Shown here: piece by piece, positions 1 to 64,000 of the stretch | Layout: each line of letters begins with the position of its first letter | Position numbering within the stretch: position 1 is the first letter of the stretch | Position numbers and translations under genes: made by a program | NCBI RefSeq assembly: GCF_029873635.1 | Contig: NC_080428.1 | Location: forward strand, 69,647,101-69,711,100 | Direction: 5' to 3' | From: Malania oleifera | Taxonomy: Eukaryota; Streptophyta; Magnoliopsida; Santalales; Ximeniaceae | Length of the DNA stretch: 64,000 nucleotides | The notes under the pieces: generated by a model | What the model was told of the DNA's origin: nothing | Seen by the model: only the letters and a program-made list of their open reading frames with translations | Databases searched by the model: none

Positions 1-180
1 TATGATTGAATGAAGATGGTCATACGATTTTTCCATGAAGAATAATTTGTGCCTTCAAACATTGGTGGTTCATACATGGATTGTCCTTAGGAAGAAGAAG
101 TGTTCACCATATACGCCATTGATCTTTTCGCTGCTCTAGAAGTTACTTCAAAAATGTAAGTGTCTTGCTCTGATACCACT
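1..180 (-). pseudogene. Ty1/Copia gag 5' end with PBS (minus strand)
   Basis: Read on the minus strand, a primer-binding site matching the initiator-tRNA-Met type (TGGTATCAGAGC, complement of about 168-179) follows the LTR directly. An ATG at 119 opens a gag reading frame. It has one early TAA, then residues typical of Copia gag starts (QSMYEPPMFEGTNYSSW), and runs off the window's left edge. In known elements this protein forms the virus-like particle. The stop suggests the copy is dead. Assignment to Copia rests on the PBS and the FEGTNYSSWK-type motif. Confidence 0.75.
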
Positions 181-1555
181 TGTTGGCTCTAGAATCGAGT
201 CTAGAGGGGGGGGGTGAATAGACTCTTTTGCGTATTTTAGCTTTTCTCTAAAAAATATAAAATATTGGCAAGATACAAATGATTATATCACAATATATAG
301 AATATAAACCATACACAAGATATAAATTAAAGAGTAGGGAGGAAAAGCTCAATAAACAATATTAATGTGGTTCATCCCCTTGCCTACATCCACGCCTTGA
401 GACACACTCAAGGATTCTCAATCCACTATATGATCTCCTTCAAGGACGGAAAAACATTTACACGAGGGAACCAATCCCTTCACGCTCATACAGAGCCTTC
501 AAACAAGGTTCACCAAGAACCTTTAAAATTCAGTTTACCAATAACCCTTTGCAACTCGGTTCACCAAGAACCCCTTTTAAACAAGAGGATGAATATGATT
601 TACAAAAATAATGCTCCTTGAATGAGCTGATATTTGATACAATGAAAACCTCACCCAATCTCTCAAAGTAATGAATCACAACAAGATTAGAGAGTAAGAG
701 AGATATTGAGTACAAAGATGATGAACTAAAATTTAGTGTGTTTGGAAATGATATGTAAATTACTAAATCGATGTTTAAACAAGTCTTTGGCCTTGTATTT
801 ATAGTCCTTCTGGAGTACTAGCCATTTTATGGTCGTTGAGCTTAGAAAATAATATAATACTTTGAAAACTAACTGTTTATGGCCGCTGGGTTCAAAATCT
901 TGACACAAACTGTTGATAGATTCCCCAAACCGTTGACGATTTCCCCTCAAATTGTGGACGATTTCATTCAGATCAATTTCCAATTAGCTCTCTGCCTGAA
1001 ACTGTCAACGCACTTGTGCCAAACCGTTGACGATTTGCCCTGTTTCTTCACAAACTTGATATTTAGGTGCATAAATGAGGTTTTAACCCACCGGGACCAA
1101 GTATGTAAAAGTTTATAATACTATGATCATTTAAAACTTGTACCTTATTAAAATACATTTGATTATAGGATATTTTCATGAATTGCATTTGAAAACTCAT
1201 AAGTATAAACCTTATGATACAGTGATATCTTATATACTAGTATGCATATGCAATTACTCGACTCTTTCTAAATAAACTTTTGTGAATCAAAACTTCAAGA
1301 GTTAACACAGTTCCCACCTCAAACTCTCCCCATTACATTATGAATTTACATTTGCTTTATTGGATGTGCTTAAGTTCTTTCGAGTGAGTGTCCACTTTGA
1401 TATTTCTTTTTTGAATGTTCACTCGATCTTTGCATTTATTCATGTACCTTCATGTTGTACCTGTACTAACTTGATATGCAAAGATTAGTTTAACTTAGAA
1501 CCACTAATTAGTTGTTATTATCAAAATACGACAATTAGGATTACTAAGGCTAACA
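181..1555 (-). mobile_element. 5' LTR of minus-strand Copia element
   Basis: The minus strand reads TGTTAGCC at 1555 and ends GAGCCAACA at 181, next to the PBS. Near the U5 end is the C/G-run 'gggggggtgaatag' (205-220), a feature shared with the LTR ends at 44330 and 47640. A TATA box lies on the minus strand at 796-803. The length of 1375 bp suits a Sirevirus-like Copia. The partner LTR is outside the window. Confidence 0.72.
796..1040 (-). promoter_or_regulatory. LTR promoter: TATA box plus AACCGTTGACGATTT repeats
   Basis: On the minus strand a TATAAATA box (796-803) is preceded by about five imperfect copies of AACCGTTGACGATTT between 880 and 1040. The cluster is in U3, where other plant LTRs carry enhancer repeats. 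Function is inferred from position only. Confidence 0.5.
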
Positions 1556-1574
1556 AAATGGGTTATACTATGGT

Positions 1575-2290
1575 GAGCTATGCTTATCAAGTGGGCGTCT
1601 TTGGGCTTCATGAGTAATGCTCATCAAATGGGTCATATTTCAGCGATTTGTAATCTCTTTTGCTGCCTAATGAGCTGTGCTCATCAAGTGGGCATCTTCG
1701 GGTCTCATAAGCAGTGCTTGATAGATGAGTCATGTTTTGGTGAGCTGTACGCTTTTCTTGTTGCCTAATGAGTTGTACTCATCAAGTGAGTCATATTTTG
1801 GTGAGTAGTGCCTAACTCTGGTTGCCTTATGAGTTGTCCTCATTAGATGGACATTTTTGTGTCTCATGAGTTGTGCTTATCAGATAGATCATATTTTGGT
1901 GAATTGTGCTTTTTATTGTGTGCCTCAGGAGCTATGCTTATCAAGTGGGTGTCTTCGGGCCTCATTAGCAGTGCTCATAAAATGAATTGTATTCTTGTGA
2001 ATTGTGCTCTCTTCTTGTTGTTTTATGAGTTGTGCTCATCAAGTGGGTGTCTTTGGGCCTAATGAGCGATGCTCATCAAACGGGTCATATTTTAGTGACT
2101 TTTGCTCACTTCTTGTTGCCTCATAAGTTGTGCTCACAAAGTGGACATCTTCGAGCCTGATGAGCAATGCTCATCAGATAGGCCTATTTTGATGAGTTGT
2201 GCTTACTTCTTATTGCTTTATATGTTGTGCTTATCAAGTGGGCATCTTCAAGCCACATGAGCGGTGCTCATCAGATAGATTATTTTCCCT
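1575..2290. repeat. Minisatellite, about 98-bp unit, about 7.5 copies
   Basis: Units start near 1575, 1672, 1770, 1831 (one short unit), 1929, 2027, 2125 and 2223. Each contains a variant of GAGTTGTGCTCATCAAGTGGG followed by a TCATATTTTGGTGA-like segment. Short frames through it (for example 1580-1768 and 1847-2062) come from the repeat and are not genes. It lies beside a Gypsy gag remnant and is probably part of that element's non-coding spacer. Confidence 0.8.
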
Positions 2291-2314
2291 AGTCCATCAT
2301 CTTGTTTTTAACGG

Positions 2315-2318
<4 letters not shown>

Positions 2319-2346
<28 letters not shown>
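2319..2346. repeat. (TA)n microsatellite
   Basis: About 14 AT dinucleotides in a row, followed by GTATG/ATCT-rich sequence. Confidence 0.9.
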
Positions 2347-2354
<8 letters not shown>

Positions 2355-2699
2355 CTATCTATCTATTATCATATTTCTAACTTTTTTTTTTGTTTTTTGT
2401 TTTTTTATATAGGGGTGGATTAGGCTGAATTTGAATGAATGATTATGAATGAAAAGGGAAAAAGAAAAAGAAAAAGTGGTTCCTTCAAGAAGAAGATGGT
2501 CTAATGGGAATCATCTCAGGCATAGGGCACTCCTTGGGTTCAAGAGGAAGTGCCTCCCCTGCCCTATTCTATCGCTACTAAGGGATTTGGTTTACATGAT
2601 TCAGTAGTTTCTAGCATGTCCCTTCAATGTACAATTATCTTAGAGGATTCTTATGAGCTAAAGATGATGCTTGTTGAAGGTATAGGGTTTGCTGCTCGT

Positions 2700-2985
2700 C
2701 ACGCTGCATATTGGGTTTCTACCTCTTTCTCATGATGATGACCTCTTTTAGGTTGATATACTTCTGAGCCCGTGTCATTAATTTTCCTATATTAATTGGG
2801 GGTTTTCCTAAGGAATTAAAGAAATCACCAGGCTGGAGGGTTGTCGTCAAAGCTTCTATCGTGATCCTATGATCTAAGTTTCTAATTTTCAAGGTTAAAT
2901 TAACAAAGTGATGCATAAATTCCTTTAATGTTTCCCTCACTTTTTTTTTTGTCGGATGTGATACTTTCAAAGCTGCTTCCTATGG
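2700..2985 (-). pseudogene. Ty3/Gypsy gag fragment (Tat/Athila-like)
   Basis: The minus-strand translation of 2719-2970 contains LKEFMHHFVNLTLKIRNLDH, then RITIEALTTTLQPGDFFNSL, and ends near LMTRAQKYINLKE. This is the order seen in the retrotransposon gag domain of Tat/Athila-type Gypsy elements. The frame is short and opens and closes in non-conserved sequence, so it is a remnant. It sits upstream, in minus-strand order, of the 98-bp minisatellite and downstream of an LTR-like segment at 3292. Confidence 0.7.
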
Positions 2986-3291
2986 TACCACCGCCTTACC
3001 TTTAAGTGCTATCTTTGCTTGAGCAGCTTCCAGACCATGTTTCACATAAATTTTTTTTTTCTATTATAAGATCATACTAAATGTATCTTCCATCCTCTTT
3101 TCAAAAGTTAAAAATTTATAGTACAAATTTGTCTAGTGGTAGACATTGTGACAAATTGTCTATCAGTAAGGAATAAATGGGCTAGGGTGATTAATCACCA
3201 ATAATAGGTCTTGATTTTGAGTTGTGTGACGTGACCATGGTCAAGATTAAAGACAAAAATCCTTCGATTCCCATAGGCAGAGCCCAGTTAT

Positions 3292-3640
3292 TGTTGCCAA
3301 AAAATTTATCAAAAAATGCGAATCAATCCTGATGTTGACCACCTGTAAATAATCAACAAGAGAGGCTTGAAGGACACGAGGTATATTCTGGAAGATCACT
3401 CTGATGTTTAAGTTAGAGAATATGGAATGATTGAATTATTACAACAATAAGAATGGATGAGAGTGAGATGTTTTGCCTCTTATCGAAGTACTCTTTTTAT
3501 AGTCGTGGGAGGCAATGTTCATATTAATTTTGATATTTAATGGTTAATTATTTAGATGGTGGGGGATATATTTTGATTTGAGGATATTTATAAGAAAAAT
3601 AATTATGGTTTCAATATTTTTGCCTCTAATTAGTGTATCA
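3292..3640 (-). mobile_element. Probable LTR of the minus-strand Gypsy remnant
   Basis: The minus strand ends in GGCAACA at 3292 and is followed by a PBS-like stretch (ATAACTGGGCTCTGCC) leading towards the gag fragment. A minus-strand TATA-like box (CTATAAAAAGAG, about 3490-3502) lies inside. The outer end is not clear, so 3640 is approximate. Confidence 0.5.
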
Positions 3641-3729
3641 TTTTATGCTATAGCAAATTCAACTCTACTTAATTTCATTTCATTGTTATGTTTCAGTATT
3701 TCTGCATAACCTCTGCTTAACGGCCGCTT

Positions 3730-3870
3730 AATACAAATTACAAACTTTCCCATATCCAAGATAACCCTTGCTCTCCTTCCCCGCACAACTCTTCAGTCTA
3801 TATTGCCCTCTTGCCGAACCAGAGCATCGCAGCCCCTCTTCCGCCGTCGAGTTTGCTACTCTGGTCACCG
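3730..3870 (+). promoter_or_regulatory. Candidate MAGO promoter / 5' leader exon
   Basis: This is a GC-richer, pyrimidine-rich patch in AT-rich surroundings, ending in a good splice donor (CACCG|GTAAGT at 3870/3871). A candidate acceptor (TTCCAAG) ends at 7572, 30 bp before the MAGO ATG. This is what a non-coding first exon with a leader intron would look like, but nothing shown here proves the splice. It could be an unrelated GC patch. Confidence 0.3.
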
Positions 3871-4279
3871 GTAAGTGCTCTGGTTTACTCTTTCTTGCCA
3901 TCCTCGTGTACCGTAGCTTCTTATGCCCTTGTTTCTATGGTTCTTGGTTTCGCTTTCTGCCCCGTCGTCGCCAAAGCTGAGATTCTCTTGGTTCATTAGT
4001 GTGGGTTCTGTGATATGCAACTTATTGTTATTATCATGTTTGCATTTTTATTTATGATTAAATTAGGCCTTATGAGATGCCTTGAAGATTAGGAAAAAGG
4101 TTGAATTGTCATTGCAGGGGGAGGATATTTTTTTGTTCTGGTTTTTATGAGTTTGGTTTGATAAATATTTTAGCAGACCAAAGATTTTTGGGTATTATTG
4201 TTCAATGTTTATGTGTCTCAAACCTCAATCCAGTTGTTTGTTGCAAATCCCATTTTTGAAGTGAAAAATGCCTAGATTT

Positions 4280-4284
4280 TATTA

Positions 4285-4322
<38 letters not shown>
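4280..4322. repeat. (ATT)n microsatellite
   Basis: About 13 ATT trinucleotides in a row. No gene is apparent in the surrounding 3900-4600 stretch. Confidence 0.9.
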
Positions 4323-4324
<2 letters not shown>

Positions 4325-4601
4325 TGAAAGGAATTCACAATATATTGAACTCCAAATAATTCAAAATCATATACGGCATTTAGCTCGCAAGAATAACACA
4401 CACTGGCATTTGTGAGTTACACAAATTTATTCATTTTTTTGGGAGTGCGTAATCCTTACTGTTGTTGTGAGCCTACTGTAAAAGGATCCTCTGGCTCGTG
4501 ACACATCCACTAGATTCAAACTACGAGAGAGAAGATGGGTGAATTGCCATTAACAACTGGCAATTAGGTAACCTAAAGATGTTTTGACCATTAATATTGG
4601 C

Positions 4602-4989
4602 TCTTGACACCAAAAAATGAACTCAATATTTGCGTCTATAGTATTTAACAATCATTTGTAACCAAGAAGAAGAAATTTTGGGACAACCCTAGTGGCCTTT
4701 GAGGGCGCCTTTACATGTTAAAATATGAATTTTTAGATGCCCTACCCCTCCCAAGAGCTCCAATTTTACATAGAAGATACCCCCATGTATGCAATGTATG
4801 GTGTCTTTAAGTTTGAGGGAGTTATATGAAGGGTTATGCGGCTTATGCCCTTTTATCTTCTTCCATTCTTAGGAGTTACACCCCTTTAATCCTTGCCTTA
4901 AAAGAGTATTAAATCACACCTTTATGCTAAGGTGACCTTTCACTCTCTTGGCCAAGCCCTTTGTATGGGCATTGTTTTATTCTCCATCA
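4602..4989 (-). repeat. 3' LTR of the non-autonomous Tat-like element
   Basis: The minus strand starts TGATGGAGAATAAAAC just after the poly-G tract. It matches 5739-6160 along its length with indels. The outer end is mutated (GTCAAGA instead of GTCAACA). Confidence 0.82.
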
Positions 4990-5069
4990 TTTGTACACCT
5001 CCCCCCCCCCCCCCAACACTATTGAGCTTTGAAAACCTAAAAGTACTTATTTGTCAATTTAGGAGCATT

Positions 5070-5275
5070 GATCATCTATCAATATGAGCATAACTCTTCT
5101 ATCATTTATGAGCATAACTCATCTGTTCTTTATGAGCAGGTCCCATCCGTCAATTATGAAAAAGCTTATCTGTTGAATATGGATAGAGCTCACTTGTCAA
5201 TTATGAAGAGAGCTTATCTATGATTTATAAATAGAGTTCATCTATTGAATATGACCAAAACTTATTTGAACTTGA
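5070..5275. repeat. 24-bp tandem repeat, about 8 units
   Basis: Units of the form ATCTGTYNNTTATGAGCATAACTC recur about every 24 bp. The core resembles the TGAG...CTCATC core of the 98-bp minisatellite at 1575-2290, which suggests that the two spacers come from related elements. Confidence 0.75.
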
Positions 5276-5738
5276 ACATTTTGGTTAGTGAGTCTGTTTG
5301 ATTTTTTGTTTTTGACCATTCTATTAGTGGGCCTATTTGGCTTTTTGTACTTCATGGCCTTGTAGTGTGGTCATTTAGGGCTTAATCTTCGCAACCCTAT
5401 TCGGTGCCCCCTTTAGGGCTAAGTCTCTCCTTGTTATTTTCCTGCACATGATTTTTTTTTCTTTGATAGAAAATTGTGGAAGTTGGAGTCTAAGATGTCT
5501 TTTCCTTTTTGTTTTTTGTTTTTTTTTTCTTGGGCTATTTATCTCCCCAAGCACTGAAGTTTAGGTGCTCCCCACCCTTTTTTTGCCTCATCGGACCCTA
5601 GGCCAAGTTGTTCCTCAATTTTTTTTGTGGAGGGGGAGATCAAGGTCCCACCTGCTTGCTCTCTCTCTCTCTCTCTCTCTCTTCCCAATTATGAGGATTG
5701 TCACAAGCGAAACAAACTTCCTACAGACGACACCAAAT

Positions 5739-6160
5739 TGTTGACGCCAAAAATTGAACTTGATCTCCATGTCCATTGTATGTGAGGGCAATCATCTACA
5801 ACCAAGAAGAAGAAATCTTGGGAGAACCTTTGTGGCCTCTAGGGGCCTTTTCCGATGTTCAAGGTTAGGAACTATGGAGTAGTAATAGTATAGAGGGATG
5901 AATTTTAGATGCCCTACCCCTCTCGGGTGTTCCCACTTTGTACATAAGATACCCCCATGTATTCAATGTATGATCTCTATAAGTGGGAGGGAATTATATC
6001 ATACATGAAGGGTTATACCTCTTTGTCTTCCCTCCATTACTTAGGAGTTACACCCCTTCATTCTTTGCCTTAATTGAGTTTTAAATCACACCTTTATGCT
6101 AAGTGACCTTTCACTTTCTTGGCCAAGTCCATTGTGCGGGCATTGTTTTATTCTCCATCA
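5739..6160 (-). repeat. 5' LTR of the non-autonomous Tat-like element
   Basis: Direct-repeat partner of 4602-4989, ending next to the PBS at 5738. The small frames across 6103-6302 are chance frames in the LTR. Confidence 0.82.
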
Positions 6161-6165
6161 TTGGC

Positions 6166-7602
6166 AGTAATTCTTTGCTTCTACTACTACATGTCATGAT
6201 ATGCATAGATATCATTTGTTGGGCAAGTTGGTTATTTGTGATAATTAACTTCAAATATTGTACAAAGAAAAGGCAGCGAGGCTTTTGAGGAAGGATAGGC
6301 AAAGTTTGGCCATGTGTACAAGAAAAATGTTGTAGTCTTTAGCAAATATTTTGAGTAGCTAGGGGCCTATAGTAGGACAATATCATTAAATTGATAATTT
6401 GGCATATAATGGTTTGATAATCATTGTATTGTTGATAGTTAGAGGTGGAAGGATGTCGGCTACAAGCAAGAATAGGTGATAAATTTTGCCAAAGTTGGGT
6501 TTAGTTTAATAATTAATGTCTTCTCTTCATTAACCAAACCCAAACTTTCATCAACATAGCAAACAACTTGATCCCCCCCCCCCCCCCACATGTGATTTTA
6601 GCATTTACATGAAAACAGTATAAATTTTATATTGGTTCCATATTAACGTTAAGTTTGTTGAGCTCATATTAATGAATATTGTAGATAAATAATATCTTTG
6701 TCATATTACCTATTATGCACACTTGGGGATTTATGGCACCTCATTGCATTGTGTTGTACTAGTTAGGAGATTTTTGTCATAGGCATGCAACATTGATGTA
6801 GGAAAGGTACAATTGTGCCCATGTGCAGATTAGAAATGTTAAGAGCGATAGTATGGTGTTTTGATGGATGGGTTTCCAATCTCGAAGCTAATGGCTTCTT
6901 GGGACATTAATGTTCAAAGGGATAAGTGATCACTTGTTTTGCAATTCATAATTTTAAAAGGAAGGAGTCATTATATGAATTTTTTCACCAATTTAATCAA
7001 CTTATAATGGAGCTTGAGAGAAAAATGTAGGAAATGGAGGTGACAATGAAGCAAACATGCCCCATTGGAGTATACAAGACCAACAATTTATGACCAGTAT
7101 ATGTGCAGAAATGCACTTCAATGGGTATATAGTATGGGATGATGTTAATGTATGAGATGGTACTTCTAGTTCATATACGAACGGTGATTATGATATGGTG
7201 CGGTGGATGGTATGTTTTAATTAATTATTAATTGGTGGCTTTTTCTACTATATAATTTATATGTTTTCTTTTTATTATTGAACAAGATTTTCATGTTTTA
7301 TAGCATTTTGTTAAAAGAAAATATCTTTAGCTAATATTTTATGTTTTATACTTGAGAGGCATTATTTTTGCTTAAAAGAAACTATTGTGATTTATTGAAG
7401 TGGCTCTCTACTTTTAACAAACACTTCTGCTCTTGTTAGCTCATACCTAAAACAATTTAGAGGTTAGTTAGCAAACAACGAAAATAATTCAACATTTATT
7501 TAGGGACTAGTTCTAGTTAACTAGTTATACTTAATCCCCTTAGCAAGTTCATTTTCATAATTGTATTCCAAGATTCAACATTTTAATGCTTAATTTTATC
7601 AA
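6166..7602. other. Non-coding region upstream of the MAGO ATG
   Basis: AT-rich, with a poly-C run near 6573-6588. I see no conserved coding sequence. It would be the 3' half of a leader intron if the exon proposed near 3750-3870 is real, with a possible acceptor ending at 7572. Confidence 0.5.
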
Positions 7603-7833
7603 ATGCCCCCAAAGATGGGTTCGGTGGGAGAAGACGAGGAGTTCTATGTTCGGTACTACGTAGGGCACAAGGGGAAGTTTGGGCATGAGTTCTTGGAGTT
7701 TGAGTTTAGGCCAGACGGTAAGCTCAGGTATGCCAACAATTCCAACTACAAGAACGACACCATGATTCGCAAGGAGGTCTTCCTCTCCCCAGCTGTCCTC
7801 CGTGAGTGTCGCCGTATCATTTCTGACAGTGAG
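7603..7833 (+). CDS. MAGO: MAGO exon 1
   Basis: Encodes residues 1-77, ending ...RRIISDSE, followed by donor GAG|GTACCA at 7833/7834. The beta-sheet half of Mago, with the [10 protein letters not shown] motif, is here. Intron 1 splits the protein between codons, after the E of SDSE and before the I of IMKED. Confidence 0.95.
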
Positions 7834-8158
7834 GTACCATTCCTCCTTTCCTCCAATTTTTGTTCTCAAATTTTGCTGATTTTAAGCTTCTTGAGCAACT
7901 TTGCATTTGCTCTATTTCTCCACCTTCTCCTTTCATGTGCCTTTTCCCTTAAGTCTTGCTTGCTTGTGTTGTATGTTTTACGATTTTTCTCTATTGGCTT
8001 TGATAATTTGTCTTTTTTAAAATACTTTTTCTTGTTTTAAAAAGCAGATATTGCATCAACTTTTAGTTCCTAAATGCATGCAATGAAGTACTTCCAAAGT
8101 CCTGACTAATAAGATCTCTCTCTCTTCCTAAACATTATGTTCTCTTGAATCTCCTCAA

Positions 8159-8195
<37 letters not shown>

Positions 8196-11100
8196 GCACA
8201 CACACACTTTTGTTTCTAGTTTGTGATAGAATCGAAGCTTTTGAGGCTCCTTTGCTCTCTCTCTCCCGAGTCCAACCCATTGTAATTCAGTCAACTCGAG
8301 GCTTCTAGGATTTTGTTTTGTGAGATTTTATGGTTATGTGCTAATTTATGTTCCTTAGTTGAAATGATTTTTTTGTGTATAGATTATGAAGGAAGATGAT
8401 AAGAACTGGCCAGAGCCTGATCGGATTGGCCGGCAAGAGCTTGAGATTGTAATGGGCAATGAGCATATATCCTTCACAACTTCGAAGATTGGGTCACTTG
8501 TTGATGTCCAGAGCAGTAATGACCCTGAAGGGCTTCGCATTTTCTATTATCTTGTTCAGGTCAGCTTCTACCACAAAGACTACTATATACTTGTTGGGGG
8601 CCTGGAGGTTGGCTGGGTTCTTTTTATGTGTTTGTTTTGTTTCTCCATATGAAATGGTGGTTAAGTATGTAGTGCACTGATATTTGTTATTATTTGCCTA
8701 GACTATATTGGCAAGGAAGTCAGAAATTCTGCATTGTCTGGTTTTGATATCCAGATTAATTATTGATCTTGTTCTGTCCCCGAGCTACTACACTGATATA
8801 TGTTATGACTTGCTTAGAATACATTGGCAATGGAAGATGGAAGTCTGAAATTGTGCAATGGCTATTTTTAATTTCTAACTGATCATAGTTCTTGTTCTGT
8901 ACCTGAGGGGGAAAATGGGCATTCGCATTTACTTGTTTCAAGAAGGTGGTGGCTGGTCTTTTTTGGTACCCAAGTATCCAGTAAGAATTTGGTCTCCAGA
9001 TGAACAAAATTATTTCCCATTTCCATCATGTTGAAAAGAACTCAACTTTATTGAGCTGGTAAAAGTGCAAAGTATTTCATCACCATGAGAAGAATCATCT
9101 TAATTCATAAGAAAGGAACTAGTAGTGCGTTTCAACTTGGTTAGTGGAGGATCTTGGGATGGAATCAATTTGTACCTCTTCATGTAAATGGAGAAGGCAT
9201 ACAAACTTTCATTTGGATCATGCTTAACCCCTCTCTGTCAAACAACCATGGATGCTCTAAAAAATGCAACAAGTTCTGAGAGAGAGGGTGTCACACTACA
9301 CTCTCTGCACAGAATCTTGCACATAAGCAAACAAGGATCACAACAAGCCTTCAAGTTGGTATTAGTGCTGAGCTATCCAGAATGTATTTTGATGTGGCTC
9401 AATCATCTGATTCAATTCCTTCATAGCCTCTTCATAACTTATATTTGTATAGTTGCCTTTATTAATAGCCAACAAGCTAAGTTGTTTGTGACAAATTCCC
9501 TGAGTCTGAAAAGTGCTAGTTCTCGTCCAATCTTTATTTCCCACAACCTTATGGAAAGAGAGTGGTGGGCAAAGTACTAGACATCCTTTGCATTTCACAT
9601 TTTCATCTTCATCTAAGTGATTTGAGACTTCTGTCCCAACATTAGTCACTTCTGTTTCTTCATCTTATTTTTGTTCTGCGATTGTCTTGATGCCCAAAAT
9701 CTCGGTACTTAAAAGATTTAGCTGCAAGGTAGACTTTAAGAGTTGGCCCAGAATGCTCTTGGGTCTTCTAAAAAGTAATAAACAGAATTTTCTCACACGT
9801 ATGCCACTCCATCAGTAGTCTTCTCAAACCGGATGGTCAATATAGATCTAGGAGGGTTATGCTGCACATTAGTGGCAACCTGAACTACATCATTGACTGT
9901 ATTAGCTGACAAGCAACAAGTTTGGATGCGATCATTGGTGCTCAGTCCTTTTCAGCTTAAGGCAATATCACATCTTCTTTCCATTCCATATTTGTGCAAG
10001 TAGCCAAATGACAAAGTAGTGTAATTACTATTGTCTCGTTTTCTTGCTTTAAATCAGAGAGTTGTAGATGGAGACACATAGCCAGGGGGTAAACTCAATT
10101 CACATGGCTCTTTACATCTCATCTCTTGTTTTGAACTTACTAAATCTTTCCCTTCTGAAAATGGTTTCTGTTTACTCCAATTTCTAGCTGTTCCCTTCAA
10201 TCTAGATTTGGCTGGAAACAACCTATGAGTTACATTCATGTTAAACAACTGAAAAATTTTCTTTAAGGTATGCATCCAATCATCAAATTCATTAGGAGGA
10301 CTGTCTCTGATATTATCTGAATTTGTCAATTTAATTCCCCTATTTAGATGATGTTGAGCTGGCTTATCTCTAATTTTTTTTTTTTGCGAGAAATTATATG
10401 TAGCACAAAATTTCTAAAAGACAGGTCTGGAAATTTTAATGAAGAGGTAGAAATGAAAGAAGAGATGAAACCTAAAACATCTGTGTTTGCAAAGGCTATG
10501 CACAGGTTGCAGTGTGTGCAGTGTTGTTTGGCAATTCCAGCTATAATTTTCGGTGTTCAGGTAGATCAATGGGTGGGGAGTCAACACTAGTCTCATTGGG
10601 AGCAAACAATTCCAGTAAAATGGGCAACTAGTAGGGGCGTCAATTGTTCAACTTCCCAGAGGTGCGTTCTGGTCGTTGAGATGTTGGAAGGCATTGGGCC
10701 TTGGGGTTCAAGCAAATTGGATTGTTCTGATTCTGGTGGTGGTGGTTGTTTGTGTGTTGGCAGTGTAGTGTTGATGAACTGGAGGGGGTCCTACGATGCT
10801 AATGTCATATGTCTTTTTCCCTTTTTTTTTTTTTGTTTTTTTAGTTTTCTTTTTTTTGAGTCCTAGTGCTGATTATGGGTGGCGAAAGGGATGATGACTG
10901 AAATTTAAAAGATGGATGAGAAATTGTGGGAAGGGAAGACAGGAGGTTGTGACTGAAGTTTGAGGAGTGAAAAAGTGGCTGGATCAATGGGTACCTTGAG
11001 AAGAAGTAAAATGGAGCAAAAGGAGCAGTGGATGAGAAAGATTGAAATGGAAGAAAAGAAGGTGGATCTTAGGTGCTTTGTTATCAAATGATGTCATAGA

Positions 11101-14100
11101 GATAGGGAAGGGAAGAGAGAGGAGGTAGGGGAAGAAGAAGATAGATGGGCGAAACAAACTAGATGGTGAACTTTAGATGTTTATATTGTATGTAGGGTTT
11201 TTATTTTAGTTTGGGAGATTTTTGGTTATTTTAGGAATTTACTTAGGGTCATTTTGTGTATTTTAAGTACTTTGGGGTTAGTTTGTCATTTCTTGTTTTA
11301 GTTGTTTTTTTTTTTGGTAATATTTGTTTTAATTGTTATGCTAGATGCTTAATTATTTTGTTTGTAATGTATGAAAAGATCAATTATCAGATTTGAGTCA
11401 GAATTCCAATTCATTTTTCCCTTTCTCGCTCTCTCTTTCATGCAGCCTCTCCGTCCCCTTTCCTTCTTTCTTTTTCTTCTGTTCTTCTCCCTTCTTCCTT
11501 AACTCACTGCTCTGCCTTATAATTTTCTCTGTTCTTTCTTTAACTCCTCTTCTCCCCCATTCTTCTCCTCTCTCTCTCTCTCTCTCTCACTATTTCTATT
11601 TCTGCCTTACATCAGTATGGCATGAGAGCAAACTTTGATTCATCCACAGTTTTCCTCTGTAACTAATCCATAAAGTGTGTAACTCCTACCACAATCTTCA
11701 TTGGAGGATCATCCAGAAATTCAAACCAAATCCACCAAAAAAACTGCAATACACTTTCAATTTCTGCCCACATTGTTTCAAACCAGTTACTTGCAAGAAT
11801 TTAGGCATTGTTCATCGTATACAACTTCTCCAGAAATTATAGTCATGTCCTTGAAAATCGAACACCTATTTCCGGCAAGAATTTTACAACACCTCGCTCA
11901 CCATCAGTAAGAGAAGAACCCCCTGAAGGCCTTCATCTGCAATTTTACTTTCATCTAACGAGGGATGTGGCCCCATACACCACCTAAAAGTAATTTAGCC
12001 AATCCTCTTCTAAAGTCCTACATCTGCCAGTGTTTTTTTCACTCACCGCCACCACCTGACCAACCCTCTATCTACTATGAGCTAGAATAGTATTGCCAGA
12101 GGATCCTTGCCAGCTGCACATGCACCCTATGCTCCAGCAATGTGCGTGTGGAACAGTTCCAGATTATCTTGCATTTTTAAGAATTGCAAGAAATTGAGTT
12201 TAACCATGATATTTTGGGATTTTTCACAATATTTTGGCCTATCTTTGAGATATTTTAACCTCAATTATAGGATCTTGGATTGCCAATGCAAATTTCAGAG
12301 TTTTGGAGGTCTGCTAGCTTTTAAATTGAGTCCCAGACGTGGTACTGCAATAAATTAGTTTTCCTTTGCGAGATTTTGATGCTGGTACGAAGAAATCTAA
12401 CTTAGACTGTTTGATACATATTTTGGGGGATAAGTTTAGTGTACGAAATTTTTTCAAGTCTATTAGTGGAGAATCTATGAGCATCTAAGGACCTTCATTA
12501 AGGTTGCATAAACTTACACTGCTTGGAATCATCGGAAATTCATTTAATGTCACTTACCTGATTGGTACTTGTTTGAATTTGCATTGCTGTATTTGGTCTT
12601 TAGTTTAAAGAAAGAAAATGATGAGTCAATTCCACATATCTAGTACCTACCTAGTTTGGCAGTTATCAATAATTGAGAAAAACTAGGTGTCCTTTTGATT
12701 TTGATGGTTCTTCAAGTCCTCAGTTTTTCTTAGATTGATTGAATGACATGGAGAATTATTATAGTCGAAATACCTACTTAGGTAAATCAAAACTTCTTTG
12801 TTTAGCAAAGCAATATTGGCAAAAAGTCGAGAGGGACAAATACCATTGTAGAGAACCTCCTAATACTGCTTGGTATGAAATGATGTATATTTTGAGAGAG
12901 AAATATACCTCACATTTTTTATAGGAAGCAATTACTGGACCAACTGTAAAGTCTTAGGCAGCATTCTTCTTGTGTCACCAATCATTGCCCTTAAATTTAG
13001 AGACCTCATTTATCGCTGCACTCTTAGTGAGGAACCTAGTGTGGTGATTATGTTAAAAAAAGGTCAAGATATGACTTCATAAAGCATATTATTTTGAAAA
13101 TTCAAAAGCATCACGCTGCCCTATCTAACGCTTACCGCATGGCTTTGAAAGCTGAGAGATTTCTCCAGCTACCAACTCATAAAGCTACTTCCTATCTTAA
13201 AGAGTTTCACTAGTCTAGATCAATTTCTCAATGGTCCTAGGCCCACCCAAGATGTTCAAGAGAACTTTTGAGGATAAACAGTTAAATATCAAAAAGTGCC
13301 CATGCAAAAATTGTTGCATAATTGACTATCATGACTACATAAATGATTTGCATATTATTAATGCACAATTTTTTGATTCTTGAGTCATGAATCTTCTTAT
13401 CCATAAGATTTGACAATTGTATTTAGTGGCCCTAAGCACAATTGGTGTCTCTAAGCCAGGGATGAACCTTGACTTGTTAACAAACTTGGTTGTCTGGACT
13501 TGCAATGAACTTCAAGATGAGTTGCCAACTACTAGAGCAGATACGTTTGTGAATGAACTCTCTCCTCAACCTCAATTTTCCATTTCTAACCCAAAGAGTA
13601 AGGAACAATTGGTTGCTCCAATTGTTGAAAAAATTCTTTAATCATGAATCCTACTGTTGAAAATCTGAGATTATTTCTCCTTGCCTCCATCCCTTCCATC
13701 TTCTCCCTTCACATATTCTTAACCAAATCTAGTAAAAAATTGTCCATCATTCTAGAACATGGACCAAATGCATGTCTGCATGAGCTGCTTATAGATTTGG
13801 ATTATAAATTGGTTTCTTTTTTAAAGGAATTGTTACTTTATTGATGACATTGCAACTGTTTATGCTCTATGCAATTGGAGGATCTTTTAGGTGCTTTTCA
13901 TTGGTGATTGATGATAAAATGCTGTTTACGCCACCTCTTGATTTGCCTACATGTTCGACTTTGTTTCCATTCATGGAGTTAAAGCTATCATGACGTTTTT
14001 CAAAACTTGAAGTCAAGTTTTCTCTTAACAAGGGGAGTTTGATGGAGAACCACCTATGGAGAACTTTATATATTCATATTGTAGCTAGGATTTCTATTCT

Positions 14101-14262
14101 AGTTTGGGAAAATATCGCGTATATTTAGAAATTTAGTTAATTTAGATTACTTTATAATTTTGTTTTCGCTGAGGTTGTTTTGTAAATATTTGTTTTAGTT
14201 GTAATATTAGATGTATAAGTACTTTGTTAGTAATGTATGAAACAATCAGAGTTCCAATATAG

Positions 14263-14294
<32 letters not shown>

Positions 14295-17200
14295 GCTCCT
14301 TTCTTCCCCTTCCGTTCTTCTCTGTTCTTCTGTAACTCTCTGTTATGCTTCTATTCCTGATCTGCTTTCTCATTCCCTCTGTTCTATCTCTAAAACAAAA
14401 AATTAAGAAAATTATAAACTCACTCTTAAAACACATATTTACAAACCCTCACATGATCATTAGCCTACAGATTACTTAAGTGGAACACTTTTGGATTTAT
14501 GACTCAATTAGCCCTTGAGCCTATTGGCTTCCAAATAGGGTCAAATCAAACCATCCAATGAACCAGTTCCTGCACTGCGTCATTCAGTGACTGCAGTTCA
14601 ATTAGATGCGTAGATGAAAAAATTGCAAACCATTTTCTCCTCTAAGAAAACTGACTAGATCGATGCATTTATGAGAATATCTACATGGGATGGAGTGTTG
14701 GTGATCAAATGATGCATTTTGTGAGCATTGTTAAGGCCTGATATACATTATTTGCCCACAACCTAACAGCTTAAGCTTTTAGGTAAAGTGGTAATCTAAC
14801 ATGGCATTAAAATCAAGTCATCAGGAGTCCTGGGTTCTAATCTTCTTTCCCATGTTTATTATTTGTTTGTTAAGAATTATCTTATCCCCTATAATGGGCG
14901 TTGTTTATTGTTTGTTTATCTCTCCAAATGCTGTCAGGTTGCACATGCAGGGGAGTGTAAAGGCTTGATATACATTGTTGGCCCACAACCTTACACCTTA
15001 AGCTTTTAGGTAAAGTGGTATTCTAACAAACACATACATAAAATGATAAATAATGTATCTTTGTGGCATCTAGATTTGTATTAGGGACTTTTTTAGGGTT
15101 GGTTTTGGTTATTCATCATGGTCTTATCTTAGGATGAATCTGCTGAGTTAAAGATTGAAAATGTTTTACTAAGTCACTATTAAGATATTAGGTAAAGCAA
15201 AAGACCTAATTGCAGCAATGGGTCTCTCCCTCTATTTATAATATATGTCAAGTACATACCAATGACCATAATTACTAACTCACACTTACCAAAATAATAC
15301 TATACTAGCATAGACTAATACTACTAAAAATAACCAAAATAACCATTAACATTGCTCCTCAAGCTAGATCACATTTATATATATCATATGCTTCTAGCTT
15401 GTTGCAAAAGAATTTAATGCATGCACCTCACAAGGCTTTAGTGAATAAGTTAGCAAGCTGCAAATTAGACTTCACATGAGTGGTTGTGACGAGCTTTTGC
15501 ACAAGTTGTAGCGCCCTGACCCTCTACTTGGGTTTGGAGTGCTACTAAAACATAACATACACATTTCTCTGATACCACCTGTATATATACAACCCACCCT
15601 AACAAGGGAAACGGATGTTCCATCTTGATCATCATATACATACACAGCGGAAAAATTTCTAATACATCAAACACTTACCAGAGTTTCTAATTGTTCCCAA
15701 CTACATACCAAATCCATATCATAATATTACAAACCACAAAGGCATAAAAACTGTTATCTATGTCTCACTAGTTCTGACAATATCTAACAATTGTTTAACA
15801 CCAGCCTGGCGGTACGCTAGACTCGATCCCTTGAAGGACCTGAAACATGATTTGTATGATAGGGTGAGACACCTCTCAGTAAGACGGATTATATTATTAT
15901 CAGTGTGGCTAGCATGAGTTGTCGTGTACACATATTACTGTTAACATTTTAATACATTTAACTGGCATTCTAAAAACAGCACTGCAATATATCTGTCGGT
16001 AAACCCATAATTTCATAATAAAATACTGCTGGCTTAATATCACCCATTTTATAGTAAATATGCCCATATATGCCTAGAAAATACAACCTGGATTGCTGAA
16101 TTAGTGTCGTCATGTGTTCACATACTACTACGACATGCTTCCCCCCATGACGGGTTGTGCGGCCCGTAGGCTGGACCTAGCATATAGCTGGTCGACTATA
16201 ACTAAGTCAAATAAGTAGTAAGTACGATTGAGCCTACCCTATGCCTGGATTCTGCATCGGGAGGGTCACCCAGAATTCTGTATCGGATGGGGCCCCGGAA
16301 TTCTGCATCGGGGAGTACTCCCTAGGACTCCAATCGACTATCCAATACCAACTCTCTCTCTAAGACGTGTGGTTGTACTATCTCCCAACATATAGTTACA
16401 ATACCGTGCTCATAACATAACATTATATTCAAAGGGCTCTAAACACATATACGACAATTTACATCATAAAATTGAAATCATAATTCATTTTCATAAAACT
16501 GTATAAAACACAAACTGTTCGTAATTCTGTGGAATATCTATCATATACTGTCTCAGTATGAAACCGGCATATCAAACTCAGCATTTAGCTGTCATATCAC
16601 ATATCGGCTATATACATATCGGCTTATAGTCATATCACATCTCGGCATCTAGCAGTTACAATTCAGTATTACACAAAACCTGTTCATTCATGCCAATTAA
16701 AACTATACTCATGCCACACAATTTTCAACTGGTAAATCATAAATAAAATAATTGTTTAAGAAAATAGACACTATGCTGAAAGCAGAGGTATAAGTATCTC
16801 TAAGTTGTTATTTTACTAAAAATATAGATGCGTAAGTAAGTACAGGAAAACGAAGATAATCAACCCTACCGCCTTTGGTAATAAAACACACCTATGGTTT
16901 GAAATCACATATTCCAACTGGTGAAAACGTTCAGAAAGCCCAATACTTGAATCCAAAAATATCGTATTCGAATTTAACGGTTGGTTTTGAAAATAACATC
17001 GGTTAACCGAACCCTAGGCTCGGAAACTCTAGAAAAGCCGTAACTATATACGTATAAACATATTTCCAATCAGTAGAACTCATAAAGTTAGCTGACATAA
17101 TATAATTCCCTTACCTGTTTCCCGAAAAAAGACCCGAGACGCTCGAAAACTGAAACCCTAGCTTTTTCCAAACCGGTCGAATACGAGCTCCTACGAGCTG

Positions 17201-20200
17201 GAACGAAAGCACCGCTCCCGGAGCGTATGCATGTACTTCGAGTAGCCTTAGGAGGGCGAGAGAAACCCGAGAGAACTCCTAAAATTCAAAACCCTAGCAA
17301 AGCAAAAGAGAGGAATTTGATTTTTTTTTTTAAAAAAAGAGCTCACATCTATTTATAGGTGAGCAGCCCAGGAGAAAACCGTCGACGGTTTTCCTGAGAT
17401 GGACAAAACCATCGACGGTTTGACAGTTGACTTGCCCAGTTGACCGAAAACCGTCAACGGTTTTTCTCACACTCTATGAAACCGTTGACGGTTTGGGCTC
17501 TGCCAAACCAAAATCCTTCATTTTCTTTGATTTTCCTTTATCTCTCTCTTTTATATTTATTTACTTTTATTTTCCGGGTTCAGGTTACTACATGAGTGTC
17601 TTCCAAACAAAGTGGATATCAACTTCAATGTGCCTTGTTTGCTAATGGAGGACCGTGTTGGAAGCAATACGAGTAGTAGCTTGATTATCACACATAAGCT
17701 CTATAGACCGAGAATTTGGAAACCTAGTTCCTCCAATACATTCTTTAATCAAACAAGTTCACATCTAATGTGTGCCATGGCCTAACACTTCAACTCAATT
17801 CTTGACTTGGTCACTGTAGTTTGTTTCTTACTCTTCCAAGAAACTAAATTACTACAAACAAAGATACAATATCCGATTGTGGATCTTTTGTCGGAAGGTT
17901 ACTGGGCCCAATTTATGTATGTGTATCCTTAAATATGAGTGTGACCCCAATCTTGATAATGAGATCTCTCATTGGTGCACCTTTAAGATATCTCAGTATG
18001 CAAATTACTGCATCTCAATGACTTGTTCTTGTAGAATCGAGAAACCCACAACTAGTCCTAGCTTACTATTACGATTCATGGGTGTATCAACATGTTTGGA
18101 TCCCAATAAACTAATCTCATCTAAAAGATCAAGAACTTATGTCCTCTGTGACAAGAAGATCCCACCCATGTGAGATCTCAATACTTTTGTACCCAAAGAA
18201 GTGTTGGAGATGTTTCAAATTCTAGCAGTTTTTTGGTTCTTTATTTTGTGGATTAATGCAGCAGTTTTTTTTTTTTTAAAAATAAATTTCTTCCAACAAC
18301 TAGATATTAATGGTGGTATTTGAACGTCAAATACCATTAATCTGCTGTGATAACCGGCTGGAAGTTACTCCTCTATGCAGCCTATAAAAAGGCTTCCTCC
18401 AGCCCTTTCCAAAACACAACCAAAGAAACATATCTCTTTCTCTTTCTTACAAACTTTCTCTCTCCATCATCCAGTAGTAGTCTCTAGTAGATATCTTGTT
18501 ATTATTTTCTTTTTCTATCATCTCTTGCTTCTTTTTTACCCTCTACATTGGGTAACTGTATACTATAGCTCCTAAAGTTTTGGAGTTTGTGAGTGCACGC
18601 AAACCCGAACCTAGCTGAGTAATCTTGGAGACCGTGCATTTTGTGATTATTTGCATCGAGAGATTTTCTCCATAGGCGCAAAATTGGTTTTAAGGATGGT
18701 GGTCCTACCACGCCTCAACTTTTCTATTTGTAATTGTCTCACTATTTTAATTTAGTTAATAATTTTTATTACATCTTAATTTCTTACAATGTTAAAACTG
18801 ATGTGGCCGCCTTCAATCCTACATTGGAGAAACTACTAGCTGATCTCACTCGTGTGGAATCTTTGGATGGGACCAATTACAAGTGTTGGAAAGAAAAAAA
18901 TTATTTTGCCTTGAAAATGCTGTCAGCGGTCTATGTTCTAGAAACTCCCCGACCTCAACCAGAAGGAAATAATAACCACATCATATTAAAGTGGGAGGAA
19001 GATAATGAGAGGTGCAAGAACTATAATCTCAATACTTTAGTGAATGAGTTTTATGATGTTTATTGTAAGTATGACACTGCCAAGGAAATATGGGAAGTCA
19101 TCAACAAGAACTACATCACGAAAGACGTTGGAACCAAGAAACTTGCTTGTAGAAAATTCCTGCGCTACGAGATGATAGATGAAAAAATAGTAGATCTCCA
19201 AATTCGGGAATTTCAAAAATTGTTGCACAATATATTGGCAGAGGGAATAGAAGTAAATGATGTATTTTAGACAGCTTCCCTATTGATAAATTTCCACCAT
19301 CTTGGAATGAGACTTAGAGAACTTTGATGCACAAGAAGAAGGATATGAACTTAGAACAACTTGTCATCTACCTGAGGATTGAAGAAGCTAATAGAAAAAT
19401 GGCGGTTTAGAATAATGAAGTAATGGGAAAAGCAAATTTGGTGGAAGATGGCCAGGTGAGATCTAGGGGGAACTTTAGAATTGGGAAACGAGCTAGGGGG
19501 AGCTACAGAAATAGAAGGTTCAAAGCCAGAGGAAACAACCAAACCAACAATCCAATGTACAACTGAATCAACAACTGAGGAGATGATCGGAATAGCAACC
19601 ATTCTGATAATCGATTTGTATACAACTCCTCGAACATAAAGAAGACATGAGATAATTGTTATGTTTGTGGTAAACCTGGACATCATGCACCTTAGTGTAG
19701 GTTTCTCTAGGGGGTTGGTAATAATAGTAGTAGTAATAATAATAATAATCATAATAATGATAATAAGTCCCAAATCAATATAGTAGATGATTAGGTGATC
19801 TCCGTTGTGGTATCCAAGGTGAATCTTGTGGAAAATCCACATGATTGGATAGTTGTTAGGAATATACGAACAAATTCCCGAAACCTGTGAGAAACAAATA
19901 GAGAAAGAATAACGCCAAAGAAAAATTCAATCACACGCACAAGACAATATTTACGTGGTTCGGCAATTTTGCCTACGTCCACGGAGTTGCAGGGATTTCA
20001 ATATTATCAGGAAGAAAGCACAGAGAGTGCGGCGATACAATTCTCTCGCTCTCGCTCTCTCTCGCGGATACAACCACACAAAAAACTAATCACCCGAAAG
20101 CACCCTTTTTATATGTTGCGCCTAGGGTTCCGTTCCGAATGGGCTCCAAAAATTAGCGAGAGAATTGTATCGCCGCACTCTCTGTGCTTTGTTCCTGATA

Positions 20201-23200
20201 ATATTGAAATCCCTGCAACTCCGTGGACGTAGGCAAAATTGCCGAACCACGTAAATATTGTCTTGTGCGTGATTGAATTTTTCTTTGGCGTTATTCTTTC
20301 TCTATTTGTTTCTCACAGGTTTCGGGAATTTGTTCGTATATTCCTAACAACTGGTATTAGAGCCTAGGGTTAGGTTCGAGTGGGAGCAATGGCAGAGGAA
20401 GTAGGAAGGGCGTCTGGAATAGAAAAGTTTGATGGCACAGACTTTGGATTCTGGAGGATGCAGATCGAGGATTATCTCTATGGGAAGAAGTTACATCTAC
20501 CACTTCTAGGAGAAAAACCTGCTACTATGAAGGACGAGGAATGGACTCTCCTTGACAGACAGGTACTGGGAGTTATAAGATTAACTCTGTCCAGGTCTGT
20601 TGCACACAACGTCGTGAAGGAGAAAACTACAGCAGATTTGATGAAGGCTCTATCTGGTATGTATGAAAAACCATCAGCAAATAACAAGGTACATCTGATG
20701 AAGAAATTATTTAATTTAAAGATGACAGAAAACGCATCTGTAGCACAACATCTGAATGAGTTCAATACTATCACAAATCAATTATCGTCGGTAGAAATTG
20801 ATTTTGATGATGAGATTCGTGCACTAATCGTTTTGGCTTCGTTGCCAAACAGTTGGGAGGCAATGAGGATGGCAGTAAGCAATTCTACTGGAAAGGAAAA
20901 ACTGAAGTATAATGATATACGGGATTTAATTCTGACTGAGGAGATTCGCAGAAGAGATGCAGGCGAAACCTCAGGATCCGGCTCTGCCCTAAATCTTGAG
21001 ACCAGAGGCAGAGGTAATGACCGAAATTCAGATCGGGGTAGATCAAAATCCAGAAACTATAATCGAAACAGAAGTAAGTCCAGACCTGGCCAAAAGGGAC
21101 AATGCTGGAACTGCGGGAAAACAGGTCACTTTAGGAGACAATGCAAAAGTCTTAAGAAGAAGAGTGAGGATGATTCCGCTAATGCTGTAACAGAAGAGGT
21201 ACAGGATACACTACTTCTTGCAGTAGACAGTCCACTTGATGATTGGGTTTTGGACTCAGGAGCTTCATTTCATACTACTTCACACCATGAAATCATACAG
21301 AATTATGTAGCAGGAGATTTTGGTAAGGTATATTTGGTTGATGGTACAGCCTTGGATGTTGTGGGTATGGGAAACGTCTAGATGTCACTGCCAAATGGGT
21401 CTGTTTGGTTACTAGAGAAGGTACGACATATTCCTGACCTGAGAAGGAATTTGATTTTTGTCGGACAGCTTGATGATGAAGGGCATGCGATGTTGTTTGC
21501 TGGTGGCACTTGGAAGGTTACAAAGGGAGCCAGAGTATTGGCTCGTGGAAAGAAATCTGGTACTTTATACATGACGTCAAGTCCAAGAGATACAATTGCA
21601 GTTGCTGAAGCAAATACTGATACAAGCTTATGGCACCGCAGACTTGGTCACATGAGTGTGAAGGGGATGAAGATGCTGCTGTCAAGAGGGAAACTGCCGT
21701 AATTGAAGTCTGTTGATTTTGAATTGTGTGAAAGCTGCATCTTAGGAAAGCAGAAAAGGGTGAGTTTCTTGAAAAGTGGCAGAACACCGAAGGCTGAAAA
21801 ATTGGAGTTACTGCACACAGATTTATGGGGTCCTTCTCCTGTTGCATCCCTTGGGGGTTCAAGGTACTACGTTACTTTCATTGATGACTCAACCAGAAAG
21901 GTATGGGTTTATTTTTTGAGAAATAAATATGATGTATTTGAAACTTTTAAGAAGTGGAAGGCTATGGTTGAGACTGAGACAGGTTTGAAAGTAAAGTGTT
22001 TGAGGTCGGACAACGGAGGAGAGTACATAGATGGAGGGTTCAGAGAGTATTGTGCTGCACATGGAATCAAAATGGAAAAGACCATTCTTGGGACACCACA
22101 GCAGAATGGTGTGGTTGAGCGCATGAACAGAACTCTCAACGAGCGTGCCAGGAGTATGAGGCTACATGCTGGATTACCAAAAATTTTTTAGGCTGATGCT
22201 GTCAGTACTGCAGCTTATCTGATAAACCGAGGACCTTCAGTTCCCATGGAGTTTAGACTTCCTGAAGAGGTTTGGAGCGATAAAGAGGTAAATTTTTCTT
22301 ACTTAAAAGTTTTTGGTTGTGTTTCTTATGTTTATGTTGATTCTAATGCTCGTAGTAAACTTGATGCAAAGTCCAAAATATGCTATTTCATTGGCTATGG
22401 TGATGAGAAATTTGGCTATCGGTTTGGGATGAACAAAACAGGAAAATCATCAGAAGTAGAAATGTGATATTTAACGAACAGGTTATGTACAAGGACAGGT
22501 CAACTGTAGTGTCAGATGTCACAGCGATAGATCAGAAAAATTCTGAGTTTATTAACTTAGATGAGTTGACTGAAAATACTGTCTAGGAAAGGGGTGAAGA
22601 TAATAGGGAGAATGTAGAATCGCAGGAAATTCAAATTACACCTGTAGCTGCGGTCCGTAGATCTTCCAGGGCCACTAGACCTCCACAGCGTTATTCACCT
22701 GCTTTAAATTATCTTCTGCTAACTGATGGTGGTGAGCCAGAGTGTTATAATGAAGCCTTGCAGGACAAGAGTTCAAGCAAGTGGGAGTTAGCCATGAAGG
22801 ATGAGATGGACTCCTTGTTGGGGAATCAGACATGGGAACTAACTGAATTGCCAGTAGGGAAGAAGGCTCTGCACAACAAGTGGGTATACAGAATAAAGAA
22901 CGAACATGATGGTAGCAAGCGCTACAAAGCCAGATTAGTTGTCAAAGGGTTTCAGCAAAAGGAAGGCATTGACTTTACAGAAATATTTTCTCCAGTTGTG
23001 AAGATATCAACAATTAGACTGGTACTGGGAATGGTGGCTGCAGAAAATCTACATCTTGAGCAGTTAGATATGAAAACGGCATTCCTTCACGGTGACTTGG
23101 AGGAAGACATCTACATGATTCAGCCAGAAGGGTTCATTGTCCAGGGACAAGAGAATTTAGTCTACAAACTGAAAAAGAGCTTGTATGGTCTAAAACAAGC

Positions 23201-26200
23201 TCCAAGACAGTGGTATAAGAAGTTTGATAGCTTTATGCATAAAATTGAGTTCAAGAGATGTGAAGCTGATCACTGTTGTTATGTTAAGTTCTTTGACAAT
23301 TCTTATATCATTTTACTGCTATATGTAGATGATATGCTTATTGCAGGGTCTAGCATTGAGGAGATTAATAATCTGAAGAAGCAATTGTCAGAACAGTTTG
23401 CAATGAAGGATTTGGGAGCTGCAAAGCAAATCCTTGGAATGAGAATTATTAGAGACAAGGCTACTGGTACATTGAAGCTTTCACAGTCAAAGTATGTGAA
23501 GAAAATTCTCAGCAGATTCAACATGAATGAATCTAAACCAGTGAGCACACCCTTGGGGAGTCATTTCAAACTAAGCAAGGAACAGTCATCGAAGACAGAA
23601 GAAGAAAGGGACCATATGAGCAAGGTGCCCTATGCTTCAGCTATTGGCAGCTTGATGTATGCTATGGTGTGTACAAGACCAGACATTGCACATGCAGTGG
23701 GAGTCGTGAGCAGATTCATGAGTAGGCCAGGAAAGCAGCATTGGGAGGCAGTAAAGTGGATTCTGAGATATTTGAGGAGTTCATCAGATACATGTCTTTG
23801 CTTCACTGGTGCAAGTTTGAAACTGCAGGGTTATGTAGACGCTGATTTTGCTGGTGATAATGATAGTAGAAAGAGTACTACTGGATTTGTATTTACTTTG
23901 GGTGGTACAGCTATATCTTGGGCTTCTAATTTGCAAAAGATTGTTACTTTGTCTACTATAGAAGCTGAGTATGTTGCAGCAACTGAAGCTGGAAAGGAGA
24001 TGATTTGGCTACATGGTTTCTTAGAGGAACTGGGTAAGAAGCAGAAGATGGGCATTCTATACAGTGACAGTCAGAGTGCAATTTTTCTTGCCAAAAATTC
24101 GGCTTTTCATTCAAAGTCGAAACACATACAAACAAAATACCACTTTATCCGTTACCTTGTTGAAGATAAGTTGGTAATACTTGAAAAGATATGTGGATCT
24201 AAGAACCCAGCAGACATGTTGACTAAGGGTGTTACTATTGAGAAACTGAAGCTGTGTGCAGCTTCAGTTGGTCTTCTAGCTTAAGGAGAGGAGGTTGAGT
24301 TGCAAGGATGAGGGATTGTTTTTCAGGAGGATTGCAGTTGATATTGGTGATTGAACTAGTCTCCAAGTGGGAGATTTGTTGGGCTTTTGTGGAGCCTAGT
24401 TGTGTCTTAATTTGGATGACGACCCGACCTCTGTTTAATTAGAGATTTCTATCCTAAGGCTTAGTCCATGGAGCGAAGGCCTTAGGATAGAAATCTCTAA
24501 TTAAACAGAGGTCGGGTCGTCATCCAAATTAAGACACAACTAGGCTCCACAAAAGCCCAACAGATAGTGGATATCGGTGCCACCAAGCATATATGCAGTG
24601 ATCGTAATCTTTTCAACATATATGAAAAAGTTGATAGGGAATCAGTATTTATGGGTAATGCCCAATCCTCACTTGTGTTAGGAAAGGGTACTGTGAACCT
24701 TAAGCTCACCTTTAGAAAACCTTAAGATTAACTGATGTACATTATATACCAGCTATTAAGAGAAATTTGGTTTCTGGATCCATCCTCAATGAGGTTGTTA
24801 TTAAATTGGTTTTTGAGTCAGGCAAATTGATCTTGACTCGTAACGGTGTCTTCCTAGGCAAGGGTTACTGTAGTAATGGACTGCTTGTGTTGACTGTTAT
24901 TAATAGTACGAATAAAAATATTAGTTCTTCTACTTATTTAGTTGATCTTTAGATCTTTGGCATGATAGATTAGGACATATAAACTTTGTTCCTGTTAAAA
25001 GAATGAGGAATCTTGGTCTAATAGCAAGCTTAGCTAACTCTAACAAAGAAAAATGTAAAATTTATGTTGAAGCTAAATTTACTAGAAAACCTTTTAAATC
25101 TGTGACAACTACACAATTATTAGAACTCATCCATAGTGATTTTGGAGATTTTAAAAGTCAGATGATTAGAGGTGGTAAAAAAAATTATTACATAACCTTT
25201 GTTGATGATTTCTTAAGATATGCAATAGTTTATTTATTAAAATCAAAATATGAAGCTAAAGATGCTTTTATTAAGTTTAAAATAGATGTGGAAAATAAAA
25301 AAGATAGGAAAATTAAAAGATTAAGAACTAATCGAGGAGGAGAATATGAATCAAGATTTTTAAGTGAATCTTGTGAACAAAATGGAATAATACATGAAGT
25401 AATAACTCCTTATACACCTAAACAGAATGGTATAGCTGTAAGGAAAAATAGAACACTGAAAGATATGATGAATGTAATGTTAGTAAGTTCAGGTTTGCCT
25501 TCTAATATGTGGGAAGAAGCTATTCTATCTACTAATCTTATACTCAATAGAATACCACCTAAGAAAAGTGATAAAACACCTTATGAATTATGGAATGGCT
25601 ATAAACCCAATCTAAAATATTTGAAAATGTGGGGGTGTTTAGCTATAGTAGGTTTTCAAGAAGTAAAGAAAAGGAAAATTGGTCCTAAAACTAGTAACAG
25701 AGTATTTATAGGATATGCCCAAAATAGTGCTGCATATAGATTCTTAATTATTAGATTTGATAATTTTGTGTTAGAATCGAATACAATAATAGAAACACGA
25801 AATGCAGAATTTTTTGAAAACATTTTTCCTTTAAAACATAAAGAAGAAATAATAGATAAAACAATAGATAAAACAATAGTTAAAACATCTTGTGGAAAAG
25901 AAATTGTTGACAACAATGTAAAAAATACTGAACCTAGGAAAAGTAAAATATGTAGAAAGGAAACAACTTTGAGTCTAACTTTGTGACAAATTTTCTAGTT
26001 GAAGATGATCCACTTACATTTCAACAAGCTATAACTTCACTAGATGCTATGTTTTGGAAAGAAGCAATTGAAGATGAATTAGAATCTCTAAACATAAATA
26101 ACACATGAGATCTTGTAGATTTACCACTTGGACAAAAAATAATAGTGTGTAAATGGGTATTCAAAAAGAAATTGAGACTAGATGTAGTATTGATAAGTTT

Positions 26201-29200
26201 AAAGCTGGATTAGTAGTCAAAGGGTATAACCAAAAAGAAGAAGATGTTTTTGATACTTATTTGCCAGTTACAAAGGTCACAACTATTAGAGTTTTAATAG
26301 CTTTAGTTTATATATATAACCTATATATATATAAGATGGATGTAATACTTGCATTCTTGAATGGTGATCTAGAAGAAGAAATTTATATGGAACAACTTGA
26401 AGGTTATAAGGTACATGGTGCTAAGAATAAAGTTTGTAAATTAGTTAGATCTTTGTATGGACTTAAACAAGCACCTTTACAATGAAATGAAAAGTTTGAT
26501 AACATTCTTATAAGTGATGGATATAAAATTAATGAATCGGATAAATGTTGTACAACATATTTGATGGTAATAGTGGTGTAATAATATGTTTATATGTCGA
26601 TGATATGTTAATGTTTGGCCCCAGTTTTGAAATAGTCAGCTCAACCAAGTTGTTTCTTGCCTCAAAATTTGGAATGAAAGACTTGAGACAAGCATACGTA
26701 ATTCTAGGTATAATAGTTATACGAGAGCACAATGGTATTTGTTTATCCCAGTCACATTATGCGGAAAAAAATTTGAAAAAAACTTGATCATATTGATGGC
26801 ACCTTATGATGCTGGTTTACAATTAAAGAAAAATAAAGTGATCCTGTTGCTAAGGTTGAGTATGCTCAAATAGTGGGTTCTTTAATGCATTTAATGAATT
26901 ATACACGCCTAGATATTGCATTTGCAGTATGTAGACAGTAAACTGAGCAGATACAATCATAATCCTAGGCATGACCACTAGATAGCACTAAAAAAGGTGT
27001 TGAAATATCTTAAGGGTAATGGACTATTTTATTGTGGATTCCCTATAGTTGTAGAAGCATTTTTCTATGTTAATTGGACATTAGACACAAATGATACGAA
27101 GTCTACGTGTGGCTATATTTTTACTTTAGCCAATGCTACTGTTTCTTGGAAATCCCAGAAATAGACATGCATAGCAAAGTCCACTATAGAGGCAGAGTTT
27201 GTAGCTCTAGAGAAAACAACTAATGAAGCTGATCGGTTAAGGAATATGTTGGCAGATATTTCTTTGTGGGTTAAATCGGTACCATCTTTGTCCATATGTC
27301 GTGATTGCCTAGCAGCAATAACTCGATCAAATAATAAGACTATAATGGCAAGAGTAGGCATATACGCCTAAGCAAGGTCCTAAATTTTGATTTCGACCCA
27401 AATTTCAAAGCTCCAAAAGTAAGGAAATTTTGATTTCGATGTCAATTTCAATTTTGATTTGAAAAAATAACAGAAATCAGTAGTAAAGCATGGAATTCCT
27501 TGTGAAACTTTAGAAATGGTTAGCAGACATAATAATGTAAGTTCTAGGACTAATCTATTGCAAGTTAAGAACATCTATGTTGTCTATGAGGTGGAAAAGC
27601 TGTAATATAGTATGTGTATCAAACATATTTGTAAGATAATGTGCATTAAACATATTTAGTTCATACAAATGAAATTCATAAATCATTCAAATATGATTCA
27701 TTATACAAATAATGGTAACTTAGACATGAATGGTTAAATAAAATATTGTTGTAAGTTTATTTTTTCATATAATTTCATAAGCACTTGTAATAATCTTTTG
27801 TTTCTATAAAAATAAATAAAATAAATTAAGAGAGAAATTTCACTTCATTCCTAAATCTCTCATCTGATTTTGAATTCCTAGGAAATTTCATTGCATAGTT
27901 AAAATTTCGAGATTTCGATAAATTTTAGATGATTCATTGAGTTTTTGATGGAAATTATGCAAAATGGAAATCGACTGCCATTTTGATTTCGAGGGTAACG
28001 GAAACCAGAAATTTCGACAATTTCGTGGAAATTTAATACCATGCACCTAAGACATAAGATAGACAGAAAATTAATCTCAATTGGAGTGATCACTTTGAGT
28101 TATGTGAGATCAGAGAGAAATTTAGCAGATCCTCTGGCAAAGAAACTAGCTAGAAAGCTAGTAGAAGAAACATCGAGGGGGATGGGTCTTAGGCTCTTAA
28201 CATAATTTACTAATGATGACAACCCAACCTATGTGATTGGAGATCCCATGAATTAGGTTCAATGAGTAATAACAAGTCATTGAGGAGTCTGTTGAGCCCT
28301 ATTTTTTTTTCGTTTTGCGCATCCCTATGGTGTTGGAATAGTGCAACTATAGCGATTGTGAGGATGAATTTATCTCTTAATAAGTCCATAGCCTTTGTTA
28401 GGTGGTGTGTTTAGTTGTAGTTAATGAAGGATTCACCTATATGAATGTGGAAATGGGGCCACTTCCTATTAAAGTTTAGTGGGCTAAACCTTTCTACAAC
28501 ATTCATGAAAATCCAGGTATGGTGCATGGCCTATTCGTACCAACCCGCAAGAGCCTTGTATTTAGCAATGTCATGTGAGTTGTGTTATATAGAGTTCACT
28601 AAAATAGGTTGATTCAAGATTATAAAATTCGCCAAGTTCTTGTAGCTCATAGCACACATTCTCTAAGTGCAATTCAAACTGAAAGGTATTGTCACCCTTT
28701 GCATGCTTTTTCATGGTTACCCAACCTTTGTTTTACTTCTATTTTTTGTTTTGTTTTGTTTCCTAATTTGAAACATGTGGGGGATTTTTGGACATGTTTC
28801 AAATTCTAGCAGGTCTTTGGTTCTTTATTTTGTGGATTAATGGCAGCAGTTTTTTTTCTTTGTGTTATTTTTCAGCTGTTTTTTTTGTTTAATTTCTTCC
28901 AACAGCTAGATACTAATGGTGGTATTTAAACGGTCAAATACCATTAATCTGCAACAATAACCGGCTGGAAGTTACTCCTCTATGCAGCCTTTAAAAAGGC
29001 TACCTCCAGCCCTTTCCAAAACACAACCAAAGAAACATATCTCCTCTTTCTTACATACTTTTTCTCTCCACCACCCTGCAGTAGTCTGTAGTAAATATCT
29101 TGTTATTATTTTCTTTTTCTATCATCTTATTCTTGTTTCTTTTCCTTCCTCTACATTGGGTAACCGTATACTATAACTCCTAAAGCTCTGGAGTTTGTGA

Positions 29201-32200
29201 GCGCACACAAACCCGAGCCTAATTGAGTAATCCTGGAGACCGTGTGCTGTTACTATTTGCATTGAGAGATTTTCTCTGTAGGCGTGAAATCAGTTTTAAG
29301 GACAGTGGTCCTACTGTGCTTTAGCTTTTCTATTTGTAATTGTCTCATTAATTTATTTTAGTTATTGTTTTTATTACATCTTAATTTCTTACAAGAAGTA
29401 CTTCAATGGACCCAAATCCTTGATTTGAAACTTATTTTTTAGGAAATGCTTTAGGTCTTGGATAGCTTGATCATCGTCATCATTCATCAAAATAACATCC
29501 GCATACACAATAAGCAGAGTACTGTCGGATGAAGTATGACAATCAAATACAAAATGATCTATTGCACAATGTTGGAGGCAAACTCAAGTATTATAGCACT
29601 GAATCAGCAAAACCATACTGAAATTTTAGAGCTGGTTACCAGTAGGTACTGGTTTCTAGCCTCGTTGCTCATGTCTATTATATGGTGTTTAAAAAATTAT
29701 TGTATTCCCTGTGGTGAGTGTAATCTATTTTGTGTTTCTGCTCCATGTGCTGTCAAGCTGCACGTGCTAGGGAGTGTTAAGGACCTTGAATACTTGTGAA
29801 TGAAGTGAATGAAGAGGGAAATACAGTTATGGTATGCTATTCACCTGACCAAGTGAATGAAGAGGGAAATACACTCTTGGGATATGGGGACTCCATCCTG
29901 ACAGACAACCTTGATATAGCAGCAAATAAGAAATGCATGGTGAACAAAATGCTTTTCGAATTCACTAACTCCATACAACAACACAACCTTCGACAACCGG
30001 AGCAAACCCCAAGCACATGATGAACAAATCACAGACAGAGCAAACAACTGTTTCAGGTCCCAATGAACTCAATAAACTTTGACAAACAGCTTTAGGAAGT
30101 ATCAAACAATCATTCCCCAGGTGCTGCAACTTGATATTATGGTCTATGGAAGAAATCAAAGCATTTTGGAAAAAAAATGCAGCAAAATCATGTCAAGAAG
30201 AGGTCTCACATGTCAGTGCATGGGGTTGGAGCTGACGGCAATCAGCTGGCAGGTGGTCTGCAGGCAATGATATTTCACATACCTATAGATCAGGGTGTTC
30301 TTTGACTTCCTATGTGACTGTTTTCGTGAAATATGGAAGGATTCTGATGATTCTGGGATGGCAGCAACAGCTAGGTTGTTTTCTGTTGTCTGTTGAATTT
30401 TCTGGCAATCCTTGGATTGGTTTCTAGGCTATAGAGTGTAGTTGATCCTCAAATAATGACAAATTTGCATAGGATGATCAGGTTTAGGGTTTTTTTTGGT
30501 GGTAGGTTTTAGGTTGGATCTTCCTCTAATACCATGTTAAGATATTAGGTAAAATGGAAGACCTAACTGCAGTGGTAGGTCTCTCCCTCTATTTAATATA
30601 TGTCAAATTATATCAATGGCCATAACATCCTTACTAACTCACGCTTACCAACATAACACTATTTCATACTAATAATGATTAATGACTAAGATAACCATTA
30701 ACAGTCACATTGGTTCTATGCTTAGTCATCACGAGCCAAGCTTGTTCAGGGCATTATGTTTGCCTGTGACCGCTTTTCTTTTGCGTTTGGGATGGGTTTC
30801 CATCATGTAAATACTAGTGTAGGGTTATTTTTAGGAGATAGTTTTTCCCTAGGCTAAAGAGGTTATATTGATGTTTCCTAGTGCTAGAGTGAGAATAACA
30901 TAAAAAGCTCTTTAGGGGAGAGTTAGTGTTCATCAACTTGTAAAACTCACTAGCTATTGTAAATATATTTAGCCTACTTGCCACCCTCACTAGACACACA
31001 TTGTTAATGGTGGTGTTGATTAATGAATTACGTTGCTTCAATGTTTACTACTTGCGTGCCACTACTTTCATAAGTTGCTTTTGCTTCTGCTTATATTTCC
31101 TTGAATGATCATGAAAGTGTTCTGTTGGTGAATTGTGGTAAATACTAGGCTAGCTAGTTAAACAAAAGTGCTTTAGCTAGCGTCGTATGATCCTTCACAA
31201 AGGTGTGAAATATTTAGTCCGTGACACCTGGTCTCAGAGCTTGGTTAATTGCCACGTGAATTCAATTGCCTTCGTTGTGGGATTGATAAAGCTTTGGTAA
31301 GTGACCATGTCGACCAATGCCCAGAGAATTGATGTGCTAGAAGCACAGGCTGATAAGGTAGCCAACAATGTGGCCGAAGAGATGGTCTGACTTGCGGATC
31401 AACAAAGTTCGATGGTGGAAATTTCAGAGGACTTTCATTATACTATGGAGACCTTGCAAGCTCAGATAAGCCGATTTGAGTACGAAGATGAATGTGGTGG
31501 TTCTTGCTATGGGAAACTCGTAACACTCTGGGGTTTAGCAAGACCAAGGTATCAGAACCTAGGATGTATGGGGGTGCTTGTGATGCCAAGGAGTTGGATA
31601 ACTTCTTTGTTTGATATGAAGCTGTACTTTTACTTTGAGGATGGACTTGGAACAGGTGAAAGTGGATACTGCGACTATGTACTTGGTTGGTGATGCTAAA
31701 TGTGATGGCATACCAAGTATGATGAAATTGAGAATGGACACTGTGTAGTTGATTGTTGGGTGGACTTGAAAAGAGAACTCAAGGCCCTAAAAATGTTAAT
31801 AATGCTAGAAGAAAGCTAAGAGACCTCAAGCATACTGAGTCAATCAGGGAATATGTGAAACAATTTCCTGTTTTGATGTTGGATATACAGAACATGTTAG
31901 AGAGGACAAGCTGTTCTATTTTCTTGAGGGGTTGAAATGGTGGGTAAGAACCAAACTTCATGGACAAAGAGTTCAAAACTTGTCTACCACACAAGCTGCC
32001 GCAGAATGTTTGATTAACTACGTTGGTGATAATTTCGCTTTGTCCAAAGAGAGTGGTGTGGGTGGAAACGGTGGAAAGTATTTCAAGAAGGGCAAACCCA
32101 AAAGTGGGGGAGTGTCATAAGACAAGCGATCACAGGAAAGCATAATGCCCTAAACAAGCTCGACTTGTGATGCTCGCCCACTTATGCAGTTGACGTTCTC

Positions 32201-35120
32201 GTAAACTTTGACGCTAGGTACACTTCAACTTTGTCCATGAATGGTTGCGTATCTTTCGCAAAAACCCAACTGATTTCTCTATTGCCAAGGCCTTTCCACT
32301 TCACTAAGAATTCCTGCTGCTTCTTCCTTGATGATGTGAACTCTCTATCTACAAGGATGTCTTCAACTTCTCGTCTCTCGAGTTGCTTACCTAGTGAATC
32401 CCATCTAGCTTTTTAAGCTTGTTTGTGCAATGCAAGTAGATTGAGTTAGCTTCAGCCCTAGGTGAGGCGAATCTTATAACCCGGAATTCAGTCTTTTTTT
32501 ATTTTTATTTTTTCATTCAATTTAAATTTCTATGGCTTTAAGCTGGCTTTGAATGGTCCTTTATGCAGTTGTTTCACATAGTAGTTTAATTTTGACTAAA
32601 TTAATGACTTTGGACTTCAACCTAGGACCTTAAAACCAAGGACTTATGTTTGTGTGGATTGTGCTAATGAGGCGTGTCAGTACAATTCGATGTGTTTTAT
32701 AAAATAAAACTGTGCCCTGTATATTAGTAATTAGGCTGTGCGGGATAAAGGAGACAAGGACATTCCTAGACAGTCCGAGTTCAGCATTTCGTCAAGTTTG
32801 GATTTGAAAACTTACTCCAAAATTTGGTCTGAACCTATTAGGCAAGCCTTCACTTGCCAAAATTTCAGGCTAACTTGGGTAACTTTGTTACTCAATTATG
32901 CTAACTTATGCCGTAGAGGTATTTTCTAAAAATCCTTTTAGTACCTTGAATCATTGATGAAAATGCATAATTAATAACAATTTCTTGAAGAAATTAGCAA
33001 TGGGCATGATATATTGACTGTAGAGGTTTTATGCTAGGTAATGCCTTAGATTGGTGTTGCTTGTTGGAGCTTATTTATTAAGTAAAGCTTGAAATGTCAA
33101 CTATACAAATCTAAATCGCTTTCAGATTGAAGCTAAGCTGTTGAACGCATGCATCTTCATGAATCTTCTCAGGCTGAAACAATGGCTTTTTTGTTTTTTA
33201 GTTTTTTGTTTTAGATGTGCAATGCTTAAACTGTAAAAATGCTGTAAAATTCTCTTTTTTGCAGATTTAGTCATAAAATGGAAACTATGTAAATATGTTC
33301 CAATCTGTTGCTCTCTGAAGTTGCAACACTGGACTGTTTTCTATACCAAGATATTTTCTTGTTGCAAATTGTCACGTATGGGAGGGAACGATGTACGTAT
33401 ATTGCACCTGTTTATGTCATTAAAGAGGTTCATATGCAACAAGATTGGGTTTCTTGTGAAAAAAAAACACCAACAAAATTGATGATCAATACTTTTTGGA
33501 GGGTCAAAATGTATAAACGTCATTTGAAGCAATGGAGAGAGTGGAAGTAATTGAAGTTGGTCTCCAACCAAAGGATGATGTCAAATGAGACAAGAAGATA
33601 GACAAATAAGAGCAGCACATCTAACTGCAAGTGTGTGAAGTAAAACCTTAGAAAAATGTGTATGTCTGTTTCTTCCCTTGTCCTTCAATATTCATTTTTT
33701 TTTTTCAAAAAAGGAAAGAAATAGTTCACTCTTTATGAATGTACAATGTGTGTACATGTCAGGGAGCCCATTTTTGTGTGACTGAAGTGTGTATTCCAAA
33801 GGATGTTAGTTCAAGTTACAGAAAGCAGTTGCAGACAAGTGTGGTGACTGAGTGGACTCTTGCCTCTTGAATATTTCCAATGAGTTGAAGCCTTGGCCTT
33901 ACTTTCTCTGCTTTCTGAAAGTGTTGCAGAATAGAATGTGATGCAATTCAAACAATTGAAATGGGGAGAAAAAAGAGGAAGCCATTTTTTTTTAGAAATT
34001 ATGATAAAGAATTACCAGATAAAGGTTTATTGGAGACTCTGGTCACCCTAAGGGATGTTTAACTCCTGTAGGTCTTCTTAGGAGAGACTAAACGAAGGTT
34101 GGGATTGATCGACTAAAGGACTGCACAACTCACAAGTGATAAAATAGTTCCAATCTTATATCAACTTTATACTCCTTCCTAAGACAAATTTATATTTTGA
34201 AAAGGAGCTATTGACTAGCTGTTAGAAGCTAACCATTAACCAGCTGTTATGAAGAGAGAAAATGATCAACTATTTGAAAATCTTCATCTCTTTTTTGAAG
34301 CTTTAATTCTTTTTACTGTTTTGACTACATAATAATGGAGTCCATATGATCTCAAGATAAGACTTCTGAGCACTTGTTTCAATGTTCGGGAGACACTAGT
34401 TATTTCATTTTCATAGAGCATTCAAATGTCCATTTTAAAATTTTAATAATGAAGCAGCACAAATGTGAGGTGTTACATCTGTGTTTTTTAATATTGTTAT
34501 TCGTCTATCTACCAATATTAGTTAAGGGAGTACCAACCTCTCATTTGTTAATTGTAATAGCTTATGATTTGAGTTTGGATGGAGATTTAATTGGGATTTT
34601 GATTTAAAAAGTTTTGGTTCTTGCATGAAGTTGGAACTACTAGAACCCTTACCAAAGTTGAAAGGGTCGCCCCTTTTCTTAAAGATGAAAAAAGGCTCCT
34701 TCCTCGTCTCTTTTCCCCGCCCTCTCTCACTAACGTTGGAAGTTCCCTTTTTATTTAATGTATTGGGTCATACTGTTCTAAAAATATTGTAAAAAGTAGT
34801 GAATTCAGTTGAATAAACAGGAAGAAACTTGGGTGTAAAAATTTTGATGCACTCTTGGTGTAAAAGATTAAGAATTGGAAATTTTGTGCTTATTCAGATC
34901 GAGAACAGGGGGAAATGACTTGTGAGTTTGTGAAGTCAAATCAGAAACAAACAATGGGGTGTTGTAAATGATACTACCCAATTTATTCTCTGAATCTATT
35001 TCAAGATGTAAATTCTGTTGTTTATTTTCCCAACCAATTAGCATTTTTATGTGGTTGCAGGACCTGAAGTGTTTCGTATTCTCGCTCATTTCACTCCACT
35101 TCAAGATCAAGCCAATATAA
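7603..35120 (+). CDS. MAGO: Mago nashi homolog, exon junction complex core subunit (3 exons)
   Basis: Joining 7603-7833, 8383-8559 and 35061-35120 gives one open frame of 155 residues ending in a normal stop. The protein shows the whole family signature: [77 protein letters not shown] and the invariant end LHFKIKPI. In known organisms Mago pairs with Y14/RBM8A and clamps eIF4A3 on spliced mRNA in the nucleus, affecting localisation and decay. The first ATG (7603) has a poor context. The ATG at 7615 has A at -3 and G at +4 and would give 151 residues, so it may be the true start. All introns are GT-AG. There is no frameshift, so it is probably functional. The oddity is the 26.5-kb second intron. 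Confidence 0.95.
7834..8382 (+). other. MAGO intron 1 with CT/CA microsatellite
   Basis: A 549-bp GT-AG intron. It contains a compound (CT)n(CA)n repeat at about 8158-8208. The minus-strand frame at 8106-8294 (runs of V/C and R/E) is a product of this repeat. Confidence 0.9.
8383..8559 (+). CDS. MAGO: MAGO exon 2
   Basis: Encodes residues 78-136, from [10 protein letters not shown] to RIFYYLVQ. The acceptor is TGTATAG|ATT and the donor CAG|GTCAGC. Both boundaries fall between codons, so exon 2 is 59 whole codons. The downstream exon lies 26.5 kb away. Confidence 0.95.
8672..8907. repeat. Diverged tandem duplication, about 115 bp x 2
   Basis: 8672-8784 and 8786-8907 share the order ACTGATAT-TGTTAT, a TAGA-TA-ATTGGCAA stretch, GTC-GAAATT and CTTGTTCTGT-CC-GAG, with scattered differences. 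It lies just inside the intron 2 donor. Confidence 0.75.
8910..10050. other. Unassigned sequence, probably decayed retroelement
   Basis: No intact conserved gene. Longer frames at 9188-9580 (+) and 9362-9649 (-) have no motif I can name. The minus strand is the likelier old coding strand, because a Gypsy gag remnant follows at 10054-10340 in that orientation. Confidence 0.4.
10054..10340 (-). pseudogene. Probable Ty3/Gypsy gag remnant
   Basis: The minus-strand translation has [19 protein letters not shown], then [11 protein letters not shown], then [12 protein letters not shown]. This is the order (DW...LxxF, LxGxAxxW, FxPPxY) found in Gypsy gag. It is short and diverged, so the call is tentative. 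Confidence 0.45.
10341..11142. other. No gene recognised
   Basis: T-rich and purine-rich low-complexity sequence. Small frames lack conserved motifs. Confidence 0.5.
11143..11614 (+). repeat. 5' LTR of the degenerate element
   Basis: Ends just before the PBS-like TGGCATGAGAGC and contains a CT-microsatellite (about 11570-11590). The ends are approximate, having been set by alignment to 14040-14400. Confidence 0.6.
12739..12960 (+). pseudogene. Gypsy gag-like fragment
   Basis: A 61-codon frame with the W...R......P..W.EM...LREKY spacing of Gypsy gag, and stops all around it. The similarity is by eye only. Confidence 0.4.
14040..14400 (+). repeat. 3' LTR of the degenerate element
   Basis: Begins TGATGGAGAACC directly after the polypurine tract. 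The right end is uncertain (14390-14450). It contains (TC)n at about 14262-14295. Confidence 0.6.
14729..15028 (+). mobile_element. TRIM (miniature LTR element), 300 bp
   Basis: Two 73-bp terminal direct repeats (14729-14801, 14956-15028), both reading TGTWAAGGCYTGATATACATT...CTAACA, flank 154 bp. A degenerate PBS (TGGCATTAAAATC) follows the first and a polypurine tract (TGCAGGGGAG) precedes the second. There is no coding sequence. I could not find a matching target duplication. Confidence 0.8.
15178..15351 (-). repeat. 3' LTR of Copia-0 (174 bp)
   Basis: The minus strand reads TGTTAATGGTTATTTTGG from 15351. It contains a TATA-like box (TATAAATAGAGGGAGAG, minus strand). Confidence 0.85.
15352..15506 (-). 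pseudogene. Copia-0 RNase H C-terminus
   Basis: The minus-strand translation gives [21 protein letters not shown], the usual Copia RNase H ending, then a polypurine tract and the LTR. It is separated from the rest of RNase H by the solo LTR at 15507-17592. Confidence 0.8.
15507..17592 (-). mobile_element. Solo Gypsy LTR inserted in Copia-0 RNase H
   Basis: A 2086-bp unit with TGTAGTAACC...GGGCGCTACA ends on the minus strand, interrupting RNase H between codons for FVWKT and LVQKL. The flanking 5-mers CAAGT/TGAGT look like a decayed target duplication. It shares internal blocks with the other Gypsy LTRs here (GAGGTGTCTCACCC on the minus strand at 15861-15883; a GGTTGTGCGGCC block near 16150), but has no internal region, so it is a recombination-derived solo LTR. 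Confidence 0.82.
17350..17494 (-). promoter_or_regulatory. LTR promoter: TATA box plus AAACCGTCGACGGTTT palindromes
   Basis: A minus-strand TATAAATA (17350-17357) is preceded by four copies of a palindrome: 17375-17392 (AAAACCGTCGACGGTTTT, perfect), 17405-17422, 17447-17464 and 17479-17494. The arrangement resembles U3 enhancer repeats. Activity is not known. Confidence 0.55.
17593..18196 (-). pseudogene. Copia-0 RT C-terminus and RNase H N-terminus
   Basis: Minus-strand translation: [20 protein letters not shown], then [10 protein letters not shown] (end of Copia RT), then [13 protein letters not shown] and [18 protein letters not shown] (RNase H). It has many stops and frame changes. The RT sequence upstream continues at 29399-29520, beyond Copia-1. 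Confidence 0.78.
18202..18788 (+). repeat. 5' LTR of Copia-1 (587 bp)
   Basis: TGTTGGAGATG...TTTCTTACA. It contains a TATA-like CCTATAAAAAGGC (18381-18393). The downstream PBS does not match the usual TGGTATCAGAGC. Confidence 0.88.
18789..19790 (+). pseudogene. Copia-1 gag
   Basis: An open frame up to 19270 contains [20 protein letters not shown] and later [19 protein letters not shown], matching the gag (UBN2-like) domain of Copia elements. After a TAG at 19268 the frame breaks, but a CCHC zinc knuckle ([13 protein letters not shown], about 19658-19690) is still visible, with a stop inside it. The frame upstream of 18789 is LTR and not coding. Confidence 0.8.
19854..20349. repeat. Copia-2 left end: foldback of LTR U5/R side
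   Basis: Arms 19854-20050 and 20155-20349 are reverse complements over about 195 bp, differing by one 2-bp indel (CACACG/CACG) and one substitution. The 104-bp spacer carries, on the minus strand, a TATA box (ATATAAAAAGGG, about 20104-20115). The left arm plus spacer therefore reads as U3end-R-U5 on the minus strand. The right arm reads as R-U5 on the plus strand and runs straight into the PBS. Confidence 0.92.
20389..22467 (+). pseudogene. Copia-2 gag-protease-integrase, broken by a few stops
   Basis: The first ATG is at 20389 ([20 protein letters not shown]). Gag carries a CCHC knuckle [14 protein letters not shown] (21103-21144). The protease motif is WVLDSGAS (21244-21267). After a TAG at 21379 come the GAG-preintegrase motif [10 protein letters not shown] and, after a TAA at 21700, the integrase core with [16 protein letters not shown] and [11 protein letters not shown], so the DDE residues are intact. 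A TAG (22189) replaces the expected W in KIFWADAV. Past 22440 the frame shifts. It is closest in layout to Tnt1/Tork. The few lesions imply a fairly young copy. Confidence 0.9.
22758..24284 (+). CDS. Copia-2 reverse transcriptase-RNase H (508-codon open frame)
   Basis: An uninterrupted frame with the Copia RT landmarks in order: [57 protein letters not shown], catalytic [12 protein letters not shown], then [16 protein letters not shown], the RNase H region with [16 protein letters not shown] and [17 protein letters not shown], and the NPADMLTKG ending. The family role is copying element RNA into DNA in the virus-like particle. It is the C-terminal part of a polyprotein whose upstream part has stops, so it is unlikely to be made normally. 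The first residues (before about 22770) are polyprotein linker and not a true start. Confidence 0.9.
   Translation: MQDKSSSKWELAMKDEMDSLLGNQTWELTELPVGKKALHNKWVYRIKNEHDGSKRYKARLVVKGFQQKEGIDFTEIFSPVVKISTIRLVLGMVAAENLHLEQLDMKTAFLHGDLEEDIYMIQPEGFIVQGQENLVYKLKKSLYGLKQAPRQWYKKFDSFMHKIEFKRCEADHCCYVKFFDNSYIILLLYVDDMLIAGSSIEEINNLKKQLSEQFAMKDLGAAKQILGMRIIRDKATGTLKLSQSKYVKKILSRFNMNESKPVSTPLGSHFKLSKEQSSKTEEERDHMSKVPYASAIGSLMYAMVCTRPDIAHAVGVVSRFMSRPGKQHWEAVKWILRYLRSSSDTCLCFTGASLKLQGYVDADFAGDNDSRKSTTGFVFTLGGTAISWASNLQKIVTLSTIEAEYVAATEAGKEMIWLHGFLEELGKKQKMGILYSDSQSAIFLAKNSAFHSKSKHIQTKYHFIRYLVEDKLVILEKICGSKNPADMLTKGVTIEKLKLCAASVGLLA
24377..24562. repeat. Copia-2 right end: perfect 84-bp inverted repeat of LTR U3 side
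   Basis: 24377-24460 and 24479-24562 are exact reverse complements around an 18-bp spacer. It starts TGTTGGGC straight after the polypurine tract and ends GCCCAACA. No part of it resembles the left end at 19854-20349. Confidence 0.96.
24569..26000 (+). pseudogene. Copia-1 protease and integrase
   Basis: Protease continues as [14 protein letters not shown] from 24569. The preintegrase [15 protein letters not shown] (about 24960-25005) leads into an integrase frame (25003-25986). The first catalytic D is kept (IHSDFGDF). The second site reads [10 protein letters not shown] (expected SDNGGEY) and the third [11 protein letters not shown] (expected E before RKNRTL), so two of the three DDE residues are lost. 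Confidence 0.85.
26000..27372 (+). pseudogene. Copia-1 RT and first part of RNase H
   Basis: Fragments in two frames: [46 protein letters not shown], then [11 protein letters not shown] and [17 protein letters not shown] sequence, and an RNase H stretch with [19 protein letters not shown] and STIEAEFVA. The two RT aspartates are kept but stops and frameshifts are frequent. The MITE at 27373 interrupts the RHIRLRHK motif. Confidence 0.83.
27373..28043. mobile_element. Probable hAT-type MITE in Copia-1 RNase H
   Basis: Ends CAAGGTCCTAAATTT and (inverted) CATGGTATTAAATTT are 15-bp terminal inverted repeats with three mismatches. Flanks CGCCTAAG (27365-27372) and CACCTAAG (28044-28051) are an 8-bp duplication with one difference, the size used by hAT elements. 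Removal restores AGGCATATACGCCTAAGACA, coding RHIRLRHK. It has no transposase frame and its ends are rich in ATTTCGA-type self-complementary sequence. Confidence 0.75.
28044..28200 (+). pseudogene. Copia-1 RNase H C-terminus
   Basis: [20 protein letters not shown], then [20 protein letters not shown], the expected end of Copia pol. It continues the frame broken by the MITE. The 28200-28785 stretch is the element's 3' untranslated part, with a polypurine-like ATGTGGGGGA before the LTR. Confidence 0.82.
28786..29393 (+). repeat. 3' LTR of Copia-1 (608 bp)
   Basis: Matches 18202-18788 throughout, with small indels (for example extra TTTTTTCTTTGTGTTATTT near 28855) and a mutated first base pair (TT for TG). 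Confidence 0.88.
29399..29520 (-). pseudogene. Copia-0 RT fragment
   Basis: The minus strand encodes [20 protein letters not shown] and then [12 protein letters not shown], the region around the YVDD box and downstream (here YADV, so one catalytic D is lost). It joins in register with 18196 when Copia-1 is removed. Confidence 0.8.
29521..30534 (-). other. Copia-0 5' internal region, mostly deleted or decayed
   Basis: No gag or integrase motif is visible. It includes a TRIM remnant (29640-29795). A PBS (complement of 30523-30534, TGGTATTAGAGG) adjoins the 5' LTR. Confidence 0.55.
29640..29795 (+). mobile_element. TRIM remnant (same family as 14729-15028)
   Basis: Resembles the interior of the 300-bp TRIM: a GGTTCTA-like stretch, a pyrimidine-rich middle, and TGCTGTCAAGCTGCACGTGC followed by TAGGGAGTGTTAAGG. 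Only the interior and the start of the right LTR remain. Confidence 0.6.
30535..30703 (-). repeat. 5' LTR of Copia-0 (169 bp)
   Basis: TGTTAAGATATTAGG...AACCATTAACA on the plus strand. It is the partner of 15178-15351. Confidence 0.85.
30709..31229 (+). mobile_element. Gypsy 5' LTR-like segment with PBS
   Basis: Ends TCCGTGACA, followed by a PBS-like CCTGGTCTCAGAGC (31230-31243), then gag. The first part (about 30726-30776) is repeated in inverted orientation at 32118-32170. The left boundary is obscured because Copia-0 inserted at 30703. Confidence 0.6.
31304..32130 (+). pseudogene. Ty3/Gypsy gag (chromovirus-like), degenerate
   Basis: Starts [20 protein letters not shown] at 31307 and has a TGA after EEMV. 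The later part contains [20 protein letters not shown], then [11 protein letters not shown], a typical Gypsy gag core. The middle is shortened and shifted. It runs to about 32105 ([12 protein letters not shown]) without a zinc knuckle and then meets inverted sequence. Confidence 0.75.
32180..32415 (-). pseudogene. Gypsy chromodomain and C-terminus, opposite strand to the gag
   Basis: The minus-strand translation reads [20 protein letters not shown], then [20 protein letters not shown] and [21 protein letters not shown]. This is the chromodomain that ends the integrase of plant chromoviruses. RT and integrase core are absent. It faces the gag fragment tail to tail. Confidence 0.8.
32416..35060. 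other. Intron 2 remainder, no gene recognised
   Basis: Frames of 60-80 codons (for example 33308-33550 and 34374-34607) lack conserved motifs or repeats. It ends with a polypyrimidine-poor but usable acceptor (TGGTTGCAG) at 35060. Confidence 0.55.
35061..35120 (+). CDS. MAGO: MAGO exon 3
   Basis: Nineteen codons plus [22 protein letters not shown]. This is the invariant C-terminus of Mago proteins, in phase with exon 2 (…YYLVQ). The conserved intron position and intact stop argue that it belongs to the same gene despite the distance. Confidence 0.93.
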   Translation, partial: DLKCFVFSLISLHFKIKPI

Positions 35121-36962
35121 GAAGGATTGAAGAAATTGTTAGGTTAGGATTTCAGCTCTTTTTTTGATTCATGATTGTCTAAATTTAAGGATTTTTTTTT
35201 TCAAAATGCTCAAAATTCAAAGATATGATTGATCGTTTGGAATACCGACTTGTTAGTTCCTGAATGCATTTATAAATGTTGTCACCATTTAATGTTCTTT
35301 TGTTTTGGTAGAATGCAACAGTTAATTTGTAAAACTAATATTCTACTTTTGCCCTTTTATACCTGAGAATTGTAGTGGTTGGATCAGGTGCCCAAATACG
35401 AAAAAGGCCGAGTGGCATGTGCCCACGTGGTCTAAAAATATAGTATTATTATTATTATTTTGGTGTGTTGGACATTTATACTCTTAACAATATAGTATTA
35501 TTAATGCATGCTATTGTTATATTTATAATAATTAATTATTGTAATAACAAAAGTAGAAATAAAAAATATCGCATTATTACGGTTGAAAATTTACTTCCAT
35601 AGTGGTTTTTTTTTTTTTTAATTTTCAATGATGGTTGAAATTTTTAGTATACAGATCTAATTTGGTATATTTCTAGTAAGTTTTTGTATTGAAAATATGA
35701 TTACTTTTTATATATTGTTCATACACAGGTGAAATAATGGTGTTAGGATTTTCATATTAAATTAAATACATCAAACATAAATAAAAAAATTAAAGTATTC
35801 GTTTGAGGTAGACATCCTAATCTGAAGAATGAAATTCTAGAGATTTCTATTTCATGAGGACGCTTTTGATTTTGTGAATTACATGTTACCTAAGTCTCTT
35901 TGTTAGATTGAAAATAAGAAAAATAATTTTAAAGAAAAAATATATTTATTTTAAAATTTCTCTTCTTCGTTTTGAAAGGACTTAAATTTTTTTTTTTGCT
36001 TGGAACATGTTTTATACGATTAAAAAAAAATTTCAATAAAAATATTTTCCCTTGATTATATTTCTACAAATAACCAAAATTTTTTTTAAAAAATCTATAT
36101 GTTTTGTTTAAAAGTATTTTCTCCCAATTAAACCAAATTAAAATCTCATAAGTATTACTTTCATTGTTTCATGATACAAAAAATTATTTTTTTAGGTGAA
36201 TTAATGGGTATGGGTTATGATTGCCATTATCACAAAAATACATAAAATATTTAATTGACTTGCACTCGCAATTTAAAATGGCAAATAGGTTGAATTTGAA
36301 GGACACAAAAGTTTCAAATGGAATCATTCACCATAAAGGTGTGCATCCACTTTTTTGTTTTCGTCTTTGAAAAATAGATTGAGAGTTAAGAAGTCAAATG
36401 TCACCACACCACATCACACCACCAAAGTAGATTCTAAGTTCAGGCCCCTCTTAGGCATTTCCTCTCACTCACTCTGCAATCTCTACGCACCCCACCCTAA
36501 ATCCCTCCATTCTGACTTGACTTCCCCCCTGAGCGTTATCATCTTCTTCCCCAAAATTCCACAAATTTGTCAACCTGCCCTGCCCCTCCAAATTTAAAAA
36601 TTGGAGGGGAGCATGAAAAGCTGTATTTGGGTCGAGTCTTATCATCGAGAAAGGGAAATACCTGAAACTTTTAGTTTATATTAGAGAGTACGCGTTTTGG
36701 GTTTTTTTGGATTTGAATTTTTATTGATTTGTACAAAACATAATATAAGATTGGATGAAGTTTCATCTAAATCAATACGAATTTGAGTTGAAGATCCAAA
36801 AAATTCATGCTTACAAATACTGATAGAGTTTGAGCTCAAAACTCGAGTTCAACTAAATTGACTTGAAAGTAATTCAATTACATTTTCTTGAAAAATTGAA
36901 ACTCAATTTAATTAAAAATAATTTTAAGTGTATGTGTAAAATATATAAAATACATGTAATAT

Positions 36963-36996
<34 letters not shown>

Positions 36997-38180
36997 GTTA
37001 CATCATTAATACAGTATATATACACTATCCTTGTATAATATTTAGCAAAAAGAAATAAATAAATATCCCCTAAAATTTTTTAAAAAAGATATAGGTTTTC
37101 TTTTATATTTGACAAAAAAAAAAAAAAAACTTTTTTAGGGAGTAAAAATATCCTAAAATCAAATATTGAGAAAATCAGCAAAAATTTCTAATAAAGTTCT
37201 TTAGATTTTTGGAAGCTCGGAGAGAATATATATGTATATATATTTTGGTTCAAATCTCAAGAGTCCTAAACATCTTTAATTGTTTTATATATAAAAATAA
37301 TAAAATTATAAAAATTTAATAAAGAATACAATTACAAAATTGTAATTCTAAGTTAAAAAGATTTTTTTTTTTTTTAATAATTTGAGACTCTAGTTATCAT
37401 TGTGCTACTTTGAACAGTATGGTACGACATCAAATCTAGAATAAAAATCGTCTGCATATTAATGCCCTCATGATAATTCACCGATATAATGATTCAAAAA
37501 AAAAAACAAAAGATTTCGTAAATTGGAAGTTACCAAAATCACAAGTCGAACTTATGGCTTGCCCACAAGACGAGTCTAAGATATTGAAGCTGAGTAACTG
37601 CCAACTGGAAAGAGACAGGCTGAGCTCGGCGCTTAGCCTTACGGCAACACAGCATGAGAGAGAGAGGGGGTGATGACCTCGGCGCTGACGGCAACGAAAG
37701 GATGAGCTCGGCGCTTACGCCAACAGTGGAAGAGGAAGGAGGGTGAAGTGTGAAAAGGGGTTGCGCGTGGAGGAGAAATTGAGAAAATGAGGTAAGGCTG
37801 GGGGCAGACCCCACTCTAAAAATTTTCTACATCTAATTGATTTTGGACGGCGATCTCTTTTGTTTTGTTTTTTTGTTTGTTTGTTTGTTTTTTCTTTTCT
37901 CTGTTTGGCTAATGGAAATTTCCAATTTCCCCTCTTGGCTTATGCCAATGTGACGTTTGCCTCCCCACATCCTAATTTCTATTTCTATTGTCAAATATTT
38001 TTACAATAGTATTTTTTTTCTTAAAAAAAGTGTGTTTGGAGCATATTTTTGTAGAAATTGGAAAAAATTATATTTAAAAAAAAATGTTAATTTTTTTTAA
38101 ATGTTAAATTTAATTTCCACATGGATTGATGGAGAGTTACAAGACAAATGTGTATGTTAAAAGAATAACTTTTCTATAAA
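35121..38180. other. MAGO 3' flank, AT-rich intergenic
   Basis: Very AT-rich with several T runs and (TA)n near 36968-36992. No coding gene seen. At about 37620-37725 there are three imperfect copies of GAGCTCGGCGCTTACGGCAAC in a GC-rich patch. Confidence 0.6.
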
Positions 38181-39174
38181 ACGAGTTATATAACAAAAAA
38201 GCTTATCAAAGATAAATATGCAGTAGCGATTCGTGTTGATTCTTACCGAAACAGACATTTAAGTGTGTCAGTTATATTTTAATTAGAGATCCGTATTGAT
38301 TCTTGTGGAAACAAACATTTAAGTGTGCCATACATGTTTTAATTAGTGATTCGCGTTGATTCTTGTGGAAACAGACATTTAAGTGTGTCATATCTATTTT
38401 AATTAGCGATTGGTGTTGATATTTGCGGAAACATGCATTTAAGTGTGTCGTATCTATTTTTAGTTGAGTGTGGATTGTACTTTAATTAAATGATCTGTAC
38501 TTTTTCATAAGGAAATAGCGTGTCAAGCCTATTTAGGTACACGTTACTTATGTCTAATTGATCCAATTGCTTTGGATTAATCAATTGACGTCAACATGAC
38601 AAAATAATTCGATTATTATTTTAATTTTTTTAAAACGAGTTGCGTGAAAAAAAACTTATCAAAGACAGATATGCAGTGTAAATAGCGTCAGTTATGTTTT
38701 AATTAGCTATTCGAATTGATTCTTGCAGAAACTAACATTTAAGTGTGTCAATTATGTTTTAAATAGCGATTCGTATTGATTCTTCCGGAAACCAGCATTT
38801 AAGTGTGTCATATCTGTTTTAATTAGTGATTCGTGTTGATTCTTGCGTAAACAAACATTTAAGTGTACCATACCTGTTTTAATAAGCGATTTGTCTTGAT
38901 TCATGCAGAAACATGCATTTAAGTTTATCATATTTGTTTTAATTAGCGATTTGTCTTGATTCTTGCGGAAAGAGACATTTAAGTGTGTCATATCTATTTT
39001 TAGTTGTGTAGGGATTTTGCTTTAATTAATGATCTGTACTAATCCATAAGGAAATAACACGTCAAGCCTGTTTAGGTATACGTTACTTATGTCTGATCAA
39101 TCCAATTACTTTGAATCAATCAATTGACGTCAACATAACAAAATAATTCGATTGTTATTTTAATTTTTTTTAAA
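38181..39174. repeat. 60-bp satellite arranged in two higher-order blocks
   Basis: The unit is roughly GCGATTCGTGTTGATTCTTG + CGGAAACAGACATTTAAGTG + TGTCATATCTGTTTTAATTA. There are four copies at about 38222-38460 and five at about 38700-38990. Each array sits between the same flanks (ACGAGTT-GAAAAAA-CTTATCAAAGA before; TTGACGTCAACAT-ACAAAATAATTCGATT after), so a block of about 0.5 kb has itself been duplicated (38181-38634, 38635-39174). Confidence 0.88.
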
Positions 39175-40026
39175 TTCTTTTATAAAAAATTAAAATTAGT
39201 AATAAATCATAAAAAAGAACTAATATTTATAATAATTAAAATTTTTTTAATGTACTTTTCGTTAAAATTTAAGGATTGAACACAAATAAAACATAGTTCA
39301 ATAGTTTTTAAATTCAAATAACCTATCAAACATAGTGTTAAAAAAATATAAACTAAAATTTAAAAAATTCATACTTCATAAATTAAATTTACAAAGTTAA
39401 TTTTTTGTTCTTTTGTGCGTACAATATGAATGGTAGATGGATAAAAAAAAAACTCATATTTATATTAATTTTCCATTTATTATTTTAAAATATGAGATTC
39501 AACCAGATTTAAAAAGTAAGCCATAATTCGACCGATCGGTCAATTCAAGTTAAATTTCAAACTATATTTTATTTTTTAAAGATATATTCACTATTTAATT
39601 TGTATGAAAGTTGTATATAACATATATTTTTTCACACTTACTTAACAGTTAACTAATGGTCAACTATTCATTTTTGTCAATAAATTAAAATTTTAGAAAA
39701 TTTTTCATGGGACAGAATGTCATATTTGGAAAACTTGGAGGCATTACTGGATTGACCCAATTTTTATTTATGTTTATATTTTTTTTATGATGCTAGTGAA
39801 TATATCATGTGTTGTACGTTAATCATATGTGAATAATCTTGCACAACATATTTTATAATTTTTAATATATTCTAATGTTTCTAAAAATAAAACAATATTA
39901 TATTGCACAACTAAATTTACAAATAAAAAGTGCAAATACTTGAAGTTATTCTTAAAAATGTTTATATATTTTTACAAATTATGAAATACAAACAATATTG
40001 AATTATATTTAAAATTTTGAACATGA
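39175..40026. other. AT-rich intergenic, no gene seen
   Basis: Homopolymer-rich sequence without coding potential. Confidence 0.6.
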
Positions 40027-40517
40027 TGTTGGCCTAACATGACTTACTAATTTTATTTTGATGATAACAAATCAAAGGTAATTTAACATGTTTTGGTGAA
40101 AGTGATAATACTTTAGGAATCAGGTTTTTTAAACTCAAGTTCAAGTAATCACGAAACTCATTGCAAGATTACATGAAAAGGAAATGAAAACTTAAATGAC
40201 AAGAAAGTATGAATTCCAAAGATGATTTGATGAAAGCTTAGAGAATTGAAACTTAAAGGCAAGATGGACTCAACAAATGACAAGCATGAAGACTCCAAAC
40301 TTAGAATATGTTTAAGTCTTAAGAGACTCTCTATGTATGTACTTAATTCAAATGATGATATGGTTGGATTTGAACCTTATTAGGAAAATCATTGACTTAG
40401 AGACCATATTTTAAAAAACCCCAGACAATATTTTTTAAAAGTCTTAAATTACTTTGAGGAAAACAAAAGAGCACAAAAAAAATTTGGAAACAAACTTGAA
40501 AATCAGAAAAGTTGCTT

Positions 40518-40836
40518 GTCCAGGCGACTGATATGGTTGGCTTAGGCGACTGACACTTATATAGAATGAATTTGGGAAAACCCGAGACGACCCAAGCGAT
40601 TGATTTTTGACAACCCAGTCAACTTACACTTACTGCTTTTGAATTTTTAGTATTTTTAATGACCTAGGCGACTGACCCTTCGTGATCTAGTCGACTAACT
40701 CTTCGAAAATTCAAATTTTAAAGTTAACGGGAAGTTTCCAAAATTGAGTTTTTAAAAAGTATTCGTTATGAAAACTTGAGAAACACTCCAAGTCACTTGG
40801 GGAACACGAAATTAACCTTTTTTACATCTATAAATA
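40518..40836 (+). promoter_or_regulatory. LTR promoter: TATA box plus AGGCGACTGA repeats
   Basis: About five variants of TAGGCGACTGA/TAGTCGACTAA between 40518 and 40700 lie upstream of TATAAATA (40829-40836). Confidence 0.5.
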
Positions 40837-41116
40837 CCCCCCAAGACAAAGTTTTTGAACATACCAAGTTATACACAACAATCAAAGCTTTCTTGCTTAC
40901 AATACTTTCAAAACTCTCTTGCTTACATACTTGTTGAAATTTTCTATTGAGTTTTGCTGTGAAATCCTCACAAATCTCTGAGCATATTGAATTCTTTCCA
41001 TCAAGAAAGAAGCTCATGATGATATACTTCTAAAACTTCAAATTCTCTCTATTGTTATTTTGAATTGAAGTATATAGTTGCGCTTTATTGTTGTATTAAT
41101 CAACTCTTGTAGAGAG

Positions 41117-43428
41117 TGTAATAACCCAAGAAAAAAAAAAAGAATAATAATAATAATAGTTAGTATTAAAAAAGAAAGTGTTTCTCTGTTAGGATCCTTG
41201 ATTTCATGTTTGATGCCTAAGAAAGACCTTGTCTAAGCGAGTGCTCAGAGACCATTGCGGCTCAGTCGCTCCCTGGAGGTCGGCCTGGTCAAAATGGAAT
41301 TTCATAGGATAAACAGGGTAGACACTGTTTATATACGTAAATAAGTACATAAAATAATGTTTTGACTGACATAATTTGTAGAAATATATGATAAAATAAT
41401 AAAGTAAGTATCATATGCGGGGCCCACAAGACTGTGTGGGGCCCACATGAGTCCCGAAACAGTATGGAGGTTTACACGAGTCTCAAAGCTATTTAGGATG
41501 TATAAAATCGTATAAGAATTTTTCGAATTACGTAGGATCCATTCAGGTCTCGAAGTTGTGTGGGGCCCACAAGACCGTGTGGGGCCCACATGAGTTTTCA
41601 AAATTCAAATTTAATTCTTGTTCAAAAATAAATAATAAAATAAATAAATACTAAAAATAGTTTAAAAGTAATAACAATGATAATAATAATGATAATAATG
41701 ATTAAGAAAAATAATAAAATAATTAATTAACTAATTGATTAATTAATTAGGTAAGTAGTTAATTAATAATTTATTTAATGGGAATGGTGGCAAGCACTCC
41801 CACATGGCCTCCATCCCCATCCCATACTCAACCCATACCTTGCCCATTCTTTAATTTTTAATAATTATAATTTCACCCATCTCCCCACACTTTTACAAAT
41901 TCCATTTCTTCCCCAAAATTTTCCTATAAATAGGGAGCTCTCAACCTTCATTTTTACAACAATTTTCCAAAGAAGAGAAGGATTAGTGAGTGAAAGAATT
42001 TGTGGTGGAGAGAGAATTTTTGAATAAATTCTCAATCACCAACTTTTTCCGATCTCATTTCTTAAAGATAATTATTGTGTTCGTAGCACACAGTAAAAGA
42101 AGAAAGTAAGTAAATTTTGATTATGTTAGTTTCTTTTTATTTTAAATTCATACCCGAGTTTATTTTGTACGTAAATTTTAATTATGTTACTTAGTTCCAC
42201 AAAATTTCCATGAGTTTATTTTTACGCATATTTAATTATACCAGTTCTATCTTTAAATTACTTGCATCTATTTTTGGGTTAAGAAATGTTCCAATCCCCT
42301 CGGGTAAATTTTCAGCATTTCTTTCTATTCAAAAATAAAATTATATATATATTTAACACAAAAATTGTGTGGCATGAGTTTATTTTTACGTTACATTTTT
42401 TTTATGAAAATATGAGTAAAGATGAGATTTTCACGATATTATTTTAAATTGCATAAATTATAATAAGATGATTTTAAAACCTCTTATGGCAACGAAAGTT
42501 CAAAGTTACAGATGCTCGGTACCGCAGCTTAAAGTTTATACGGATCAGAGTGCACCCACACTGTTTACAGAGTGGTTATTTATGTTAGTGGATTTCTCCT
42601 GAGTGCACACCTGGTTCCGGACCAGGACTTAATAAGGAAAATCTCACTTAAAGTTTACGTACGTTGATTTAGTTTGGTCGGCCAGCCAGCTAAGTCCAAT
42701 TTTCGGACCGCACAACCCAGTCATGGGGGTAAACATGACTTACGGCAAACAGGCCTAAGGGTAGTTTTTATAATATATGTTTATACATATTTAATTACGT
42801 GTACAAAGTTACTGATGATTTGAAGGAAAAGTGTAAGTTTACGTGAAAATGATCATTTTGGTACTTAAATGACGATCTAAGGAAAACGTATAAGGAAAAG
42901 TATATGTATGTTTATCATTAAATATTTTTACAGTTTTAAAGTTAAAAGTTTAAATTAACAGTTATAGTATATGATTGTAAAAATTTACTATTGAAATTTA
43001 TGACACAAATTTTATGCAGAAATTTTTAAATTTATGTTTATTCTAAAAGCAGTCTTGAAGTTATAGTATTAAATATTGTTTTACGAAATTCTTTAAAAAC
43101 TCATTTTGGCCACACACTAATAATAATCTTATTTACTTACTGATCGTCGTCTCACCCCAATGATATTTTATTTCAGATAACTCTGAAGGACATGTCGGAA
43201 ATCAGGCTTAGCAAGCATACGGGTGGGGATTAGAAAAATAAAGATTTACTAGAAATATTAGTATGATTTTAGATATTTACGTTTGTGTAATTTTCTTCTT
43301 TTGAAATAAATGATTGTAATATGGATGATTAGCGCTCTGGTGTAATAAAAATTGAGTTTATTTTGCTTCCGCTGTAAATGAGTAGTAAAAAGTTAATATC
43401 CCAGACCCCTCGGGGTCGGGGTGTTACA
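41117..43428 (+). mobile_element. Solo Gypsy LTR (2312 bp) with perfect target duplication
   Basis: TGTAATAACCC...GGGTGTTACA flanked by GAGAG (41112-41116, 43429-43433). It contains TATAAATA (41925-41932) and the shared Gypsy-LTR blocks CCGCACAACCCAGTCATG (about 42708) and CGTCTCACCCC (about 43148). No internal region, so it is a solo LTR. Confidence 0.92.
41436..41932 (+). promoter_or_regulatory. LTR promoter: TATA box plus GTGGGGCCCAC palindromes
   Basis: The palindrome GTGGGGCCCAC occurs at 41436-41446, 41560-41570 and 41579-41589, with a variant at about 41417. TATAAATA follows at 41925-41932. Confidence 0.5.
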
Positions 43429-44427
43429 GAGAGTGTCTTTGTACACCAAATTTATTTTCATTTTTGTAGACGGTTTAGGTTTTTGAATCATCGATTGGAC
43501 CGAGCGTGGGGTATCGCTTGGAGAGGAGGACTCTATCCTATTGAAGGGGGGATTGTAAGTTTTCTCCTACTCGTCAAAGGAGTGTGTAAGGTTGCTCCTA
43601 CCCGTAAAGGAGTGGAATAGTGAATCCTTGGGTGTGTTGCCTAAGGCAAGGACGTAGGCGGGGATAGCCGAACCTCGTAAAACTCGTAGTGTCACTCTCT
43701 TCCCTACTCTCATTTAATTTTCTACTCATATAAACTGTGTGGTTGGATATTTAATATTATTCTCATATAAACAACGTGGATTGGATATTAAAAAAGTTGA
43801 TAAATTAATATTGGCATTGCAGAAATTGAAAGGGAGTAAGTCGGTTGATCAATACTTATTGCGGAAACCGTAAGAGAGTACGTTGATTGATTAACACCAA
43901 AGACTCATTAATTAATTGAAAGTTGTTTGTTTAAATTCTGAAAATTAGAAGAGTGGTTGGAAATATCTATTGTGCTTCATATTATGAAATCAAGTCTATT
44001 AATACAAGACATTTTTCAGCTACATATTTAAACTCAACATTGACTTACTCAATTGCTGAATCTTGGAAACATTGCTAGAATTATTATATATTGTGAATCT
44101 TGTCTTGGTTATCTTGGTTGGTTGAATTAAATTGATGAAAGAATTTTTTTTTTTTTTTAAATTCACAAAGCATTCAATTTGGTATACTCATACTCATTCA
44201 TAGAAGTTATAACTTAATTAGTTTTCCGTTGTACTTGTTATTAAAAATCAATCTTGCATGAGTGGTTGCTGAAATCAAAATAAGTTGAGAAAGAATTAAT
44301 TAAAGAAGGTATAAAGAAATTTTAAAATTCCAATTCACCCCCCCTCTTGGGAATACACTTTCCTTTTCAAATGGTATTAGAGTGAGGTTGTAGCAAATCT
44401 TAATCTAAAAGCTACATAAAGATTTAA

Positions 44428-45552
44428 ATGGCACACTTAGGTGTATCTCTTTTTGTTGAGGGTCAATCCTCAACTAAACCTCCTATTTTCTGCGGTGTAA
44501 ACTACACCTTTTGGAAACAATGAATGAGAACCTTCAAACCATGGATTAGAAAGCATGGAAAGTTGTCACACATGGTAACCACATCCCTACTAAATTAGTA
44601 TATGGTAAAGAGGTGCCTAAGGAAGAAAAAGATATGATTGATAATGACTGTAAAATGCTGCAAGTAAACTCAAATCCCATGAATGCACTATATTATGCTT
44701 TGGACCTTAATGAATTTAATAGGGTCATGACATGTAAGTCAGCAAAAGAAATATAGGATAAGTTAGAGGTAACCTATGAAGGAACAGTCGATGTTAGAGA
44801 TAGTAGAATCGACATGCTCACAAGCGAGTATGAAGCTTTTAGGATGAACCCAGATGAAACTATCACTAGCATGTATACTAGGTTTACTCACATAATAAAC
44901 TCTTTAAATGCTTTAGGGAAAAATTACTTAACATATGAAATGATTTGAAAAATCTTTCGAGGATTTCCTCCGATATGGGAACCTAAGGCCACAGCAATCA
45001 CAGAAGGAAGAAACCTGAAAAATACTTCTCTTGATGAGTTAATTGAATCCCCTCTCATATATGAGATGGCGATAAGCAAAAGAAATTTCGAGAATAATAA
45101 TAAAAATAAGAAATCAATAGCCCTTAAGGCTACCAAAGAAAGCTCTAATGATGAAGACGAAGAAAAGAATTAGATGATGAAGAACTAGCCTTCATTACTA
45201 GAAGACTTGGAAATTTTTTCAGAAAAAATAGGAAGTTCCCTCGGAAGTTTAAAGGATAAAAAATTGAGAAAGGAGAAACAAAAAAAAAAAAGAAACTAAA
45301 AGTGAACCTCTTACGTGTTATAACTGCAAAAAGGTTGGACATATTAAACCTGATTGTCCACAGCTAAAGAAAGACAAGAAGAAGAAAAAGAAGGCAATGA
45401 AAGCTACATGGGATGATACAAGCTTAAGCGAATTGGAGAATGAATCAAGTTAACAATAAGTTGCCAACATATGCTTCATGGCTTACAATGCTGAGGTAAA
45501 CTCCTACTATAGTTTGTCAGAAAAGTCTAGTGAAGAGTCATGAAATGATTCA
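44428..45552 (+). pseudogene. Copia-A gag (Sirevirus-like), 5' part of element
   Basis: MAHLGVSLFVEGQSSTKPP, then a W-to-stop (KQ-stop-MRTF). Further on come EVTYEGTVDVRDSRIDML, MYTRFTHIINSLNALGKNYL and a zinc knuckle CYNCKKVGHIKPDC (about 45318-45359), in more than one frame. This is the Copia gag order. It ends abruptly where a Gypsy LTR begins at 45553, and no pol of this element was found further on. Confidence 0.8.
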
Positions 45553-45600
45553 TGTAATGCCCTGGTCCTTTATACGAACCCAGAGTGCTACTAGACATAC

Positions 45601-47674
45601 TGTTGACCCTATAGGTCATTCCCAGTTTTGATAATGACAAATACTTTGATATTTAATGGTTGCCAAGTTTGTGTGCAGGTTCTCATTGATAAGTTCATAT
45701 AATGGCATGCAGCAACCTGAAGAGAAGTGAAGACCCCAACACATTTATTATTTTTTGTAATGTTATTGGGTCTGTAATAATTTCATTTCAAAAAAGTCTG
45801 TAATAATCTGCATATTATGCATGTAGAACTTATAAGATCAAGACCTTAGAGAGACCTTAGGGATCACCCTTCGGTTGACTGACCCCAGGTTTTTTTGGCA
45901 TACTTAAAAAGGCCTTAAAAAGACCCTAGGTCCCAGCACTTGCACGTAAGAAAGTCCCCAACATCACTTAAAATATAAGGGGAATTAGTTGAAGTTAAAA
46001 TTGGACTTAATAGGCAAAACTATGAGGGGTCGGGCAACCGAACCCTTGGAGTTCAAAACTCCTCGGGCGCCCGAACTACTGAAAGGTCAGCAGTTTGACC
46101 TTAGTTTGGGCTACCGAACTAGAATGAGTGCATCGCTCTCAAGGCCCCTAACCCTTTGAAAAACACTATTCACCAACTCGGGCTACCAAGCATTTCAGTT
46201 CAAATCATGCCTCGAGCGACCAAACTCTTGTGTTCAGGCTACCGACCCAAGACCCTAGCACTCAAACCTCGGAGCAAATGTTTTTGACTTTTGTTCAGGC
46301 TACCGAACCTAGATTCGGGTGACCAAACCATTTAAAATGTTCTTCAAAGCTGAGTCTATTCGGGCGATTGAACCTTGGTTCAGCCACCCGAACCTTCTCG
46401 GGTCATTTAAATTATTACCACAGTTAAAAGGATTAAAATGATTTAAAAGCTCTAATATGTTTTAAATCTTTTCTAATAATTCCTTATGGGTCCTAAACGG
46501 TTATAATTTTGCCATTCTCTATATATAGGGGCTCATTTGCAAAATTAAGGTTAGATTAGCACTATAATTAGTGAAAAATCCTCTTAATCTCAAAAAGCCT
46601 ATTTTTGCCTATTCCACCCCAAATACTCACATATATTCATTCCCTTGATACATATTAGCATTGTGAGAGTTTACAAATTGTGCTAGTGCTTATTAGGCAT
46701 TGCTAATACTCCCATTGTCTTGCTTGAATATCTGATATTGATTTTGGGGAGTTTAGCATAGTTTATCCCACAGATTTTTATTGATAAAATCTTGTGTTGG
46801 GATAAACTCATAAGGTTAAGGATCTTTGCATTGTCATTGCAAGATTCCTATAGCTATATTTTTGTTGTGCAAATATTTTCACAAGCTATAATATTTTTCA
46901 AGCAACTCTTGTGTCATATTTTATTGAGGAAAATATTTTTGAGTTGATTTGAATATTGTTGCTAGCATCTTTGAAACACTAATCTGATATTAAGATTTGA
47001 TATAATTTGCTTTCAAAGATTAGCTTGTAAACACTCTTGTGCTTGATAGACTATAGACCTAACCTTGAGTGTTGATTGCACACGTAGAGCACTGAACTTA
47101 TAGTTCATACATACTTGAGGTGCATTGATTATACTGTGCGTATTGTAGTACATAGTTTGCTTAATTGAGAAGCACATTTCCATGTACATAAATTAACATT
47201 TGTTGTATTCCAGGCGTGGGCCTAAAGAGGGAGACTAGCCCTGTGGAATAGTCCCGGATTGGCTTAGACCCGATTAGGAAAGTTAGGTGCGCCATCTTGG
47301 TAAGGCGTATTGGTTGAGGACAGCCCCGTTAATTGACCTGGTTGTAACCAGTGTCACTCCACCCGTTAAGTGAGCAGTAGTGGAATCTTTGTGCTGGTGT
47401 AGCCAAGGCGGGGACGCAGGCAGTATTGGCCGAACCCCGATAATATATCGTGTGTCCGTTTATATTTTCGCACTTTATATTTACCACACGTGTATGTTAT
47501 AGTGTGAATGATGCTCATAATTTAAATTTCCACATATTATCTGCGCGTTTGGGTTTATATGTATATAGAAAGACCATGAGTTGTGAAATACTACTATTGG
47601 TTTAGCTAAACCTAGAGGATTAATTTTTAAATACCCAATTCACCCCCCCTTTCGGGAATACACCAAGGCTAACA
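45601..47674 (+). mobile_element. Solo Copia LTR (2074 bp) inside Gypsy-C LTR
   Basis: TGTTGACCC...AAGGCTAACA flanked by CATAC/CATAT (45596-45600, 47675-47679). It has the Sirevirus-like CACCCCCCCTTTCGGGAATA end and TTTGATAATGACAAA near the start. TATA-like TATATATA is at 46520-46527. Confidence 0.88.
46028..46527 (+). promoter_or_regulatory. LTR promoter: TATA box plus about ten TCGGGCNNCCGAAC repeats
   Basis: Between 46028 and 46405 about ten variants of CGGGCTACCGAAC recur every 25-60 bp. The motif is nearly self-complementary (TTCGG...CCGAA). TATATATA lies downstream at 46520. Confidence 0.52.
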
Positions 47675-49567
47675 CATATGGAATACCTGTATCTGATAAA
47701 CATATATAAACAACCCGCCCTAAACAGGGACAAACAGGCGTATCTCATACATATTTGTACTCATACACAGCGGAAAACATAAACATTCTCATTCGGGGTT
47801 CTATTAGACATATACTAAAGTTCTAACTATATTCCTTAGTATAAAAGATCCATGTTCAAAACATAAACATATTACACTCTCTTACATTCTACTAGGCTAA
47901 CAACCTAGTACGAATACAAAAACTTAAGTTTACCTACAAGACTATACGCGCCAAAGTCCCTCTAGAAGAACTAGGACTGACGTCTTGTAGGACCTGAAAC
48001 AGAGGTTGTAACATTGGGGTGAGACACCTCTCAGTAAGGTGGAAGATATTACAATAGCACGTGACTACATGAGTTTATTCCAGTTAAAAATAGTTGCATA
48101 GTATTACATACATAGTATAGTAGTATCAGAGATATATAAACATAATATGACATCATTACAATCGAGAGTCCCCGAGATTAGGGTAGAGTACAGGCTCATA
48201 CGCTGTACGATTCCCTCCACACGGTAATCAACCCTGTGACTTAACCCATTTCAGTTTTTAAATCATGTATATGAAAACTTAGGACAATGACCAGCTTTGG
48301 AACTTTCAGTAATATGCCTAATTATCCCGTGGCATGGGTTGTGCACTGATAACTTTGATAGAGCCCTGTTCGTGTAGGCACTGTCAAGCATCACATATAT
48401 AGTCCGACTGCCCCACCTGGTCTGTAATTTCACTAGTGGCCCCATACACTCCTGCAAGCCGACTATCTCGATACCCACACTAATTCACATGTGTGGTTGC
48501 ACTGTACCTCAGTAAGCAACAGAGCCACACCTCTAGCTATTTAAAACCTCAGATAACCTGGAGTATCTTTCAACTCTTTCGAAGTGTCTTTCAACTCCTT
48601 TAGTAACAAGCTGTGGTTTCAATTAATCATATATATAATTTACAATAAAAAATAACAACCCGTGCAGTTCTAGTATTTTCACAATCACAATCATGCAATC
48701 TTTCATGCAAATTTTCTTTTCTGTCAATTAGTGGTGTTAATCGGCACAAATGCTCTTGGTTCAACCCTTTTACATTTTAAGCTCGGTGATTAACTGACAC
48801 CTGTTTCCCACATTTTCATATAATAGAATGAAATTTCAGTTTCTCATAGTTCGTTTACCCATATACAGTTCAGTAGGTTCCATTTCATATCATATGTCAC
48901 GTTCGTTTCGTCAAAATCTGTTATAAACAATATATAATTCAAAAAATACCATTTGGACCGCAAACATGGGTATCAAGCAGTTCATACTTTAGTTTTAGAA
49001 CAATTTAAAGTAATTTTGGAAAATTTGGAGTTTATATACCAAAACCCCTATTTTTTTTTTCCAAAAATCGTAAAACCGTAAGAAACAACATTTATACCTA
49101 GTAAAATTTTGCAAATAAGCAGTCAGAATGTGCATAAAGGCATAAGCCATCTTTCTAGCGGTTCAGTTTTCTAAAAAAAACATTGATGTAAATAAATCCC
49201 CTTACCTTAATCCTGAAAACAGAAATACGAACGGATCGGTCCAAAACAACGACCTGGGATCCCCGAAACCTAAAAATCGAAGAACAATACTTCACTAGAA
49301 TCATGACTACTACATATATACCGAATCAAAAACAAAATCAGATCCTTACCTCGTTTTTAGGGAAAAACCCGAAAATCTTCAAAATAAGGATTTGATCCAC
49401 TATAACTGAAGAGATTCTCCTTTTGATCTACGCAGAAACCTTCGATCGTGGAAATAGACGATGAACAGCGAAGGATCGTAGAGAGAGAGAGAGAGAGAAC
49501 TCACTGGTTCTAGAGAGAGAAAGAGAGAGCTTTTAGGTTTTCTTCACCCTTAAGCAACCAAAAATGA

Positions 49568-49798
49568 TATTTATAGAGCCATTGACAGAGTCAAATTCGT
49601 TGATGAAGCGGTGCCTTCGTGGACGAACTAGCCACTTAGTTCGTGGACAAAGCTCTACTTTCGTCGATGAACCCTATTCTGATATTTTCCTTGGTTTCGC
49701 TCGGTATCTCTTCATCGACGATTCTCTAAATTTCGGCGATGAAGAGCTGAAGAGACTTCGTCAACGAACATACTGCCTTTGTCGACAAACCCTGCTAT
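49568..49798 (-). promoter_or_regulatory. LTR promoter: TATA box plus TTCGTCGACGAA repeats
   Basis: About eight variants of TTCGTCGACGAA between 49598 and 49798 precede, on the minus strand, a TATAAATA (49568-49575). The direction points away from the adjacent gag. Confidence 0.52.
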
Positions 49799-50349
49799 AA
49801 TTCCCTTTTTACCCCTTTTCTTATTTATTTTCCTTATTTACGAGTTCGAGTCTCTACAATTCATGTGATAGTATGCCCTCATACAAAGAAATCCAGGCTG
49901 AACTATTTTCCTTACACAATAGTTTCATAAAAGTGACTAAAAAGAATATAAAGGGTCGGGGCGTTATAGTTTGGTATCATAGCCCATAGCCAGCCAGAAG
50001 TGTGAAGTGAATTGCACTGCTTGGTTATGGATATGCTCAGAGCTTAGGTTGCTTGGTTCTGTAGATTAGACTATACTAGAGTTTAGGATGTGAGTTTGAT
50101 TTTCGAGTTTAGCTTAGTATACCTGGGGGCAGACTTCTGTGCTTTTCTGGATCATTCGAAGAGTTCAGAAAATCAAAGCAATCTATTGGTAGTTTTGTTT
50201 CTAAGTGGAAGGGAGGAACTCAAGTTAGAATGAGAATGTGAGTCATTTGAGCACGTCGATACTAGGAATGTTATTATGGGAAGTGAGTTTATAGTATTGC
50301 AGTATTAGTTGGTTAAGATTCTAATTGATTTCCTTAATTGCTTTTAAGG

Positions 50350-51757
50350 ATGGAATCCAGGGATATTACTGCCAACGTTGGAGGTAGTAGTAGTGAGGGT
50401 GCTCACCATGAGGCTGGCAGTGACTCTACTAGTGTGCTACGGGACTTCACTCTGCAGCTTTTGGCTAAGGTTGTCCAAATGAATAAGGGTCAGAATCGTC
50501 CCCTTGTTGAGTTGGGATGCTCCATTGACCAGTTCACATGACTAAAACCTCCTATTTTCATGGGGAGTGCGGATCTGATTCGAGCTGAGAATTGGATTGG
50601 GGAGATTAAGAAGATTCTAGACGTCCTTAACTGCACTGAGAAGCAGAAGGTGGCCTTTGCGACGTTTAAGCTGATAAGCGAAGCAGAGAGGTGGTGGAAG
50701 TTAGTTAAGATGCTTGAAAAGCATCAACCTACTCCTATAGTTCTGACGTCGGCTTGGTTCAAAGATTTATTCTTTGAACAGTATTTTCCAGCCACGGTCA
50801 GAAATGCTAAGATGGAGGAATTCATGAGTCTGGAGCAGGTGTAGCTGTCGATTCAACAATATGCTTCCACATTTCAGGAGCTATATCAATTTGCTCCATT
50901 CATGATTCCGGACGAGGCAAAGAACGCTTGGAAGTTTCAGAGGGGCCTAAAGAAGGAGATTAGGAAACAGACTGCGATCTGTAAGATGTAGGATTTTGCT
51001 ACTCTAGTTGACAAAGCCACCGTAGTAGAGGAGAGTTTGTAAGAGGACCTTGAGGTTCAGGTTCCAAAGAAGAGACCCGTGCCTTCCAGTTCTTATGGAG
51101 GGGCAAAGCAGGGCAATTGAAAGAAGAACAATGGTGGTACTTCTCAAAGTACCGAAACTACTCCGGCTTGTTCCAAGTGTGGGAGAGACCTCACTCAGGG
51201 AAGTGTTTGTTGGGTTATGGAGCTTATTTTCGTTGTGGTAGGATGGGAGATCAAAGGAAATATTGTCGCATGCTGATGAAAACTGGAGCTCCACAACAGT
51301 CATATGGAGGAGGTGTTTAGGCACAACGGGGTGGTCAACAAGGGGGGACAGCCCAGGCTAAGGTGTACTCCCTAAGTCCTGGTGACGCAGAGAATGCAAG
51401 AGATATTGTCACAAGTACCATTTACATGCTTTCCAATAAAGCTGTTATACTATTCGACTCGGGGCAACACATTCCTTTATATCTCGAGGACTTGTTAAAC
51501 TGTGTGGCATTGAGACTCAATAGTTAGATTATGAACTAGTGGTGGCTACGTCTTTAGGGTCGATAGTCGTATGTAGAAGGGTAATCCATGACCTTCCAGT
51601 AGAAATTCAAGAGAGAGTACTACCAGTTAGTCTTATTGTGTTTGATATGCATGACTTTGATATTATTCTGGGTATGGACTGGTTGTTTGTCAGTTATGCC
51701 AATATCGATTATCACGGGAAAGAAGTGGTGTTTAGACCTCCGGGGAAGTAGGAATTT
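50350..51757 (+). pseudogene. Gypsy-C gag and protease
   Basis: From ATG 50350: gag core with MGSADLIRAENWIGEIKKIL, KVAFATFKLISEAERWW, WFKDLFFEQYFPATVR and FQRGLKKEIRKQ, then two CCHC-like knuckles (CSKCGR..., then CGRMGDQRKYC), then protease with LFDSG (51449-51463; the following A is lost with a frameshift) and FDMHDFDIILGMDWL (51638-51682). Several TAG stops sit where related sequences have Q. It is of the Tekay/Del type by comparison with Gypsy-B. It is cut at about 51757, with no RT or integrase. Confidence 0.85.
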
Positions 51758-53446
51758 AGAGGTAAGGATCTGAATTCGTTTTGTTTCGTTAGATCTGTAG
51801 TAAATTGAATAATATTGAAGTATTGTACTTCGATTTTTAGGTTTTGAGGATCTTGTGTCATAGGTCAATAAGCTCGTGTGTCAGTTTTCAGAATAAAGGT
51901 GAGGGGATTTGTTTACATCAGTATTTTTAGAAAAAGAAACCACAAGATATGTAGCTTATGTTTATATGTACGTATTGGATGCTTATTTGCAAAGTTTTAC
52001 TCGGTATAAATGTCGATTCTTATGGTTTTCACAATTTTATGGTTTTGGAAAAAATGGGGTTTTCGGTATATGATCTCCAAATTTCTTAAACTACTTTATT
52101 TGCACTAAAACTAAGGTAGGAGATGCTTGAAACTCCTAATAGCTGCAGAAATGATATTTTACGAACCAGTTTATATGAAATGTATAATTTACCAAATAAG
52201 TGTGACGTATGATATGAATTGAATCTATATTGATTTGAGATGTATGTATATGAACTATGGGGACTAAGGTTCCAAGTGATTATCAGAAAATGCAGAAAAT
52301 AGGTGCCGGTTAAATACTATGCCAAGTATGAGAAAAGGGTAAAATCGAGAGGTTACGAACCGATTTTTACCATGGTATGAATGAAAGTATGCATGAACGA
52401 GATTGTGAAAATACTGGGATTACGTAGGTTACTATGTTTTAATGTAAATTGTATATATGATATTGGGACCGCAACTTGTTTTACTAGTATATGAAGCCTT
52501 AAAAAGCTTATATTATGTAGGTTCGGTACTGTTGCCAAAACAGAGGTACAGTGCAACCACACGTAGTTATTTTTCAGTATGGGTACCTAGTAGTAGGCTT
52601 GGTAAGAAGGGTCACTGGTCAAAAGGGATTAGGGTGGTGATGGCCAAGTTGGACTACAATATGTTATGATGCCTGACAATGCCTGCACGAACAGGGCTTG
52701 ATTAGTGCTTTCTTATCGCACAACCCTTGCCATGGGGAGTTACTCGCATAGTTATGATAGTTTCGAGTTGGACGGTGTTCTAAATATGCATATGCATGAT
52801 TTAAAAGGTTTACTAGGCAAAGTCACAGGTCCGAGTACCGGCCGGAGGGATTGTACAGTGTGTGGGCATGTACCCTACCCTAACATCAGGAACTCTCACT
52901 TGTAATAATGCTGGATTTTATATTATCAAGGATTTATATATGTACTATATATACATTACGGTATTGAGGAGGTGCAACCTATGTAACTATTTTCAAACTA
53001 GAATATAACTGTACAATCACACACTAATGTAATATCTTCCTCCTTACTAAGAAGTGTCTCACCCCAATTTACAACCTTTGTTTCACGAGTTATAGAAAAT
53101 CGGTCCTAGTCTTCTAGAAAGACTTTGGGGCGTAGCGTCTGGTTAGCTGACGTAAGTTTTGTATGAGTTCTGGGTTGTTTAGCTAGGATGAGTTAGAATG
53201 GGAATGTAATATGGTTTATGTTTTATGTACGGATGAATATATGTAAGGAACAATTAGGCACTCCGGTACGTCTATTAGAATCCATATGAATGTTTATGTT
53301 TTCCACAATATGTGTAAGTACAAATTAGTATGGTATACCTGTATGTCCCTGTTTAGGGCGGGTATTTTATGTATGTTATCAGGATTTGTACAAGTTATGT
53401 ATGTATAGTAGCACTCTGGGGCCGTATAAAGGGTCGGGGCATTACA
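51758..53446. mobile_element. Partial Gypsy-C LTR in opposite orientation
   Basis: Reverse complement of the 45553-49968 LTR, covering about 1.7 kb from GAGGTAAGGATCTG to the end GGGGCATTACA. It lacks the solo Copia insertion, so it shows the uninterrupted LTR. It joins the protease sequence at 51758, where GAG is shared by both sides. To its right is a polypurine tract in minus orientation. Confidence 0.83.
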
Positions 53447-53634
53447 GCTACATTCTCCCCTCCTTATAAAAATTTTGTTCTCGAAATTTGCTAACTAACA
53501 CTTATTGCAATCTCCTCTAGAAATTACAAAATTCTCACTTGAACTATTATATTATCTGTCTAACTTTGAGCCCTGCTAAACAAATGTGGAAACCTCTGGT
53601 GCATCTCTTCTTCTAGTTCCCATGAGTAGTGAAA
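53447..53634 (-). pseudogene. Chromovirus pol C-terminus and polypurine tract (minus strand)
   Basis: The minus strand encodes HYSWELEEEMHQRFPHLF, then SRAQS and TAG (53560-53562), the usual chromodomain end of Tekay-type elements. Next come TTTCGAGAACAAAATTTT and the polypurine tract AAGGAGGGGAGAA, then the LTR at 53446. Confidence 0.83.
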
Positions 53635-53649
53635 TATATATATATATAT

Positions 53650-55517
53650 AGTAGAAATTTTGGGTTGTGACATAAGAACGTAGATTAGGATCAACAAAAC
53701 TCAGAGGTTAAACCATGAATACATCCTCCTGAAGTCGGCCATGCAGAAACACATTGTTAACATCCAGCTGCCGAAGGGGCCAGTTTTCTGAACAGCAATG
53801 GAGAGGGCAGCTCGAATAGTCACTGGCTTCACAATAGGCCTGAAAGTGTCATTGTAATGAAAACCAGGACGTTGATGAAAACCCTTGTCCACCAACCGTG
53901 CTTTATAGCGAGAAATACTACCATCAGGATTTCATTTGATATGGAAAACCAATTTTCAGCCAATAGGTGTGATTGTGGAATGCAGTGGAACAAGCTCCCA
54001 TGTGCTATGTTTAATGAAAGTAGTGAACTCTTCGGACATAGCATGCCTCCACTTGGGATCCTTTAAGCCTAGAGACACATATATGGGCTTTACAAGTTGA
54101 GGAAGAGGGTGTTTAGTGGCAAGGTAAAGATATTTGGGTCTATAAATATTATTCATAGACCGGGTAGTTATAGCATGAGTACTAGTGGAGCGGGCCGAAG
54201 ATGCAGGTGTGGTGGGTGAAGGTATTACCGCTAGCTAAGAGTGTGCAGGGGAGGCTGATAAGGACTGGGAAGGTAAAGCTAGAGCTGCAAGAGCGTTTTC
54301 CATCACAGTGGTAGGAGATAAGGGTACCTGTCCAAGGAAGGCACCACTGGTATGGGAAAAGCCTATTTGTTAGCACCTGAAATTGATAGAGAAGGCACAG
54401 TGACATGGGCATAGGAAGAAAAAGGAAAAACACACTCATCAAAGACCACATGCCTAGACACATAGATGCGAGATCTAACAAGGTCCATACACTTATAGGC
54501 ACTCTGAGAGCTCGAGTAGCCGAGAAAGAGACAAGGCGTGGATTTTGGTTGAAGTTTACCTGTGGTATAAGGGTTGAGCTATGGGTAACATTGACAGCCA
54601 AAAATGCGCAATTTTGTGTAATCGGGGAGACGACCAAATAAACATTTGAATGGAATTTTATTTTTTCAAAATAGGAGTGGGCATACAATTTATCAAATAA
54701 ACTGTTGCCTGAAACGCATCAGGCCAATATGATGGAGGAAGACTTGCCTGACTCAATAGAATGAGACTGGTTTCGACAGTGTGCTGATGCCAACATTCAC
54801 TTGTACCATTCTGCTAAGGTGTATGAGGAGCGGTGATCATCCAACTAATGGAACTTAAGGAGAGAAAGTGACGAAGAACATGATATTCGCCCCCATTATC
54901 AAAGTACAAGTGTTTGATTAGAAAACCAAATTATTTTTCAAATAGGCCTTTCAATTGACAGAAAATGGAGCAAACATCACTTTTGCGATGAATGGGAAAC
55001 AACCAACAGTACTTGCTAAAGTGATCAACAAACAAGACATAAACCGAAACCCATCAAGTGAAGTGGAAGTCGTAGGTCCCTAACCATCAGTGTAAATATA
55101 TTCAAAAGGATGAGTGCTAACAAAAGAAGTTGAAGAAAAAGGCAATTGGTGACTTTTATTGCATTGACAAGCATTACAAATAAATGATGAAGAGACATGA
55201 GACACTACGACTGGAAGGGAAAAAGTACGAATAACAAAATCAACAATTTTATTTAATGGATGCCCAAGTCGTCTATGCCAAGTGCTAGATATTGTTCATT
55301 CACCAACAAATGCTAAAATAGAAAACTCGGTAGCAGAAGAAGCCATCGACATTGGATAAACACCATCCTGACATTTACCACTGAGAAGAGTCACCCTTGT
55401 GCTCCGATCCTTCACAAGAAAATAAAATGAGTGAAACTAAAGATAGACGTTATTGGAATGAATGAAATTATAAACGGAGATTAAGTTCTTGTGAATATTA
55501 GGAATACAAAGAGTATT
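53650..55517 (-). pseudogene. Minus-strand Copia pol (integrase to RT N-terminus)
   Basis: Reading right to left: HRRLGHPLNK (about 55250-55285), a CNACQCNKSHQLPF zinc-binding region, HTP-QNGTSE (about 54790-54830), and RT start [20 protein letters not shown], then [10 protein letters not shown] (about 53830-53930). Stops and frameshifts throughout. It is closest in layout to Ale/Retrofit-type Copia. A (TA)n at 53634-53650 marks the left edge and Gypsy-B cuts the right edge. Confidence 0.82.
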
Positions 55518-55593
55518 TGTAGAGACCCGAAGAATTATAGTATTATATAATAAAAGAGGGAGAAAAGGAAATTCAATAGGAGAAATTGCAAGG

Positions 55594-55812
55594 CTCGTCG
55601 ACGAGACCGTGTCGACAAGCCCTTCGGTCTCGTCGATGAACTCACTATTAGATTTGTCGCATGCCACGTGTCTCGTCGACGAGAAATTACCGAGAGGGTT
55701 GTTTTCAGGGCCTGAACTTTGTTGAAGATGTGCAAGTGTTCATCGACGAACTCTCTACTTAGCCTCGTCGACGAAGTGACGTGTCTTGTCGACAAAGGTT
55801 GGTGTATAAATA
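55594..55812 (+). promoter_or_regulatory. LTR promoter: TATA box plus CTCGTCGACGAG palindromes
   Basis: About seven variants of CTCGTCGACGAA/G between 55594 and 55797 (55594-55605 is a perfect 12-bp palindrome) end 7 bp before TATAAATA (55805-55812). Confidence 0.55.
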
Positions 55813-56499
55813 GGCTCAAATCCGATTTTTGCGGGAAAATTCATACTAAACATTTTCTCTCTCTCTCTCATTTCGGCTCCCTCACATTCTATCTTCAATT
55901 CTGGCCCCGTTCTTTACCGGTTCTACGATTGGAAGCTGCCACGTCACTCCTAGGAAGATTCTCTACACATCTACTAGAGTAATTTGTTGGTTAGGCTAAC
56001 TTGGGAACCATCCCAAAATTTGAGTAAGTTAGTTAATTTCAGTTTTATTAGGTTTTTGGTGTTTCTAGACTGAGAATAATATGTTAGGTAAAATAATACT
56101 AATTTTTTTTTAAGGAAAATATTAATTTCAGGGTGTTGAGCTGGGGACCACACGGGTGTGATTTTGGAGTAATTCGTAACTTTTTCATAAGTCAAGTAAG
56201 GGGATAAACTAAGTTAGGTTTCTTATGAAAATGTATTTACTATTTTACAACAATTAATTTCAGGTAAATATGTATATTGTAGGATTATGTTGGAAATAAT
56301 GCTATTGATCAGAAATATGGTTTTCATGTATAATATCAAAAATATGATTTTAGAACAGATTTTATGTTCTGAATATTACCCATTTTGTGTGGCATGGGTA
56401 ACATTTACCATGGAAATTATGATGATGAAATATTATGTTTACAGAATGAGTATGTTATTACTGCTTTTAGGGAAATATTAAAATAATATGGGGATTTGA

Positions 56500-56665
56500 A
56501 AACCAAAGATTTTATATGATATATCGGTGTAAGGGTCGAAGATTTTATATGATATGTCGGCGTAAGGGCCATGATTTTATATAATATGCTATGCCGGCGT
56601 AAGGGTCGTGGTTTTAAATGATATGCTATGCCGGCGTAAGGGCCGTGAATTTTATATGATATGTT
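56500..56665 (+). repeat. Short tandem repeat in Gypsy-B LTR
   Basis: Four to five units of about 40 bp with the core ATATGATATGTCGGCGTAAG followed by GGCC or GGTC. The corresponding array in the 3' LTR is at about 63600-63760. Confidence 0.75.
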
Positions 56666-57934
56666 ATATAAGGTTTTATGAAAATATTAACACAACAGAT
56701 ATCATTATGAAATAGTCATGTATCATTATTTAGAAATATACTATATGCTATCAGAACCTGGTGGGCATGGTTTAGGCTTTCACGAAGCACAATACCGTAA
56801 CTATATGATCACGATCATGTATATGTTAGTGCTACCACTTGTCGTAAGGGGTAGTGGGAGAACGGAAGTCGATGTGGTTTTATGGTAGTGCAGGCATCCC
56901 TCTGGTGTCCGGACCAAGAGGGGCATAATCATCGTACTTATAGACTTATGTTGATCTAACGTGGTCGGTCAACCATAACTAGGTCCCGCCTTCAAGCCGC
57001 ACAACCCAGTCATGTGGGGGTAAGACATGACACCAGCCAGCTATCCATCTAAGGTGTTTTTCATGTACAGTTATATGAAATGATTTATATGTATATAAAT
57101 TCAGTATGTTATACCATGTTATGATAAATTATGTGTTTCCCAGATATGTCACAAACAGTTTTATCAAAAATGATTATTGTACTGTTATATGTATAGCACT
57201 AAAATACTCATGTTGCCACACATTGATATTAGTTTATATCCCTTACTGAGAGGTGTCTCACCCTAGATATATAAACATTTCGAGAGCCCCAGATAGAAGG
57301 GTGGATAGAGCTCCACAGTGTTAGAGATTGACTGTTCTACCCTGTCTGAAGGGTAAGTCATTTTGCTAGGGTCTGATGGATTTTTGGGTGGCGATCCTAG
57401 GGCACTTTTTGGATATTTTGGGATGTATGTATGTATATGACTAAAAATCTGGTATTGTGTTAGATGGATGATTTGATATGTATATGATTTTACATTTCCC
57501 GCTGCTTAGGTATCAGTGTTGTATTTCAAGTATGCCCTTGGTACCCATGGGTCTAGGTTGAATATGTTTTATCAATTTTATTATATTGTTTTAAAAAAAA
57601 TTATGGTAAAATAGACAGGTCATTACAATTTGGTATTAGAGCCTAGGTTGCTAGGTTCTGTAGACTCTAGAGTGCAGTAGAAACAATACCAGAGTATAGG
57701 GAAATGATTTGAGGTTTTGTTTTATAGGTTAGAGGCAGGATTTCCGTGATGGTTTCTATATTTTTTCTTGGGGTGACGATTTCAGGAAAACCATAGTAAA
57801 CTATTGTCGGGCTATGTTTATACAGTGTAGAACTAAATTTTGAAATAAGATAAGGATGTCAAGATAGGGGATTTTGGTTAGATGTGTAAGTTATAAGGAT
57901 AGGGTCTCTAAGTCATGTTTATTGTCTTTTCTGG

Positions 57935-58990
57935 ATGGACCCTGGAGGAGGGAGTGCCCATGTGAGCGGTAGTGACAGTGCAAGGCCCTCAAGTGCAGAC
58001 GGGGTTGATTCTGATGCGATGTTATGTAGTGTGGCTCAGCAGGTTATGGCTGAGATCGTTAAGAGCTCCAGAGAGTAGGGAGGCCCTTCTGCAGGTCATG
58101 GTTGCACGGTAGAGAAATTTACCAAAGTGAATCCTTCGGCATTTTCAAGAGGAGTTGATCTTGCAACCGCCAAGAATTGGATGCAGGAGAACGAGACAGT
58201 TTTGGCGGTATTACAGTGTACAAAGAAGTAGAGGGTCCTATTTGCCACCTATAAACTGACAAGGGAGGCCGAGAGATAGTGGACTGCAGTGAAACTTCTA
58301 GAGCAGTAAAGCACGACGCCGATAATTATGACATGGGATCGATTTAAAGAATTATTCTTTGATAGATATTTCCCAGCTACTATCAGGGAAGTTAAAGAGG
58401 AAGAGTTCCTAAATTTTAAGTAAGGATAACAGTCAATCCAGTAGTATACTACGTGGTTTATAGATCTATCCCGCTTCGCCTCGTATATTGTTCCGAATGA
58501 AGTGAAGAAAGCGAGACATTTTGAAAGAGGATTAAGGCGAGGAATATACAAGCAGGTGGTAGTGCTAAAGATACAAGATTTTACTGAGTTAGTTGACAGA
58601 GCAGCATTGGCTGGCTAGTGAGCACATGGACGCAGAGGAGCAGGGACAAAAGAAGAGATCTATGCCTTCAGGATTCCAACAGGGATCTAGGCAGGGACAG
58701 TGGAGGAGAGGAAGCTATGGTAGAGGACAGAGTTAGAATACTGGAGGTCGTGAGTTACAGATGGTGCAGAATTTTCCTATCTGTCAGACTTGTGGAAAGA
58801 GACACTTGGGAGAGTGTCAAGAGGGGAGAGTTGTCTGCTATCATTGTGATAGGCAGGGATATCTGATGCGAGATTGCCCTACACCACCTGATACCGCTCC
58901 TGCTCCCAAATCGTACCAGGGATACTATTAGGCGCCCCGTGGAGGCCAGCAGAGGAATGTAGCTCCAGCGAGGGTCTATGCTTTGACGCC
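57935..58990 (+). pseudogene. Gypsy-B gag
   Basis: ATG at 57935 (MDPGGGSAHVSGSDSARPS). The core has AKNWMQENETVLAVLQCTKK, FKELFFDRYFPATIRE and FERGLRRGIYKQ, then two CCHC knuckles: CQTCGKRHLGEC and CYHCDRQGYLMRDC (58778-58879). At least eight in-frame stops, mostly TAG. In living relatives gag packages the element RNA. Confidence 0.87.
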
Positions 58991-60450
58991 TGGACATACT
59001 GAGACAGTCGGCGATGTGGTGACAGGTATGATTAACATGCTTTTATTTAAAGTTCTTGTATTGTTTGATTCAGGAGCCACACAGTCGTTCGTGTCTATGG
59101 AGTGTATTAGATTATGTGGGGCAAAAACAAAGTTGTTTGTAACTACACCAACAGGGTCAGTAGCGAAGTTTAGTAGAGTGCTCCTAGGCTGTCCAGTTGA
59201 TATTCAGGGGAAAGTCTTGCCAACTGATTTGATAGTATAAGACATGCACGAGTTCAATGTAATTTTTGGTATGGATTGGTTGGTAGCCAATTACACCAAT
59301 ATAGACTGTCTTTTGAAAGAAGTAATATCCAGGAAGACCAGAATTCAGGTTCATTGGGTCATATGTGCAATCCTTACCTTAGTTGGTATCAACTATACAG
59401 GCGAGGAGATTACTCCAGGATGGTTGCCAGGGGTTTGTGGCTTTTGTAAAAGAGATGTCAAGAAATGAATTGAAGTTGGGCAATACACCAGTGGTTAAAG
59501 AATTTCCAAATGTTTTTCCAGAAGATCTACCTAGGTTACCTCCCGACCGTGAGGTAGATTTTGTTGTTGATCTACTTCCCAGGACGGCACCGATTTCTAA
59601 AGCTCCTTATAGAATGGCTCTAGTAGAGTCAAGAGAGTTAAAGGGTCAGTTGCAAGACTTACTGGATAAAGGATTTATTCGGCCCAGTGTATCACCGTGG
59701 GGAGCTCCAATGTTATTTGTAAAGAAAAAGAACGGGTCTATGAGGATGTGTACAGATTATAGAGAAATTAATAAGGTGACAATCAATAATAGGTATCCTC
59801 TACCTCGTATAGACGATTTATTTGATCATCTTTAGGGCACGCGAGTTTATTCTAAGATTGACCTCAGATCAGGCTACCATCAGGTGAAAGTAAAAGTAGA
59901 AGATGTCTCGAAGACAGCTTCTAGGACCAGATATGCGCATTATAAATTCCTCGTTATGCCGTTTGGTCTGACAAATGCTCCTATTGCATTCATGGACTTG
60001 ATGAATAGAGTCTTTCACCAGTATTTAGGCCGATTTTTTGTGGTTTTCATTGATGATATATTGATCTATTCAAGGAGTTTTAAGGAGCATGAGACACACT
60101 TACGGTTGGTACTTCAGATGCTCAGAGAAAAGAGATTGTATGTCAAGTTCAGTAAATGTGAGTTTTAGTTGGAGAAAGTGGCATTCCTAGGGCATGTTAT
60201 TTCAGGGGATGGTATTTCAGTGGATCCCAGCAAGATTGAGATAGTGTTGAATTGGGGAAGGCCGAAGAATGTTCAGGAAATTAGAAGTTTCTTAGGACTG
60301 GTAGGTTATTACTGCTGGTTTGTTGATGGGTTTTCAGCTTTATCAGAACCTCTCACACAGCTGGCCAGAAAGAATGTTAGGTTTGAATGAGATGAGGATT
60401 GCAAGCAGAGCTTCCAGGAACTAAAATAAAGGCTTGTCACTGCACTAGAG
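58991..60450 (+). pseudogene. Gypsy-B protease and reverse transcriptase
   Basis: Protease LFDSGATQSFVS (about 59063-59100) and EFNVIFGMDWL. The RT frame 59383-59835 has [31 protein letters not shown] and [20 protein letters not shown]. After a TAG (DHL-stop-GTRVYSK) it goes on with [13 protein letters not shown], the catalytic [11 protein letters not shown] (60037-60072) and FSKCEF-stop-LEKVAFLGHV. The aspartates of the active site remain. Confidence 0.88.
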
Positions 60451-60900
60451 TTGATCATTCTGTCAGGGGGTGATGGTTACGTAATTTACAGTGACGCGTC
60501 TTTGAAAGGGATCGATTGTGTATTGATGCAATATGGTATGGTTGTATCTTATGCCTCCTGGCAGTTGAAAGAATATGAAAAGAACTACCTTACCCATGAT
60601 CTGGAATTGGCTGCAGTGGTGTGCATGTTAAAGATTTGGAGGCATTACTTGTACGGTGAGAGATGCGAGATACTCTTCGATCACAAAAGTTTGAAGTACT
60701 TCTTCACTCAAAAGAAGCTGAACATGATACAAAGAAGGTGGTTGGAACATATTAAAATTATGACTGCACTATTAGTTATCACCTAGGGAAAGCAAACGTG
60801 GTAGCTAATGCTCTGAGCAGGAAATTAGTAGGACGAGCACCGACAGCTATGGAGGTTCAGCACCCGATCCAGATGGATCTGGAGAGACTCAACGTAGAGT
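60451..60900 (+). pseudogene. Gypsy-B RNase H
   Basis: [38 protein letters not shown] and [16 protein letters not shown] are the standard Gypsy RNase H landmarks. A frameshift and stop follow at about 60784. Confidence 0.85.
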
Positions 60901-61059
60901 TGGTGGAGAGTGATCCTTAGGCATTTATTACCATCCTGGTAGTGCAGCCTACTCTGTAGGAAAGGATTAAGACAGCTCAGAGAGATAACGCAAAATTAGC
61001 AAAGCTAATATCCAAAGTGCAGTACGGATAAGGAGATGAATTCAGTATTTTTTATGATG

Positions 61060-62140
61060 GGGCCTTGAGGTTTCGTTCTAGGTTATGCATGCCTGCAGAT
61101 ATGGACAACAGGAGGACAATCTTAGAGGAGGCTCACAGCTTCTTATACACAGTTCATTCAGGTAGTACTAAAATGTTTAGGGATCTACGAGAGTCTTACT
61201 GGTGGAGCAGCATAAAGAGGGAAATTGTCGAGTTCATACAGCAGTGTCTGATGTACCAGCAAGTAAAGGCTGAGCACTAGAGGCCAGCGGGCTAGTTACA
61301 ACCGCTTTGCATCCTAGAGTGGAAGTGGGATCATGTATCTATGGACTTTGTGAGGGGTTTGCCACCGGCACTGCATGGTCAGACTGTTATTTAGGTGGTC
61401 ATTGATAGATTGACGAAGACCGCTCACTTCATTCCTATTAAAGTCAACTACTCCATGGACAGACTGGCAGAGATTTATGTTCAGGAGATGGTCCGTTCTT
61501 ATGGTGTGCCAGTGTGTATAGTGTCAAACCGAGACCCTATTTCACGTCACGATTTTGGAGGAGTTTCTAGGAGGCTATGGGGTCTCAGTTATCTTTTAGC
61601 ATGACGTTTCATCCTCAGACGGACGGATAGGCTAAGAGAGTGATTGAGATATTAGAAGATATGTTGCGGGCGCGCGTGCTAGATTTTGGGGGTAGTTGGA
61701 TTCAGTATATGCCGCTGGTAGAGTTTGCATAAAATAACAGCTATCAGGCCAGTATTGGAATGACACCTTATGAGGCGCTTTATGGTAGGAGATGTCGTTC
61801 TCCTTTATACTGGGATGAGTTAGGGGAGCGGTGAGTTGTGGGGCCAGAGTTAGTGCAGTAGACATATGATAAAGTTCGGCTCATCAGAAACAGAATCAGT
61901 GCAGCTCAGAGCCGGCAAAAGAGTTACGCTGATACTCGCCGCAGGAAACTGGAGTTTGATGTTGGAGATCACGTGTTTTTGAAAATAGCTCCATTAAAGG
62001 GAGTTATGAGATTTGGAAGGAAGGGTAAGCTTAACCTTAGGTTTATTGGCCCGCTTGAGATCCTTGAGAGAGTGGGGTCAATTGCCTACAAGTTAGCTTT
62101 ACCACTCGTTTTGTCCAGAATACACGACGTATTCCATGTC
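61060..62140 (+). pseudogene. Gypsy-B integrase
   Basis: The zinc-binding part has HSGSTKMFRDLRESYWWSSI and CLMYQQVKAEH, where the second cysteine is replaced by Y. The core has MDFVRGLP and VIDRLTKTAHFIPIK, but the usual SDRDP site reads SNRDP, so one catalytic D is N. The third site is preserved as ...RVIEILEDML after a TAG. An enzyme from this copy would not work. Confidence 0.87.
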
Positions 62141-62388
62141 TCATGTTGAGGAAATACATCTCAGACCCCTCCCATATGATCAGTTATAGTGAAATAGAAC
62201 TCAAGGATACGCTGGCATACAATAAGGTATTAGTGCAGATTCTAGACAGGAAAGAACAGGAATTGCGCAATAAGAAGATTCATTTAGTAAAAGTCTTGTG
62301 GAGAAATTATGTGATAGAGGAAGTTTTATGGGAACTCGAGGAGCAGATACGACAGAAATACCTGCATCTCTTCAGTGGGTATCAGTAG
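62141..62388 (+). pseudogene. Gypsy-B chromodomain-like C-terminus
   Basis: VQILDRKEQELRNKKIHLVK, then VLWRNYVIEEVLWELEEQIR and QKYLHLF, the form of chromodomain found in Tekay-type elements. Ends with TAG at 62386. Such domains are thought to guide insertion towards heterochromatin. Confidence 0.85.
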
Positions 62389-62639
62389 TAATTAGGAAAA
62401 GTTATTGGTAAATATGTAAAATTTCTTTTATGCATAACGTTAGATGTAATAATTTTCTGGTAGTAGATAGTATTTTGGTTGTGGGAGAATTTTATTTTAT
62501 GTGTACATGTAATCTCCCAAAACCCTGAATGTAACCACGGTATTCCTCTGCCATAAGTGAGGGTAAGTAATAAAATAAGTGGCCCATTTCCTTTAAGGAT
62601 GGTATCAATACATATAGTAAATTTCGAGGACGAAATTTC

Positions 62640-62656
62640 ATAAGGAGGGGGGAGAA
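62640..62656 (+). promoter_or_regulatory. Polypurine tract of Gypsy-B
   Basis: TAAGGAGGGGGGAGAA lies directly before the 3' LTR and after GAGGACGAAATTTCA, as is usual for chromoviruses. It primes plus-strand DNA synthesis. Confidence 0.88.
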
Positions 62657-64000
62657 TATAGAGACCCATAGAATTATAGTATTAAATAATAAAAGAGGGA
62701 GAAAAGGAAATTCAAAAGGAGAAATTGCAGGGCTCGTCAACGAACCCTTCGGTCTCGTCGACGAACTCACTACTAGATTCGTCGCACACCACGTGTCTCG
62801 TCGACGAGAAAGGGCCTGAAATTCATCGACAATGTGTAAGTGTTCATTGACGAACTCTCTACTTAGCCTCGTCGATGAAGGCTGGTGTATAAATAGGGTC
62901 AAATCCAATTTTTGCGAGAAAAATTCATGCTAAACATTTTCTCTCTCTCCCAATTTGGCTCCCTCACCCATTTCACCTCCCTCACCTTCTCTCTTGGATT
63001 CCGACACCGTTCTTTGCCGGTTCGATAATCGAAAGTTGCCATGTCACTCCTGGGAAAAGTCTCTACACATATACTAAAGTGATTTGTTGGTTAGGCTAAC
63101 TTGGGAACCATCCCAAAATTTGGGTAAGTTAGTTAATTTCAGATTTATTAGGTTTTTGGTGTTTCTGGACTGAGAATAATATGTTAGGTAAGATAATACT
63201 GAGATTTTTTTGGAAAAATATCAATTTCAGGGTGTTGAGCTCGGGACCACATGGGTGTGATTTTGGAGTAATTCGTAGGCTTTTTCATAAGTCAGATAAG
63301 AGGATAAACTAAGTTAGGTTTCTTATGAAAATGTATTTACTATTTTACAACAATTAATTTTAGGTAAATAAGTTATTGTAGGATTATGTTGGAAATAATG
63401 CTGTTGATCAGAAATATGGTTTTCATGTATAATATCAGAAATATGATTTTAGAACAAATTTTATGCTCTAAATATTACCCTTTTTTTGTGGCATGAGTAA
63501 CATTTACCATAGAAATTATGATGATGAAATATTATGCTTACAAAATGAGTATGTTATTACTGCTTTCAGAGAAAGATTAAAATGATACAAAGATTTGCAA
63601 ACTAAAGATTTTATATGATATGTCGGCGTAAGGGCCAAAGATTTTATAAGATATGCCGGCCTAAGGGCCAAGGATTTTATATGATATTATGGCGTAAGGG
63701 CCGTGATTTTAAATGATGTGCTATGCCGACATAAGGGCCGTGAATTTTATATGATATGTTATGTAAGGTTTTATGAAAATATTAACATGATAGATATTAT
63801 TATGAAATAACCATGTATCATTATTTAGAAATATACTATATGTTATTAGAACCTGGTTGGCATGGTTTAGGTTTTCACGAAGCACGGTACCATAGCTATA
63901 TGATCACGATTATGTATATATTAGTGCTACCACTTGTCATAAAAGCCAATGGGAGAATGGCAGTCGATGTGGTTTTATGGTAGTGTAGGCGTCCCTCTGG
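62657..64000 (+). repeat. 3' LTR of Gypsy-B (partial in window)
   Basis: Matches 55518-56890 with substitutions and deletions. For example, the palindrome cluster is shorter (62732-62880) and the first TG is now TA. The remaining 0.75 kb or so is outside the window. Confidence 0.92.
62732..62895 (+). promoter_or_regulatory. 3' LTR promoter copy: TATA box plus CTCGTCGACGAA repeats
   Basis: About six variants of CTCGTCGACGAA precede TATAAATA (62888-62895). The spacing matches the 5' LTR, minus one deleted segment. Confidence 0.52.

Follow-up and report, generated by a model that had tools for sequence, protein, structure and literature searches.

Structure of the element and its insertion site

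The window, by which we mean the whole 64-kb stretch of DNA that was analysed and which is free of N, contains a Tnt1-like Copia element at 19854–24562 that bears a quasi-palindrome at either end and sits inside an older Copia element; its structure was read from the genome assembly. The host element (18204–29394, plus strand), with LTRs at 18204–18789 and 28788–29394 that are 84% identical, is interrupted by the insertion. GATAGT flanks the inserted element at 19848–19853 and 24563–24568; both copies of this target site duplication (TSD) were read directly, and the left one also in the reconstructed empty site. When the flanks are joined with a single GATAGT, they form one continuous frame of 22 protein letters, which from its motif we take to be the aspartic protease region of the host. 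Because the joined flanks give one frame of this kind, we regard the insertion as genuine.

The arms of the left foldback, at 19854–20050 and 20155–20349, differ by one mismatch and one 2-bp gap and are separated by 104 bp; those of the right foldback, at 24377–24460 and 24479–24562, are 84 bp long, perfect and separated by 18 bp. Apart from a best match of 11 bp with one mismatch, the two ends have no sequence in common. The tips read TGTTAGG... on the left and ...CCCAACA on the right. A preliminary description had proposed left arms of about 195 bp, a perfect 84-bp right repeat, unrelated ends, TG...CA tips and a bounding GATAGT, and each of these was borne out.

The interior (20350–24376, plus strand; 4027 bp) runs colinear with ten fetched copies wherever these have the sequence, at 96–99% identity piece by piece, and its four stops all lie at changes private to this copy. 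Near its left end is a primer binding site, TGGTATTAGAGCC (20352–20364, plus strand), which resembles the end of the initiator-Met tRNA; in other copies ACTGGTATCAGAGC comes directly after the 5′ LTR. There follow, all on the plus strand, a gag region with Retrotran_gag_2, a CCHC zinc knuckle and the start of Pol_BBD (20380–21381); the rest of Pol_BBD, GAG-pre-integrase and the integrase core (rve) in two open pieces (21382–22191); reverse transcriptase (RVT_2, 1.2e-80) with the stretch behind it (22758–24284), whose relatives are named TNT 1-94-like Pol; and a polypurine tract adjoining U3 (24365–24376), the 3′ LTRs of other copies (n = 7) being preceded by ...CAAGTGGGAGATT. The order gag, integrase, reverse transcriptase with RVT_2 is that of Ty1/Copia elements and upholds the original assignment to Copia. 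The element does not have the ends of a Foldback (FB) or other terminal-inverted-repeat DNA transposon, as its ends are not inverted repeats of each other and have at most 11 bp in common; nor is it DIRS-like, since it carries an rve core and the scanned pieces contain no recombinase domain.

Mapping the ends onto the normal LTRs of relatives, as had been proposed, resolved each into an outer and an inner piece. The outer left piece (19854–20154, minus strand) represents the final 301 bp of an LTR, comprising the 3′ part of U3 with a TATA-like box, R and U5, inverted so that the U5 tip is outermost; it gives contiguous matches of 96–99% to other LTRs over all or nearly all of its positions 1–301. 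The inner left piece (20155–20349, plus strand) is the last 195 bp, from about position 295 to the end of a 491-bp LTR with 2 bp missing, and is joined to the primer binding site. The preliminary description, which made the left end of U5 in both directions, was correct that U5 lies in both arms, but the outer arm runs on into U3, and the 104-bp ‘spacer’ is simply its extra length. Its account of the right end as U3 in both directions was accurate. There the inner piece (24377–24478, plus strand) is the first ∼102–104 bp of U3 and ends at the tip of an arm of the natural U3 hairpin, while the outer piece (24479–24562, minus strand) carries the first 84 bp of U3 in inverted form, stops at the foot of that hairpin and has the U3 tip outermost. 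The 18-bp spacer is unremarkable U3 sequence and forms part of the inner piece. Microhomology is 0 bp at the left junction and 2 bp at the right. The tips had been described as the reverse of normal; judged from their sequence, they are instead an ordinary U3/U5 pair in minus orientation, with everything between them reversed. The interior is thus inverted relative to the tips, as in an internally inverted provirus.

A single damaged copy of a family with an unstable U3

Elsewhere in this 1.49-Gb genome, normal copies carry direct LTRs, 377–506 bp in length. Both LTR segments tested were present at both ends, in direct orientation, in eight of ten fetched relatives, whereas the ends of the element itself are foldbacks. 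LTRs were compared in a set of 37 that are the best matches to the outer left piece (40 of 2013 candidates scored) and not a random sample; 39 loci were fetched, from which L010, lacking U3, and L041, where delineation failed, were removed. Single LTRs with matching TSDs make up 23 of the 37; the TSD is 5 bp in 22 of these and 6 bp in one. The element has a 6-bp TSD, as does L018, and for this reason no weight was placed on the notion that a single base left untrimmed had lengthened a 5-bp TSD.

The left junction, searched for as a 31-mer with up to three mismatches, occurs nowhere else in the source genome, and the same holds for the core of the right palindrome, matched exactly with a spacer of 0–30 bp; with spacers of 31–61 bp the core has no occurrence at all. 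This agrees with the suggestion that the structure is an accident and no family trait, and the element is one damaged copy rather than a new kind of element. One other U3 palindrome, older and different, was found (L088), in which an inverted U3 lies inside an LTR, ends exactly at the tip and is joined to LTR position ∼434; this number is a lower bound covering the U3 side, with 40 of 1522 candidates scored.

Three of the four breakpoints of the element fall in a hypervariable stretch of mid-U3 that in intact form is a strong hairpin, whose stem reaches 29 bp and next to which lies a G-rich repeat. Two hairpin-bearing U3 stretches folded with z-scores of −9.35 and −8.25, and none of 200 shuffles was as stable. 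Gaps of at least 8 bp occur in 33 of 36 LTRs compared with L029, and 40 of the 41 such gaps lie within positions 75–200 of this reference, that is, in 26% of the LTR. The layout of mid-U3 differs between the two LTRs of one element in three of eight elements with both (L049, L050 and L053). L021–L023 have lost 102/103 to 196, close to points 103 and 194 of the aberrant element; these are three LTRs of two elements, so they partly reflect the same event. L089 carries a 130-bp tandem duplication (126/130 identical) made of 15–17 bp of host flank plus U3, with its break at the hairpin loop. Since the duplication includes host flank, it arose after integration, and the loop has been the site of a chromosomal break in this other copy. 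The fourth breakpoint, at LTR ∼295, is outside the hairpin stretch and lies 11 nt from the start of L056, an integrated truncated cDNA of the family with the TSD ATAGG.

Origin of the foldback ends

The explanation we tentatively prefer, at close to an even chance, is that the interior was inverted between two broken LTR hairpins and sealed by end joining. The starting point would be a normal insertion, arranged as TSD, LTR, interior, LTR and TSD in minus orientation. Its two LTRs would break at the unstable mid-U3 hairpin, one losing LTR ∼85–294 and the other ∼104–191, and the freed interior with its LTR stubs would be rejoined in reverse by end joining, with overlaps of 2 and 0 bp. Each tip would then face the inverted stub of the same part of the LTR, giving two different foldbacks. 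The same product would result if hairpin arm a of one LTR recombined with arm a′ in its partner and the centres were lost afterwards. The outer and inner pieces are compatible with one LTR pair having one gap per LTR, and an inversion of the interior accounts for the layout because the tips are a normal U3/U5 pair. With 0 and 2 bp of microhomology at the junctions, end joining fits better than self-priming. The clustering of length gaps in mid-U3, the stability of the hairpin and the break of L089 at its loop also speak for this reading, as does the breakage of palindromes known from human DNA. We infer that the breaks and the inversion took place in this very copy, in the chromosome rather than in cDNA. 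Against inversion, it requires two breaks in one provirus; the breakpoint at LTR ∼295, near the start of L056, hints at a stop of reverse transcription; and in L088 the inverted U3 stops precisely at the tip, which would be expected more readily of a cDNA or of a nested insertion.

The likeness of outer and inner pieces bears on a second explanation, which is possible but unlikely: a plus-orientation copy of the same family inserted into mid-U3 of a minus-orientation solo LTR that had the GATAGT duplication, and deletions driven by the palindromes afterwards took out the centre on either side and left the inner LTRs truncated. Solo LTRs are frequent in the family, as noted above, plant LTR elements often target palindromes according to the title of one paper (PMC6911290), and L088 could be read as a nested copy in inverted orientation, with the precise U3 tip abutting LTR ∼434, that later underwent a hairpin deletion. 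Nesting nevertheless demands two further deletions, each of them removing a junction of the insertion. Two events in 279 bp separate the outer from the inner arms, a closeness matched by 8 of 666 pairs among the 37 LTRs and, under slightly different counting, by two of eight within-element pairs. Seven of the 37 copies are within two differences of the outer piece by the count that favours nesting; in the comparison that opposes it, the outer piece is closer to the inner piece (two differences) than to all 37 copies (at least three). The U3 arm is of a common type, identical in four of the 37 LTRs and, over 1–104, in at least ten other loci. Under nesting the outer LTR would predate the insert, yet it has no private substitution in 279 tested bp; the interior has 22 in 4027 bp, counted only at positions present in this copy and exclusive of its own deletions, a rate that predicts 1.5 (P = 0.22 for an outer LTR of the same age, 0.05 for one of double the age). 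This argument is weak, because the comparison sets differ and because the remaining outer stretch has a T-rich variant near the start site with no exact match in the 37 others. Taken as sequence comparisons, these data weakly favour a shared origin of the outer and inner pieces.

Synthesis errors during reverse transcription are an unlikely alternative in which the U3 hairpin stalled the enzyme, the growing ends switched strand or self-primed and were extended until they ran off at the tips of U5 and U3, which integrase then used. The hairpin is stable in some copies, an aberrant cDNA of the family has integrated elsewhere (L056), and the inverted U3 of L088 stops exactly at the tip. LTR tips coincide with strand 5′ ends in the steps of reverse transcription, and the tips of the element do likewise. 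Two independent switches in one cDNA would be needed, however, and the junctions offer no microhomology on the left and 2 bp on the right. The preliminary description had invoked failed strand transfer, but the outer left piece includes sequence upstream of the TATA-like box and therefore extends beyond the presumed transcription start, so that it is not an untransferred minus-strand strong-stop product; plain self-priming of such DNA was ruled out on this ground. Nothing in the structure requires the hairpin-ended cDNA envisaged there as integration substrate, as an interior inversion explains the layout. It is improbable, in our estimate, that the U3 hairpin repeatedly snaps back cDNA and that integrase accepts hairpin caps with an LTR-like stem end, the element and L088 being two integrated examples; if this were true, integrase would take self-primed ends. 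Autointegration alone was also rejected, as it yields circles and not a TSD-flanked linear insertion; a Ty1 study by Garfinkel in 2006 reportedly relates to its products.

Palindromes can be misassembled, and an assembly or sequencing artefact has to be considered. Error would not readily produce two distinct foldbacks around an interior present only once, together with TSDs that match and an empty site that can be read; the left arms, moreover, are not identical to each other. An artefact is therefore very improbable.

Comparison with known systems

The element suggests that an LTR retrotransposon may lose recognisable direct LTRs in one step, and it ties LTR instability to a hairpin carried in U3; programs that rely on direct LTRs would miss such an element. 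Internally inverted HIV proviruses, for which ‘InternalInversion’ is a described defect class, likewise have the interior inverted between the ends, but here both breakpoints lie within the LTRs, so each end is a foldback (PMC6588551). Human palindromes are described as breaking and being joined with 2–11 bp of identity; in PATRR translocations, as in the inversion proposed here, breakage at two loci able to form hairpins is followed by wrong rejoining that uses little homology and loses some sequence, whereas here both hairpins belong to one element and the outcome would be an inversion (PMC4255720). The template-switch complex insertions reported from Triticeae also place an odd LTR structure within one TSD, but carry three LTRs and two interiors, while the present element has one interior and no internal LTR (Sabot and Schulman, 2007; PMC1950507). 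The inversion products described for autointegration share inverted segments with element tips, but are circles rather than a linear insertion with TSDs (PMC3952818).

With Tnt1-like Ty1/Copia elements of plants the copy shares a CCHC gag, integrase before reverse transcriptase, the primer binding site, the polypurine tract and TG...CA; it differs in having no pair of direct LTRs. Exact searches with a 52-mer in IMG/VR and a 23-mer in GTDB contigs gave no match, and the reverse transcriptase piece matched two IMG/VR stretches that are unconfirmed as relatives. An unnamed metagenome protein matched at 94% over 82% of the query and a grapevine Ty1/copia-type protein at 91% over 84%; among the named relatives are grapevine TNT 1-94-like Pol proteins, with a match of, for instance, 88% over 93% of the query.

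Structure of the insertion and orientation of its ends

The 19854–24562 element is inserted in an older Copia element, whose LTRs (18204–18789 and 28788–29394) are 84% identical. The preliminary description had proposed inverted-repeat ends without shared sequence, bounded by GATAGT, and this was borne out: at the left end, arms of 195 and 197 bp form an inverted repeat around a 104-bp spacer; at the right end, the arms are 84 bp long, perfectly matched and 18 bp apart; the two ends have no sequence longer than 11 bp in common, and GATAGT is present on either side. When the empty site was rebuilt with a single GATAGT as the target, the host flanks formed one reading frame (22 residues, not shown), which includes what we take to be a protease motif. 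Pfam domains of the element (gag, zinc knuckle, integrase and RVT_2) are in Copia order, TNT 1-94-like grapevine proteins are found among the named relatives of the RT piece (in the 120 of 7995 matches listed), and the PBS presumably matches the initiator-Met tRNA.

Mapped on 491-bp LTRs of the same family (L002/L009 and L029), the outer left piece (19854–20154) corresponds to LTR about 192–491, inverted; the inner left piece (20155–20349) to about 295–491; the inner right piece (24377–24478) to 1 to about 103; and the outer right piece (24479–24562) to 1–84, inverted, extending in the L029 alignment to 95 through a partly self-complementary loop. By this mapping, the outermost tips are one U5 and one U3 tip in minus orientation, like those of any provirus; the interior and its LTR stubs run opposite to them. 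The layout does not call for a special integration substrate such as the hairpin-ended cDNA proposed earlier. The left end had also been described as made of the U5 side; the U5 tip is indeed outermost, but the outer left piece exceeds R–U5, because it takes in a TATA-like box together with the variable stretch that follows. About 30 bp behind this box, at the probable transcription start, LTR copies show few-base differences that look as if untemplated bases had been added at strong-stop transfer.

Normal copies and rarity of the structure

In the 1.49-Gb assembly (510 contigs), 39 loci matching the left end yielded 37 delineated LTRs of 377–506 bp. Single LTRs with matching duplications account for 23 of these, the duplication being 5 bp in 22 and 6 bp in one; the others are seven 3' LTRs, four 5' LTRs and three LTRs without a clean duplication. 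Copia elements usually make 5-bp duplications. Piece by piece, the interior matches ten regions with near-complete copies at 96–99%; part of the interior is missing from one of these (L057), and the 5' LTR of another (L056) is truncated.

In a genome search for matching junctions, the left junction 31-mer occurs once with up to three mismatches allowed, and the right core, matched exactly with a spacer of 0–30 bp, occurs only at the element itself. Spacers of 31–61 bp gave no occurrence of the exact right core. When the right end was used as a DNA query, 40 of 1522 candidates were scored, and these included one further U3 palindrome, that of L088 (82% identical). Of the 86 fetched loci that contain U3, L088 and the two loci in which the window's element itself lies are the only ones where U3 occurs in both orientations within 400 bp. 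Literature searches among open-licence papers, judged by titles and the starts of abstracts, brought up no account of an LTR element that has a U5 foldback as one end and a U3 foldback as its other end.

Breakpoints, age and origin

LTR about 84–190 consists of a hairpin and G-rich repeats, with folding z-scores of −9.35 and −8.25 in two hairpin-bearing copies; an exact stem of at least 12 bp remains in 10 of the 37 copies. Relative to L029, 33 of 36 copies carry a gap of at least 8 bp, and 40 of the 41 such gaps fall within this stretch. Three LTRs of two elements (L021–L023) are deleted from 102/103 to 196, near the element's points 103 and 194, and the mid-U3 hairpin stretch differs between the two LTRs in three of eight comparable elements. 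The single LTR L089 has a 130-bp tandem duplication of 15–17 bp of host flank plus U3 (U3 copies at 5320–5218 and 5190–5088), with its breakpoint at the U3 hairpin loop; since host DNA is duplicated, this break occurred in the chromosome. The element's fourth breakpoint (about LTR 295) lies outside the hairpin stretch. We tentatively favour, with slightly less than even confidence, an inversion in which the interior was turned round between two LTRs broken at U3 hairpins. The junction overlaps, 2 bp at the right and 0 bp at the left, fit end joining.

Two other copies point away from what these overlaps indicate. L056 (G000:C7:91951400–91957000) is near-complete, and its 5' LTR begins at an internal TG, about LTR 306, 11 nt from the point reached by the element's inner left end, flush with the 5-bp duplication ATAGG; it is apparently an incomplete cDNA that integrated. 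L088 (4903–5134; G000:C6, from 7155702) is an old 232-bp LTR remnant with TSD ACCTC, in which U3 1–79 is followed by an inverted U3 stopping exactly at its tip and then by about LTR 434–491, the last ~58 bp. This layout requires a free U3 tip, and must therefore have arisen either at the cDNA level or by nested insertion. For the element itself, self-priming or strand switching during reverse transcription seems rather unlikely to us, and nesting, with an older solo LTR as host of a second copy, about equally so.

Over 279 bp, two changes separate the outer arms from the inner ones, a substitution and a 2-bp gap, and both belong to the inner piece; 57 other LTR segments lack the substitution, and seven aligned copies lack the gap. 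Of the 666 pairs, 8 of those among the 37 LTRs are as close, and, with slightly different counting, two of eight within-element pairs (difference totals 3, 9, 7, 8, 9, 3, 2 and 1). This closeness counts for less because the outer piece departs little from the family norm (at most two differences from 7 of 37 copies, against none of 37 for the inner piece) and the U3 arm is of a type common in the family. Compared with ten copies, 22 of 4027 interior positions are private, and C>T or G>A changes account for 19. The gag–integrase frame has three stops and the RT frame one, each at a private change; this copy therefore decayed on its own. In the 279 bp of the outer LTR that were tested, no private substitution is present where 1.5 were expected, which speaks weakly against nesting; the remainder of the outer piece has its own T-rich variant near the start site.

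Other repeats in the window

A large degenerate inverted repeat of about 1.7 kb (47693–49352 and 51759–53382; 68.6% identical) is centred near 50550, and two blocks of a 60-bp tandem repeat array occupy 38224–39174. The direct repeat of about 1.4 kb at 55520–56905 and 62659–64000 (85% identical, 7.1 kb apart) is possibly an LTR pair extending beyond the window.
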